From the NCBI GenBank assembly GCA_032871835.1, contig CM065297.1, positions 88,247,052 to 88,311,051 on the forward strand: 64,000 nt of DNA, read 5' to 3'. Shown piece after piece: positions 1-64,000 of this stretch. The position numbers and the translations under genes are program-made. The notes beneath the pieces were generated by a model that searched no databases, had not been told where the DNA came from, and was given only the letters and a program-made list of their open reading frames with translations. Source of the stretch: Dipteronia dyeriana. Lineage: Eukaryota; Streptophyta; Magnoliopsida; Sapindales; Sapindaceae. Position 1 is the first letter of the stretch. Every line of letters begins with the position of its first letter.

Positions 1-417
1 TAAACAAGTACCTTGTAATAATATAGTTGAAGGTAGCTTAGTTGAAAATGATTGTAATTAACAGATTGTTTGTTTAATTACTGAGAATTCTGTTTGTATT
101 TTTCGTGGTAGTAAATGTGTGTGAACTGAAATATTGGGAGTTGAGAAGTGTTGTGGATATTGGGAGTGTCTTGTTTGCAGGTTTGCAGGTACAGAAAATG
201 ACATGGCTTTGTTCAAAATACAAAGGAGACTCTGTCAAATTTTAGTAAATATGCACAAAATAATAACTGCACAATCCATTTAGTAAATCATCTCACCATA
301 CCAAAATTACTCAAATCACTCGAATCATTTAGTAAATCAACAACTCACTACACCAACTAACTGCACTTAATACAAAGAGAAAAAATAATAATTAAGTCAT
401 CATATCACTATACCAAA
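1..417. other. Gene-free flank with degenerate short repeats
   Basis: No coding region is recognisable. Between about 290 and 480 a loose motif recurs (aactcactacaccaa followed by ctgcac, near 340-370 and 451-475), with related fragments near 265-300. This may be decayed sequence adjoining the MULE just downstream. No terminal inverted repeat could be matched by eye. Confidence 0.35.
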
Positions 418-1572
418 TCATAAAAGAAAAAAAAATGACCAAATCATCAACTCACTACACCAAGTTACTGCACCAAATAGATGAATTTCTCCATTGTATG
501 TTGCAGCAAGAAATGCACTAGAGTAATAAGGTGAACAATAATATATATATGAAAATCGTCGAACCCTAATGCAAGCCAATGCATGTTCACATGGAAGTCC
601 GTCCATGTCAAATTCTCTACAAGTACATGTTTTTGATGTCAAATTAACAGTTACATCCAAATCTCCATCCTTAACAAGAAATGAGTAATATATGATCGGG
701 TAGAGCGTTAGATAACGTGCCTTTTCGGCCTTCACACCTATGCTTACATCTGCTTTGGTTGTCAATGTCGACTTAAGTTTACCTGCAGATGTCCGATGAT
801 CATAGAACCACCGTTGGAGAACCCCTCTGATGCAGTCAATAACTCCGGTAATAGGCAATTCCTGATAAACTTTAATTGCATTATTCATGGCCTCTGCAAT
901 GTTGGATGACGTTAGGTTGTACCTTTTCCTTGAACTGTATGCTCGTGCCCACCGTTCAAATCCGACATTCATGATATACATAGCTGCTTCAGAATTTATA
1001 GATGCCAATTGCTCCATACATCGTGTGAATTGATTTACCCAATAAACTTTAACTGCCTTTCTGAAGATGTCTTTTAATACCTTATTCTTCCCATAGCGCC
1101 CGAGCATATTCCTTTCTAGTTGTACCGCACATGGGCCATGGAATGATTTTGGAAACACTTTTTCCACACCGGTGATAATACTATTTTTCCTATCAGAAAC
1201 AATAACCAAATCATCAACTTCGCCAAAGCCACGATGCAACCTAGTTAGAAACCATTCCCAAGTTTCATTTGTCTCCGAATCACCAACACCAAAAGCTAGA
1301 GGAAATATTTGATCATTTCTATCCATACACACTGCCACAAATAAGACGCCTGCATGAGAGCATTTCAAAAATGTTGCGTCAATAGCAATTACAGGTCTAA
1401 TCGAAGACAGAAACCCGTCTATACAGGCTTTGAGGCAAAAAAAACATATACATGAACCTATTAGCCGAATCTGTGTGGAGGTCTGTAATAGTTCCAGGAT
1501 TAGTTTGCTACAACATGTACAAATATGATGACAAAATTCGGTATGACTCAACCGGTGTTCCTTGAACCTCAT
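418..1572 (-). pseudogene. MULE transposase, DDE catalytic core and SWIM zinc finger
   Basis: This segment holds the catalytic half of a Mutator-like transposase, which cuts and joins element ends in the nucleus. The likely DDE residues are Asp65 (in IAIDATF), Asp127 (in VIVSDRKN) and Glu227 (in NIAEAMNN). A SWIM-type CxCx9CxH zinc finger follows at residues 316-330. The first 45 or so residues are read out of frame because the true upstream coding sequence lies in the neighbouring frame; the switch falls in a run of T on the coding strand. The frame continues about 50 residues past the SWIM finger, and that tail may not be native. The core motifs are intact, but without the upstream DNA-binding part this piece would not be active. 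Confidence 0.85.
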
Positions 1573-2335
1573 CTAAGGCAATATGTTTGGCTCGGTATGC
1601 CTTGTGGTAGTTACATGAGATGCCAAATTCTTTCTGTATGTCTTGTATAATTTCCTTAGGCTTGTATAAACGATGATCACGAAATTTCTCCTTTATGTGT
1701 TCCCCTATAACCCGTGCACTTGCTTGTCTCTCATGCGGAAATCGTGATTCATTGGAACATGTGTGCTCATGGTCAAATCTTCTAATTTGAAAATAAACTG
1801 AATTAGCAACCTTAATTGCACGCAATCGCCATTTGCATTCCTCAACAATGCACCGAACTTGATAACGTGTTGGGTCTGACTTCATCACCTTAATCTGGAA
1901 CCGGTTGGCAAAGGCATACCTACCTAATTGTGATTGCAATTGCCGCTTACTTTCAAACAATTCACCCACTGCAAGACACATATCAACAGGTGTAGGTTCA
2001 ACTTCACCAAAATTAATAGAATATGATGCAGATGGAGGTGGAACTAGCCTCTGGATATGGGTAAATTGATCATCAGAGCAAATAGGAACTTGATCAGAAA
2101 TAGAGTCAAACTGTGGTTCTGATACCTCATGCACATGAACATTTTCATTTTCTGTGGTATCATGGAAACCAAAATGACGATGAGGGGAATCACCGTTGTT
2201 GGCAATTTTTATAAAACCCTCTCGAATATCATCCAAATGGGCATTTGTGTTAGGCATATCCACGGTGTACTGGAAATCAGATTCAGTTGCATGGTGTGGG
2301 CGGTGAGGTGATTCTGGATGAAATTTCTGCTTCAC
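1508..2335 (-). pseudogene. MULE transposase, MuDR N-terminal DNA-binding segment
   Basis: The segment carries the MuDR-type region found upstream of the catalytic core in plant MULEs. It has the pattern FESKRQLQSQLGRYA, then CIVEECKWRLRA, then a FDHEHTC box, which resembles a WRKY-GCM1-like zinc-binding fold. It is in the same frame as the 2396-2611 piece, separated only by one TGA and 20 sense codons, so the apparent start at 2335 is not a real initiator. It ends at a TAG at 1508-1510, after which homology continues briefly in frame before shifting into the catalytic core. It is expected to bind element termini. Confidence 0.75.
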
Positions 2336-2395
2336 TTCTGGATGGTATTCATTGATTTGCTCAACACTTATGCAAACTAGAGGGTCAACATGCTC

Positions 2396-2611
2396 TCAGT
2401 GCAGTAACAATGCAACATCATCATCATCAATAATCTCAATAGGCAAACTAGGACGAATGGTTTGTGCAACAGTCGTAAGAGTAACCCGATAATGATTTCT
2501 ATCAATTCCGATCACACGGTACACCATATCTAAGTTGATCATAATTTGCATTCCTTGGAAAATCAAATGCCCGTCCTCTCCGACCGTCGTACCAATATAC
2601 ACCGTGATCAC
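2396..2611 (-). pseudogene. MULE transposase, extreme N-terminal fragment
   Basis: A 71-residue beta-rich, hydrophobic segment (ITVYIGTTVGEDGHLIF onward) resembles the short N-terminal domain preceding the MuDR region in many plant MULE proteins. It ends in a TGA that could come from an arginine CGA by a single C-to-T change, then continues in frame into the 1508-2335 segment. Its position and shared frame support membership in the same gene. No promoter was identified upstream. Confidence 0.6.
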
Positions 2612-2735
2612 TTTTCCATTCTCCCCCCCAATTCAAAACCAATTGCACATTTGTCGTCTTCATTCCTGGAAACATCAATTAAAATAAACTTTACTACATC
2701 AAACATAAGCAGTGTGAATTAATTTTTTTTTCTTC

Positions 2736-2932
2736 TTCGGGTCAAAGGTGACCCGATCTGGTCAATCCTGACTTGAAGACAAATTTTTATGGCTTCGGGT
2801 TGCCCCCTACCCGAACCCAAAAAATTGGTCTTTGGGTCAATGGTGACCCGATCGGGTCACTCCTAACCCGAAGACCAATTTTTTGGCTTCGGTCGGGTCA
2901 ATGGTGACCCGAAGACCAATTTCATGTAACCC
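2736..2932. repeat. Short dyad-rich tandem repeat (GGGTCA / TGACCC motif)
   Basis: About 200 bp contains three or four imperfect copies of a unit built on gggtcaatggtgacccgat, followed by acccgaagaccaattttt and a cttcggg box. Each unit contains the dyad GGGTCA...TGACCC, and the cttcggg and cccgaag boxes are also complementary, so the region could fold into nested hairpins. It lies just upstream of the MULE coding strand. It could be the MULE terminal region or an unrelated repeat. Confidence 0.6.
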
Positions 2933-3407
2933 AAAAAAAAAAAACTCACCTTATCAACACGATAATGCCTCCAAATAGAATTATTTTTTACAAGACCTCA
3001 ATGTAAACAATATAAACAATGTTTAGTTTACTTCTTTTATTTTCCTTTTTATAATTGGTTGGTTAAAAGTAATAATTATAATAAATATGGTGTTTATAAT
3101 TTAAGTTGGGGTATTTTTGAAAGTTTGGGGCATTTTTACAACTTTGTGCCTACATAGGGTATATTTGCAATAGAGGTCCTCAGAGGGGGCATTTTTACTA
3201 AAATAAATTTTTTTAGTATATTTGAGTTTTGATATTATTAATGAAATTTATTTTTTTAACTATATTTATCAAATCATGTAAAAATAATTACTTTATCAAA
3301 TATGATGAAGTATGATAATATAGATAAAAACAATAATTTTCTAGTTATAGATTGTATTTTTAATGTAATGATATTTTTAGAAATAAAAAAGAGGAATATA
3401 AAATTAT

Positions 3408-3435
3408 AATAATAGTAATAATAATAATAATAATT
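3408..3435. repeat. (TAA)n microsatellite
   Basis: A short run of TAA/AAT trinucleotides lies in AT-rich intergenic DNA just before a MITE. No gene is nearby. Confidence 0.8.
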
Positions 3436-3530
3436 AAGAAAAGAATTATAACAGTTTTGTGTAAAATAAAGGGCAATTTCAAAAATATGATAATTTGAAT
3501 TTTAATTAACATACAAAAACAATTTATTAA

Positions 3531-4208
3531 GACCATCTCTAATGCATGTGTTATTCATAATGTTAAATTTGGCACAACAAAGAGTCAAATACTGTATTTG
3601 ACACAATAAATTAGAATTGTGTTCCAATGCACAGTTCTGTTTACAATGCATTTTTTAGGATTTTATTCATTAACCTCATAAAAGTTAATTAATATCATTA
3701 ATACATTTATTATTCCTTTTTTGGAATTGTTCCCATTATTTATTTTCCCTTTCTCCTTCTTCCTTGCTCTACTCATGTTGTCTTCTCTAAGATATTTTTT
3801 TTTTGCTCTACATCTTGCTTATTTGTAAATGATTTTCAACTTTTGATTCTCTTCCATTGAAAAAATATTTTTGTATATACAAATGGAAGATATGAAATTT
3901 GGAGACGAATAAAAAAAATGAAAAAATAAAAATTGAAGAACATTGAATTTCTTAAGAACTGTTACGGCAGATGAAATATATTTGATTGAAATATTATTAA
4001 TTTGTATTAAATTTAAAGTATTTTAAATATTTAAAAATATATATAATGATATTTTTATAATTAAAAATTGAACATTTATTGTTGTGCCAAATTTAACATA
4101 TACTATACTGTGTCTAATTTTGCATAAAGTTTAGCATATACCAAAATTTACAGTCTATGTTAAATTTTAACATTGACACACAAATTTGACGCAACATTGG
4201 AGATGCTC
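3531..4208. mobile_element. PIF/Harbinger-like MITE, 678 bp
   Basis: The left end reads GACCATCTCTAATGC and the right end is its imperfect inverse, GCAACATTGGAGATGCTC, giving terminal inverted repeats of about 15-18 bp. The element is flanked by TAA on both sides (3528-3530 and 4209-4211), the 3-bp TWA-type duplication of PIF/Harbinger transposons. There is no open reading frame; the interior is AT-rich, with inverted copies of motifs such as gttaaatttggcac and gtgccaaatttaac. A related shorter element lies at 34733-35141. It would need a transposase supplied elsewhere. Confidence 0.78.
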
Positions 4209-4509
4209 TAATGATGGTACTAGAATTTATTTCTAAAAATTAAAAAATTGATAAGTGTAAAATGAAGAAGAGAGAGTGTTTTAGGAGAGTGACTTGAGAG
4301 AGTGATTCAAGCACTCCTCTATTTTGTTTTTCAGTTAATGAAATTTTCTAGTACCATTAAAGATCATTTTTTTAATACTGAGACATTTGCAAAAGTAGTC
4401 AAATCAGGAAATGAATTATTGTTTTTAGTCAAAATCTAATTTTTTATTGTTTGTAACCAATTATCATAATACATTATTATTTTTAACCAATAAATTATAA
4501 AACTACCCT

Positions 4510-4700
4510 TTTTTCACACAGTGTGTCACGTTAAACGTGGCATAAGTGGGATATTTCATACTTAACGTGACACATCGTATGATATCGTGAAATCATGTAC
4601 TGTGGAAGAAAATGAGATATTTCATATCCAACGTGACATACATAGGATATCTCATACCCAACATGACATATATATGATCTTTCATGCCCCAACAGGAACT
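4510..4700. repeat. Imperfect tandem repeat with gatatttcata/acgtgacaca motif
   Basis: Four or so diverged copies of a unit of roughly 35 bp (ggatatttcatacccaacgtgacacat-like) are spaced across 190 bp. Nothing suggests coding. The rest of 4212-6340 holds no gene that I recognise; short open frames there have no family features. Confidence 0.55.
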
Positions 4701-6656
4701 ATAAAAAGCTTTAATTTAGCAATCAATTACAATGGTCGTTGAGACGCTTTAGATTACATGGATAGGGAACTTATTAGGGAGTGAATAGAAAACAAATTGC
4801 CATACAATGAGTTGAAGGAGAATATGTTAATTCTTGCATTGTACATCCACCTAAAGGGAGAAGACCATCGGGGCATGCCAGAATAATTTAGAATACATTC
4901 TTCATCGGAAGTGCCTCTTTTAAAGGTATGTACCAATTATGAAGAATCTGGACCAATTATGCTTAGACATAATATTCAGACATACTTAAACATGGAGGCA
5001 AAACCATGACCTACCATAACGTTAAAAAATTTAACGAGTGTTGGTTGTTAATTGTTTAAACTTTCATTTTATATTAGTCGTTGAATGTTATTTATAGTCT
5101 TAGTTTTTGTTGGCCGTTTAAACAATTTGGAATGTTAATAAGCTTTCATCTATTTATAGATACTTTATTATTTTATTTTAAAGATTAGTTAATAACTTTG
5201 GACAAAAAACAAATGCATGGCAGAAATTTCGGTTGACTCCTCTGTTTGTTGATATTACCCAAAAAATTGATTACCTGCATTAATCAAAATATCATATCTC
5301 AGGAACACAACGCAACACAGAATTGTAATATAAAACCATATCACTCTACCCACTAGAGAGTCTCGATTAATTAGTTCTAATTAGAAATAATATGTTTAAT
5401 GTCTAGACAACATCTATCTAATATCATTAGCATAACAACAAAGCTTGAAAAAACCATTATACAGTTTCACTCATAATGTCCTTCATATCGTCCGTTGTGA
5501 AGTCCATTTGGTAAGATTTATCATGAATAATATTTTTCATGTACTTCATGATGAACACATAATAACTCCTCCTGCATTTACCAATAATAATTGTCAATGT
5601 CAATAAGTGGAAATAGTAATAAGAATTTGAAAAAAAAAGACATGTTTAATAGATTCAATAGTTAATAACCAGGTTAAAAAATACAGGTTGCTGAGTCATT
5701 TTTCAAAGCAGATTTACCTATTATATTTCGTTGAGTCGTTTTATCAAACATCTTGAGTGTCTTACTTTCAAAATGTTGTTCAATGGCTACTCTAAGCTTG
5801 AACAATTCTTTAAAAACCAGAAACTCAACTCTTCATCATCTCAAACTCATCTTCAAAACATGTTCCTTCACAAGACCAACCAAAATATCATTCAATTTCT
5901 CAACAAAAACCACACCAAAACTCCACCATTTTCGACCAATAAAAATTAGAATATTTAATGAAGAAAAGGAAAATTAAATAAATAATATTTTAAAATAATT
6001 TAAAAGACCAATTGTTTGGAAGATTTAGTAACCCATATCTCCCAATGTTTATAAAAAAAAATATAAAAAAATAGAAAATTATTGATGAAAATGAAAAATA
6101 AATAAACAATATTTTTTTTGGAACATCTGGGAACCAGATCTTCCGATTCTTCTTTCGTAGGAGATAAAATACAGTAAAAATCATGAAAACAGCAAAATTA
6201 ATTAATTTAAACGAATCAATATAATACAAGGAAAACAAACCCAGTTACAGGAAAAAAAAAGAGAACAAATAGAAAAGTAAAAATCAATTTTTTTTAACAA
6301 TGAATTAAAGAAATCAAACCAAAAAGAAAAACTTCAAAAACCAACCTTTAAAGGAGTGCCCATAGGGGCCATGACCCCATCAATATATTTTTTTTCTTCA
6401 AACTTTTCAACTTTTTTTTTATTTTTATATAATGTTATATATATACACGTGGGTCCCTTCTATATGTGAGTCTTGCTTTTTAATATAATTATTCTTTAAA
6501 AATGTACAGTCTATATAAATAGGTTAGTTTTAAATTAAAATTATTATTATTATTATAATATATTAATTAATATCTAATTTTATCTTTTTTAACTAAGAGT
6601 AGAAAATATATACAGTATAGAATTTGATTTCCCCTAAATCATGATTCATAAACTAG

Positions 6657-6659
<3 letters not shown>

Positions 6660-6688
<29 letters not shown>
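6660..6688. repeat. (AT)n microsatellite
   Basis: An uninterrupted AT dinucleotide run lies inside the AT-rich interior of the possible transposon remnant. Confidence 0.9.
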
Positions 6689-6811
6689 GCTTATTTATTT
6701 TTATTTTTTCATTTTTTCACTAAAACAATTTCATTCCTATTGAAATTAAATTCTTCTTATTCTTTGGTTCATTTATCCGAACAATTTCAAGTATGATATT
6801 ACAAATTGCAG

Positions 6812-7007
6812 TAATGCTACACACTCCACCCTTTTCATCCCAACACATATGACACTTGAAATGTCAAATGGTTAGTAAATACATGTGGTAGGTTAGATAA
6901 AACATCATTAATGTGTATCCACTCACGATTTGACACCTCACATGTCGCTTGTGTTGGATGAAAAAAAATAGGATTTTAGGTTGGATATTTATTATTATTC
7001 TACAAAT
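6812..7007. mobile_element. MITE-like palindromic element, about 200 bp
   Basis: The left arm (catcccaacacatatgacacttgaa...gtcaaat) pairs with the right arm (atttgacacctcacatgtcgcttgtgttggatg) as an imperfect inverted repeat of about 33 bp, and both outer ends sit next to gtaatgctac or attattctac sequence. There is no coding potential. It resembles in style the palindromic elements at 32878-33012 and 33064-33216. Confidence 0.5.
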
Positions 7008-7483
7008 AATAAATATTTTAACTTCTTTTTTTTTCATTTTTTTATATTTGTTATTTTATTATTAGTATGATTTATTTAATTAATTATTCTTTAAAAAAGT
7101 ATGTTTTTTCTACATTTATTATTCTAGTTTTTTATTTAAATTAATTGGATTGTTTTTATCTGATTTTTATATGAGAAAGCTATCGACAATTGATGGATTT
7201 TTCAAAAGAATTTAATCTTCAAAAGTCGATTGATCTTCGTTAATATCTAATATTAATATTTCAACTTCTGAAAATCAATCAAAGGTATCTCTAACAAATA
7301 TGTGACCTGGGATTACTTCGATAAATATGGGATTAACACGTGATAAAATTCGTTGAGCTTATATTAACGTCTTTCCATTCCAACCCATTCTTGCCTATTA
7401 TATTTGTTTAACGTTAATTTGAATATACATATTTTTATCTTGGCGCCACCCCCCGAAACCAAAATTCTGGCTTCGCCCTTGTT

Positions 7484-8053
7484 CAAACTTCTCTCACTTT
7501 CACAAACTTATCAGTATCTCTTAAATCTTACAAAATATAAACACATATTAACATAATATCAAGAAATTTATAACTGAAAAACCATTAAAAACCAACCCCA
7601 CATAAAAAAAAAGATATACACAGATCAACAACCAACCTAAAAACAAAAGGCTAGTTAATCAAAGACAAAAAAGAATTTAAATTCAAAGACCAATCAACAT
7701 AAAATGTTAGGAGTGAATAAAACAAGAAATATAAAATAATAAAAAACAAAAAGACAAATGATGAGTATAAGACTCAAGAACAAAACCAACCGATTGTAAA
7801 GAAGAAAGTGAAGATAGAAACTCGTATGGTTTATAAATCTCAGTTTCTATGTTCAGCTCCAAGAAAGTTTCCACCAACAGTAACAAAGAAAAGAAGTAAA
7901 ATAGTAAATACATACATGCAATAGTAGAAGCGGTGGCAGAAGAGATGACAGCGGTTGACGGGTCTGCAACGATGAACCGTAGTCGACGGAAACAAAATGA
8001 GAGATTGAGACAGTGAGTGAGGTCAGACACCTTTTAAGGTTATGTTTAAAGGT

Positions 8054-8103
<50 letters not shown>

Positions 8104-8159
8104 GTAAAATAGAAACAAATTGTTTTTTTTTGGTGCAAACAAGGGTATTTTAGACAATG
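7484..8159. other. Intergenic; one unrecognised 107-codon frame
   Basis: A minus-strand frame at 7707-8030 predicts a hydrophobic protein with a membrane-like stretch (MYLLFYFFSLLLL), but it matches no family I know, sits in AT-rich DNA, and has no supporting codon pattern. I would not call it a gene. The stretch also contains an AT microsatellite immediately before the LINE insertion site. Confidence 0.4.
8057..8101. repeat. (AT)n microsatellite, about 45 bp
   Basis: Uninterrupted AT dinucleotides lie just outside the 3' end of the LINE. Confidence 0.92.
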
Positions 8160-8171
8160 TAACTTACACTT
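8160..8171. repeat. LINE target-site duplication, 3' copy
   Basis: TAACTTACACTT, identical to 14826-14837. It is immediately followed by the T run that represents the LINE poly(A) tail on the opposite strand. Confidence 0.9.
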
Positions 8172-8491
8172 TTTTTTTTTGAAACAACCAATATATTAAA
8201 AGCCCGAACCAGGCAAACAACAACAAACCTACCAAACAAGGCACCACGACCAAGCAACAAAGAACACATAGAAAAAAGCAACGAAACACACACAAAAGGG
8301 CAAAAAACAGAGCACCCCAACCTCAGCCAAAAAAGACCAAAGTAGGAACCAGAAACAAACCAAGCACAAAGAAACCAGAAAACAACAAAAAAACATGAAA
8401 AAAAACACCCTAAATTAGACAAACACCAGTCCAACTCGACCACCCCTAAGGCAGAACAACAGCTGAAGCCAAAGCAAGCTCAAAGCAACAG

Positions 8492-8941
8492 CTACCGGCC
8501 AAGCCAATTTATAACCTCCCCATCCAAGTCGAGGCCCCTTTTTGCCAAAGCATCCACATCAGAATTAGACTCCCTCTGTGTAAAACACACCAACAGATTC
8601 CCCAATCTCCGAAGAGTAGCTCTAATGTCATAGATCACCTGAACCATTGGAAGATAGCCAAAATCATCTTGCTTAACCCACTCAATAGCCACCTTCGAAT
8701 CACTTTCAATCAAAATAGAAAACCCCTTGAGCGACGTATTAGAAGCACACAACAAGCACGCCCTGTGAATGGCAAGTAACTCAGCTGCAGAGGCCTCCGA
8801 GGAAACCACAGAAGTGGAAAAAGAACACAACACCTCACCTATTGAGTTCCTGAGAATGCCCCCAATACCAGCTTTACCAGTTTCGACAATAAAAGACCCA
8901 TCAACGTTGAATTTTAGGGATCCTTTAGGGGGGGTCTCCAC
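8492..8941 (-). pseudogene. LINE ORF2, C-terminal RNase H domain
   Basis: A 149-residue RNase H-like domain (RVT_3 type) ends the LINE ORF2. Catalytic positions are visible: Asp in FNVDGSF, Glu in SAAELLAIHRAC, Asp in IESDSKVAIEW, and Asp in SDVDALAKRGL. It would remove the RNA strand after first-strand synthesis. This stretch has no internal stops, making it the best preserved part of the element. Related plant genes exist as stand-alone RNase H-like proteins, but the frame continuity with the LINE and the downstream poly(A) tail make this part of the LINE. Confidence 0.85.
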
Positions 8942-8982
8942 TTCTTAGCTTTAACAGCTTTCACATGACTAGTCTCATAACA

Positions 8983-9771
8983 TCAAATCTCTAAATGTTC
9001 CATCAAAACTGTTATAGGTTCCATAGAACCCTTTCCATGGTGTTTAAACCACCAAGCCACCCTAAATCTTACCATATCAATGACCAAAGACAACTCAGTA
9101 GTCAAACCTTTTAAAACCATATGGTTACGAGCCTCCCAAATAGACCAGACAACCGCATAAAACATCGACGACCAAGCTCTCCGCATATTCGAACTCGGAC
9201 ATAACCCGGACCAGCCACAAAACTAATCCTTAACATTCTTATTGACAGGAATTATCCGACCACCACCTCATACAAGTACACCACACCTTCCACGCCCACA
9301 GGCATAATAAAAAGAGATGGTCCACTGATTCACCCGCATTACCACACAACACACACTGAGACCCATCAGACATAATAGCCCCAAACAGAATCAACACTTC
9401 GCAAACCAAAATTCTACCTCTTATTAATTGCCAAACAAAAAGTTCACTTACGGAGAGCAGAAGCTACTCCAAACTTTGGAAAGAGTGGAGCAATTATCCT
9501 CTCTGTTGTTTTCAATACAGTTACGAAAAGACTTAACAAAAAAAATGCCTTTTGGGCAGAAAAACCAAGCAAGCAAATCTGAAACACAACGAGTGATCGA
9601 GTGAAAAGCGTTCCAGATGTTCAACTCCCATCCAAAAAGCCTTCTCCTCAGCTGAACTTCCCAAATCCACTCCTCCATCTCCCAATAACCAAACTCATTA
9701 ATTCGTCTCGTCTTGTTAATAGACAATGCAAAAATCCTAAGGAAAGCGATTTTGAGCGGAATATCCTCCAC
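8983..9771 (-). pseudogene. LINE ORF2, zf-RVT and linker region
   Basis: After the thumb domain the coding trace continues in several frames. The piece at 9448-9771 has a Trp/Arg-rich linker. The stretch around 9260-9365 encodes CVLCGNAGESVDHLFLLC, a typical zf-RVT zinc-binding motif. The piece at 8983-9186 (FYAVVWSIWEARNHMVL) is the segment that normally joins zf-RVT to RNase H in plant elements. No catalytic residues are expected here. Confidence 0.72.
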
Positions 9772-9783
9772 CTACACCTCATC

Positions 9784-11437
9784 CTAGAAGCTCACTATAT
9801 CCCCTCTACCTGCCACCAACTTCATACCATCATCAAGAATCTTTGCCCAAATGGAACCCACCGCAAACAGACCATCCACTGCTTTGACGAACGGAGAAGC
9901 CTTAGAACTAGTGCTCCAATTCCAACAGATACAATCTAACTTGACACCGTACTTTTCGCACAAAACCCTCTTCCATAATTGATTCCTTTCCCTTCCAAAC
10001 CTCCATACCCATTTTGCCAACAAACTTCTATTAAAATCCACAATCCTACCCACCCCTATCCCGCCTTTTTTCTTGCTATTACAAATAATCACCCAATCAA
10101 CAACATGTAATTTCCTTTTTTCAACCCCATCATCCCAGAAGAAACTCCTTTGAGACTTTTCAATCGTTTTCGCCACACACACTGGAATTTGAAACACCGA
10201 CATAAAGTATGTAGGCAAACATCCTAGCACCGATTTGATCAAAACCAATCTCCCCCATTTACTTAGGTACTTTTTTTTCCACGGAGCCAGCCGATTCTTG
10301 ATACGACTCATCACAGAGTTCCAAAAAGGTTGAGAACTAGGTCTAGCACCCAACGGCATACCCAGATATAAAATCGACAACTTTGCTTCCTTACACTTAA
10401 ACAAAGTTGCCCAGTCAAACTCCTCACCACCCTTTTTCCTCACACTCACTACACAAGATTTGTGAAAATTTATCTTTAAACTCGACACCAATTCAAAGCA
10501 ACGCAGGATTCTCCTAGCATTAGCAAGGTACTCCGAATTTGGTTCAAGAAAAAGAATCGTGTCATCAGCGTACTAGAGATGGGAAATCGGCCTCTCATTC
10601 GAGTTAAAACAAAACCCTTTGATCATATTCAACTTCCGAGCTCTCAACAGGCAGACACTCAGATATTCAACAACCAAGTTAAACAAAAAAAGGGGAGAGC
10701 TGGTCCCCTTGATGAAGCCCTTTTTCCACCACAAACTCCGACGTGGGACTTCCATTAACCAGAATTGACATGGTGGGAGTCGAAATACACCATTTCATCC
10801 AAATCCTTCACTGTCGACCAAAACCCATCTCTTTCATAACAAAATCCAAAAAGGTATGATCTGCCGAATCATATGCCTTTTCGAAGTCCAACTTAACCAC
10901 AATACCTCCCACTTTATCTTGCCTCCAACTATGAATAATTTCCTCAACAACCACAAAGCTATCCAAGATTTGTCTTCCTTTAACAAAAGCCGATTGACTT
11001 TCACTAATCAAGGAACCCATTACCAACTTCAAATGGTTGGCTAGCACCTTAGCAAGAATCTTATACATAGAACTGACTAGACTAATAGGACGGAAATCCT
11101 TCATAGATTCAGGGTGAGTACTCTTGGGTATAAGAGCTACAAAAGTCTTGTTCAGATCCTTCACACTTTCTCTATTCCTATGGAACTCATATATGAAATT
11201 CATGAAATCAACTTGGATATCATTCCAATTAGCTTTCACAAATTCCAAATTCAGGCCGTCAAGCCCAAGAGCCTTATTCCCATCATAACTACATACTGCC
11301 GCCCAAACTTCTTCTTCACTGAAACCCACCTCTAGAACCTCTCTTTCGCTGTCCTTGAGCCCCCTAAAATTCAATCCTCTAATGCTTGGGCGTTTCCACT
11401 TGACCTTCGTATAATAATTATTAAAAAAATCCACCAC
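9784..11437 (-). pseudogene. LINE ORF2, reverse transcriptase domain
   Basis: The segment at 10808-11437 contains KALGLDGLN, FRPISLVSSMYKILAK, SAFVKGRQILD and KLDFEKAYD, which are RT blocks of non-LTR elements. The frame is then cut by a TGA near 10812, resumes at 10573-10755 (KGLHQGDQ-type block partly frameshifted), and stops again at a TAG at 10573-10575. Immediately after that stop comes YADDTILFLEP, the catalytic box. The C-terminal thumb region reads cleanly at 9784-10491 (YLGMPLGARPSSQPFW, APWKKKYLSKWGRLVLIKSVL). This enzyme copies the element RNA at the nicked target. At least two stops and a frameshift make it inactive. Confidence 0.88.
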
Positions 11438-11491
11438 CCCTCCTTAATCAAAACTGGATCCGAAATCTCGCCACTCCCAAAAGAGATGTCA

Positions 11492-12632
11492 TTAAAATAG
11501 TTCCTCCTTCTTCTTTCCGTTTGCCATTGAGTGAAAGAATTTTGAGTTCTTATCCCCTTCCTTCAACCAAGTGACTCTAAATTTTTGTCTCCACAGTTGT
11601 TCTTCTTTTCTAAGCTCTTTCCATAATTTAGCCAAGCAATCCATACGTTTTTTTCTTAAACAATCAGACCAACCCTCCACTTCTGCCTTTGAATCCAACT
11701 CTACCAATTTGTTTTCAAGAAATTTTCCTTCTCCCATTACCTTCTTGTTGACCGCAATCCAACACTTCATACTTTTTTTAGCTTCTTTTGCCTTAGAAGC
11801 TAAAGAAAAACCTTTAGAACCCGTAGACTTGCACCCATTCCAGCCTTTAACAGCCTCCTCTATCAACCCTTTATCTTTAAGCCATCCATTGAAAAAATGA
11901 AATGGCTTCGGACCCCAATCTTCCCATTCTTCACCCACTAAAATTGCATTGTGATCCGAGAGAGTTCGTGGAAGGCCGAGTTGCCTCACATTAGGAAACC
12001 AAAGCAAGAAGTCAGAGGAGAACAAAAACCGATCCAGTCTCCCCTAAGACGCCTCCGCTCTATTGTTCGATCAAGTGAAAGGCATTCCCCTCAGTGGGAT
12101 ATCCACCAATCTAGCTCTCAAAACAAAATTATTGAAATTTTTGACAGACCCCTCGTCGTGACTTTTGCCTTTTCTCTCCCTCGGATTGAGAACGATGTTG
12201 AAATCACCCCCCCCCCCCATGCACTAAAGTAAGTTGAATGCATTTTGCACCTCAACGAGATAGTCCCATAACTCTTTCCTCTCAGGTTACACATTAGACA
12301 CATATAAATTACAGAACATAACATCTTTCTTAACACAATATAACTCCCTTACCATAATAATACACCTTTGATTCGAGATACAAGCCTTCACTGAAAAGAG
12401 ATCATCATTCCAAAGAGTGATCAAACCCCCCGATGTCCCTTCAGCCTCTACCCCAACACCATGAGTCAGAGTCACACCCCCTAGAGATCTAATAACACTA
12501 CTGTCCCAAACCCTCAACTTAGTTTCTTGAATAAAACATATCATCGGATTGTATCATTACCAGTTTCCTAACCACCTTTCTTTTCTCAATCTTCCCCAGA
12601 CCCCTACAATTCCATGAAAGAGCTAACATCAT
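11492..12632 (-). pseudogene. LINE ORF2, AP endonuclease domain
   Basis: ORF2 begins at the ATG at 12630-12632 (or the next at 12627-12629) with LALSWNCRGLGK, the standard opening of plant LINE endonucleases. The frame shifts near 12540 into a segment with FIQETKL and EGTSGGLITLWN, then shifts again. The last piece (11492-12025) contains LSDHNAIL, the SDH catalytic box. This domain nicks the genomic target to prime reverse transcription. Three catalytic boxes are recognisable but lie in different frames, so the domain is dead. The downstream part of 11492-12025 is the Lys-rich linker leading to the reverse transcriptase. Confidence 0.82.
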
Positions 12633-12666
12633 CAACCAAGAAACCACCAAAACAAAGAAAACAAAA

Positions 12667-14669
12667 CTAACCAGAAATGGCTGCAAATATGTCATTGTCT
12701 TCCTCTTCCCTTCTCTCAACTTCAGCTAGAACTTCATCATCCACCTTCGAAAAATCAATCCCAATAGTTGTGCCAACCGTTATGATTTTACCTAACTCAC
12801 AGTCTGCAGAAACTATTTTGGAGTTTCTGGTTTTCATTCCATGAGATCTAACAGCTCTAACACTGATTCCATTTCTGGCTTGAGTTAGTGAACTTTTCTC
12901 CTTACACCTTTCCTCCAATTCAATTGTAAAATTAACCAACTTATCTTCACATCCCACTATCTGCTCTTCTGTAACCACCGTTTCTTCCGCTTCGATTGTC
13001 GTTTGGACCATCTCGTTCTTAGTTGTCGAGCCGTCACTAACTAGAGACTTAGTACACACCTCTTGACATTCATACCTCGTTCTTTCTTTATCACATTCAT
13101 TCACTCCATGGACCACTAGATCAGGCCTATTATTCACAGGCCTCACATCCACCAGACCCAAATCAACACAAAACTGCACAGGTCCACCAGACGGTTTCCC
13201 ACTATCATTTAGGTCATTTCCCTGAACTGGGCCATACCCACCCAACTTTTTGGGCTTGTACTTGTTAGGCTCCTCCACAACTTTCCTAGAGCACTCTCCT
13301 ACCTCTCTAAGAGAGTCCAAAAACCATTTTTTCCTAGCATCCACCTCAGACGATTCCAGACCCTATTTCTGACCCCTGCCTTTTTCTTTTCCAAAATCAG
13401 CTTACCACTCTGAATCATGGTAGAAACCGACTTCATCCTCAATTGATTGAACCACTTTTGTTTACCTTTTTAACGACGCCTTTTCACCACCAGACCCTTC
13501 TTGTCACTCTTCTCACGTCCATTCAAAACCATTATTAGAGTCTTCTCAGTCCCATGTCCTTGACAATTCGGCCCTTTATTACTCTGCAACTTGCCAGCCT
13601 GACACGACCGCCTTGAGAAGACCTCACCCACCTTTCCTGGCCATCAGATTTGAGAATTCTCCTTTGCCAGATCATTATTCCGGTCAGACTGGACATTGCT
13701 CTTTCTCAAAGCCAGCTTTCCTTCTATCCACTCAATGTCCATCCTACTGTCATCTTCCTCAATCTTCACCACAAACGATCTAGATCCTCCATCAATTTTA
13801 ATCATAGTGTTGATCGGATCTTGCTGAGGAATCAACATTGGCACTCTTCCTTTATGTAATGAGTTTTGTTTACTGTGTTTGCATCAACCAGCAATGGCTC
13901 CCCTATTTGCCAACCTAATTTCATGAAAAACGCCTAACTCCAGCAATTAATAGAGGTTCCCCAACAATTAATCCAGACTAATCTGGACTTTAATACAATT
14001 GACTCTGACCACCTTATCATACTCGAAAAACAATCTTCTCATAGTCCTCTATCCTTGATGACCTTGTCCTTCTAACTCTCTGATTCAAAACACCAGAGAA
14101 GACATTTTTCTCCCAAATATGTTATGGTGAACTCAAAACCTCTGCTTAATAAACGATCATTAACTCTTGATACTTCTTTAAATTCTCTAAGAATACCGAC
14201 AACGCACCTGTTAATCCAATCCTTGTCGTTATCCCTGAAATCCCAAGACATGGAGACAGGGATCTCCCTACCATTTCCTTCACCTTTGCATTCCTCCAAC
14301 CGCGCCGCACTTACTGCCTCTGCGAAGGACCGATAAACACCTGTCATTTTTCCTACTTTCGTCCAAACCCCGTTGTTACTGACTCCGCTGTTCCTGGTTC
14401 GTTCTAACCCCCTGTTTCACCTGCTTAAAGCTTCTCATCTTCCAATCCTTGCTCGCCATTTTCGTGGTAATAGGCCAACCATAGACATGCATTCCATTAG
14501 TAGATCTTGCCACCTTTGAAGCTTCCTCTTCAGTCCCAAATCTAACAAAAGCGAAACGACTCCTCCTTGAACTTTTGGCATCTGATAAGAAAATGTCCCT
14601 TACCTTGCCAAAAGGTCTGAACAAACCCCATAGGCACTCATAATCAACCTTATAGTTAAGGTTATTCAC
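12667..14669 (-). pseudogene. LINE ORF1 (RNA-binding protein), fragmented
   Basis: ORF1 proteins of plant L1 elements bind element RNA to form the retrotransposition particle. The first piece (14376-14669) is an RRM-like domain: NNLNYKVDYECLWGLF then FGKVRDIFL and RFAFVRFGTEEEASKV match RNP2 and RNP1 positions. The next piece (14072-14347) continues with a DUF4283-like segment. Two more pieces (13644-13844 and 12667-13344) give the basic, Lys/Glu-rich C-terminal region, ending EEEDNDIFAAISG. Frame changes separate all four pieces. A CCHC zinc knuckle, usual in this family, is not visible. The stop at 12667 lies 35 bp before the ORF2 start, the usual tight spacing. Confidence 0.75.
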
Positions 14670-14825
14670 AAAGATGGAGAATAAGTCTCCTCCATTTGCA
14701 TTTCCTTTTGCACTGAATCATCTTTCACTCATTTCCTTAAAGAGATGATAAGTCATTTTTGGCTCTAGCATGGTAATTCCAATGTTGAATAAATTGAGCC
14801 TCATCCAGCTTTTGTTGTCTTAATA

Positions 14826-14837
14826 TAACTTACACTT
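14826..14837. repeat. LINE target-site duplication, 5' copy
   Basis: TAACTTACACTT, identical to 8160-8171. It marks the 5' end of the LINE insertion. Confidence 0.9.
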
Positions 14838-14962
14838 AGTTAAAAATAGTAACTTAAATATTTTTGATTAAAAACAATAATGCATTATGTAGTTAGGTTA
14901 TTTTTTACAATTTTCAGTAGTTTTATTTTAGTCTACCCTAACAAAAACAGTGGGTACACCTC

Positions 14963-14964
14963 TA

Positions 14965-14994
<30 letters not shown>
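14963..14994. repeat. (ATT)n microsatellite
   Basis: An uninterrupted TAT/ATT trinucleotide run lies in intergenic sequence beyond the LINE 5' end. Confidence 0.9.
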
Positions 14995-14997
<3 letters not shown>

Positions 14998-17094
14998 CAT
15001 TCTTTCTATTGTCAGTTCTAATTGATATAAGGTATAACAGTTCCTTGTATGTGTACAATTGGATTTAAAAGATGATTTGATAAGTGTATACAGTCAAGTT
15101 AAAGTATTTAAATCCAATACCCAAGCTCTAATTCCATACTTGATTTGCCGGTTCTCCTAGGCTTGTACTTGAGGACCGTGCCAAACCCCGTCAGAAAGTC
15201 TTGTCACCGTGCCGGTTTAGAAGACCCACATACGAGAAACTGATATATATATATATACTTGAAACCCCACAGGTCCTCCATGCCCGCATGATGCATGGAA
15301 CTCATGTGTCCATTACTAATTGTGAATAATAAAAAATTCGTCTTGGTAAACAACTAAACAAGCATGAGTACAACTGTACAAGTGTCCTAATTTATGTGAT
15401 TCAACAGGTTCAGTAAAAGTTGTTGCACCAAATGTGAATGCCATTCATTTTTCCTTTTTAGAGAAAAATTATTTACCTAACCAACCTAAACGTAAACGCT
15501 ATGTGAATTTTCTGTACTTACTACACCACAATTCAAAACTCATTAGAGCTTGATATATCATATATGTGAGATGGTGGAAGACGTGTGGTTTGAAATTTAA
15601 ATTGCAACCATATAATTCTCCACCAGACATGTTTTAGATACAAACAAAGTGTTGTGGGTTGTTGAGCTTGGGATTGGGAATGGATACATACCTAATAGTG
15701 GACTTTCCACTATATACTCGGTGCTATACACACACTGGATACCTTATTTTCAATACTATCATGAGTTAGCAAATGCAGACAAACTCACCAATATCATGCA
15801 CTAGCTAGCTAGCATTGATCTTAGTGGCCTAGATAACTAACCACTTATTTATTCCGTATTCAAGATTTTTATTATATGGAGGCCACAAAATGCCTATCAC
15901 TTCTTAAAGTATTTACTATTTAGTACTTTTCAGTAATGATTCTATAAGACTAACACAAACTTAATAATTTGAGTTTGAATAATATCTAAAATATACATAT
16001 TTTTGATAAAAATATCTTACTGACACAAACCCAATTTTTTTTGAGCCTTTGGTCAAGACTTAAGGGAGAGTATTTCGTTAAAAACATATTTTTGGAGCCA
16101 TTAAAACTTAAATCAAAAGATCAGCACCGAAAAAAAAAAAGTTATTTTGCCTTACTAAGTCAATCTCAATAAATTGAATCCATTAGGTAGAATATGGTTA
16201 TACCTTGTAGTCAAACAGAGTGGAGCACTTTTGAATAACCAAAGATTAAAGTGGATTAACAAACCGATGACCTTTCTGCATCATGTGATAGCAACATAAA
16301 CATGGGTCCATTTTTCTCTTAATTCATCCCATATATACCTTATACCTAGCTAGACAGGCTCATGTGAACTTTGTTACACTTAGAAAAATCATGCCTTGAT
16401 TACAATTGATGCTGATATTGGAACAGATAAGTCTACTTTTCTCCAGGACCATAACATAATCCATGTCGCCTAAGCATCGTGGACACAAGTAAATGCCCAT
16501 CTTGCTTACCTCACCATTTTTCCAATACTCACACTCTTAACCTTAGAAAATTCACATCTCCTCCTCCACAAGGCAAAATAGCAAATTGACAGTGACCCTG
16601 TTTGTCACATTCTATGCTACATACAAGTCAAGAAAGATAACCATACATCACATCTTTGCCTACAAGTCAAGCAAATTATATGGCCTTGAATAAAACCAAT
16701 TCGGTCCGGTTTTTGACCGAACTGGAAACTTATCGATTTCCACTATGCTCAATCGAAAATTAATACATAAAACTGAATCAAACCTGCCTAAATACTGATC
16801 AGTTTTGTTGGTTCAAATCATCTTTGTCCCACCCCTAATTACTGGTATAAAACAAAATTCATTTGATAAGATTATTGGAAGTTTTACTTGTTTGGGGGAT
16901 TTTACTTGTTCCATTAGTGTGATTCTTTGCAAATTTGACAACCCTTTTGAAGCCCCAAGATTATTGTACATCAAACTTTTGTAGGTTCCAGTCATTTTCT
17001 GTGTCATTATTGAAATTTAAATGAGTGATTGTGATGTTATGGTGGCAAATACTCACCATGATCAACCAATCCAGACTTGTAGAACATTGGGAAA

Positions 17095-17100
17095 TTTATT
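17095..17100 (-). terminator. Candidate poly(A) signal of the pectinesterase gene
   Basis: AATAAA on the minus strand, 190 bp after the stop codon, at a distance typical for a plant 3' untranslated region. A second AATAAA at 17280-17285 lies only 4 bp after the stop and is less likely to be the main signal. Confidence 0.4.
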
Positions 17101-17289
17101 GAACAACAAACTAAAATTCATAAAAACCTAATGATTCTGTGACTCCGTCATTGCCCAGTTGGTAGAAATGATGAGATGGGGATCTATAATGACAAAAGGA
17201 TTCAAAATTCCCCAGTCATCTGTGAAAATGTAACAATCTACAAACAATATACATAGAATCAGTTTCAAAAAGATATAAATTTATTGCAA

Positions 17290-19630
17290 TCAAGACGAAG
17301 ATGAAATCCATTCATCTCCTTGAATAAAATTCTCCACTGAATATACATCAACATGATCAGTAGGAATCTGGCTACTCCATGAAACTCTCTTAGACGTATC
17401 AGATCCGGGTCCTGAATTCCCGAATTCTCCATAGTAGAGTGTTTTCAAAGCCTGATCACCACTCCAAGGAAGCCAGCCCTCTGGACTTATGAGAATTTCC
17501 AGAGTAGAATTCACGAAAACAGTCCTCGAGTATTCCTTCCACGGCCGTCCCAAGTAATTCCTGTGCACCTTTGGGTTTTCGTTATAGTACTTCATGTACT
17601 CCTCAGTGCCATTGATCACACAGTTGTGAAAAACGTAACCTGTTGCCTGAGAAGGGTCTGTTCTGCCATGAGCTGTAACGGCATTCTGCTCACCATGTTC
17701 CGGCTTTAATTGCCTGGGAGCGATTAAGATGTTGCAGTCTTGGAAAATTGCAGCAGAATTTCCAAAAATGAAGTCGACACTGCCCTGGATGCGGCATTTT
17801 TTGTAGAATTGGCGGAGGGATTTAGCATACAGAGTGTCTTGATTGCCTAAGAATTCACAGTCCTCAATTACAGATAGATCGCTATCCGATCTGAAAGCTA
17901 CTGCTTGGTGAGCGTCAGGACCTGCTGTGTTCTTGAACGTGAGACCTGAAGCCATAAACCCATCTCCAAGAACTCCTGCAGTGGTAAAAAAGACCAATAT
18001 ATTGATTAGAAAAGCACATTTGCACAAATTCCCTTTTCCTTGAAGAATGGAAATCATTCACACTGCTCAAGTATTTGTAATTAGTTCCAAAACAGATAAA
18101 ATTATCAAGGCAGCTAGTAGACATTCATTCAATCATGAAACAAATTTGAGACTATTTAAACAATCTAAAATGAACTACCCAAAGCCACGTGGAGCATCTA
18201 CAAAATGGTGAAAACATTTCAAGATTTGGCATTTCAACCGTGCTTTTTTTTAGATATAACACTGGCATGCTACTTGAAACATTATCGGACCGAATCATGG
18301 CAACTCTAACCTAATCATTGTTAGACAGAATCATCACTCTTTACCGCTTAACCACACATGGGTATCAAATACAAATGACAAATCACCTAATGTCTACCTA
18401 CACTCTACGGTCCACATGCCCCACCAAAGGTAGAGTACAAGCAACAATAAGATAGGATATTATGCAAGATTAACAAAACATTCTCGTGAGTCGTGATGCT
18501 ACAATACAACTTCTCATAACGTTAAAATTGATGTCTTTGGATTTTAGTATTTGTAACTTACCAACAGTAGCAGACTCGTAGGTGGTCATCCCAAGCTGGC
18601 CCACATTCAAAGATCCCGTTATAACCGTTTTACCAATTCCATCACCTAAAAACACCACGTTCTTCTTCTCAAACGGAACCCTTACCGTCTCCTCGTAAAC
18701 GCCTTCCTTAATACCAATCACGAACTTACTCGAACTCGCGTTATTCGGTGCCGCATTCACGGCGTCTTGCACCGTCTTGTAACTGCAGCTACCGTCTTTA
18801 CAAACCGTAACGTCCTCCTTCAAATTAGACGGCAACCCGCCGTTAAAACCCGAGAAGCCTCCCCCGTCGCCCGACCCGACCTTCTCCCAGAACCCGTCCC
18901 GCTCGGTCTTAGGCGGCTTCCACGTGTTGAAATCTGAACCGTAGTTTTCGTACGATGACATCATGCTCAACGAGTTGCTCGTCAACCCCATAAGTGAATC
19001 CAAAAACGTCATCGTATCGACAACCAACTTGGTGTCGTTAACGTACTTCAAACCGCCCCAGCAATCGTACTGGTATGCGAGGGCCGCGCTGAACCAAGCG
19101 CGTGCGTCCTTGATCTTGCCACGTGGCAGCGCGTCGGCCGACGATTGTGTCCTGTACTCCGAATAATCAAGGACCTGTAAACAAATTTTGGCGGCATTCG
19201 TACGGTTCGTGTTCCCGGAGGAGGAGTCTCTAATCGAAACCACCATCTTTTTTGCAGTCACGAGGTTCTCAGCGGAGACCGAAATCGCCGCCTCGAGGAC
19301 TTGAGTCGGAGTCGGATTCTCAGGGACGCGTTTGGAGAGAGAATTCTTGCAGGTGTCAGGGTAGCGAGTGGCCTTACATGCGACGCGGACCTGGGCGACG
19401 TCGGCCGGGAAGGAGGGCGGGGACGGCGGAGGAGGGTGGGTGGCATTGTTTTTGGGGTGGCGGGAGGCGGAGGAGACGGAGAAGAGAATTAGAAGGGAGA
19501 AGAGAGAGATGACGATGAGAGAGGCCATGGTTATCAGGATGATCTTGGCAGTGGAGCAATTTCGTGATTGTTTTTGGTGGTTGCTGCTGTTGTAATGTAG
19601 AATTGGTGCTGTTGATTTCGGACTTGCCAT
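17290..19630 (-). CDS. Pectinesterase / pectinesterase inhibitor (type-I PME), two exons
   Basis: The enzyme removes methyl esters from cell-wall homogalacturonan and is secreted to the wall. Exon 1 is 18562-19630 and exon 2 is 17290-17975; the 586-bp intron has GTAAGT and TGCAG ends and splices in phase 1 (Val356/Gly357). The spliced protein has 584 residues. Residues 30-52 form a signal anchor. The inhibitor domain has its four cysteines at 85, 94, 150 and 190. The catalytic domain starts near 275 with GVYEE, then QAVAF (Gln380), QDTL (Gln402, Asp403), DFIFGN (Asp424) and LGRPW (Arg500, Trp502), all intact. No RRLL-type processing site is obvious between domains. It most resembles the Arabidopsis PME51 group from memory. 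A second start at Met35 would give a cleaner signal peptide. It is the only intact host gene here. Confidence 0.96.
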
Positions 19631-19652
19631 TTTACTGGGTCTGCGTGTGTGG

Positions 19653-19660
19653 TATTTATA
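19653..19660 (-). promoter_or_regulatory. Candidate TATA box of the pectinesterase gene
   Basis: TATAAATA on the minus strand lies 23-30 bp before the first ATG. Plant transcription normally starts about 30 bp after the TATA box, so if this box is used the transcript would begin at or just after the annotated ATG, favouring Met35 as the initiator. Alternatively the promoter lies farther upstream. Confidence 0.45.
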
Positions 19661-20275
19661 ATCAGTTGATCAAATGGTGGCGGTAGCTGTTTTTGTTTTT
19701 TGTTTTTGGCTGGATTTTTATTTTTTTTTCGGTTGAAAAAAAAGTCACGGGCGGTTTTTGAAATGAATATTCGATTGGCGTGGAATTGATTTCCAATTCC
19801 TTTCACATTTGACACCAATTCTCAACCAAATTAACTTTTAAATAATTGAGATCGGAGGTTGGAGACTTGGCGATTGGAGAATGGAGAATGGAGACAGATC
19901 TGGTTTTGGATCTTCTGAAACCGTGATCGGGGGTAAAATTGTCATTTCCAGTTCTGTTTCAGCGACCCGTGGTGGTTGACGATACTATTTTCTTGTGACT
20001 CGTGTATGTCCTGTCGGTGAAACTGAAATGTTAAATCGGAGAATCACTTTATTTTCCAAATGAAGACAATTAATATTTTTAGAAAAACAAATATAATTTA
20101 GATTCCAAATTTATGTTGTGTTAACCGTAAATACTATATTATTGTATTATTTAGAATCTTTATTTTAAGTTTTTAACAATGATGCTAGATAGATCAAATT
20201 TCAACTCAAGTGATATAAAGGGTGGAGTTTTCATGAACCACATCGTCTCATATTACTTGTGGTGATGATAACTCG
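19661..20275. other. Pectinesterase upstream region and flank of element A
   Basis: The first part is the presumed promoter region. The stretch 20052-20166 resembles the tandem repeat unit at 33222-34020 (shared gattccaaatttatg, then gtaaat then actatattattg then attatttagaatctttatttta). The stretch 20172-20275 resembles the left part of the palindromic elements at 32878-33216 (catcgtctcatatt, then ttgtggtgatgataactc) and is cut off by the left LTR of element A. Confidence 0.5.
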
Positions 20276-21146
20276 TGTTGACGTCAATTTCTGGATTATG
20301 TCAGAAAAGCCGGATTTCGGCTATTAATTCAAAGAGAAAGAGATTCAGAGAAAGTAACGAAGACAAAAGTTTTATGTGGTAAAACTCCGATGACCGGAGA
20401 AACGTCCACGGGTGGTTGAAGGATCAACCAAGCCAAAATCCACTATGAAAATATGATGTTTACAAGCTCTCGATCTCTCTTTTTTCTCTCTGTATTTGCT
20501 ATGATTGCTTGTTGTGTGCTATATTACCTATATCTTTTGGAGCCGGATTATGAGTCTATTTATATGCTTATAGAACCCTAATCTGTTTTGTACAAGTAAT
20601 ACAAGATCTTTGTATTTAATTGTGATTCGGTTACTTGCTTGAGGTTGATTTGTCTTCTTTCCTGTTTCGGAGTCTCTTATGGAAATCGAGTGAGATTCTA
20701 GTAGTATAGTTCAATTTGGACTTGTTTCCTTATAAGAATGTAGTCTTCGTAAAGAAATCAAGTTATTTCCTGATTGAGAACTCTTCTAACTTAATGTTCC
20801 ATTTTATTTGAGATTCCTTCCTAATGGATATCTTCGCGTATTTAATGACTTAATCCGTATGAAATAAGCACCAAGTTCTTACTCGAGTCGTATTTATTCC
20901 CGAGTAAGAGTAATATTGATGGTCCCGAGTAGCGCCGTTTGAGCCCGAGTGGAAGCGTTGTTCAACCAGTCCCGAGTGTTGTTAACTGATCCCGAGTAGG
21001 TTTCATTCTATATATGCTTACTCGGGCTTTTCTTCTCTTTAATGATGTCTCGTAGGATATTTCCTGAGTGCCCATTTGGGCGTCCACCTAGCTATTTTCT
21101 CCTTTCTGTCAATGACGTGTATGCTTGGTAAAATTCACATACGACA
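20276..21146 (-). repeat. Element A 3' LTR
   Basis: An 871-bp repeat matching 31304-32185 with scattered substitutions (10 in a 250-bp stretch counted by eye) and an 11-bp deletion near its left end. It contains the conserved stem motif at 20371-20415. The TG...CA ends are intact. Confidence 0.93.
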
Positions 21147-21160
21147 ATACCCCCTTAAAA
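21147..21160 (-). other. Element A polypurine tract
   Basis: On the minus strand the tract reads TTTTAAGGGGGTAT directly before the LTR, the expected plus-strand primer site. The matching tract in element B is at 47335-47346. Confidence 0.8.
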
Positions 21161-21633
21161 TATTTTTACCAAGTTAATTTCATTTTGGGCAAGAGTATTT
21201 TAATCGTCTTAATTTTCACTTGTCAGAATAGCTGTCTTGTCATAATGGCACGTCTTAATGGTGACCCTGTAATTTCGATTCGATTCGATTCATCACGCGA
21301 GATCTTAAATGATGGCGACGTTTGAAGTTCTGACGGTTGAGGGCTACTTCCTGTTTTGACACGCGTCCCTCGTCTCTTCGTTTTTCAATATCATTTATGA
21401 GAAATGATTTTTGCGTTTCTCCAAACGCCTCCTACGTCATCGAGTTTCGTCATAAATTTTTTCCCACCTTGAAATCCTAGGGTTTCGTGTCGTCTCGTCT
21501 TTAAATTCTTTGCTGAGAGACATTGTTGGTTTATTCTTAAAAAAAATCAGCATAAATTTCTTTTAACTCAGATTTCTTTATCCAGAAGTTCGCTTGAAGA
21601 TCTTGCATCAATCTTAATTCAAGGTTAGTTTTA

Positions 21634-24576
21634 ATGGGGCCATCTTCCCGCCATCGTCTCTTTAAAATCGCTTTTGATGCATTAGAACGTGGGGATTTCC
21701 AGTTAGTATCTTGCATTAAACGATTACTGGGGGATATCCCAATAGATGAACCTCCATTCTTAGAGGTTGATGTTTCTGGGCTTCACTCTGACGTCACTTT
21801 CAGCCCTGTATCAAGTTCTCCATCTAGTTCTGATTTTGATATTTCTTATCACAGGGTATCTTTTCGAAGGATGGGTAAACATCAGAGCAGTAGTAAGGTA
21901 TACAAGCACGGCTCGAGCAGCGTTCAGACCAGGGAACAGACTGTTAACGAGGGTGACGTTGATGAAGTGTACATGGAATCTCGTCTTTTGTTTTCTGATA
22001 CTCGTCCGAGTGGCTTTGATACTGAGCCGAATGTGGTCGAGGCAGTTGAGATAGAAAAATACCGCTCCCGATTCGACTTGCCCGACTCAGTCACTTTGGT
22101 TCCTTTGGGGGATAGAGCCATATGGAATCCTCCCGAGAGAATAGTCACAATTTATGTATCCATGCTTTGCTGCGGCGTCACACTTCCCATTCAGCCTTTT
22201 ATTGCCTGGTTTTTGGCTGAAGCAGGGATAGCCCCAGCTCAGTTGGCCCCGAATAGTTACAAAGTCTTGATTTGCATGTGGCACATGTTCAGTCGAATGA
22301 ACCTTTTGCCGCCTTCCCCGAATGAAATCAGGCATTTCTTTACGCTGAGACAAGTTAGCAAAACGGGGACCTATTTTCTTGCGTCTACTCCTTCGGACAG
22401 TTGGGTCCCCAAAGAAGCAAAGGTGAATCAGGGGGTCGATGCTTCTGATGACCCAAAAAAGAAGGGTTTCATATGGGGATTCCCTACATCCAACAAATTT
22501 TGGAAGAACGGTTGGTTTTTCGCTGGAGGGGCTTTCGGGGTCGACATCACTGTTCGATCTGGGGATTCCCGAACGGTGTTGAGTGTTCCCCGCTTCTTCT
22601 GTTCCCCCGAAGTGTGGAACAAGAAAATAATTGATTATAGTGATTATGAGCTGAAGAGGCTGACTCGGGCAGCTGTTTGTACTCTGGAGAAGAGGAGTAA
22701 GAGCTTCTTCAGACAGGTTTCGGGCCATCGCAGGCGATGTAAGTAACCCGGCACCCTTTCTGTTGTATTTCTCTGCTTTTTTTTTCTAACATGATTTTTT
22801 TTTTAGTGTTCGATACAGACGTTGTCAGCGATCTTCAGGCTCGCCAGGTGAAGGCGATTCTATAAGTGAGTAGAAAAGAAGCTTTCCGTCAGGCGATGAG
22901 GGTATTGCTCCACCCGAGCCAGATGAGGAAACTGATATTGCTGAGTAAATTTCCGAGTGCGTTGATCGGGGTGCTCAGCCTTTTACTCAGGATTTTACTG
23001 GTCCAAGTGGCTAAGGTGAGCCAAATGACACCCAACTGCCTGAAAATAGGGAGAGACAATATGAAGGTCCGGGTGAAGAGCCTGTTGGACGGTTTGAAGC
23101 TGGCGATGGTGGTAACATTTTGACGGATCAAATGCCTGCAGGTGCCGAATTCTTTGAGTCTTTTTGGGACGATCCGCAGGAAGATCCTGCTGCTGATCTT
23201 AACTTCCACCTTTCTCGGGGTGAGAAGCGAAAGGCAGTTAGTTCGCCGTCTCGTCCACTCAAAGTTCCTTGGGTAGTCTCATTTATTTATTCCAGTGACG
23301 AAGATGTTGCGGATGAGATTGCCCCGAGTGTTGGCGCTGGAGCATCAGTAGATGCAACCGCTTTAGAACCGGGTAGGGCTTCTTCTACCCCCGAAGTCGG
23401 AGATATGGGGGCTGAACCTTCGAGGGTTCCTTCTCCATCCTTAGAACCGAACAGGGCTTCTCCTGCCCCCAAGTTTGGAAATCTGGGAGCTGAACCCTCG
23501 GGGGTTCCTTTATTCATTTCTCCCCAGGATATGCTACGGAAGATGTCCTCCGGTCGGGATTTTATCTGAGAGGACCGCTGGAGCGGTTTTAGAGATGGTT
23601 CACTGTCCGAACGTCTCCAAAACGTTTTCAACGGCACATCTTATGTAAGTTAAATCTGACTCAGTTAAATCTGACTCCTTTATTGTTTTGCTTCTGCCAG
23701 ATTTCTAAGTATATCCCTTTGCAGATGGTGGTCAAATTTGCTGAGCTTATTCAGATGCAGCAACATCAAGCCGATTGAATAAGGCGTCTAGAGGCTCAGC
23801 TGAAGGCCAGTGAGGAAGGCCGTGCTCGAGCCGAGAAAGCTTACCAGCAGAAGGTCGGTTCTGTATAAATATTTACCGACCATTATCTGGTGAAGCAGGT
23901 TGAAGCAGAGGATAAGGCATCTCTGGCAGAGGAGAAGGTTGCATCACTTCAAAATCTTCTATCTTCTGCTTAATAATCCATGCTCAAGTCCGAGCAGGAG
24001 GCGGAGCAGGCGAAGTCGGCGTATGACCAAAAAATTAAAGATCTGGAGCACCAAGTGCTGACAGTTGAATCCCTTTCCCGAGAGGCCTGGTTGGAACTGG
24101 AAGTCCAAGGGGTGGATCATTTTAAAAGATCCCCTGCTTACGATGCCCTATTTCTTCGGGAATTTCAACCTGGGCTAGTTTCGGCCGGTGAGTTCTTCAA
24201 AGTTAAGAATAGGGCGACCGAGAAAGACCGTACTAATTGAGAGCTGTCAATCAAACACCATGTGGACCGGTCCTTGGAATCTCTTCGAATTCAAATGAAG
24301 GAATGGAGAGCCTACTGTCGTAGTCAAGGCAAAGAGCCCCATCCCATGCATTTAGAGATTTCGTCCGAGCATTCTCTCTCGACCTTTTATGCAAGTCAAG
24401 AGTCGGTTGAGGGTGCAGTCCCAGATGTCGGGCCAGTCCCGGGTGAAGATTACAGCCAGTGGATGGATGATACTGTCGACGATATCACTTGGCCATCTAA
24501 TGAGAGCCTGCTTCGTGAGTACGAGATGGTGCCAGATCCGAGTATTGGCAAAGGCTCGAAATCCTCGCAACCTTGA
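21634..24576 (+). pseudogene. Antisense gene of element A (putative gypsy-type transposon domain protein)
   Basis: This gene lies on the strand opposite gag-pol, between integrase and the 3' LTR. The first exon (21634-22738, ATG at 21634) encodes an N-terminal Ser-rich region, then a domain with LPDSVTLVPLGDRAIWNPP, FIAWFLAEAGIAPAQLAPNS and EIRHFFTLRQVSKTGTYF that I recognise as the Pfam putative gypsy type transposon family. An intron at 22739-22806 (GTAAGT...TTTTTAG) joins it in frame to FDTDVVSDLQARQVKAIL. The middle is acidic and Ser/Pro-rich (two repeats of a GAEPS motif). The C-terminal part (23980-24576) is a charged coiled coil. A second intron may exist at 23645-23724. Stops at 22864 (CAA to TAA relative to element B) and elsewhere break it. 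Its role is unknown; extra ORFs of this kind are known in Tat-lineage elements. Confidence 0.75.
22739..22806 (+). other. Intron in the antisense gene of element A
   Basis: A 68-bp segment has the donor GTAAGT and a T-rich tract ending in TAG. Removing it joins the two flanking coding segments without a stop (codon split 1/2). The orthologous segment of element B (45605-45716, minus) has the same splice ends but 112 bp of different filling, which supports a real intron and not a frameshift. Confidence 0.75.
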
Positions 24577-24724
24577 TTTTGTAGAATTGTAGAAAATTCT
24601 GATTATTATTTTTTACTTGTACATAACCATTCTTTGAACTGTAACCATTCTTTTAAGAGCAATAAAACCTTATTTTATTCTGAATTGAATGGTCTTGATC
24701 TGTTCATTGCTGATTGTTGCCGAG

Positions 24725-25015
24725 TGCTGTATTAAACTGGCTGGTGTTCGGGTAACTTAACCGAGTATCTTATTAAACCGGTTGTTACCCGAATGACTTC
24801 AATTGCCAAGTATCTTATTAAACTGGCTTCTTCGATATTCGGGTAACTTAACCAAGTATCTTATTAAACCGGTTGTTACCCGAATGACTTTAATTGCCAA
24901 GTGTCTTATTAAACTGGCTTCTTCGATGTTCAGGTAACTTAACCGAGTATCTTATTAAACCGGTTGTTACCCGAATGACTTTAATTGCCAAGTGTCTTAT
25001 TAAACTGGCTCTTTA
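24725..25015. repeat. Tandem repeat in element A 3' region, about 3 copies
   Basis: The unit of about 90 bp consists of two related halves: cttattaaactggcttcttcg...gggtaacttaaccgagtat and cttattaaaccggttgttacccgaatgac. The halves carry complementary gggtaac and gttaccc boxes. The same repeat appears in element B at 43010-43745 with about 8 copies. Tat-lineage 3' regions are known to harbour such arrays. Confidence 0.85.
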
Positions 25016-26340
25016 TTATTAACCGAGTCATCTTGAAACAGAAGTTTACACTTGTGTTTCATACCCGGTTGCTACCCGAACGTTACATCAAGGCTCACCA
25101 TGATCATACGTTCGAGTCCTTAAGCAATACCAATGACGTCTACCTAATTTTTATGCGCAAGGGTTTGCCGAATCATTGAGATCTTTTTTTTAAAAAAAAG
25201 TTGCTTCAACACAGCTACGCATTTCACTGGAATTTCTCTCGATAGCGTCCCGAGCATTTTTCCAGAGTCTGGTGCATCGGGTTTGCCTTTTTGCGAAGGT
25301 CATTTTGACCATGATCAGCTGGTATGCTCATACGAGCTTCTCCGCCCATTCGGGATTTGATGGTCCCGAGAATTCTATTTGCATGTTCTTATTATCATGC
25401 TCTTCTTTCATATGTTCTTATTATCATATGCTTTCTTTTGGAAATCCCGAGCTAGATATTTTCCTTTCGGAAATTCCGAGTAATTTTATTTATTACTGTA
25501 AAAAGTTGACAGATTTAAATTAAAGTTTAATATTTATCCTACCAATATTGTCCTGACTAGAAAAAAAAAAAAATATTCAATATAAATATATATATATATT
25601 TTAAGGATAGAAAATCTTCAGATATTGGGCATTGCATGGTCGGGGTAACACCCCTCCATTAGGTCGAGCAATCCAATAAGCTCTATGGCCAGTTATCCCC
25701 TCGATCTTGTATGGACCTTCCCATTTGTCAGCCAGGGATCCTGCGGCTCTATTTTTTGTGTTCAATGACACCTTCCTGAGCACCAGGTCTCCTAGCTGGA
25801 ATTTCCTGATCCGAACACGAGAGTTGTAGTGATGAGCCACTCTTTATTGATATGTTGTATTTCTTATTCGGGACTTTTCCCTTTTTTCTTCTACCTCATC
25901 CAAACTTTGTAGTAGCATATCAACATTCTGTTCTTCATCGTATAGCCTAACCGGGGGGGACGCATACGATGTTTTTACGGGGATGACAGCTTCTGTTCCA
26001 AACGCTAAGGTGAACGGAGTTTCTCCTATTGAAGTCCTTGTTGTCGTCTGATATGCCCATAATACTTCAGGAAGCTTTTCAACCCAACTTTCTTTTTTGT
26101 CATCTAACTTTGCTTTAATGGTGTGCTTGATAATTTTATTTACTGCTTCTACTTGCCCGTTTGTTTGAGGATGAGCTGGTGTCTCATAGTAGTTAGCAAT
26201 CTGATACTTCTCGCACAACTGTCTGAACTTTTGGTTATCGAACTGAGTGCCATTGTTTGTGATTATAGTGTCCGGAACTCCAAACCTATAAAGTATGTTT
26301 TTCTTTACAAAATTTGTGGTGTTGGCTTCTGTGATATGCA
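24850..26340. repeat. Near-identical inverted tract, element A copy
   Basis: This stretch is almost identical to the reverse complement of 41677-43165 in element B. I counted identical 60-base lines over much of the integrase core and only isolated differences elsewhere, including in noncoding DNA. Outside the tract the two elements differ at roughly one base in ten. Confidence 0.8.
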
Positions 26341-26548
26341 CCAGCGCTTCAGCTTCTGCCCATTTTGTAAAATAATCGACAGCTATTATGACGTGCTTTG
26401 CTCCACCCCTGTCCCAGCTGGCATTGGCCCGATTAGGTTTAGGCCCCACATGGCGAATGGCCATGGGGCAGTGAGGTTTCTGAGCTTTTCTGGGGGTTAT
26501 CGGATATCGTTGGCAATCCTTTGACAGGTATTGCAACTTTTCGACCAC
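25601..26548 (-). pseudogene. Element A integrase (core and C-terminal part)
   Basis: The integrase would insert the cDNA copy into the genome. The core contains AVDYFTKWAEAEAL (first Asp), TIITNNGTQF and HPQTNGQVEAVNK (Glu). The second catalytic Asp is replaced by Asn (AAC at 26255-26257). The core runs from about 26420 to 25844 and ends at a TAA; the C-terminal piece (25601-25840, RVAHHYNSRVRIRKFQLGDLVLRK and WEGPYKI) follows directly in frame. Near 26400 a 2-base deletion relative to element B shifts the frame. Both the Asn and the TAA are also present in element B. Confidence 0.88.
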
Positions 26549-26599
26549 TGCTGTGCATCTGAGAAAAGCGTAGGCCAGTAATAGCCTTGCCTGAGTACC

Positions 26600-27370
26600 T
26601 TATGCGCCAGACTTCTAGCCCCAGTGTGGTTCCCGTAAACTCCTCCGTGGATCTCTTGAAGTATTCGATATGCATCTTCTTCCGGTACACATCTCTGGAG
26701 AGCTCGAGAAAACCCCCTTCAGTATAATTCTCCTCCGATCATGGTATACCTAGCCGATCGATACCTAATGCGCTTTGCTAATACCGGATCTTCCGGGAGC
26801 ACGCCTTCTTCCTGGAGCCTTCTCAGCTGGACCATCCAACCTTCTTGCGATGTTCTGATTTCTGAAATTTCTCAATGCTTAGGTTCAGCTGTACTCGATT
26901 TAAAGAGGTGTGCAACTGGAATGGTCTTTGGTCTGATTGGGGTTGTTGTTGACGCTAATTTAGACAATGTGTCAGCCTTTTCATTTTCTTCCCTAGGGAT
27001 CTGAACGATATTGTATTCTTTAAATTTTTGGAGAAGCTGTTTCACGATGTCACGGTAGGCTATCAGACCTTCATCTTTGGCCTGATACTCGTCCATAACC
27101 TGGTTGACAACTACCTGTGAATGGCTGAATATCTCAACTTCATCTGCCCCAAGAGCTATGCAGACTCTGATTCCAGCTAACAATGCCTCGTACTCGACTT
27201 AATTATTGGTTGCTTTAAAATCAAATCTCATGGCACATACAACATCATCTCTTTCTGGGGTGCGAACTACGATCCCTGCCCCGCTGCCATGAGTATTTGA
27301 AGAGCCATCAACAAACAGTTTCATGGGAAACTTTTTTTCAATAGTCTTTTTGCTTCCAGGTTTGGTACTG
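26600..27370 (-). pseudogene. Element A archaeal-type RNase H and integrase N-terminus
   Basis: The second RNase H of Tat elements reads KLFVDGSSNTHGSG, then a region with an in-frame TAA near 27199 (CAA in element B), then the best frame 26872-27183 with VEIFSHSQVVVNQVMDEY and PREENEKADTLSKLAS. The catalytic Asp in the FSDSQ box is changed to His here (FSHSQ). The zinc-binding HHCC segment of integrase follows toward 26600. Frameshifts and stops are present. Confidence 0.78.
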
Positions 27371-27399
27371 TGAATTCGGCTATGAAGTCTGCCACAGCT

Positions 27400-28389
27400 T
27401 GTCCTTTGAGGGAGGTTCTGGGGACATAATGAATATCGAATTCACTTAGCTCGATTGCCCATTTTAAGTCTTCCTGATATTTCTGGTTTTTGTAAAATTT
27501 ATCTTAATGGGCAATTGGTGAGAACCTGGATTGTATGGGCCTGAAAATATGGTCTCAGCTTTTTTGCTGCTGAAACCAATGCTAAGGCCATCTTCTCTGC
27601 CTGTGAGTACCTGGTCTCGGCCGGTACGAGTGCCTTGCTGGTATAATACACTGATTTTTGCACTCCATCTTCTGTTCTTACTAAGACTGAACTTGCTGCA
27701 AGCTCGGTTATTGACAGATACAGCTGAAGTATTTCCCCTTTTTACGGTTTTGAGAGAACGGGACCTTGTCCCAAGTACTCTTTTATTTTTAAAAATGCCT
27801 GCTCACACTCTTTATTCCACTCGAGTCATTTCCCTTTTTTGATTATCTTGAAGAAAGGTGCACAACTGTCTGTAGCTCTTGAGATGAATCTTCCCAAGGA
27901 GGCTAAACACCCTGTTAAGCGATATACCTTTTTCAATGTTTTAGGTGAGGTCATTTCTTGCAAAGCCTGGATCTTCTCGGGATTAACTTCTATTCCTCTT
28001 TGATGGACTTGAAAACCCAAGAATCTCCCCGAATGGACTCCGAATAAACATTTGTTCGGGTTTAATTTCATCTGGTATCTTTTCAGAACATCAAATGTCT
28101 CTCGGAGGTCCCGGGCATGCTCATCTGTCGAGACGCTTTTAGTCAACATGTCATCAATGTACACTTCCATGTTCCTTCCTATTTGCCGAGTGAAGATTTT
28201 GTTGACCAACCTTTGATATGTAGCACCTGTATTTTTTAAACCGAAGGGCATTACTGTGTAGCAATATAAACCCTGATCCGTTGTGAAAGCTGTTTTTCCT
28301 TTATCAGCTTTGTTCATCCGGATCTGATTGTATCCCGAGTAAGCATCCATGAAGCTAAGCAATTCGTGACCCACTGTGGCATCCACCAA
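27400..28389 (-). pseudogene. Element A reverse transcriptase and first RNase H
   Basis: The segment at 27826-28389 carries FMDAYSGYNQIRMN, KTAFTTDQGLYCYTVMPFGLKN, the catalytic box EVYIDDMLTKS, and KCLFGVHSGRFLGFQVHQRGIEV, typical of Ty3/gypsy RT palm and thumb. A TGA near 27826 separates it from the first RNase H (27400-27820), whose frame is also broken, with an in-frame TAA near 27748 shared with element B. The YIDD box itself is intact. Confidence 0.85.
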
Positions 28390-29823
28390 CTAGTCTATCC
28401 TTGGAAGTGGGAAGCTATCCTTTGGACATGCCTTGTTTAGATCCATGAAATCTACGCACATCCTCCATTGTCCATTTTTCTTCTGGACGAGGACTATGTT
28501 GGCGACCCACTGAAGGTAGCTGACTTCTCTGATTGATCCAGTTGCCAATAGCTTTTCCACCTCTTGTTTGATTGCTTGACTTCTTTCAGGATTGAACGAT
28601 CTTCTCTTTTGTATAACCGGTTTTGCATTCGGGCTAACTGCGAGGTGGTGGGATATTACTCGGGCATCTATTCCGATCATATATTCGTGACTCCAAGCGA
28701 ACACATTTTTGTACTCTCTAAGCAGATTGGTCAAGTCTTGCTTGACTTTTCCATCCAAGTTGGCCCTGATCTTGATTTTCTTATCCGGTTTGTCTTCTTC
28801 AAGTACTATTTCAACCAATTCTGTTTTGTATTCATTCGAGCCCTCCCTTGGATCCAGTTCGAATGACAAGGATTCTTCACACTGATTTGGCTGCATTATG
28901 GTGCACACTTGTTCAGCATCATGCTTGTCTTTGTATACTGACAGGTTTGCTCTTCGGGCCATCTCTTGAGATCCCTTGACTATCCCAACCCCTTGTTCTG
29001 TCGGGAACTTGATCATTAATGCATAAGCGGCCGTCACGCCCCTTGTTTTATTCAGTAATGGCCGGCCCAATAATGCATTGTACGGCCAATTATCCAAGTC
29101 AACTACCACGAAGTCGAGTAGGACAGTCCTCTGGGATGGTGCCGTTCCGATCTTCACGGGTAGTTTTACCGTCCCGAGTGACCTGACCTCTATCCCCCCA
29201 AACCCTCTTAATGGAGTATGGAAAGGCTGTAAATCTTTTCGGTGTAGTCTTAGTTGGTCGTACACGGCCACACTTAGGATGTCTGCTGAACTCCCATTAT
29301 CTATTAAAATTCTCCGGACTTCCCTATGGCCAATCCAGACACTTATAACCAAAATATCATTAGGTCGAACATCGACGCCATAGAAATCTGCCTCTGTAAA
29401 GACTATTGGGTCACATCCTTCCTTTACCCTTTTCGGGTCTGGCTCAACCGAGTTTACGTCGAAGTTATTCCTTGCTTCTATTGCTTCTCTGATTTCCTGA
29501 GTTCGTTCTCGGTTGCTTCTCCTAGTAGAGGGTCCTCCGAAAATTGTATGTATTACTTGATTGGCTTCGGGGGTGGTTCTTTGATTTTGACCCGGGTTAT
29601 GATCAACCTTGACTTCTTTCTTAGTTTCTGATCTCTCATCTTTTTTCAAGATTACATCCCGCAGGTGCCATTCTCGAATAAGAGTCTCTATGTAATCTCT
29701 GAGCTGAAAACACTTTGAAGTCTCATGCCCGGTTTCTTTATGAAACCTGCAGTACTTGGTTGTATCTCTCCGGGAAAACAGTGATTGTCGCCGCGGCTCT
29801 TGCACAATATTCTTCTCTTCCAA
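28390..29823 (-). pseudogene. Element A gag C-terminus, protease and RT N-terminus
   Basis: This 477-codon frame starts within gag: residues near 25-38 form the zinc knuckle YCRFHKETGHETSKC. The aspartic protease follows with RRILIDNGSSADIL. Then comes the linker to RT, with QRRSFNPERSQAIKQEV and MCVDFMDLNKACPKDSFPLP. The frame stops at TAG (28390-28392), which is CAG in element B, and RT continues in frame directly after it. The frame therefore covers gag end, protease and RT fingers in one piece. Confidence 0.88.
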
Positions 29824-29997
29824 GATGTCTAAAATTTTTTCTTGTTTTTTCCAAAGAGGGGTATAATTGGTATATCTGCCTCGGTATTTCTCTGTGGACC
29901 GTTCGACGTTGAGCCCATTACCCTCATCCTTGTTTTTCTCCTTGCCGTTCCCTTTCAGTTTTTCCTTTTGATTCAGCCCCTTGGATTCGGTATTCTT

Positions 29998-31257
29998 CTA
30001 TTCGGGCTTTCCTCCATGCATATAGCTACCTCCTGTAGCTAACTCTTCCTCCTCGACCAGAGTGTATTCTTCTGCCATATCCATCATGTCAGCATACTTA
30101 GTCAGTCGTGCTCTTCTCAAATCAAAGGACAGTCGTCCATTCTGCAAGTTATTGGTGAAGGCAGCAATAATTGCTTCATCATTAGCACTGCCAATTTCTG
30201 ATACTGCTCGGCCGAACCGGCCAAAGTACTTTTTTAATGACTCGTCCTTCCCTTGCTTTATTTGAGAGAGGTAGGCCACCGACTTCTTCCTGTGAACATT
30301 GCTCAGAAATTGCCTTGAGAAGCTCCTGCTCAGTTCGCTGAAATTTTCGATGCTCACCGGGGGTAGTCTTTCGAACCATCTTGACCCTGTGTCCCCTAGT
30401 GTTTGCGGAAAGTTGAGACACAATAGGGGGTCACTACGGGCATATTGAGCCATGGCGCTTTTATAGCGTCTAACGTGCTCCTTTGGATCTGTGTCTTTTT
30501 TGAATTGCTCCACATGCCGCATCCTCAATCTTTCTGGGAAAGGGGTCCTCAAAATTTCCTTGGTGAATGGACTGTCAGAGTCATCGTCAGATAGATCGTT
30601 ACAACCATAACATCTGACCAGTGCCTCCATCTGTCGCATGTTATTCTCAACTTCTTGAGTTAGGCTCTGGATCTTGACATCTCTGTCCCCCATCGGACTT
30701 TCCCGACGGTTAAACCTTTGGGTTATCATCATTCTTTCCTCAGACTCTTCACTCTGATGCCGGTCCTCTCGTGTGACTCCATGATGACGTTTGCGATGGT
30801 GTTGATCACTGTCTTCTGATGATGACCGACCTCTGCGCTGGTCGTATTTACGATGTCTGGTCCGTACTGTTTGATTGTAGTCCAGCCTCTGGTGATGTTC
30901 CTCTTCAATTGTTTTCTGTCCAAACGGGTTGATTGGGGAAGAGTTTCTTCTAGTTTCTGGCATAGTTATTCCTGGCCCAACCATCATTGAACGGAGCCTT
31001 GCGGGTGGAGGATTGGGAGTATGTGCTCCTGCAGCCAGTAGATCAATCCCTTCCCTTGCTGCGACCATCACCAATTGTTGCAAGGCCTCTTGGAAACGCA
31101 GCGTAAGATCTCTGCTGGTTGGAGGAACTTGCTGGATCCCCGCCAGATGCGCAGGCTGTTTTTCTGTATCTGCTGTAGGATCTTGTGACCTATTACCAAC
31201 ATGGAAATCGCCTGGTGATTTTTGGCCATTCCCTGAACTACTTCTACTTCCTGCCAT
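29998..31257 (-). pseudogene. Element A gag
   Basis: Gag forms the virus-like particle. The likely start is the ATG at 31255-31257 (MAGSRSSSGNGQKSPGDF), since the upstream in-frame ATG lies in the primer-binding leader. The N-terminal half is polar and Arg/His-rich (RHRKYDQRRGRSSSEDSD). The retrotransposon-gag core follows with TPFPERLRMRHVEQFKKDTDPKEHVRRYKSAM and WFERLPPVSIENFSELSRSF (read here in two pieces). The frame ends at TAG, which is CAG in element B, shortly before the zinc knuckle, so about 420 residues remain. Confidence 0.88.
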
Positions 31258-31285
31258 CACTTTTAACAAGTTCGGAGGTTTAACC

Positions 31286-31301
31286 CCTCTTTCTAGCGTC
31301 A
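31286..31301 (-). other. Element A primer-binding site
   Basis: On the minus strand, two bases after the LTR end, the sequence TGACGCTAGAAAGAGG aligns with TGGCGCTAGAAGGAGG in element B and TGCCGCTAGAAGGAGG in element C. The A copy has lost one of the two G bases that pair with tRNA CCA. I could not assign the primer tRNA. Confidence 0.65.
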
Positions 31302-31303
31302 AT

Positions 31304-32185
31304 TGTTGACGTCGATTTCTGGATTATGTCAGAAAAGCCCACAAGGATTGGATTTCAGCTATTAATTCAATGAGAAAGAGATTCAGAGAGAGTAACGAAG
31401 ACAAAATTTTAACGTGATAAAACTCCGATGACCGGAGAAACGTCCATGGGTGGTTGAAGGATCAACCAAGCTAAAATCCACTATGAAAATATGATGTTTA
31501 CAAGCTCTCGATATCTCTTTTTTCTCTCTGTATTTGCTATGATTGCTTGTTGTGTGCTATATTGCCTATATCTTTTGGAGCCGGATTATGAGTCTATTTA
31601 TATGCTTATAGAACCCTAATCTGCTTTGTACAAGTAATACAAGATCTTTGTATTTAATTGTGATCCGGTTAATTGCTTGAGGTTGATTTGTCTTCTTTCC
31701 TGTTTCAGAGTCTCTTATGGAAATCGAGTGGGATTCTAGTAGTGTAGTTCAATTTGGATTTTTTTCCTTATAAGAAAGTAGTCTTCGTAAAGAAATCAAG
31801 TTATTTCCTGATTGGGGACTCTTCTAACTTAATGTTCCATTTTATTTGGGATTCCCTCCTGATGGATATCTTCGCGTATTTAATGACTTAATCCGTATGA
31901 AATAAGCACCAAGTTCTTACTCGAGTCGTATTTATTCCCGGGTAAGAGTAATACCTGATGGTCCCGAGTAGCCCCGTTTGAGCCTGAGTGGAAGCGTTGT
32001 TCAACCAGTCCCGAGTGTTGTTAACTGATCCCGAGTAGGTTTCATTCTATATATGCTTACTCGGGCTTTTCTTCTCTTTAATGATGTCTCGTAGGATATT
32101 TCCTATGTGCCCATTTGGGCGTCCACCTGGCTATTTTCTCCTTCCTGTCAATGACGTGTATGCTTGGTAAAATTCACATACGACA
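31304..32185 (-). repeat. Element A 5' LTR
   Basis: An 882-bp LTR. In element orientation it starts TGTCGTATGTGAATTTTACC and ends GACGTCAACA. A TATA box (TATAAATA at 31595-31602, minus) is conserved in the LTRs of B. The stem motif lies at 31408-31452. Confidence 0.92.
31595..31602 (-). promoter_or_regulatory. Candidate TATA box of element A 5' LTR
   Basis: TATAAATA within a catataaatagac context that is preserved in element B (36424-36431) and element C, suggesting the U3/R boundary lies about 30 bp downstream. Confidence 0.6.
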
Positions 32186-32877
32186 AATATATTCATTTTA
32201 ATACATATTATTTATAAACTCTCTTAAATTATTATCATTATTATCACATTCAATTTATAAAAAAATCATATTATTTTTGGAATCAAATTTTCTTTTAATA
32301 ATGGTCCAATTTACTTTTCGAAATATCTCGAATGTAGGAACCTTATAAAAGGGAATATGTAAAACCGTATATGGGATCAAAAGATTTGCAATATGGAATT
32401 CTCTTATTTATACATCTATCTTTAAAAAATCCGTATTTATATCTATGGCTATCTTAAAAAAAAACGTGTTGATATCTATAGCTAACGTTAAAAAAAAAAA
32501 TACCGATAGAGTTCATAACTATATATAAAATAAAGACAAAAATAATATAATATGATAATTATAAAGTTTGATACTTTAAATAAAATTAGAGTTTATCACA
32601 TGTTAGGGATTATCATTAGTTTTTTTTTTCTTTTGAAAAGTAAGTTTTTGTTAATAAAGAAATATAGTTGAAGATATGAGTGTAATTAATGAGTGTATAT
32701 AGTATTTGATTAATTTTTAATTAAAGTAATTTGAGATATTTTTGTAATTAATTTCTTATATAAAATATTTTTATACTAATAAGTTTTATGGGTGTCAATG
32801 TCGTCACTCTAATTAACTGGATTGTATAGCATTACTTTTATTTTAATATAGTTATGAAAGCATAGTATCTTTTACAC
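32186..32877. other. AT-rich spacer right of element A
   Basis: About 700 bp of strongly AT-rich DNA with homopolymer runs, no coding region and no recognisable repeat family. Confidence 0.5.
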
Positions 32878-33012
32878 CAACGCTACACAACCCAAAATTT
32901 TAACCCAAATGATATGGTAAATAATTTTTTTCATTAATCACATCATCGTATGTTATGTAAGGTGATGACAACTCACTTGCCATATCATTTCGGTTGAAAT
33001 TTAGGTTAATTA
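32878..33012. mobile_element. MITE-like palindromic element, copy 1
   Basis: The left arm (acccaaatgatatggtaa) and right arm (ttgccatatcatttcggttgaaatt) form an inverted repeat around a centre with catcatcgtatgttatgtaaggtgatgac. It is closely related to the copy at 33064-33216. There is no coding potential. Confidence 0.55.
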
Positions 33013-33063
33013 TTTTTGATGGATATGATTACTCTATTCTTTTAGAATGATTTTAATAAAAAT

Positions 33064-33216
33064 TTTAACACTAATGTTATTCAACCCAAATGATGTGGCA
33101 AGTGATTTATTCATTAAACATATCATCTCATATTTTTTGTGGCGATGACAACTCACTTGCCACATCATTTGTGTTGAAGTTTGAGTTAAATTTTTGGGTT
33201 GTCTAGCACTGCTTGA
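33064..33216. mobile_element. MITE-like palindromic element, copy 2
   Basis: The arms caacccaaatgatgtggcaagtga and tcacttgccacatcatttgtgttg are inverted, and the outer ends read cactaatgttattcaaccc and gggttgtctagcactg, giving a nearly full-length palindrome of about 150 bp. A partial relative sits at 20172-20275, cut by element A. Confidence 0.6.
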
Positions 33217-33221
33217 TTTTT

Positions 33222-34020
33222 AATTTGGGTATTGTTTTTACAAATTTACTATATTTAAATCTTAAGAGAGATTGGATTTAAAAAAAAAAATGAAAATTAT
33301 CTTAAGAGAGATTGGATTTAAAAAATAATAATGAAAAATCATCTTAAGGAAGATTGATAAAATAATCAAGAAATGGTTACTGGCAATCAAATCCATAAAA
33401 AAAAAAGGTTTGGAAATATAAATTAAATAGGAGGATCACATATTTTTAGAAAAAAAAATAGATTCCAGATTTATAAATGTTATATTATTGCATTATTTAA
33501 AATATTTATTTTAATATATTTTTTGGAATGTATATTATATTTTAGGATGTTTTAATAAATTTTTTAATTTGTGTATCGTTTTTACAAATTTACTATATTT
33601 AAATCTTAAGACTGATTGGATTTCAAAAAAATGAAAAATCATCATAAGGAAGATTGAGAAAATAATCATGGAATGGTTACTGGAAATCAAATCCATCAAA
33701 AAAAAAGTTTGGAAATAAAAATTAAACAGGAGGATCACATTTAAAAAAAAAAATTAAAATTAGATTCCAGTTTTATGTCAAGTATTACCTGTAAATGCTA
33801 TATTATTGCATTATTTAAAATCTTTATTTTAATATATTTTTTGGAATGCATATTATATTTCAGGATGTTCTTAATAAATTTTTTAATTTGGGTATTGTTT
33901 TTACAAATTTACTATATTTAAATCTTAAGAGAAATTGGATTTTAAAAAAAAAATCATTAAGGGAGATTGAGAAAATAATGATGAAATGGTTATCTAAGCT
34001 TGGAAATCTAAATTAGATAA
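33222..34020. repeat. Tandem array, period about 320-345 bp, 2.3 copies
   Basis: Copies begin near 33222, 33566 and 33885, each with aatttgggtattgtttttac then aatttactatatttaaatcttaag, then a gattggattt block and a ggaggatcacat block. The last copy is incomplete. The same sequence occurs left of element A at 20052-20166. Confidence 0.8.
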
Positions 34021-34143
34021 TTTGGTAAGGTTATTAAATAGTTAATTTAGTAAGGTTGTTATATTAGATGGATCCAAAGTTAATAGTTTCTCTATTTGAT
34101 GTCCATGAGATTGATTACCATTCTTTAGAGATCTGGTTTCTTC

Positions 34144-34144
<1 letters not shown>

Positions 34145-34202
<58 letters not shown>
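34145..34202. repeat. (TTA)n microsatellite, about 57 bp
   Basis: An uninterrupted TTA trinucleotide run. Confidence 0.93.
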
Positions 34203-34569
34203 GTTAGGTGTATTCGATCTATATTTATAAGTATTCCATTAAAAACTAAATAAATACAGATGTATTTAATTCAGATATTTAAAAACCTTTAATAAATTGA
34301 GGTGTATACCGAAAATGATTGAGTTATGGGATTTTGGTTAAGTGAAGGAAGTAGATGAATTTTTAAATTAAATTTATAAACAAAAAGGCTCATAATAAAT
34401 CTTCTCCCACCCCAGTAGGGTTTGATAGATTTAACTTTTATAATGAATTGAAATTAACATAAAAAAATTATCCAACTTTTTTTATAATATCAAATTGTCA
34501 TTAATGTGATTAACATAAACAGAAGTCTTATATTAATATATATTTTAAAGATACATTTTGTCTTTCTTA

Positions 34570-35325
34570 AAATGTGTATTCCTATTTAATATTTTGTAAA
34601 ATTATTTATCATATATAATAATATAATAACAACGTTTTTAATGCAGAGTTGATATGTGTTCTCCTATTCAATGTATTATAAAATCGTATACAATAGTATT
34701 ATATATAATAGCTTATCATATATCATATATAAGGGCATCTCCAATATTGTACTAAATTAGTGTATCAATGCTAAAATTTAGTATAAAGTATAAAAGCTTT
34801 CTTCCAATACAGTGCCAAATTTAGCATAACAATAAATACATATTTTTTAATTATAAAAATACAATTATATATATTTTAAATATTTTAAATAATTTAAATT
34901 TAATGTACATTAATGATATTTCAATCAAAATCTATTTCATCTAAAAATTCTTTTACATTTTAGTGAATGCATTAATGGTAAATATTGACTTTTATAATTT
35001 TAATTAATAAAATAATAAAAATAATATGCTAAATACAACTATGCATTTGAACACAATGCTAAATTGTTGTGTCAAATATAGCATTTTATATTTTTTGTAT
35101 CAAATTTAACATTGTCAATAAGATATACATTGGAGATGATCTTATAAGATAATAACAATATTTTTAACTTGGTGTTGACACGTGTCCTCCTTTTTCATAA
35201 ATCATAAATCATATATCATATATCATATATAATAATATAATAATAGTATTTTTTAACTCGATATGACATGTGTTCTCCTATTAAATGTATTGTAAAATCA
35301 TATATATATGACATCAACTCCTGCA
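34570..35325. repeat. Direct repeat of about 150 bp interrupted by a MITE
   Basis: A unit with gttgatatgtgttctcctattcaatgtatt then aaaatcgtat and catatatcatatat (34570-34730) recurs as two diverged copies at 35150-35320 (tgttgacacgtgtcctcc; gacatgtgttctcctattaa). A MITE at 34733-35141 separates the first from the others. Confidence 0.6.
34733..35141. mobile_element. MITE related to the element at 3531-4208, 409 bp
   Basis: The left end GGGCATCTCCAATATTG and right end ACATTGGAGATGATC form a terminal inverted repeat matching the ends of the 678-bp MITE, and the interior shares gtgccaaatttagcata motifs with it. The flanks are TAA on the left and TTA on the right, so the target duplication is not clean. 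No coding potential. Confidence 0.68.
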
Positions 35326-35328
35326 CTA

Positions 35329-35861
35329 TGTTATATAAATATTTTGTCAAATGTACACATCACTGACATGATAGAGTTCCTTGAAAAAATTGCTAAATGG
35401 TCATCCGAGTAGGCATCTAGAAAATACCCTTTAAGATGTCACAAAGGGATAGGAACCCGAGTAAGTCTGAATACGGGTATTCGACACGTTGTGTCCTACT
35501 CGGGACCAAGTACTTAGCACGTCATGTTTTACTCGGGATAATAAGGGAAACCCGAATAAAGAAACCCATCACACGATTCACACGGGTGAACCAAGAGTCA
35601 TGCTCAAATACGCAAGACATCCGTATCAAAGAGTTTCTAGAAGAATAAAACACCAAATAAGAAACAGATTCCAAATCAAGCAACAACTCTACTTCTTCAA
35701 GAAAACCGCATATCGAAAAGAAAATAAAGTCCTAAATGGACTATACCACCAGAGTCATATTCAATCTCCACAAGATCTCCGAAATAGGAAAGAAGATAAA
35801 AACGACTCCAACAAGCAACCAGCCTTAACTAAAATACAATTCCTTTTACTTGTATAATAAG
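35329..35861 (+). repeat. Element C 5' LTR, upstream part
   Basis: It aligns with the first part of the B LTR (tgtcgtatgtaaattttacc versus tgttatataaatattttgtc, then cgagtaag, ctactcggg and gaataaa blocks) but is much more diverged than A is from B. It ends at the ATAAG target of element B. Confidence 0.82.
35857..35861. repeat. Element B target-site duplication, left copy
   Basis: ATAAG, identical to 48224-48228. It marks insertion of element B into the LTR of element C. Confidence 0.88.
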
Positions 35862-36718
35862 TGTCGTATGTAAATTTTACCAAGCATACACGTCATTGAC
35901 AGGAAGGAAAAAATAGTCAGGTGGACACCCAAATGTGCATTCGGGAAATATCATATAAGGCATCATTAAAGAGAAGAAAGCCCGAGTAAGCATATATTGA
36001 ATAAAACCTACTCGGGACTGGTTAATCAACGCCTCCACTCGGGCTCAAACGGTACTACTCGGGACCATCAGGTATTACTCTTACTCGGGAATAAATACGA
36101 CTCGAGTAAGAACTTGACGCTTATTTCATACGGATCAAGTCATTAAATACGCGACGAAATACATCAGGAAGGAATCCCAAATAAAATAGAGCATTAAATT
36201 AGAAGAGTTCCCAATCAGGAAACAACTTGATTTCTTTACGAAGACTACATTCTTATAAGGAAACAAGTCCAAATTGAACTGCACTACTAGAATCTTGCTC
36301 AATTTTCATAAGGGACTCCGAAACAGGAAAGAAGAAAAATCGACCTCAAGAAAGTAACCGAATCACAATTAAATACAAAGATCCTGTATTACTTGTACAA
36401 GGCAGATTAGGGTTCTATAAACATATAAATAGACCCATAATCTCGTCCAGAAAAGATATAGGCAATATAGCATACAACAATTATAGTGAAGACAGAGAGG
36501 AAAAAGAGAGATCGAGAGCTTGTAAAACATCTTATTCTCTTAGTGGATTTTTGCTTGGTTGATCTTTCAACCACCCATGAATGTTTCTCCGGCCATTGGA
36601 GTTTTACCACGTAAAACTTGTCATTTTTACTCTCTCTGCATCTCTTTCTCTTTGATTCAATAGCCGAGATCCAATTCTTGTTGGCTTTTCTGGCATAATC
36701 TAGAAATCGATGTCAACC
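35862..36718 (+). repeat. Element B 5' LTR
   Basis: It starts TGTCGTATGTAAATTTTACC. The final base is C, not the A of the usual CA end (CAACC at 36714-36718). It lacks about 20 bp present in the 3' LTR near 47503-47522. The stem motif is at 36571-36617. Confidence 0.92.
36424..36431 (+). promoter_or_regulatory. Candidate TATA box of element B 5' LTR
   Basis: TATAAATA in the context catataaatagaccca, shared with elements A and C. Transcription would start about 30 bp on and read into gag. Confidence 0.6.
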
Positions 36719-36720
36719 AT

Positions 36721-36736
36721 TGGCGCTAGAAGGAGG
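36721..36736 (+). other. Element B primer-binding site
   Basis: TGGCGCTAGAAGGAGG, two bases after the LTR end, with the TGG needed to pair with a tRNA CCA end. The primer tRNA was not assigned. Confidence 0.75.
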
Positions 36737-36764
36737 GGGCGAACCTCCGAACTTGTTAAAAGCA

Positions 36765-38040
36765 ATGGCAGGAAGCAGAAGTAGTTCAGGGAATGACCAA
36801 AAATCACCAGGCGATTTCTATGTTGGCAATACGTCACAAGAACCTGCAGCAAACACAGAAAACCAGCCTGCACACCTGGCAGGGATCCAGCAAATTCCCC
36901 CAACCAGCAGAGATCTTACGCTGCGTTTCCAAGAGGCCTTGCAGCAATTGGTGACGGACGCAGCAAGGGAAGGGATTGTTCTACTGGCCGCAGAAGCATA
37001 TACTCTCAATCCTCCATCCGTAAGGTTCCGTTCGATGGTGGTGGGGCCAGGAATGACTATGCCAGAAACCAGAAGGAACTCTTCCCCAATCAATCTAGCT
37101 GGACAGAAAACACTAGAAGAGGAAAATCACCAGAGGTTGGATCGCAATCAAACAATACGTGCCAGACATCATAAATACGATCGGCGCAGAGGACGGTCAT
37201 CATCAGAAAGTGATCAACACCATCGTAAACGTCATCATGGAGTCACACGAGAGTTCCAGCATCAAAGTGAAGAGTCTAAGGAAAGAATGACAATTACCCA
37301 ACGGTTCAACCGTCAAGGAAGCCCGGTAGGGGACAGAGATGTCACAATCCAGAGCCTAACTCAAGAAGTAGAGAATAACAGGCGACAGATGGAGGCATTA
37401 GTCAGACGTTACGGCTGTAACGATCTATCCGACGATGACTCCGACAGTCCATTCACCAGGGAGATTTTACGGATCCCTTTCCTAGAAAGATTCAGGATGC
37501 CTCATGTGGAGCAATTCAAAAAAGATACATATCTAAAGGAGCACGTTAGACGTTATAAAAGTGCCATGGCTTAATATGCCCGCAGTGACCCCCTATTATG
37601 TCTCAACTTTTCGTAAACACTGGAGGACACAAGCTCAAGATGGTTTGGAAGACTACCCCCGGCTAGCATTGGAAATTTCAGCGAGTTGAGCGGGAGTTTC
37701 TCAAGGCAATTCCTGAGCAACGTTCACAGGAAGAAGTCAGTGGCCTACCTCTCTCAAATAAAGCAGGGGAAGGACGAGTCATTAAAAAAGTACTTGGGTC
37801 GATTCGGCTTAGCAGTATCAGAAATTGGCAGTGCTAATGATGAAGCAATTATTGCTGCCTTCACCAATAACTTGTAGAATGGACGACTATCCTTCGATTT
37901 GAGAAGAGCACGGCTGACTAGGTACGCCGACATGATGGATATGGCGGGAGGATACGCTCTGGCCGAGGAAGAAGAGTTAGCTACATGAGGAAGCTATATA
38001 CATGGAGGAAAGCCCGAACAGAAGAATACCGAATCCAGGG
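36765..38040 (+). pseudogene. Element B gag
   Basis: It starts at ATG 36765 (MAGSRSSSGNDQKSPGDF), matching the chosen start of A. The Arg/His-rich region (HHKYDRRRGRSSSESDQHH) and gag core (RFRMPHVEQFKKDTYLKEHVRRYKSAM) follow. A TAA at 37572 replaces a CAA of element A. Later breaks are a frameshift before 37686, a TAG at 37875 (CAG in A), and a TGA near 37986. The C-terminal part before the zinc knuckle continues to about 38040. Confidence 0.86.
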
Positions 38041-38092
38041 GCAGAATCAAAAGGAAAAATAGAAAGGGAACAGCAAGGAGAAAAACAAGGAT

Positions 38093-39468
38093 GTGGGTAA
38101 TGGGCTCAACGCCGAATGGTCCACAGAGAAATACCAAGGCAGATATACCAATTACACCCCTCTTCGGAAGAAACATAAAGAAATTCTAGCCATCTTGGAA
38201 GAAAGGAATATGGTGCAAGAACAGTGGCGACAATCACAGTTCACCCGGAGAGATACAACCAAGTATTGCAGGTTTTATAAAGAAATCGGGCATGAGACTT
38301 CAAAGTGTTTTCAGCTCAGAGATTACATAGAGACTTTTATTCGGGAAGGGCACTTGCGGGATGTAATCTTGAAAAAAGACGAGAGACCAGAAACCAAGAA
38401 AGTCAAGGTTGATCACAACCCTAGTCAAAACCAAAGAACCAGCCCTGAAGCCAATCAAGTAATACATACAATTTTCGGAGGACTTTCTACTGGGAGAAGC
38501 AACCGAGAACGAACTCAGGAAATCAGAGAAGCAGTAGAAGAAAGGAATAACTTTGACGTAAACTCGGTTGAACCAGCCCCGAAAAGGGTAAAGGAAGGAT
38601 GGGACCCAATAGTCTTTACAGAGGCAGATTCCCATGGCATCGATGTTCGACCTAATGATGCTTTGGTTATAAGTGCCCGGATTAGCCATAGGGAAGTCCG
38701 GAGAATTTTAATAGATAATGGGAGCTCAGCAGACATCCTAAGCGTGGCCATATACGACCAGCTAAGACTAGACCGAAAAGATTTACAGCCTTTTCATACT
38801 CCATTAAGAGGATTTGGGGGAATAGAGGTCAGGTCACTCGGGACGGTAAAACTACCTGTGAAGATCGGAACGGTACCATGCTAGAGGACTGTCATGCTCG
38901 ACTTCGTGGTAGTTAACTTGGATAATTGGCCGTATATGCATTATTGGGCCGGCCATTCCTGAATAAAACAAGGCCCGTGACGGCCACTTATGCATTAATG
39001 ATCAAGTTCCAAACAGAACAAGGGGTTGGGATAGTCAAGGGATCCCAAGAGATGGCCCAAAGAGCAAATCTGTCAGTATACAGAGACAAGCATGATGCTG
39101 AACAAGTGTGCACCATAATGCAGCCAAATCAGTGTAAAAAATCCTTGTCATTCGAACTGGATCCAAGGGAGGGCTCGAATGAATACAAAACAGAATTGGT
39201 TGAAGTGGTACTTGAAGAAGACAAACCGAACAAGAAAATCAAGATAAGGGCCAACTTGGATAGAAAAGTCAAGCAAGACTTAACCGATCTGCTTAGAGAA
39301 TACAAAGATGTATTCACCTGGAGTCACGAAGATATGATCAGGATAGATGCCCGAGTAATATCCCACCACCTCGCAGTAAGCCCGGATGCAAAACCGATAA
39401 TACAAAAAAGAAGATCGTTCAATCCTGAAAGAAGTCAAGCAATCAAAAAAGAGGTGGAAAGTTACTAG
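38093..39468 (+). pseudogene. Element B gag zinc knuckle, protease and RT N-terminus
   Basis: The frame 38093-38884 holds the zinc knuckle YCRFYKEIGHETSKC, in which the first His of the A version is Tyr, and the protease box RRILIDNGSSADIL. It stops at TAG 38882-38884 (CAG in A). The next frame (38926-39468) continues with LLGRPFLNKTRPVTATYALM and QRRSFNPERSQAIKKEVE, then a small deletion shifts the frame at the start of RT. Confidence 0.85.
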
Positions 39469-39479
39469 CGATTGGATCA

Positions 39480-40542
39480 ATCAGAGAAGTCAGCTACCCT
39501 CAGTGGGTCACCAACGTAGTCCTCGTCCAGAAGAAAAATGGACAATGGAGGATGTGCGTAGATTTCACGGATCTAAACAAGGCGTGTCCAAAGGATAGCT
39601 TCCCACTTCCAATGATAGATCAGCTGGTGGATGCCACAGCAGGTCATGAATTACTCAACTTCATGGATGCTTACTCAGGATATAATCAGATCTGGATGAA
39701 CAAAGCTGATGAAGAAAAAACAACTTTCACAACGGATCAGGGATTATATTGCTACACAGTTATTCCCTTTCGGTTAAAAAAATGCAGGAGCTACATACCA
39801 AAGGTTGGTCAACAAAATCTTTACTCGGCAAATAGGAAGGAACATGGAAGTGTACATTGATGACATGTTGACTAAAAGCGTCTCAACAGATGAGCATGCC
39901 AGCGACCTACGAGAGACATTTGATGTTTTGAGAAGATACCAGATGAAATTAAACCCAAACAAATGTTTATTCGGAGTCCATTCGGGAAGATTCCTGGGTT
40001 TTCAAGTCCATCAAAGAGGAATCGAAGTTAATCCCGAGAAGATCCAGGCTTTGCAAGAAATGACCTCACCTAAAACACTGAAAAAGGTACAGCGCTTTAC
40101 AGGGTGTTTAGCCTCCTTGGGAAGATTCATCTCAAGGGCTACAGACAGTTGTGCACCTTTCTTCAAGATAATCAAAAAAGGGAAAGGCCTTGAGTGGAAT
40201 AAAGAGTGTGAGAAGGCATTCTTAAAAATAAAAGAGTACTTGGGACAAGCTCCCATCCTCTCAAAATCGTAAAAAGGGAAAATACTTCAACTGTATCTAT
40301 CAATAACCGAGCTTGCAGCAAGTTCAGTCTTAGTCAGAACAGAAGATGGAGTGCAGAAACCAGTGTATTATACTAGCAAGGCACTCGTACCGGTCGAGAC
40401 CAGGTACTCACAGGTAGAGAAGATAGCCTTAGCATTGGTTTCATCAGCAAAAAAGTTGAGACCATATTTTCAGGCCCATACGATCCAGATTCTCACCAAT
40501 TGCCCATTAAGGCAAATCTTACAAAAGCCAGAGATATCATGA
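39480..40542 (+). pseudogene. Element B reverse transcriptase and first RNase H
   Basis: RT blocks are MCVDFTDLNKACPKDSFPLP, FMDAYSGYNQIWMN and, after a frameshift in an A run near 39780, the catalytic EVYIDDMLTKS in 39805-40272. The frame stops at a TAA near 40270 shared with element A. RNase H continues in 40351-40542 (KPVYYTSKALVPVETRYSQVEK, LRPYFQAHTIQILTNCPLRQ) and stops at a TGA. Confidence 0.86.
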
Positions 40543-40620
40543 CGACTTACTAAATGGGAAATCGAGTTAAGTGAATTCGATATTCATTATGTCCCAAGAA
40601 CTTCCCTCAAAGGACAAGCG

Positions 40621-41571
40621 GTGGCAGACTTCATAGCCGAGTTCACAGAACCAAACCTGGAAGCAAAAAGACTGTTGGATAAAAGTTTCCCATGGAAACT
40701 ATATGTTGATGGTTCTTCAAACACTCATGGCAGCGGGGTAGGGATCGTAGTTCGCACCCCAGAAGGAGATGATGTTGAATGTGCCATGAGATTTGATTTC
40801 AAAGCAACCAATAATCAAGCCGAACACGAGGCATTGTTAGTTGGACTCAGAGTCTGCATAACTATTGGGGCAGATGAAGTTGAGATATTCAGCGATTCAC
40901 AGGTAGTTGTCAACCAGGTTATGGACGAGTACCAGGGCAAAGATGAAGGAATGATTGCCTACCGTGACATTGCAAAACAGCTCCTCCAAAAATTTAAAGA
41001 ATACAAGATCGCTCAGATCCCCAGAGAAGAAAATGAAAAGGCGGACGCTTTATCTAAATTAGCGTCAGCAACAACTTCAATCAGACCTAAAACCATTCCA
41101 GTTGCACACCTCCTTAAACCGAGTACAGCTGAACCTAAGCATTTGGAAATTTCAGAAATCCGAACACAGCAAGACGGTTGGATGGTCCAGCTGAGAAGGT
41201 TCATGGAAAAAGGCATGCTCCCGAAAGATCCGGTATTAGCAAAGTGTATCAGGTATCGATCGACTAGGTATACCATGATCGGAGGAGAATTATACAGAAG
41301 GGGGTTTTCCCGAGCTCTCCAGAGATATATACCAGAAGAAGATGCACATCAAATTTTTCAAGAGATCCACGAAGGAGTTTGCGGGAACCACACTGGGGGT
41401 AGGAGTCTGGCGCATAAGGTACTCAAGCAAGGCTATTATTGGCCTACACTTTTCTCAGATGGACAACAATGGTCGGAAAGTTGCAACACCTGTCAAAGAA
41501 TTGCCAACGATATCCGACAACCCCCAGAAAAGCTCAAAAATCTCACCGCCCCATGGCCATTCTCCATGTAG
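40621..41571 (+). pseudogene. Element B archaeal-type RNase H and integrase N-terminus
   Basis: This 316-codon frame is the best preserved copy of the second RNase H: LYVDGSSNTHGSGVGIVV (Asp), NNQAEHEALLVGL (Glu), VEIFSDSQVVVNQ (Asp) and EENEKADALSKLAS (Asp). It is followed by the integrase zinc-binding HHCC region (HEGVCGNHTGGRSLAHKVL then SCNTCQRIAN). It ends at TAG 41569-41571, where element A has TGG. The presence of this second RNase H is the strongest sign of the Tat lineage. Confidence 0.9.
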
Positions 41572-42417
41572 GGCTTACACCTGATCGGTCCAATTCCAGC
41601 TGGGACAGGGGATGGAGCAAAGCACGCCATAATAGCTGTCGATTATTTCACAAAATGGGCAGAAGCTGAAGCGCTTGTGCATATCACGGAAGCCAACACC
41701 ATAAATTTTGTAAAGAAAAACATACTTTATAGGTTTGGAGTTCCGGACACTATAATCACAAACAATGGCACTCAGTTCGATAACCAAAAGTTCAGACAGT
41801 TGTGCGAGAAGTATCAGATTGCTAACTACTATGCGACACCAGCTCATCCTCAAACAAACGGGCAAGTAGAAGCAGTAAATAAAATTATCAAGCACACCAT
41901 TAAAGCAAAGTTAGATGACAAAAAAGGAAGTTGGGTTGAAAAGCTTCCTGAAGTATTATGGGCATATCAGACGACAACAAGGACTTCAATAGGAGAAACT
42001 CCGTTCACCTTAGCGTTTGGAACAGAAGCTGTCATCCCCGTAAAAACATCGTATGCGTCCCCCCCGGTTAGGCTATACGATGAAGAACAGAATGTTGATA
42101 TGCTACTACAAAGTTTGGATGAGGTAGAAGAAAAAAGGGAAAAGTCCCGAATAAGAAATACAACATATCAATAAAGAGTGGCTCACCACTACAACTCTCG
42201 TGTTCGGATCAGGAAATTCCAGCTAGGAGACCTGGTGCTCAGGAAGGTGTCATTGAACACAAAAAATAGAGCCGCAGGATCCCTGGCTGACAAATGGGAA
42301 GGTCCATACAAGATCGAGGGGATAACTGGCCATAGAGCTTATTGGATTGCTCGACCTAATGGAGGGGTGTTACCCCGACCATGCAATGCCCAATATCTGA
42401 AGATTTTCTATCCTTAA
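41572..42417 (+). pseudogene. Element B integrase core and C-terminus
   Basis: The core reads GLHLIGPIPAGTGDGAKHAI then VDYFTKWAEAEAL, TIITNNGTQF and HPQTNGQVEAVNK. The second catalytic Asp is Asn (AAC at 41761-41763), exactly as in element A. A TAA at 42172-42174 precedes the C-terminal piece (42178-42417), which is identical in protein sequence to that of A. From 41677 onward this region lies in the near-identical tract. Confidence 0.88.
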
Positions 42418-43165
42418 AATATATATATATATTTATATTGAATATTTTATTTTTTTTTCTAGTCAGGACAATATTGGTAGGATAAATATTAAACTTTAAT
42501 TTAAATCTGTCAACTTTTTACAGTAATAAATAAAATTACTCGGAATTTCCGAAAGGAAAATATCTAGCTCGGGATTTCCAAAAGAAAGCATATGATAATA
42601 AGAACATATGAAAGAAGAGCATGATAATAAGAACATGCAAATAGAATTCTCGGGACCATCAAATCCCGAATGGGCGGAGAAGCTCGTATGAGCATACCAG
42701 CTGATCATGGTCAAAATGACCTTCGCAAAAAGGCAAACCCGATGCACCAGACTCTGGAAAAATGCTCGGGACGCTATCGAGAGAAATTCCAGTGAAATGC
42801 GTAGCTGTGTTGAAGCAACTTTTTTTTAAAAAAAAGATCTCAATGATTCGGCAAACCCTTGCGCATAAAAATTAGGTAGACGTCATTGGTATTGCTTAAG
42901 GACTCGAACGTATGATCATGGTGAGCCTTGATGTAACGTTCGGGTAGCAACCGGGTATGAAACACAAGTGTAAACTTCTGTTTCAAGATGACTCGGTTAA
43001 TAATAAAGAGCCAGTTTAATAAGACACTTGGCAATTAAAGTCATTCGGGTAACAACCGGTTTAATAAGATACTCGGTTAAGTTACCCGAACATCGAAGAA
43101 GCCAGTTTAATAAGACACTTGGCAATTAAAGTCATTCGGGTAACAACCGGTTTAATAAGATACTC
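41677..43165. repeat. Near-identical inverted tract, element B copy
   Basis: Reverse-complement partner of 24850-26340. It includes the integrase core and C-terminus, the intervening noncoding DNA with an AT run, and the first tandem-repeat unit. Confidence 0.8.
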
Positions 43166-43745
43166 GGTTAAGTTACCCAACCATAAGCCAGTTTAATAAG
43201 ATACTTGGCAATTGAAGTCATTCGGGTAACAACCGGTTTAATAAGATACTCGGTTAAGTTACCCGAACACCGAAGAAGCCAGTTTAATAAGATACTTGGC
43301 AATTGAAGTCATTCGGGTAACAACCGGTTAATAAGATACTCGATTAAGTTACCCGAACACCGAAGAAGCCAGTTTAATAAGATACTTTGCAATTGAAGTC
43401 ATTCGGGTAACAACCGGTTTAATAAGATACTCGGTTAAGTTACCCGAACATCGAAGAAGCTAGTTTAATAAAATACTGGGCAATTGAAGTTATTCGGGTA
43501 ACAACCAGTTTAATAAGATACTCGGTTAAGTTACCCGACCATCAGCCAGTTTAATAAGATACTTGGCAATTGAAGTTATTCGGGTAACAACCGGTTTAAT
43601 AAGATACTCAGTTAAGTTACCCGAACATCGAAGAAGCCAGTTTAATAAAATACTTGGCAATTGAAGTTATTCGGGTAACAACCAGTTTAATAGGATACTC
43701 GGTTAAGTTACCCGACCATCAACCAGTTTAATACAACACTTGGTA
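43010..43745. repeat. Tandem repeat in element B 3' region, 8 copies of 86-91 bp
   Basis: Unit starts (gccagtttaata or a variant) are at 43010, 43101, 43187, 43278, 43368, 43459, 43545, 43636, and a partial at 43722. Spacings are 91, 86, 91, 90, 91, 86, 91, 86. The 86-bp units have accat(c/a)a in place of gaacatcgaagaa. Each unit is itself two similar half-units of about 45 bp. It is noncoding. Confidence 0.92.
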
Positions 43746-43886
43746 ATAATCAGCAAAAAATAGACCAAAACCATTCAACTCAATAAAATTGAATTTTATT
43801 GCTCCTAAAAGAATGGTTACAGTTCAAAGAATGGTTCTTTACAAGTAAAAAAATAAAGAATCAGAATTTTCTGCAAATTCACAAAA

Positions 43887-46858
43887 TCAAGGTTGCGAGG
43901 ACTTTGAGCCTTTGCCAATACTCGGATCTGGCACCATCTCGTACTCACGAAGCAGGCTCTCATTAGATGGCCAAGTAATATCATCGACAATATCATCCCT
44001 CCATTGGCTGTAATCTTCACCCGGGACTGGCCTGACATCCGGGACTACACCCTTAACAGACTCTTGACTTGCGTAAAAAGTCGAGAGAGAATGCTCGGAC
44101 GGAATCTCTAAATGCATAAGATGGGGCTCTTTTCCTTGACTACGATAGTATCCTCTCCATTCCTTCATCTAAATCTGAAAAGATTCCAAGGACCGGTCTA
44201 CATGGTGTTTGATTGACAAGTCCCAATTAGCAAGGGCTTTCTCGGTCGCCCTATTCTTGACTTTGAAGAACTCGCCGAACGAAACTAGCCTACGTTGAAA
44301 TTCCCGAAGAAGTAGGGCATCGTAAGCAGGGGATCTTTTAAAACGATCTACATCTTGGACTTCCAGTTCCAACCTGGCCTCTCGGGAAAGGGATTCAACT
44401 ATCAGCACTTGGCGCTCCAAATCTTCAATTTTTTGGTCATACGCCGACTTCGCCTGCTCCGCCTCCTGTTCGGCCTTAAGCATGGATTCTTCAGCAGAAG
44501 AAAGAAGATTTTGAAGCGATGCAACCTTCTCCTCTGCCAGAGATGCCTTGTCAGTGGTCTGCAAATATCTGTACGGAGCCGACCTCCTGCTGATAAGCCT
44601 GCTCAGCTCGAGCACGACCTTCCTCACTCGCTTTCAGCTGAGCCTCCAGACGCCTTATCCGGTCAGCTTGACATTGCTGCGTCTGAACAAGCTCAGCAAA
44701 TTCGGCCACCATATGTAAAAGAATATTAAGAAATCCAACAGAAGTAAAACAATAAAGGAGTCAGAATTAACTGAGTCAGATTTAACTTACATAAGATGCA
44801 CCGTTGAAAACGTTTTGGAGACGTTCGGTCAAGAACCATCTCTAAAACTGCTCCAGCGGTCCTCCCCGATATAAGCCAGACCGGAGGACATCTCCTGTAG
44901 CATATCCTAGGGAGAAAGGAATAAAGTAACCCCCGAGGGTTCAGCTCCCAGATTTCCAAACTCGGGGTAGGAGAAGCCCTATTCGGCTCTAAGGATGGAC
45001 CCTCGAAGGTTCAGCCCCTATATCTCCAACTTCAGGGGTAGAAGAAGCCCTACTTGGTTCTGAAGTGGTTTCATCTACTGATGCTCCAGCACCAACACTC
45101 GAGGAAATCTCATCCGTAACATCTTCGTCGCTGGAATCAATGAATGCGACTACCCGAGGAATTTTGAGAGGACAAGATGGCGAACTAACTGCCTTTCGCT
45201 TCTCACCCCGAGAAAGGTGGAAGTTAAGATCAGCAGCCGGATCTTCCTGCTTATCGTCCCTAAAAAACTCAAAGAATTCGGCGCCAGCAGGCACTTGATC
45301 CGTCATGACATTACCACCGTCGCCAGTAGGCTCTTCACCTGGACCCTCATACTGCTTCTCCCTATTTTCAGGCAGTTGGGCGTCAGTCGGTTCATCTTGG
45401 ACAATGGACCAGCAAGATCGTGAGTAGAAGGCTGAACACCCCGATCAAAGCACTCGGGAATTTGCTCAGCAGTATCAGTTTCCTCATCGGGCTCGGGTGG
45501 AGCAATACCCTCATCGCCCTGGCGGGAAGCTTCCTTCCTACTCGCTTGTAGAATCGCCTTCACCTGGCGAGCCTGAAGATCGCTGACAACGTCCGTATCA
45601 AACACTAAAAAAATAAAATAAAATAAAATAATAATAATTATTACTTGTTAGAAAAAGAAAAAAATAATAATGATGAAAAGCTGAGAAATACAACAGAAAG
45701 GCGCCGGGTTACTTACATCGCCTGCGATGGCCCGAAATCTGTCTGAAGAAGCCAAGCTTTATCAAGTCATCCTCTTTGAAAAGATAGCTCTTGCTCCTCT
45801 TTTCCAGAGTACGAACTGCTGCCCGAGTCAGCCTCTTCACCTCTGAATCACAATAGTTAATTGTTTTCTTGTTCCACACTTCGGGGGAACAGAAGAAGCG
45901 GGGAACACTCAACAGCATGTGAGAATCCCCAGATCGAACAGTGATATCGAGCCCGAGAGCCCCTCCAGCAAAAAACCAACTGTTCTTCCAAAATTTGTTG
46001 GATGTAGGGAATCCCTATATGAAACCCTTCTTTTTCGAGTCATCAGAAGAATCAACCCCCCGATTCACCTTGGCTTCTTTGGGGACCCAACCGTCCGAAG
46101 AAGTAGATGCAAGGAAATAGGTCCCCGTTCTGCTAACCTGCCTCAGCGTAAAGAAGTGCCTGATTTCATTCGAGGAAGGTGGCGAAAGGTTCATTCGACT
46201 GAACATGTGCCATAGACATATCAAGGCTTTGTAACTATTCGGGGCCAACTGAGCTGGGGCTATCCCTGCCTCAGCCAAAAACCAGGCAATAAAAGGCTGA
46301 AGGGTAACTGTGACGCCGCAGCAAAGCATCGATCTGTAAATCGCGACCATGCCCTCAGGAGGATTCCATACGGCTTTATCCCCCGCTGGAACCAAAGTGA
46401 CTGAGTCGGGCAAGTCGAATCGGGAGCGGTATTTTTCTATCTCAGTTGGCATGACCACGTTCGGCTCAATATCAAAGCCACTCGGGGCGAGTGTCAGAAA
46501 ATGAAAGATGAGACGCCCTGTATACTTCATCAACGTCGCCCTCGTTAACAGTCTGTTCTCTAGTCTGAACGCTGCTTGAGCAGTGCTTGTATACCTTACT
46601 TGTGCTCTGATGTTTACCCATCATTTGAGAAGATACCCAGTGATCAGAAATATCATAATCAGATCTAGATGGAGAACTCGATACAGGGCTGAAAGTGACG
46701 TCAGGGTGAAGCTCAGAAACATCAACCTCTAAAAATAGAGGTTCATCTATTGGGATATCCCCCAGTAATCGTTTAATACAAGATACTAACTGGAAATCCC
46801 CACGCTCTGATGCATCAAAACCGATTTTAAAGAGATGATGGCGGGAAGATGGCCCTAT
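43887..46858 (-). pseudogene. Antisense gene of element B (putative gypsy-type transposon domain protein)
   Basis: Partner of the gene at 21634-24576. The start codon is lost (ATA at 46856-46858 where A has ATG). The conserved domain is at 46015-46533 (LPDSVTLVPAGDKAVWNPP, FIAWFLAEAGIAPAQLAPNS, EIRHFFTLRQVSRTGTYF), followed by 45709-45918, which keeps a 12-residue stretch missing in A. The intron at 45605-45716 leads into FDTDVVSDLQARQVKAILQA (45303-45605). An acidic segment (44989-45306) and a coiled-coil C-terminus (44169-44627, then 43887-44168 after one stop) complete it. The C-terminal half is better preserved here than in A. Confidence 0.76.
45605..45716 (-). other. Intron in the antisense gene of element B
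   Basis: 112 bp with GTAAGT donor and a TTTTTTAG acceptor at the same codon position as the 68-bp intron in element A. The extra length is AT-rich (TTATT and TTTTA repeats). Confidence 0.75.
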
Positions 46859-47334
46859 TAAAACTAACCTTGAATTGAGAACTGATACAAGATCTTCAAG
46901 CGAAGAATCGCGAACTTCTGGATAAGTAAATCTGAGGTTAAAGAAATTTCTACTGAATTTTTAAGAATAAACCAACAATGTATCAGCGAAGAATTTAAAG
47001 ATGAGACGGCACGAAACCCTAGGACTTCAAAGCGGGAAAAAATTTATAACAAAACTCGATGACTTAGGCGGCGCTTGGGGAAACGTAAAAATCATTTTTC
47101 ATAAATGATATTGAAAAACGAAAGACGGAGGACGCGTGTCAAAACAGGAAGTAGCCCTCAACCGTCAGAACTTCAAAACGTCACTATCATTTAAGATCTC
47201 GCGTGATGAAGCGAATCGAAATTACAGAGTCACCATTAAGACACGCCATAACGACAAGATGGCTATTCTGACGAGAGAAAATTAAGATGATTAAAATACT
47301 CTTGCCCGAAAAAAATTTTCTTGATAAAAATATT

Positions 47335-47346
47335 TTAAAGGGGTAT
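47335..47346 (+). other. Element B polypurine tract
   Basis: TTTTAAAGGGGTAT-type sequence directly before the TGTCGTATG LTR start, matching the tract of element A. Confidence 0.78.
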
Positions 47347-48223
47347 TGTCGTATGTAAATGTTACCAAGCATACACGTCATTGACAGGAAGGAAAAAATA
47401 GCCAGGTGGACACCTAAATGTGCATTCGGGAAATATCCTGTAAGGCATCATTAAAGAGAAGAAAGCACGAGTAAGCATATATTGAATAAAACCTACTCGG
47501 GATCATTTAACAGCACTCGGGACTGGTTAATCAACGCCTTCACTCGGGCTCAAACGGTACTACTCGAGACCATTAGGTATTACTCTTACTCGGGAATAAA
47601 TACGACTCGAGTAAGAACTTGGCGCTTATTTCATACGGATCAAGTCATTAAATACGCGACAAAATATATCAGGAAGGAATCCCAAATAAAATAGAGCATT
47701 AAATTAGAAGAGTCCCCAATCAGGAAACAACTTGATTTCTTTACGAAGACTACATTCTTATAAGGAAACAAGTCCAAATTGAACTGCACTACTAGAATCT
47801 CGCTCAATTTCCATAAGGGACTCCGAAACAGGAAAGAAGACAAATCGACCTCAAGAAAGTAACCGAATCACAATTAAATACAAAGATCCTGTATTACTTG
47901 TACAAGGCAGATTAGGATTCTATAAACATATAAATAAACCCATAATCTCGTTCAGAAAAGATATAGGCAATATAGCATACAACAATTATAGTAAAGATAG
48001 AGAGGAAAAAGAGAGATCGAGAGCTTGTAAAACATCTTATTCTCTTAGTGGATTTTGGCTTGGTTGATCTTTCAACCACCCGTGGATGTTTCTCTGGCCA
48101 TCTGAGTTTTACCACGTAAAACTTGTCTTTATTACTCTCTCTGCATCTCTTTCTCTTTGATTCAATAGCCGAAATCCAATTCTTGTTGACTTTTCTGGCA
48201 TAATCCAGAAATCGACGTCAACA
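47347..48223 (+). repeat. Element B 3' LTR
   Basis: 877 bp, TG...CA ends intact (TGTCGTATG to GTCAACA). It carries the stem motif at 48077-48121 and about 20 bp missing from the 5' LTR. Confidence 0.93.
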
Positions 48224-48228
48224 ATAAG
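48224..48228. repeat. Element B target-site duplication, right copy
   Basis: ATAAG, identical to 35857-35861. Confidence 0.88.
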
Positions 48229-48539
48229 GATTATGGTTCTATGCACATATAAATAGACCCATAATCTCATTGTAAGAGGGAGAGAACAAATATACAGAAA
48301 AAATAACTAGAAGGGAGGGGCAAAAGAGATCGAGTGGTGTAATTCTTTATTTCAATAGTAGATTTTGCTCGATTGTTTATTCAACTACCCGTGGACGTTT
48401 CTCCGATCACCAGAGTTTTACCACGTAAACTCGTGTTTTATTAATTTCAACTTGCATTCTCTTTCTCTTTCTCTGTGACAGGTCATAATCAAATCCAACA
48501 TTGTTGACTTTCTCATCCATCGAGAAAGCGACATCAACA
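48229..48539 (+). repeat. Element C 5' LTR, downstream part
   Basis: It resumes exactly where the upstream part ended: the catataaatagacccataatctc block aligns with the TATA region of B. The stem motif is at 48384-48430, and the LTR ends ATCAACA. A primer-binding-like TGCCGCTAGAAGGAGG follows at 48542-48557. Confidence 0.84.
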
Positions 48540-48582
48540 ACTGCCGCTAGAAGGAGGGGCGAACCTCCGATTTGATTAAGCA

Positions 48583-50627
48583 ATGGTTGGTAGCAAAAGC
48601 AGAAAAAGTTCTGGGGATATCCGAAAATCTCTAGATAATGCTCATATAGGCGAGAGTACACGAGATCCCACCACAACCGCCGATAACCAACTAGCACCCC
48701 TTGCTGGTATCCAACAAATCCCTCATACCAGTAAGGACATAGCACATCATTTCCACGAGGCACTGTAACATCTGCTGACGGGCGCGGCGAGAGAAGGAAT
48801 AGACCTATTGGCTACAAAAAAAGGTGCATCCATCAAACCATCCACCGATAAGGCTCCGTTCGGTTATAGTTGGGTAGGAACCAGATGTACCAGCAGCTGT
48901 TTGGAACTTAGATCAAATCAATCAATCTGGGGGTGTAACACTCAACTAGGACAGGGATCGTGAAATGCTCGAAGAAGGACGACCACTTTAAAGGCAGAGT
49001 CACGGTCAGATGGCCAATGATAGATACAGTAAATGTGATCGGTACAGGAATCGGTCATCGTCATCAGAGGATAGCGATTGATACCATCGTAAACGTCGTC
49101 ATAGAACCATACGCCTGTAAGGATTATTCCATGAGACTTGAGAACAGAGCGAAGAGGGGCTGAAAATGGGTATGACGATCATCTGACAGTTTAACCATCA
49201 TTGAGAACTGGTGGGGGACAGAGATGTTATGATTCAGAGCCTGACTTGAGAAGTCGAAAACAACATGCGTCAAATGGACGCGTTGATTAGGCGATATGGA
49301 TATAATGAGTTGTGTGATGATGATTCTGATAGTCCTTTTACCAGGGACATCCTGTGAGCCCCATTCCTAGAAAGGTTCAAGATGCAACACGTGGAATAGT
49401 TCAAGAAGGATATAGATCCTAAAGAACGCATTAGACGATATAAAAGTGCTATGGCTCAGTATGCCCATAGCGACCCTTTGCAGTGTCTCAATTTTCCACA
49501 AACTCTCAGAGACACAGGCTCGAGATGGTTTTGAAGATTGCCTCTGGCAAGTATTGGAAGTTTCGGTGAATTGAGCAGAAGCTTTTCAAGACAATTCTTA
49601 GGCAATGTGCACAGGAAAAAGTCAGCCTCTTACCTTTCTCAGCTAAAGCAAGGGAAGGAAGAGTCAGTGAAGAAATACCTAGGGAGATTTGGCCAGACGG
49701 TCTCAGACATTGGCAGTGCAAATGAAGAAGCAATAATTACTGCATTCATAAAAAACCTGCAGAATGGATGACTGTCTTTTGACCTAAGACGGGCTCGTCT
49801 AACCAGATATGCAGATATGATGGATATGACTGGAGGATATGCTTTAGCCGAGGAAGAGGAATTAGCAACAGGAGGTTGCTACATATATGGAGGGAGACCA
49901 GAACAAAAAGAGGCCGAGTCAAATGCACAAAACCATAAAAGAAAACAAAAAGGCAATAACAAAGAAAGAAGCAATGACCAGGTAAGTGGGCGTAATGTTG
50001 ACCAGACCACGGAAAAGTTGGGGAAAATACAAGAACTACACCCCTCTCCGAAAAAATAGGAAAAAATCATGGCAATACTAGAAGAAAAGATTTTGGTGAA
50101 GGAGCCACATCGACAATCTCAATTTTCTCGGTGAGACAAGACAAAATAATACAGATTCCATAAGGAAACCGACCATGAGACCTCCAAATGTTACCAGCTT
50201 AGAGATTATATAGAGACCCTCATTCGGGAAGGACACCTGCAAGATATAATCCTGAAGAAAGATGAGAAGTCAGAAACAAATAAAGAAACCAAGGCAGATC
50301 ATAATTATGGTAGGAACAAAATGGCCAGTCCCGAGGCGAATGAAGTAATACAAACTATCTTCGGAGGACCATCAACTGGGAGAAGTAACCGGGAGCTGAC
50401 TCAAGAAATTCGAGAAGTGGTAGAGGCAAGGCAGAATTTTGATGTCAACTCCGTCGAACCAGACCCGAAAGAATAAAGGAAATATGAGAGCCGATAATAT
50501 TCACAGAGGCCGATTCACATGAGGTCCATGTCCGACCAAATGATGTCAAGGTCATAAGTGCCCGAATTTTTGCCACAGAGAAGTCAGGAGAATTTTAGTA
50601 GACAATGGCAGTTCGGCAGACATTCTT
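48583..50627 (+). pseudogene. Element C gag and start of protease, heavily decayed
   Basis: Recognisable pieces follow the gag of A and B: MVGSKSRKSSGDIRKSLD at the start, LASIGSFGELSRSFSRQFL and VHRKKSASYLSQLKQGKEES (49538-49771), then GGYALAEEEELATGGCYIYGG. Many stops and shifts separate them. Near 50140-50200 the zinc-knuckle region is visible, and at 50590-50627 the protease box (DNGSSADIL) begins and is cut off by the SIRE-like element. It cannot code. Confidence 0.82.
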
Positions 50628-50824
50628 AAAATTGGTAATCTATCGAATTAAAATCTATTGCATGTTGTTATTGTTTTATATTGTTGTCTTTTATTTGAAC
50701 ACTGAGTAGAATGGGGTAGAATTGATAATATTGATTAATTCGTAAAATTGGTAATCTATCGAATTAAAACTTATCCCCCCCCCCCCTTTCAAGGTTATAG
50801 ACACACACTTTCTAGGGAATTTCA
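50628..50824 (+). repeat. SIRE-like 5' LTR remnant with internal duplication
   Basis: Only the last part of the LTR is present. It starts with aaaattggtaatctatcg, which in the 3' LTR lies about 94 bp downstream of the tattgcgtgttgttattg box, yet here it precedes that box and then occurs again at 50743. This implies a tandem duplication of about 120 bp, cut by the junction with element C. It contains a run of 12 C, against 24 in the 3' LTR. Confidence 0.8.
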
Positions 50825-50826
50825 AT

Positions 50827-50841
50827 TGGTATCAAAATTGG
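50827..50841 (+). other. SIRE-like primer-binding site
   Basis: TGGTATCAAAATTGG, two bases after the LTR end; its first eight bases match the complement of initiator-Met tRNA used by most plant copia elements. Confidence 0.7.
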
Positions 50842-50959
50842 TGCCTAGATATACTTAGGTGATCCTTGCTCTCTATGTGTCTTACTTAGTGCATTTAGTT
50901 TGATTGTTTTCTTTTTGTGTGACATTACATTTGCATTACATCCATTACCCTCAAACACT

Positions 50960-52740
50960 ATGAGTGGAAACGGAAATAGTCATGAGGGAGCTTTAAGCAC
51001 AAGACCCCCTTTGCCCAATGAGGTGAATTATGCTTTTTGGAAGGGCAACATGGAAGCCTTTCTTTGCCAAATAGATGACCGTGCTTGGATGGCTATTGAA
51101 GATGGGTATATTCCTCCAACAATGACCAATGACGATGGTGTTGAAGCTCTTAAGCCCAAGTCTAGTTGGAGTACTCAAGAATTTGAAGCATCCAAGTGGA
51201 ACAACAAGGCCATGCATGCCATCCTTTGTGCCATGGACGATAATCAATACAAGTTGGTCCAAAACACTAGGATTACAAAAGAGGCTTAGGACATTCTTTT
51301 AACGGCACAGGAGGGAACCGAGGTAGTCAAGGACTCAAAGCTCCAAGTCTTCCAAATGCAATTTGAGATGATTAGGATAGAGGAGCATGAATGCTTCAAT
51401 GACTTTCAAGTGAAGTTGATGGATATTGTCAACCAAAGTCATCAACTTGGTGACCCCTATTAGGATAGGAGAGTCAAGCAAAAAATTATGAGGTCACTTT
51501 CGTCAAGGTTCGAATCAAAGGTGACGGCACTTGAAGAGAATAGTGATTACAAGAATATGAAGCCAAGTGAAGTCATTGGAAGACTTCTAGCTTATGAGTC
51601 AAGATGGAACACCACACCCATACCTCCGAAGAAGCAAAAGAGCATTGGCTTGAAGATCACCAATGTTGAAGAAGAGGAGGAGGACTCGGATGAAGAAATG
51701 GCCCTCATGGTTAAAAGATTCAAGAAATTCATGAAGTTTGAGAGGAAAGGATTTGGGTCCAAGGGAAAGGAAGTGAAAAAGAAAAACCCTTTCAAGAAAA
51801 TGGAAAAATCTCAAGAAAGTGACTCCAAGAAGGGGATTCAATGCTATGAATGCAGTGGCTTTGGTTACATTGCTCCAGAATATGCAAATTTGAAGAAAAC
51901 GAAGAAGGGGAAGGCCATGGCGGCCATTTGGAGTGATAGTGAAGACTTACAAGAGGAAGAAAAATCATCGGATGATGAAGATAGAGTTGCAAACTTTATT
52001 GCCTTCATGACATCACATAATGGCAAGGAAGTTGTGAGTGATAAGGAAGAAGTAGATGACTCTAGTGATGAGAGCACCTTTTCTAACTCTAGGTTTGAGA
52101 TTGATGAGGAAACGAACTATGTAGACTTCATGAAGTTTTTTTGAAAAGTCTAGATTTAAAAAGAGGAAGGAGATTCAAGAGTTGAAAAAAGAGAATCTAG
52201 AGTTGACTTTGAAGATAACTCATTTAAGTGAGAAAGTAAAGGGTGGAAAAGAGTTATAAGAGAGCTTGAAATTGGAGCTTGTGATCACTAAGAAGAGTGA
52301 CGAGAACTTGAAGATTGAGCTTACGTAAGCAAAAGAATTGGTTGCCAAGATGACATCCAAAACCGAGAAACTTGACAAGATGTTATCATGTGGGAAGAGT
52401 CCTAGTGATAAAACAGGCTTAGGATATGTGGAAGGCAAGGATGCTACTTCTTTGAAAAAGATAATCTTTGTCAAGAGTCAAGAGGATGAAGAGGTTCAAG
52501 GTTCACACCAACAAATGAGATCGAATGAAGTTAGAGAATCATCAAAGCAAGCTCAAATGAAGGCTCAAACAAAGTCTCAAGCTAAAGCTCATCCACCAAA
52601 AGCTAGAGCTCAACAAACAAGACCTCAACTTCCAAGAAGCTTTCAAAGTCAACAAAGGATTCTTCACCCACGACCAAGAAGGGAAGTTAATCCGGTTCAA
52701 CCACAATGGATGTTTCAAAGAAAGGATTTGGCTCAACACT
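50960..52740 (+). pseudogene. SIRE-like gag
   Basis: It starts at ATG 50960 (MSGNGNSHEGALSTRPPLP). The UBN2/DUF4219-type core has FWKGNMEAFLCQIDDRAWMAI and KWNNKAMHAILCAMDDNQY. A TAG at 51287-51289 interrupts where tryptophan is expected. It continues at 51488-52144 (KIMRSLSSRFESKVTALEE, SEVIGRLLAYESRW). The zinc knuckle (QCYECSGFGYIAPEY, about 51837-51885) has lost its His and last Cys, both explained by single transitions to Tyr. The C-terminal charged region continues to 52740 with further stops. Confidence 0.85.
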
Positions 52741-52873
52741 AAAGGACAACTCAAAGGAGAGGGAAGTCTTCCATGCTTGCACAAGGATATGGTATGAATT
52801 CTTACTTTACTCCTATTTGTCATTATTGTTGTGTTGAAGGTCAAAAAGACTGAATTATTTTAATTTTATTAAG

Positions 52874-53449
52874 TTGTGTCGTTTTGAAAGCATGATTGAG
52901 AAGAATATGCTTAGAAGAGCCAAAATGCAGGCACCTAGGAATTTTAGAGAAAATGAACCCATGGCTCCTAGGAATAGTAATAATTCATCTATATGGACTA
53001 GAAGGGATGAATATTATTGTCATGTGGCTCAAGTAGCCTTGAAAACCAAAGCCATCAATACTTGATACCTTGATAGCGGGTGTTCTAGGTACATGACCAG
53101 AAACAAGAGTTTCTTTGAAACTCTTATGATGGAGGATGATGGATTTATCACCTTTGGTGATGGTTCTCGTAAGAAGGTTTTAGGAAAAGGAAACATATCC
53201 ATCCCCGGTTTTCCCTCATTGCCCAATGCTTTTTATGTAGGTGGCTTGCAAGCCAATCTTATTAGCATATCACATTTAAGTGATGAAGGGCTTTCGGTTA
53301 TGTTTGGCAAAGTTGATTGCTCTATCCTAAGAGAAGATGGACAAGTTCTATTGAAAGACAAGAGATCAAGTGACAATTGTTATCGTATTGATTCCAATGA
53401 CATCTCTTGTAATTTGTCTAGTTGTGATCAAGTTGAAATCAAAGGTTAG
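52874..53449 (+). pseudogene. SIRE-like protease region
   Basis: A TGA ends the first frame at 53063-53065 where a Trp codon is expected; directly after it comes YLDSGCSRYMTRNKSFF, the copia aspartic protease box DSG. The frame 53093-53449 continues with ITFGDGSRKKVLGKGNI and GLQANLISISHLSDEGLSV. The protease would cleave the polyprotein. Confidence 0.82.
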
Positions 53450-54420
53450 GTCATATGAATTTCAAAGCCTTGAAAGTTCTTGAGAGGTTGAATGTTATGA
53501 GAGGCCTTCTTAAGTTTGGAAATAGGATTGAGGGAGTGTGTGGACCGTGTCAACAAGGAAAGCAAACAAAGAGTGTGTATAAAAAGGGTAAGTATCTTGC
53601 CACCAAGGAGCCACTAGAGCTTTTTCATATGGACCTTATGGGTCCCATGCAAACCGAGAGTCTCGGTGGCAAGAGGTATATCTTTATGTGTGTTGATGAT
53701 TTTTCTAGATTTACATGGACCTACTTTCTTAGAGTAAAATCTGAAACTTTTGAAATTTTTAAAAAGTTTTGCACTAAAATTCAAAATGAAAAGGATTCTC
53801 ACATAAAATGCATTAAGAGAATTAAGAGTGATCATAGAAGAGAATTTGAAAATGTTTGTTTTGAAATTTTTTATGATAGTCTTGGAATCACCCATGAGTT
53901 CTCAGCACCTCGAACTCCTCAACAAAATGGAGTTGTAGAGAGAAAGAATAGGGTCCTCCAAGAGATGGCTTGTGTGATGTTGTTTAGCAACAATGTTCCT
54001 AGGAATCTTTGGGCCGAGGCAGTGAATACAACTTGTTATATAGGAAATAGAGTGTTTTTAAGGCCCGGTACTAGGCAAACCTCTTATGAATTATGGAAGG
54101 GAAGGAAGCCAAATGTTAATTACTTCCACTCATTTGGAAGCAAGTGCTACATTCTAAATGACTGTGATCAACTTGGAAAGTTTGATGCTAAAAGTGATGA
54201 GAGAATTTTCATTGGCTATGCCCTAAATAGTAAGGCCTATAGAGTGTTTAATTTGAAGACACAAAGTTTTATGGAATCATCAAATATGATCATAGATGAT
54301 TATAGGCCTAAGGTTAGTAACCATGATGAGGAAATTAGTATGGTTGATGATTCTCCATTGGAGAAGATTGGTGAGACTTCAAGTGATGAAAAGTCAAATC
54401 TTGAGAAAGAGGTCTCTTAA
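53436..54420 (+). pseudogene. SIRE-like integrase
   Basis: The HHCC region begins with NQRLGHMNFKALKVL; the leading Trp is a TGA and the first zinc His is Asn. CGPCQQGKQTK supplies the two cysteines. The core has LFHMDLMGPM (Asp), IKRIKSDHRREFEN (Asp) and APRTPQQNGVVERKNR (Glu), so the DDE residues are retained. The SIRE-type C-terminus runs to TAA 54418-54420. Confidence 0.88.
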
Positions 54421-55456
54421 TTTCTTGATAAAGATTCTACCTTGGACTCTAAGGAACATGCTCATTGGGTAAGACATCTTCACAACAAGAGTGACATCAT
54501 TGGAGATGTGAATAAAGGTGTTAGGACTAGGCATCAATTAAAAAATCAAATTAGCTATACTTGCTGCACCTTTAAAATTGAACCCCAAAAGGTTGATGAA
54601 GCTTTAAGTGATGAGTTTTGGGTTCTTGCTATGCAAGAAGAGCTAAATCAATTTGAAATAAATAAGGTTTGGTCTCTAGTTCCTAAGCCTAAGAATGCTA
54701 ATTTGATAGGCACTAAGTGGGTCTATAGGAATAAATCCGATGAGGATGGCCACATTGTGCAGAACAAGGCTAGACTTGTGGCACAAGGGTACTCACATAT
54801 TGAGGGTATCGACTTTGAGGAGACTTTTGTTCCCGTTACCCGATTAGAGTCCATTAGGCTTCTCTTATCCATTTCTTGTACACAAGTTTAAATTGCATCA
54901 AATAGATGTTAAGAGTGCCTTCCTAAATGGCTTCTTGCAAGAGGAAGTGTTTGTTGAGCAACCCAAGGGGTTTTTGGATCCATATCACCCCAATCATGTT
55001 TATCGTCTAAAAAAGACTCTATATGGGCTGAAACAAGCATCAAGGGCTTGGTATGAGCGTCTCACTCTTTATCTTGTTGACAATGGCTACTCTAGAGGAA
55101 GTGTTGACAAGATTTTGTTCATCAAGTGTACTAAAGATGAGCTATTCATAGCTCAAATTTATGTTAATGACATCGTTTTTGGTTCCATAAACAACTTGAA
55201 ATTTAAACAATTTGTTGATGTCATGAATCATGAGTTTGAAATGAGCATGGTTGGTGAACTCAATTATTTCCTAGGCTTGCAAATCAAGTATATGCATGAT
55301 TGGATCTTTATATCCCAAGTTAAATATGCCAAGAACCTAGTGAAGAAATTTGGCCTTGAGAATGCCAAGCATTGTGACACACCTATGAGTACCACATTAA
55401 ACTTAGCAAGGATGCTAGTGGAAAAAGTGTGGATCAAAGTCTATATCGTGGCATGA
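54421..55456 (+). pseudogene. SIRE-like reverse transcriptase, YVND active site
   Basis: The first frame (54442-54891) has [25 protein letters not shown] start and [23 protein letters not shown] and [18 protein letters not shown]. It shifts at 54892 to 54893-55456 with [35 protein letters not shown] and the catalytic box YVND in place of YVDD (AAT at 55165-55167). Loss of the first Asp would abolish polymerase activity. Confidence 0.88.
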
Positions 55457-56103
55457 TAGGGAGCTTGCTATACTTAACTACTAACAGGCCCGATAGAGCC
55501 TTTATTGTTGGTGTGTGTGCTAGGTATCAAGCCAATCCCAAAGAATCCCATCTCTCCTCCGTGAAGAGAATCATTCGATATGTGAATAGGTCATCCAACT
55601 ATGGGATATGGTGCTCTTTTGACACTAATGCTAGTTTAGTTGGTTTAAGTGATGCAGATTGGGCAGCTAATTGTGATGATAGAAAGAGTACATCATGCGT
55701 TTGCTTCTTCCTAGGGAACAATCTTATGTCATGGTTTTACAAGAAGCAAAATTCCATCTCATTATCCACAGTCGAGGCCGAGTATATAGCCCCTGGGAGT
55801 GCTTGCACACAACTCCTTTGGATGAAGCAAATGCTTATGGATTATGGCTTTGAACAAGGTACTCTAACCCTTTATTGTGATAACTTGAGTGCCATTAATA
55901 TTTCAAAAAATCATGTCCAACATTCTAGAACTAAGCATATTGACATTAGACATTATTTAATTAGAGAGCTAGTTCAGAGCAAATGCATTGCACTTGAACA
56001 TGTGGGCACAAATGATCAACTAGCGGACTTGTTTACAAAACCATTAGATTCAGTTAAGTTTAAATCTCTTAGTAGGTCTATTGGGATTTGTCATATGCAT
56101 TGA
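55429..56103 (+). pseudogene. SIRE-like RNase H
   Basis: 224 codons with YLTTNRPDRAFIVGVCARY, GLSDADWAANCDDRKSTS (Asp), STVEAEYIAPGSACTQLLW (Glu), LYCDNLSAINISKN (Asp) and KHIDIRHYLIRE. It ends DSVKFKSLSRSIGICHMH, close to the usual end of SIRE pol. The stretch is uninterrupted. Confidence 0.9.
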
Positions 56104-57320
56104 TGAGTTTTGGTGTTTGATCCATATGGGGAGCTCAAGCAAAGAGAGCGAACTTGCATTCTAATAAGCAAAAAGTTGTTCAATTTTATGCTCTTTAATT
56201 AATTGTTTGAGTATCTGAGATGCATATATTATTATATGACTTTTTATTTAATAAGTGTGTTTTTGCCTTATTTGAAATGCATGTCTCATTTGTGTTCAAA
56301 CATGTATTTTTGGACTAGGAAATTTGATTGACCCAAAGTTTATCTCCATGTTTATGAAAACTTGATCTTGACATGCTTAAAGTGTTATGCATGATGAATT
56401 TATTGAATGCTTAAAAAAATGATTGCAAATGTGTGTGAGAGTGACTTTTGAGACTTCAATCAATAAGGATATTGTATCCATTTCAAGGATTTCACAATTC
56501 AATAGTCTCTCTCTCTACTTGTTGAACAAGGCTACTATCATACAGACATTTCGCCCGAAAAAATCTAAAAGGGTGCAATAGTCGCTCATGTCTTGTTTAA
56601 CTTGTAAAGCTTGATAGTTGCTCTTATTTTTTGTTAAACTATATCTTGTTATCCATTGACAATTTGGTGCAAATTGGTTTGACTCTTGGAACCTTAGTGT
56701 TATTTTCCTTTGCCAAATACCATGCTTTTGGAAGTTGATGTTGCATGTATTTCATTCAAGGCAATTTTTTTTTCACATGTTCCAATAAATAAAACTTTCA
56801 TGAATTTCTCTCCCTCTTAATTAAATACATAAAGTTATTGTATATGATTATGCATTTATATTGCAAATATCTCTCTTTGCTACAACATCCTGGTTGGAAA
56901 ATACTCTTTTGCCTATCTTGTGACAAAAAGAAGGAGTAATGTTGGATTTATGGGGAGCTTGTGTTGCTTTTGGGGAAGTTTGTGTTGCTTTTGCATATAA
57001 GAGGAGAATGTCATTTTTAGGGGGAGTTGACTTTGTGTTGTTAGCTTATGTGCATTGTTGATTTCATGTTACTTGTTTCTAAATTCATGCAAATTGCACT
57101 TGTCTTGATCCCTCTCATACACTTGTCTTGGAAAGTGTAGTTATTTGTTTTGTAGGGATGATCATTCTACAAGAGATGGAAGATTTGAAGATTTGAAGAT
57201 TTGAAGATTTAGCTTTAGGTATCTCGTGTAATATAGAATGCATTTGTTGACCTCTTGTTGTTTCTTATGTGTTTTGTTGTGAGGATACTTTGTGAGTGAG
57301 TGGCTTTGTCACAAAATAGC
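56104..57320 (+). other. SIRE-like 3' untranslated region
   Basis: Noncoding region of 1.2 kb between pol and the 3' LTR where SIRE relatives carry an envelope-like ORF; none remains here. It has two ggggagcttgtgttgctttt-like repeats (56953-56995) and purine-rich boxes such as tagggggagttgac near 57019, which may be relics of extra polypurine tracts. Confidence 0.6.
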
Positions 57321-57333
57321 CAAAGGGGGAGAT
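57321..57333 (+). other. SIRE-like polypurine tract
   Basis: CAAAGGGGGAGAT directly before the TGTAAGTTCC LTR start. Confidence 0.82.
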
Positions 57334-58887
57334 TGTAAGTTCCTTGGTGTTTGATTGACTTATTTCGTTGACAACCACATTTAGGGATCAATATGTAAGG
57401 GTAGTTTAGGGTTTCATTATTCGTAACCAAGCTCAAACATCAAAGGTAAAATCATTTGCTTAACTTTTATTGAAGAGGTATTAGTGCACACACACACTCA
57501 TGCATTTTCTTTTAATTATCTTGCATGCATGCTTATTTGCCATCTTGTGTGCCTTGTGTGTCTTAATTCTTGTTTGAGTGTTGAATGCATTTTTTTATGC
57601 CTTAAAAAGAGGATTTTGTTTTCCTCTGGCCCGCGGTTCAGACCGCTCTCCGTACAGTGCCTACTCCGCAGTCTGCACAGCGGTGTTTACCAGAGGCGGC
57701 ACGTTGTGGCTACCATGGCCTGTGCTTGTTGCATGCACCGCGGTCTCCCAAACGGAGTTTCACAGGCATTGCATGTTGTCCAGACCGCGCTCTGTGCACT
57801 TGCATATACAGCGGCCTACAGAGAGGTGCTGTTCAGGCGATGTACCGCTCTCTGTGTAGCGGTCTGGACACTTGCCTGTACCGCGGTATAGCCAGCGATC
57901 CTGATAGGATTTGGTTGCCCTTCTTCTAAAACGACACCATTTTGTGTAGGACACTATATATATGTTCTATTCTCTTCTCTTTGGTTCTCACGAGTCTAAG
58001 AAGCCATTTTTGTGTGTTCTAGCTTTTCTAGAGAGAGAGGGACTCCCAAACACTTATTTTTACTCAACCCAACTTCATCTCATGATCATCTAGCGTCATT
58101 CTAGGATCATCCAAGCATGGAGCATCATCTTCTTCTTACCTAGGTAACTTCTACATTCTCTAGACTTCATAGTTTCATTACAAAGACATGTATACCTAGG
58201 GTTTTAGACTTTATTGCATATTAAATGCTTGCTTGTATGTTTAACTGTTTTATGACATGCTTGTATATTGATTGTTGGTTGAGATGCATTAATTTGTGAT
58301 AGCTAGAATTTAGGACGGTTTTACCCTTCTAGCTAATTCTTCTTGCCTTTGCATTTAGAACATTGATATCTAGGATTTGCTTTAATTGTCATTATTAATC
58401 CTAGATAAGCATGAATGTCTTGACCTAGGATTTTTGCATATTGAATATTCTAGCATATTCACTTAGATTGCCATTATCTCTTCATTGTTGATTAAGCTTG
58501 TGGCTATGTGATTAGTGCACAAGGTTGGTGATCCAAAATCACTATTAAGGCCCACTGGGTAGAGTGAAAGGGTTAGTAACTGGAGGGTTAGATGGGAGGT
58601 CAACCTAGGTTGTAAACTTCCTCTCAATAGTGGATTTTGATGATCGAGTGTGACCCACTGAACAGCCCGTGGTTTTTCACATTTGGAGGGTTTCCATGTA
58701 TATATTGCGTGTTGTTATTGTTTTATGTTTTTTTGTCTTTTATTTGAACACTTGGTAGAATGTGGTAGAATTGATAATATTGATTAATTCACAAAATTGG
58801 TAATCTATCGAATTAAAACCTATTCAACCCCCCCCCCCCCCCCCCCCCCCCTCTAGGTTACAGACACACACTTTCTAGGGAATTTCA
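57334..58887 (+). repeat. SIRE-like 3' LTR, 1554 bp
   Basis: Starts TGTAAGTTCCTTGG and ends GGGAATTTCA. Contains a GC- and CpG-rich block (57625-57900), a TATA-like ctatatatatg at 57953-57963, an inverted pair gatccaaaatcactatt / aatagtggattttgatgatc (58530-58548, 58626-58645), the shared stem motif (58665-58704) and a run of 24 C (58828-58851). Short frames across the GC-rich block are not genes. Confidence 0.88.
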
Positions 58888-59344
58888 ACGATCAATATCA
58901 CACTCACAATCTACCACCAACAATTCAATCGATTACAGGAAAAAAATCATCGTCTAATAAGGATGGCTTCACAATGATAATAAGAAGAAAAAATAAATAT
59001 GGATGTGAGAAAACTGTAAATAAATATTATAAAACTTTTTTTTTTTTGTAGAAAATATATGTTGTATTAAGTTTGAAAATATGTAAAAGGGTAATCCAGG
59101 AAATAAATTAAAAAATTTAATAAAGCCATTTAATTTTATATCATTAAATTAAAATTTTAGAAGTTGGGGCATAAATAGTTCAGTAGTGGGGTGCCAATAG
59201 CACAACTCGGGTTTTAATTTATACCACATATAAAGTGACTTAAAAGTCCTTGGGCCATCCACATATATTATGTGGGCATTACCATGAATGCATGGTATAC
59301 TCTTTTTGGGCCATCTCCACATTTGGAGGAAACCCAACCCTACA
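58888..59344 (-). repeat. Tork-like 3' LTR, truncated
   Basis: It begins TGTAGGGTTGGGTTTCCTCC after the polypurine tract and continues for up to 457 bp to the SIRE LTR end. The U3-like part contains gtggatggccc repeats. The right boundary at 58888 is taken from the abutting SIRE LTR; some of the last bases may be unrelated flank. Confidence 0.55.
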
Positions 59345-59358
59345 AATCTCCCCTTTTC
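59345..59358 (-). other. Tork-like polypurine tract
   Basis: On the minus strand GAAAAGGGGAGATT directly precedes the TGTAGGG LTR start. Confidence 0.78.
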
Positions 59359-59508
59359 CGACTATGTGGAGGGATTCGCCATCCCGACGATTGAACAACA
59401 GGCTTCAAGCTTCTCCCTCGGTAGTGCCTTTGTCAACATATTAGAGCTATTGAGATCGGTATGGATTTTCTCAAGTTCAAACAACTGGTCATTAATAGCA
59501 TCTCTTAT

Positions 59509-60132
59509 TCAATGATACCTCACATCAATGTGCTTTGATCTTGCATGAAAAGAAGAATTCTTACCAAGGTGAATTGTGCTTTGACTATCGCAAAATACTA
59601 TATACCTCTGTTGCTTGAAACCAAGCTCTTGTAGATACCTCTTCATCCACAACAACTCTTTACATGCTTCAGTTGCTGCAATGAATTCCTCTTCGGTTGT
59701 AGAAAGTGCAACACATTTTTGTAACCTTAATTGCCAAGCAACAACTCCCCTCGCAAAAGTAATCAAGAAATCAGAAGTAGACTTACGAGTGTCCACATCT
59801 CCTGCCATATCTACATCTGTATAGCCAACTAGCAATGGCTTATCATTGCCAAAACCAAGTCTCAAACTGGAAGTACCCCATAGATATCTCATAATCCACT
59901 TAACTGCATTCCAATGCTCTCTCCCAGGATTGGACAAGAACCGGCTAACAACACCAACATCATAGGCTATGTATGGCCTTGTACATACCATTGCATACAT
60001 CAAACTTCCCAATGTTGAAGCATATGGAACCCTTTCAATGTCTTTCTTCCCTGCATCTGTAGAGGGACACTGCTCGGTGTTTAGCTTAAAGTGGGTAGCA
60101 AGAGGAGAGCTAACTGCTTTAGCTTTGTCCAT
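59509..60132 (-). pseudogene. Tork-like RNase H region
   Basis: 207 codons with PYASTLGSLMYAMVCTRPYI, VGYTDVDMAGDVDTRKSTS (Asp), ALSTTEEEFIAATEACKELL (Glu), VFCDSQSTIHLGKN (Asp) and SKHIDVRYH. It ends at a TGA where Trp is expected, and homology continues a little further toward 59400. Confidence 0.9.
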
Positions 60133-61258
60133 GTTGAACCTCTAAAGTCTCCTGTGATAGATATAACTTCTTGGAATTTCTCTCATGATGAATTCTTATG
60201 CCAAGAATTTGCTTTGCTGGCCCTAAATCCTTAATAGCAAAAGCTTTACTCAATTGCTTCTTCAACCTGTCAATCCTTGAAGAATTTCTACCAATAATCA
60301 ACATGTCATCAACATAAAGCAATAGTACAATAAAATCATCAGAGAATTTTTATACAAAAACACAATGATCAAAAGTTGTTTTCCGGTAGCCTTGCTCCCC
60401 CATAACAGACTCAAATTTCTTATACCATTGTCTTGGTGCTTACCTCAAACCACAAAGGCTTTTCCTCAGCTTGCACACATAATCTTCTTTTCCGTTTACC
60501 TCGATACCCTCTGGCTGCTCCATATAAATTTCCTTGTCTAAGTCACCGTGGAGAAAAGCAGTCTTCACATTCATCTACTCAATCTCCAAATGAAGACTAG
60601 ATGCTAGACCCTAAACCACACGAATAGATGACATTTTAACAACTGGAGAAAAAATCTCATCAAAATCAATACATTTCTTCTGACTGAATCCCTTGACGAC
60701 CAATCTAGCTTTGTATCGTGGTTGTTTGGTATGTTGTTCTTGCTTCACCCTGTAAACCCACTTGTTCTTCAAAGCTATTTTGCCTTTAGGCAACTTTACC
60801 AACTCAAATGTATGATTTTCATGCAGTGACTTCATCTCATCTTGCATGGTATCAACCCACTCCTTTTTGTATTCATCTTTCATGGCTTCTGCATAACATT
60901 CGGGATCTCCCCCGTTAGTCAGTAACACATACTCATGAACAGAATACCGTGTGGAAGGCTGGCGGTCTCTGGTAGACCTCCTGAGTGGAACATCTAGTGG
61001 AACTTCTGGTACTGGTGATTGCTCATGAATGTCATAATCAATTTCAACCTGTGTCTGAGTATCAACATCAACTGTACCATTCTGGTCATCCTGAACTTCA
61101 TCTCTAACCTGTACTGGCACATGTGTCAGAGGATCTTGATCCAAGTCTATCAAATCATCATCATATTGAGAATCCATTTTATCTGTCTTCTTAATATCAT
61201 GTATGGTTTGGTCTTCCATAAACACAACATCTCGGCTTCCTACAGGCGTTTTCTGCAA
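60119..61258 (-). pseudogene. Tork-like reverse transcriptase
   Basis: The N-terminal part (60611-61258) has PLRRSTRDRQPSTRY, WVDTMQDEMKSLHENHTFEL, LKNKWVYRVKQEQ and KARLVVKGFSQKKCIDFDEIFSPV. After stops near 60612 and 60576 (the latter CAG to TAG), the middle continues in frame around 60350-60570 (EDYVCKLRKSLCGL). The catalytic box YVDDMLIIGRN is intact in 60119-60322. At least four stops separate the pieces. Confidence 0.86.
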
Positions 61259-61288
61259 TGGATCATAAAACCTGTAGCCGAACTCATC

Positions 61289-62575
61289 TTAGCCATAACC
61301 AATAAATACACACTGCCTTGTCTTGAGATCAAGCTTAGACCTCTCATCTTTGGGAATATGTACAAAAGCCTTACATCCAAAGACACACAAGTGACTATAT
61401 GAAACATCCTTTCCCGACCAAACTCTGTCTGGAACATCAAAATTCAAAGGAACACATGGTGTGAGATTTAACACGTGTACAACGGTACTCAAAGCCTCAC
61501 CCTAAAAGGATCCTAGCAACTGTGCTTGTGAAAGCAAGCATCTCACCCTTTCAACTAGTGCCCTATTCATCCTCTCAGCTAGCCCATTCAACTGACGAGT
61601 CTTCGGAGGTGTCTTTTGATGCCTAATACCCAGCTGTTTACAATATTCATCAAAAGGACGACAATACTCACCCCCATTATCAATTCTAATACACTTTAAC
61701 TTCTTCCCAGTCTGTCTCTCAAATGAAGCCTGAAACTGTTTGAACACTGCGAACACTTGGTCTTTTGTCTTCAAGGTATAAACCCACAATTTTCTTGAAT
61801 GATCATCTATAAAAGTCACAAAATAGAGTGCACCACCAAGAGTTTTTAATTTTATAGGACAACAAATATCAGAATATACTAAATCAAGTATACCTGGTTT
61901 TCTTGAAGGAGGGGAAGTTTTAAAGGCAACCCTGGTTTGCTTCCCTACCAAGCAATGAGCATACTTCTTCAATGGAGCATTCTTCATTCCAAAAAGAAGA
62001 TTTTTCTTGGCCAAAACCATCAAACCTTTTTCACTCAAGTGACCCAGCCTTCTATGCCATAACTCTGTTGTACTTTCATTCTCCATTGTGTTGATAATAC
62101 AATCAAAAACTTTTTCCTGCATAAAGTACAATGAGGAGCACTTCTTGCCCTTAGCCACAATCATAGAACCTTTAGTGAGCTTCCAATGACCATCACTTAA
62201 GGTGTTGCAAAACCCCTCATCATCAAGCTTACCTACTGAAATTAAATTCAAGTGAATATCAAGGATATGTTTAACATTTTTCAGAAGCAATATCGTACCA
62301 TTATTGGTCTCCAAGCACACATCTCTCATGCCTATGGCTTTAGCCAAGCCAGTGTTACCCATCTTAACATCCCCAAAGTCTCCGGATGCATAAGCTGTAA
62401 AGAAATCTCGTCGCGATGTAGCATGAATGAAGGAACCACTATCAATCACCCAACTACTCATGGCATGCAAGGTTGACAACATCATCATCATACACAACAA
62501 GGAAATCATTTGTGATAGCAGAAACTCTGTCAACATCATTGCTATCATCCGTTTTCTTTTCTTTCCCTTTATCAT
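61289..62575 (-). pseudogene. Tork-like protease and integrase
   Basis: The frame 61502-62575 contains the protease box SWVIDSGSFIHAT, the LISVGKLDDEGF block, the zinc-binding ELWHRRLGHLSEKGL and CLVGKQTR, then the integrase core LVYSDICCPI (Asp), CIRIDNGGEYCRPF (Asp) and TPPKTRQLNGLAERMNR (Glu). The Gln-Gln-Asn of the usual TPQQNG box is altered (RQLNG). A stop splits off 61289-61492 (FGCKAFVHIPKDERSKLDLK), which ends in a TAA consistent with a lost Gln codon. Confidence 0.88.
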
Positions 62576-62589
62576 TTTTGTTGTCTCTT

Positions 62590-63301
62590 TTGAGTTGTCG
62601 ACAATACTTCTTTATATTCCTCTTTTGACCACAGTGATAACACTTAGCATTGGCAAACCTGTTGGACTTGCTTTTGCTTCTGTCTCTGTTCTTCGGACCT
62701 CTACTCTTACTCCTCCCACTTTTTTCTATTCTAAGACCTTTGACTGTGAAGGACCCTGTGACTTTCTTCTCATCTCTTCATTAAGAACACTGCTCTTAGC
62801 CAAATCCATAGTAACAACACCATTTGGAGCTGAGTTAGATACCGACATTCTAAACATCTCCCACGAGTCCGGTAATGTACCTAGAAGACATAACCCCTGT
62901 AGCCCATCTTCAAACTTGATATTCATCCTAGCCAACTGATTAAGAATTCCCTGGTAAACATTCAAATGATCTGATAAAGGAGTACAATCCTTGTATTTCA
63001 AACCTATCAACTTCTTTATTAGAAACAATTTATTGTTCCCAGACTTTCGAGCATACAGTTGTTCAAGCTTGTTCCATAAAGAACGTGCATGTTTTTTCTT
63101 ACTAACATGGTTCAAAACATTATCATCTACCCACTGCCTGATATACCCACACACTTGACGATGAAGCAAAGTCCATTTAGTATCACTCTTATCTTCGGGT
63201 TTCTGTTCCGCAAACACAGACAAGTAATAATCTTTAACATATTGCAGGTCCTTCATTTTTCCCTTCCACACATGATAATTAGAACCATTCAAATTAATCA
63301 T
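62590..63301 (-). pseudogene. Tork-like gag
   Basis: It starts at ATG 63299-63301 with [20 protein letters not shown], a standard Tnt1-type gag opening. UBN2 core: [20 protein letters not shown] and [20 protein letters not shown]. The frame runs to 62726; after a shift the zinc knuckle CYHCGQKRNIKKYC (62601-62643) appears with its His replaced by Asn. Confidence 0.87.
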
Positions 63302-63349
63302 TCTACTTTTATTAACCTCTATTGTTCAACACAAGGCACAAGATTAATA

Positions 63350-63368
63350 GAACCAGGCTTTGATACCA
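63350..63368 (-). other. Tork-like primer-binding site
   Basis: TGGTATCAAAGCCTGGTTC on the minus strand, complementary in its first part to initiator-Met tRNA, three bases after the LTR end. Confidence 0.82.
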
Positions 63369-63371
63369 CTT

Positions 63372-64000
63372 TGACAGGATAAAACGCACAAATAACAATC
63401 TCAAATAATATTTATCCTCTCTTGTGTGAACCTAATAGGAAGCAAATAAAATAGAGCAGCAAATAACACAATCACAAGTTCAATCACAAACACAAGAATA
63501 CCAAGAATTTTACGTGGAAAACCTCCCCGAATTGATGAGTAAAAAACCACGGGTCCTTTGAAATCTCCACTGTCAAAATATAATGGGCATACACATAATT
63601 CGCTCTAACTGAACTAGAGGCATATAACATAATAATCTCAAGATTAACTAATCTTGGCAACACATGCAATATTAGCAAGTAAAACAAGAGAGAAGAACCT
63701 ACGCAGATCAATGATCCAACTACCCATATCGTAGAGCCACGAGAGAAGAAGAATCTTTCCAAATTTCAGATCAATCGGACCACAAACCAAAGAGATATCT
63801 GCCTTTGAATAAACCTACGCAGCAGCTCCTCTGTTTTTATCCAGCCCTATTCAAAACCGTAAAACTCACAACAGAGAGCTCCGATTGACAATTCCACAGA
63901 CTAGAATGTAGACCCTTGTGTGATGAACACGCCTGCAAAATTTGAGCTCGATCGGACTACATATCGACCTCCGATTGCATCTGAACAGAAACCTCAGAAA
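63372..64000 (-). repeat. Tork-like 5' LTR, partial
   Basis: It ends (element orientation) TTTTATCCTGTCA at 63372. The stem motif lies at 63508-63555. The LTR start is beyond the window, so its length exceeds 629 bp. A short minus-strand frame at 63484-63762 is LTR sequence, not a gene. Confidence 0.82.

What the first reader, a model, noticed from the sequence alone, without database searches (positions are those of the whole stretch)
21634..24576. Spliced gene antisense to gag-pol inside a Tat-lineage retrotransposon, conserved in two copies
Elements A (21634-24576, plus) and B (43887-46858, minus) carry a gene opposite to gag-pol, with a conserved putative-gypsy-type-transposon domain, an acidic middle and a coiled-coil tail. 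An intron at the same codon in both has different length (68 versus 112 bp) but the same GTAAGT donor and TAG acceptor, and its removal restores the frame in both. A retrotransposon whose genomic RNA must stay intact can keep an intron only on the antisense strand, where the genomic transcript does not show the splice sites in usable orientation. Extra ORFs in Tat elements are known; the conserved intron and coiled-coil architecture seem worth describing. Element B has lost the start codon.
Basis: partly seen in the sequence, partly recalled or inferred. Interest (0 to 1): 0.75.

Follow-up and report, generated by a model that had tools for sequence, protein, structure and literature searches.

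The report
Spliced antisense gene inside plant retrotransposon
Two decayed copies of a plant retrotransposon carry, on the strand opposite to their main genes, a known kind of extra gene that appears to be split by two introns at positions shared with relatives in maple, so surveys that looked only for unbroken reading frames probably saw pieces of it.

Summary
Elements A and B are Tat-clade (probably Retand) LTR retrotransposons. Between pol and the 3' LTR each carries an antisense gene with a weak Transposase_28 (TRP28, PF04195) match. Intron 1 (68 bp in A, 112 bp in B) lies exactly where stated. A second intron (80 and 78 bp) was missed, so the gene has three exons. Maple (Acer) homologues join exons at the same residues: 65 of 101 anchored proteins at junction 1, 38 of 63 at junction 2. 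Eight unannotated homologues read into the intron instead. A-B comparison shows purifying selection: Ka/Ks 0.45 for exon 1 and 0.26 for exon 3, gag 0.26, shifted frames 0.73-1.23; exon 2 gives no signal. Both window copies are dead. Splicing is unproven: no RNA data were available. Antisense TRP28 genes are already a known Retand hallmark. The conserved two-intron structure, and the reading that separately reported TRP28 and coiled-coil antisense ORFs are exons of one gene, appear in none of the listings and passages I saw. The claim that introns survive only on the antisense strand is too strong, because Ogre has a sense intron.

The parts
20276..21146 (-). Element A 3' LTR (element on minus strand)
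   Evidence: blastn of the two ends, 94.9% identical with gaps counted; JC divergence 0.041; TG...CA ends
21147..21633 (+). Upstream region of the antisense gene between LTR and start codon; TATA-like site near 21451, weaker than B's
   Evidence: pattern search and reading; promoter activity not tested
21634..22738 (+). Antisense gene, copy A, exon 1 (N-terminal helices and TRP28 region); open throughout, with a 36-bp in-frame gap relative to B
   Evidence: ORF; PF04195 E 6e-05, below cut-off; 44% identical to maple P0072 residues 1-400; Ka/Ks 0.447, bootstrap 0.285-0.691; gap
22739..22806 (+). Copy A intron 1, 68 bp, GTAAGT...TAG, phase 1
   Evidence: maple P0016 alignment ends at 22737 and restarts at 22806
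22807..23644 (+). Copy A exon 2 (acidic, Ser/Pro-rich linker with a basic KRK motif seen by eye); several stops and one frameshift
   Evidence: 28-34% identity to maple proteins P0072, P0016 and P0082 over its long piece; Ka/Ks 0.66 in its late part, bootstrap 0.32-1.41
23645..23724 (+).
   Evidence: maple P0072 and P0082 exon 3 alignments begin at 23725
23725..24576 (+). Copy A exon 3 (coiled coil and conserved C-terminal region); five in-frame stops
   Evidence: 59% identical to maple P0072 residues 703-981; Ka/Ks 0.258, bootstrap 0.15-0.41
24661..24666 (+). AATAAA 85 bp after the stop codon, candidate poly(A) signal; B has one at 43800
   Evidence: position only
24747..25010 (.). Tandem array of 91-bp repeats between pol and the antisense gene, copy A
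25844..31302 (-). Element A gag-pol remains: gag (29998-31302), RT (27826-28389), integrase (25844-26548)
   Evidence: Pfam Retrotrans_gag, RVT_1, rve in three of the four A ORFs scanned
31303..32185 (-). Element A 5' LTR
35862..48223 (+). Element B, bounded by LTRs 35862-36719 and about 47346-48223, with ATAAG on both flanks (5-bp target duplication)
   Evidence: RVT_1, RVT_3 (archaeal-type RNase H) with Integrase_H2C2, and rve in order in three of the six B ORFs scanned
45717..46858 (-). Antisense gene, copy B, exon 1; start codon lost, one frameshift, one stop
45605..45716 (-). Copy B intron 1, 112 bp, GTAAGT...TAG
   Evidence: maple P0016 alignment ends at 45718 and restarts at 45605
44791..45604 (-). 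Copy B exon 2, several frameshifts
44713..44790 (-). Copy B intron 2, 78 bp, GTAAGT donor kept, no AG at the 3' end
   Evidence: one search printed one base too many at the 3' end
43887..44712 (-). Copy B exon 3, one frameshift and one stop
43009..43720 (.). Tandem array of 91-bp repeats, copy B, 7.9 units

Best explanation
This is the antisense accessory (TRP28) gene of a Retand-type Tat retrotransposon, and it is a three-exon spliced gene. RNA polymerase II would start between the 3' LTR and the gene and read towards pol. Two short T-rich introns would be removed and the transcript would end at the AATAAA just short of the tandem repeats. The product would have an N-terminal TRP28 region, an acidic disordered linker, a coiled coil of about 150 residues and a conserved helical C-terminal region. 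From its coiled coil and the literature on relatives, I think it most likely works as an oligomeric nuclear protein that binds DNA or chromatin and regulates the element's transcription or the fate of its pre-integration complex. The introns survive every round of copying because the packaged genomic RNA is the opposite strand, on which the splice sites do not read as GT...AG. Shown here by computation: exon-intron anatomy, the same junctions in maple relatives, purifying selection on exons 1 and 3, a predicted long helix, decay of both copies. Inferred: transcription, splicing, protein function, reason for persistence.
For: Junctions: maple homologues stop and restart at the edges of intron 1 in A and B, and exon 3 begins right after intron 2 in A. 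65 of 101 anchored homologues (159 held, 58 without the anchor) join exon 1 to exon 2 at the same residue, and 38 of 63 anchored ones join exon 2 to exon 3 so. Selection: Ka/Ks 0.447 (0.285-0.691) for exon 1 and 0.258 (0.15-0.41) for exon 3, against 0.257 for gag, 0.392 for ORF 28390-29823 and 0.157 for RT; shifted frames of exons 1 and 3 give 0.73-1.23. Structure: helix 689-836 of maple P0072, with ten-residue mean pLDDT of 89 or more for residues 721-820 and 69-83 in the rest from 691 to 840. 43 of 159 held proteins contain both the TRP28 core motif and the C-terminal motif, so the two parts belong to one annotated protein there. Donors GTAAGT in four of four introns, AG in three of four acceptors; on the gag-pol strand these sites do not read GT...AG. 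Relatives: PMC11963269 reports antisense TRP28 ORFs in 97% of clusters and predicts DNA binding; PMC7264820 reports an own promoter and nuclear localisation for Grande gene23.
Against: No RNA evidence: neither transcription nor splicing of this gene was seen. All 65 exact joins at junction 1 carry Acer names, mostly Acer saccharum, so the gene models are not independent, and I do not know how they were predicted. The one Dipteronia protein with the anchor (P0022) joins a few residues further on. All eight 'ena' proteins that reach junction 1 (P0001, P0006, P0008, P0017, P0018, P0025, P0054, P0134) read into the interval; I could not tell whether their contigs are genomic, where this is expected, or transcripts, where it would count against splicing. 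Other models use other acceptors or skip pieces (most of the 21 of 101 in that class). The late part of exon 2 shows no significant selection (0.66, 0.32-1.41) and one of its shifted frames scored lower (0.54); the first 120 codons of exon 1 alone are not significant either (0.50, 0.26-1.07). TRP28 is below Pfam's cut-off in both copies and in P0072 too (25.6 bits). The exon 1 model has low confidence (pLDDT 52) and matched nothing in PDB at E 0.001, so DNA binding rests on the literature. Both copies are non-functional.
Confidence: 0.7

Rival explanations
1. The antisense transcript, not the protein, matters: it pairs with the genomic RNA and feeds small-RNA control of the element, and the reading frame is incidental.
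For: PMC7264820 raises this possibility for antisense ORFs; PMC12786077 describes RNA-level effects of antisense transcripts of LTR elements (passages).
Against: Frame-specific purifying selection in exons 1 and 3 and protein-level similarity of 44% (exon 1) and 59% (exon 3) to maple P0072 need a translated product. Both roles can coexist.
Confidence: 0.12
2. The intervals are not spliced. They are non-coding gaps between two or three separate antisense ORFs, or an alternative end of a shorter TRP28 protein that reads into the interval and stops.
For: Several homologues end in the interval, some with several members (P0001 11, P0002 8), and all eight 'ena' proteins that reach junction 1 read into it. 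Both earlier surveys counted separate ORFs (PMC6317226 used getorf from 250 codons; PMC11963269 used ORF Finder and conserved ORFs from 600 bp).
Against: Donor and acceptor at the homology edges in both copies, phase kept, interval length 68 and 112 bp while the flanks align; the homologous beginning of exon 2 has no ATG of its own; the same residues are joined in many maple proteins.
Confidence: 0.12
3. The segment is a host gene fragment captured recently by this one family, now decaying.
For: Intron-containing genes are usual for hosts (general knowledge); both window copies are broken.
Against: The same gene, introns included, exists as multi-member clusters in maple (P0072 and P0098 with 41 members each, P0104 with 27), and the same domain in the same position is reported in 97% of Retand clusters (PMC11963269). 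LTR divergence of 4% is much less than A-B synonymous divergence of 18-24%, so the gene was inherited through earlier copies.
Confidence: 0.04

Closest known systems
Antisense TRP28 (PF04195) ORFs of Retand elements (PMC11963269; PMC6317226)
   Same: Position between pol and 3' LTR, antisense orientation, Transposase_28 similarity, tandem repeats in the same region; SMC-like and other domains also reported antisense in some clusters.
   Different: Reported as unbroken ORFs; the words intron and coiled have no occurrence in the 2025 main text. Here the TRP28 and coiled-coil parts are exons of one gene with two conserved introns.
Grande gene23 of maize (Gomez-Orte 2013, not read; described in PMC7264820)
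   Same: Antisense gene between pol and 3' LTR, own promoter, nuclear protein.
Ogre elements (sister Tat lineage; PMC6317226 and PMC12786077, passages)
   Same: Tat clade, extra RNase H before integrase, an intron in an LTR retrotransposon.
   Different: Ogre's intron is in the sense strand between gag-prot and pol and is spliced from only part of the transcripts; its extra ORFs carry the plant mobile domain in 57% of elements.
HTLV-1 antisense gene HBZ (PMC1459196, search listing only; PMC11963269 text)
   Same: Antisense transcripts starting in the 3' LTR of a retroelement, spliced and polyadenylated according to the listed title; nuclear product.
   Different: Unrelated protein and virus; a works-like comparison only. 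There the splicing was observed on transcripts.

Membership tests
Tat clade of Ty3/gypsy | Archaeal-type RNase H in addition to the RT-linked RNase H, placed between RH and INT in Ogre/Retand (PMC6317226) | tested here: met
   B 40621-41571: PF13456 E 1.2e-21 followed by Integrase_H2C2. In A the corresponding stretch was not among the four ORFs scanned, and the RT-linked RNase H was not identified separately.
Tat clade of Ty3/gypsy | Placement in the RT/RH/INT tree | not tested
   No reference RT set was fetched.
Retand lineage | Antisense ORF between pol and 3' LTR | tested here: met
   A and B both.
Retand lineage | TRP28 domain in that ORF | tested here: inconclusive
   E 6e-05 and 6.5e-04 but 23.6 and 20.3 bits, under the cut-off of 26.2; homologues P0001, P0002 and P0072 carry a precomputed PF04195 label, though P0072 scored 25.6 here.
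Retand lineage | Long POL-3'LTR region (2,933-6,566 bp in PMC11963269), often with tandem repeats | tested here: met
   About 4.7 kb in A (25844 to 21146) and about 5.2 kb in B (42174 to 47346), with 91-bp repeats in both.
Retand lineage | Primer binding site type | not tested
   Sequence next to the 5' LTR seen, not compared with tRNAs.
Ogre lineage | Sense intron between gag-prot and pol | not tested
   Only the interval 29700-30102 of A, after the gag ORF, was looked at: one in-frame stop and same-frame continuation. The prot-RT interval was not examined.

The most novel reading that the evidence does not exclude
The antisense TRP28 gene of Retand elements is an ancient two-intron gene. The element has carried both introns through countless rounds of reverse transcription because they sit on the strand that is never packaged. 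It was then acquired as genomic DNA, not through an mRNA. The TRP28 and SMC-like antisense ORFs catalogued separately across flowering plants would be exons of this one gene.
Probability: 0.5. Interest if true: 0.65.

Novelty: new variant of a known kind. Interest (0 to 1): 0.5.

Why it matters
If spliced, the gene has been under-annotated in surveys that used open reading frames, such as the two I saw. In maple P0072 the full protein has 989 residues, of which exon 1 makes about 400, and the best conserved part, the third exon, had no accepted Pfam family in the scans run here. Conserved introns inside a retrotransposon are a natural test of which strand goes through the RNA intermediate. They also bear on the open question of where these genes came from, since an intron-bearing gene is unlikely to have been picked up as mRNA. 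The prediction is directly testable with existing plant RNA-seq data.

Tried and rejected
Tried without result. The window's own genome: the genome search was asked the same question eleven times and never answered, so copy number, age and introns of other copies in the host are untested, and the host is not identified. Related loci: exon 1 alone and two small alignments matched patterns in viral contigs (9, 36 and 101 stretches) but none was confirmed; one alignment matched 51 stretches in prokaryote genomes, none confirmed. Structure: exon 1 model pLDDT 52, no PDB match at E 0.001, no PDB sequence relative with the profile of A1 up to E 1. The P0072 model was not searched against a library. 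Papers: nine searches. None of the listings or passages seen describes introns in the antisense TRP28 gene, but the primary papers on Grande, RIRE2 and Retand were not read, so this is not proof of novelty.

Considered and rejected. A third intron in exon 3 of A near 23855-23900: the maple proteins align straight through. Overlapping start-stop re-initiation near 23120 (A) and 45303 (B), suggested by the ORF list: the maple alignments follow one frame through this point, so the stop belongs to a shifted frame. A sense intron right after the gag ORF in A: the interval is in one frame with a single stop. Coiled coil by Pfam: no accepted family.

Limits of the counts. Junction classes rest on hand-written patterns. 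58 of 159 proteins lacked the junction 1 anchor and 96 lacked the junction 2 anchor; they were not counted. By eye P0105 and P0110 look exact at junction 1 but failed the pattern; at junction 2 P0093, P0123, P0135 and P0141 look exact but were not counted. The third protein search found 164 proteins, of which 120 were listed, and scored only the 7998 candidates sharing most words. One search used intron 2 bounds that are off by up to three bases. In one search the integrase ORF gave 0.94 (0.38-4.6) on few changes, inside the near-identical tract noted below.
Full report
What is there. The window holds two related LTR retrotransposons in opposite orientation. Element A lies on the minus strand with LTRs at about 20276-21146 and 31303-32185. 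Element B lies on the plus strand with LTRs at about 35862-36719 and 47346-48223. The LTR pairs differ by 4.1% and 4.2% (Jukes-Cantor). B has the same five bases, ATAAG, on both flanks; A shows no matching flanks. Pfam finds gag, reverse transcriptase and integrase in three of four A ORFs scanned. In three of six B ORFs it finds reverse transcriptase, an archaeal-type RNase H (PF13456) directly before the integrase zinc-binding domain, and the integrase core. An extra RNase H before integrase marks the Ogre and Retand lineages of the Tat clade (PMC6317226, passages). The antisense gene, the tandem repeats of 91 bp and the long region between pol and the 3' LTR point to Retand (PMC11963269, parts 1-3 of 5 read). 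I did not build an RT tree.

The gene. In both elements a gene runs from near the 3' LTR towards pol, opposite to gag-pol. Copy A has an open exon 1 of 368 codons; the shifted frames of the same stretch hold 15 and 32 stops in A. Exon 1 matches Transposase_28 weakly, at 23.6 bits in A and 20.3 in B against a cut-off of 26.2.

Comparison with maple proteins places its edges independently. Maple P0016 residues up to 370 align to exon 1, ending at 22737 in A and 45718 in B. Residue 371 onwards aligns from 22806 in A and 45605 in B.

Maple P0072 aligns from residue 703 onwards to 23725 of A, straight after the intron, and then without interruption to 24558 at 59% identity. So the gene has three exons, and its third exon is better conserved than the first (59% against 44% for P0072).

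Relatives. Three protein searches gave 64, 36 and 164 hits (120 of the last listed), 159 distinct proteins in all. Nearly all named ones are from Acer saccharum, with single ones from other Acer and a few from Dipteronia sinensis; some have no named source. Of 101 proteins in which the end of exon 1 could be anchored, 65, all with Acer names, continue at the same residue into exon 2. Eleven carry residues of the intron, four end at or just past the donor, and 21 use another join or failed my pattern. Of 63 anchored at junction 2, 38 join exactly. Proteins that pass right through intron 1 (P0088, P0101, P0134, P0150) show unrelated residues between conserved flanks, as expected if the interval is an intron. 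Clusters with 41, 41 and 27 members (P0072, P0098, P0104) show that full-length forms are multi-copy; P0098 and P0104 join exactly at both junctions, P0072 only at the second.

Against this, the maple models share a species and probably an annotation pipeline, so they are not independent proof of splicing. All eight proteins marked 'ena' that reach junction 1 read into the interval. That is expected if their short contigs are genomic DNA and would count against splicing if they are transcripts; the source does not say.

Selection. Between A and B, Ka/Ks is 0.447 for exon 1 (bootstrap 0.285-0.691) and 0.258 for exon 3 (0.15-0.41). Shifted frames of exons 1 and 3 give 0.73-1.23. Gag gives 0.257, ORF 28390-29823 0.392 and RT 0.157. 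For the late part of exon 2 the value is 0.66 (0.32-1.41), and its shifted frames give 0.54 and 1.86, so exon 2 shows nothing. The first 120 codons of exon 1 alone are not significant (0.50, 0.26-1.07). Part of the A-B difference arose after insertion; subtracting about 0.041 from both Ka and Ks as a rough correction gives about 0.28 for exon 1, 0.10 for exon 3 and 0.13 for gag (my arithmetic, assuming that LTRs change at the neutral rate). So before these copies died, exons 1 and 3 were kept under selection not unlike that on gag.

Decay. Neither copy is functional. A has several stops and a frameshift in exon 2 and five stops in exon 3. B has lost its start codon, has a frameshift and a stop in exon 1, several frameshifts in exon 2, a frameshift and a stop in exon 3 and a broken intron 2 acceptor. 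Exon, intron and flank identities between A and B are all 87-93%, so raw identity alone would not have shown constraint; the codon-level test does.

Protein. The AlphaFold2 model of the maple protein P0072 (989 aa) has low overall confidence (pLDDT 51.5). It contains one continuous helix, residues 689-836, with ten-residue means of 89 or more for residues 721-820, followed by another helix to 902. Its long middle is without predicted structure. The exon 1 model of A is poor (pLDDT 52; only the first 30 residues and about 190-250 well defined) and has no PDB match. The coiled coil is thus supported by prediction. DNA binding by TRP28 is only a published prediction (PMC11963269).

How it most likely works. 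Transcription would start between the 3' LTR and the gene; B has a TATAAA there and A a weaker site. Grande gene23, a studied relative, has its own promoter and a nuclear product (PMC7264820, parts 1-2 of 3 read; the primary paper was not read). The transcript would be spliced twice and end near the AATAAA present in both copies (A 24661, B 43800). The protein would act in the nucleus as an oligomer on DNA or chromatin. The introns persist because the genomic RNA is copied from the other strand, on which A's introns read CT...AC. All of this paragraph is inference except the sequence features.

What is new. Antisense TRP28 genes in Retand elements are known and common. I saw no report that they are spliced: the 2025 survey's main text has no 'intron' and its two hits for 'splic' are in the reference list. 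The 2020 review asks for a search for antisense and spliced transcripts. A 2025 review says plant LTR retrotransposons generally lack introns apart from Ogre and EVADE (PMC12786077, passages). Both surveys defined extra ORFs as unbroken frames. A spliced gene would be cut by that rule into a TRP28 ORF and coiled-coil ORFs, and the 2025 survey does list antisense TRP28 ORFs and, separately, antisense SMC-type domains. The primary papers on Grande, RIRE2 and Retand were not read, so prior description is possible.

An intron in a retrotransposon is not confined to the antisense strand. Ogre keeps a sense intron by splicing only part of its transcripts (PMC6317226, passages). The right statement is that the antisense position makes full splicing harmless to the genomic RNA.

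Noticed in passing
24901-26300 against the minus strand of about 41700-43100: A and B differ at 4 of 1400 aligned bases here, while the stretch beyond 26400 differs by 7-12% and each element's own LTRs by 4%. This looks like recent gene conversion or recombination between the two inverted copies, or an assembly effect.
   Followed up: partly
20276-32185: Element A has no matching 5-bp flanks although element B has (ATAAG), which fits a past recombination at A.
   Followed up: no
24747-25010 and 43009-43720: 91-bp tandem repeats between pol and the antisense gene, 2.9 units in A and 7.9 in B: the number differs between two copies of one family.
   Followed up: no
49808-50199: A fragment 69% identical to the end of A's gag region, a remnant of a more distant relative.
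   Followed up: no
17290-19630, minus strand: A pectinesterase gene with an inhibitor domain, apparently in two exons, starting about 650 bp from element A.
   Followed up: no
418-2335, minus strand: Mutator-type (MuDR) transposase gene: MULE, SWIM and DNA-binding domains.
   Followed up: no
53455-54420 and 61502-62575: Copia-type pieces: integrase with SH3-like domain, and gag-pre-integrase with integrase.
   Followed up: no
exon 3 of A (24100-24574) and of maple homologues: A strongly conserved C-terminal region around the motif RSPAYDALLLREF has no accepted Pfam family; 61 of 159 held proteins contain RSPAYD.
   Followed up: partly
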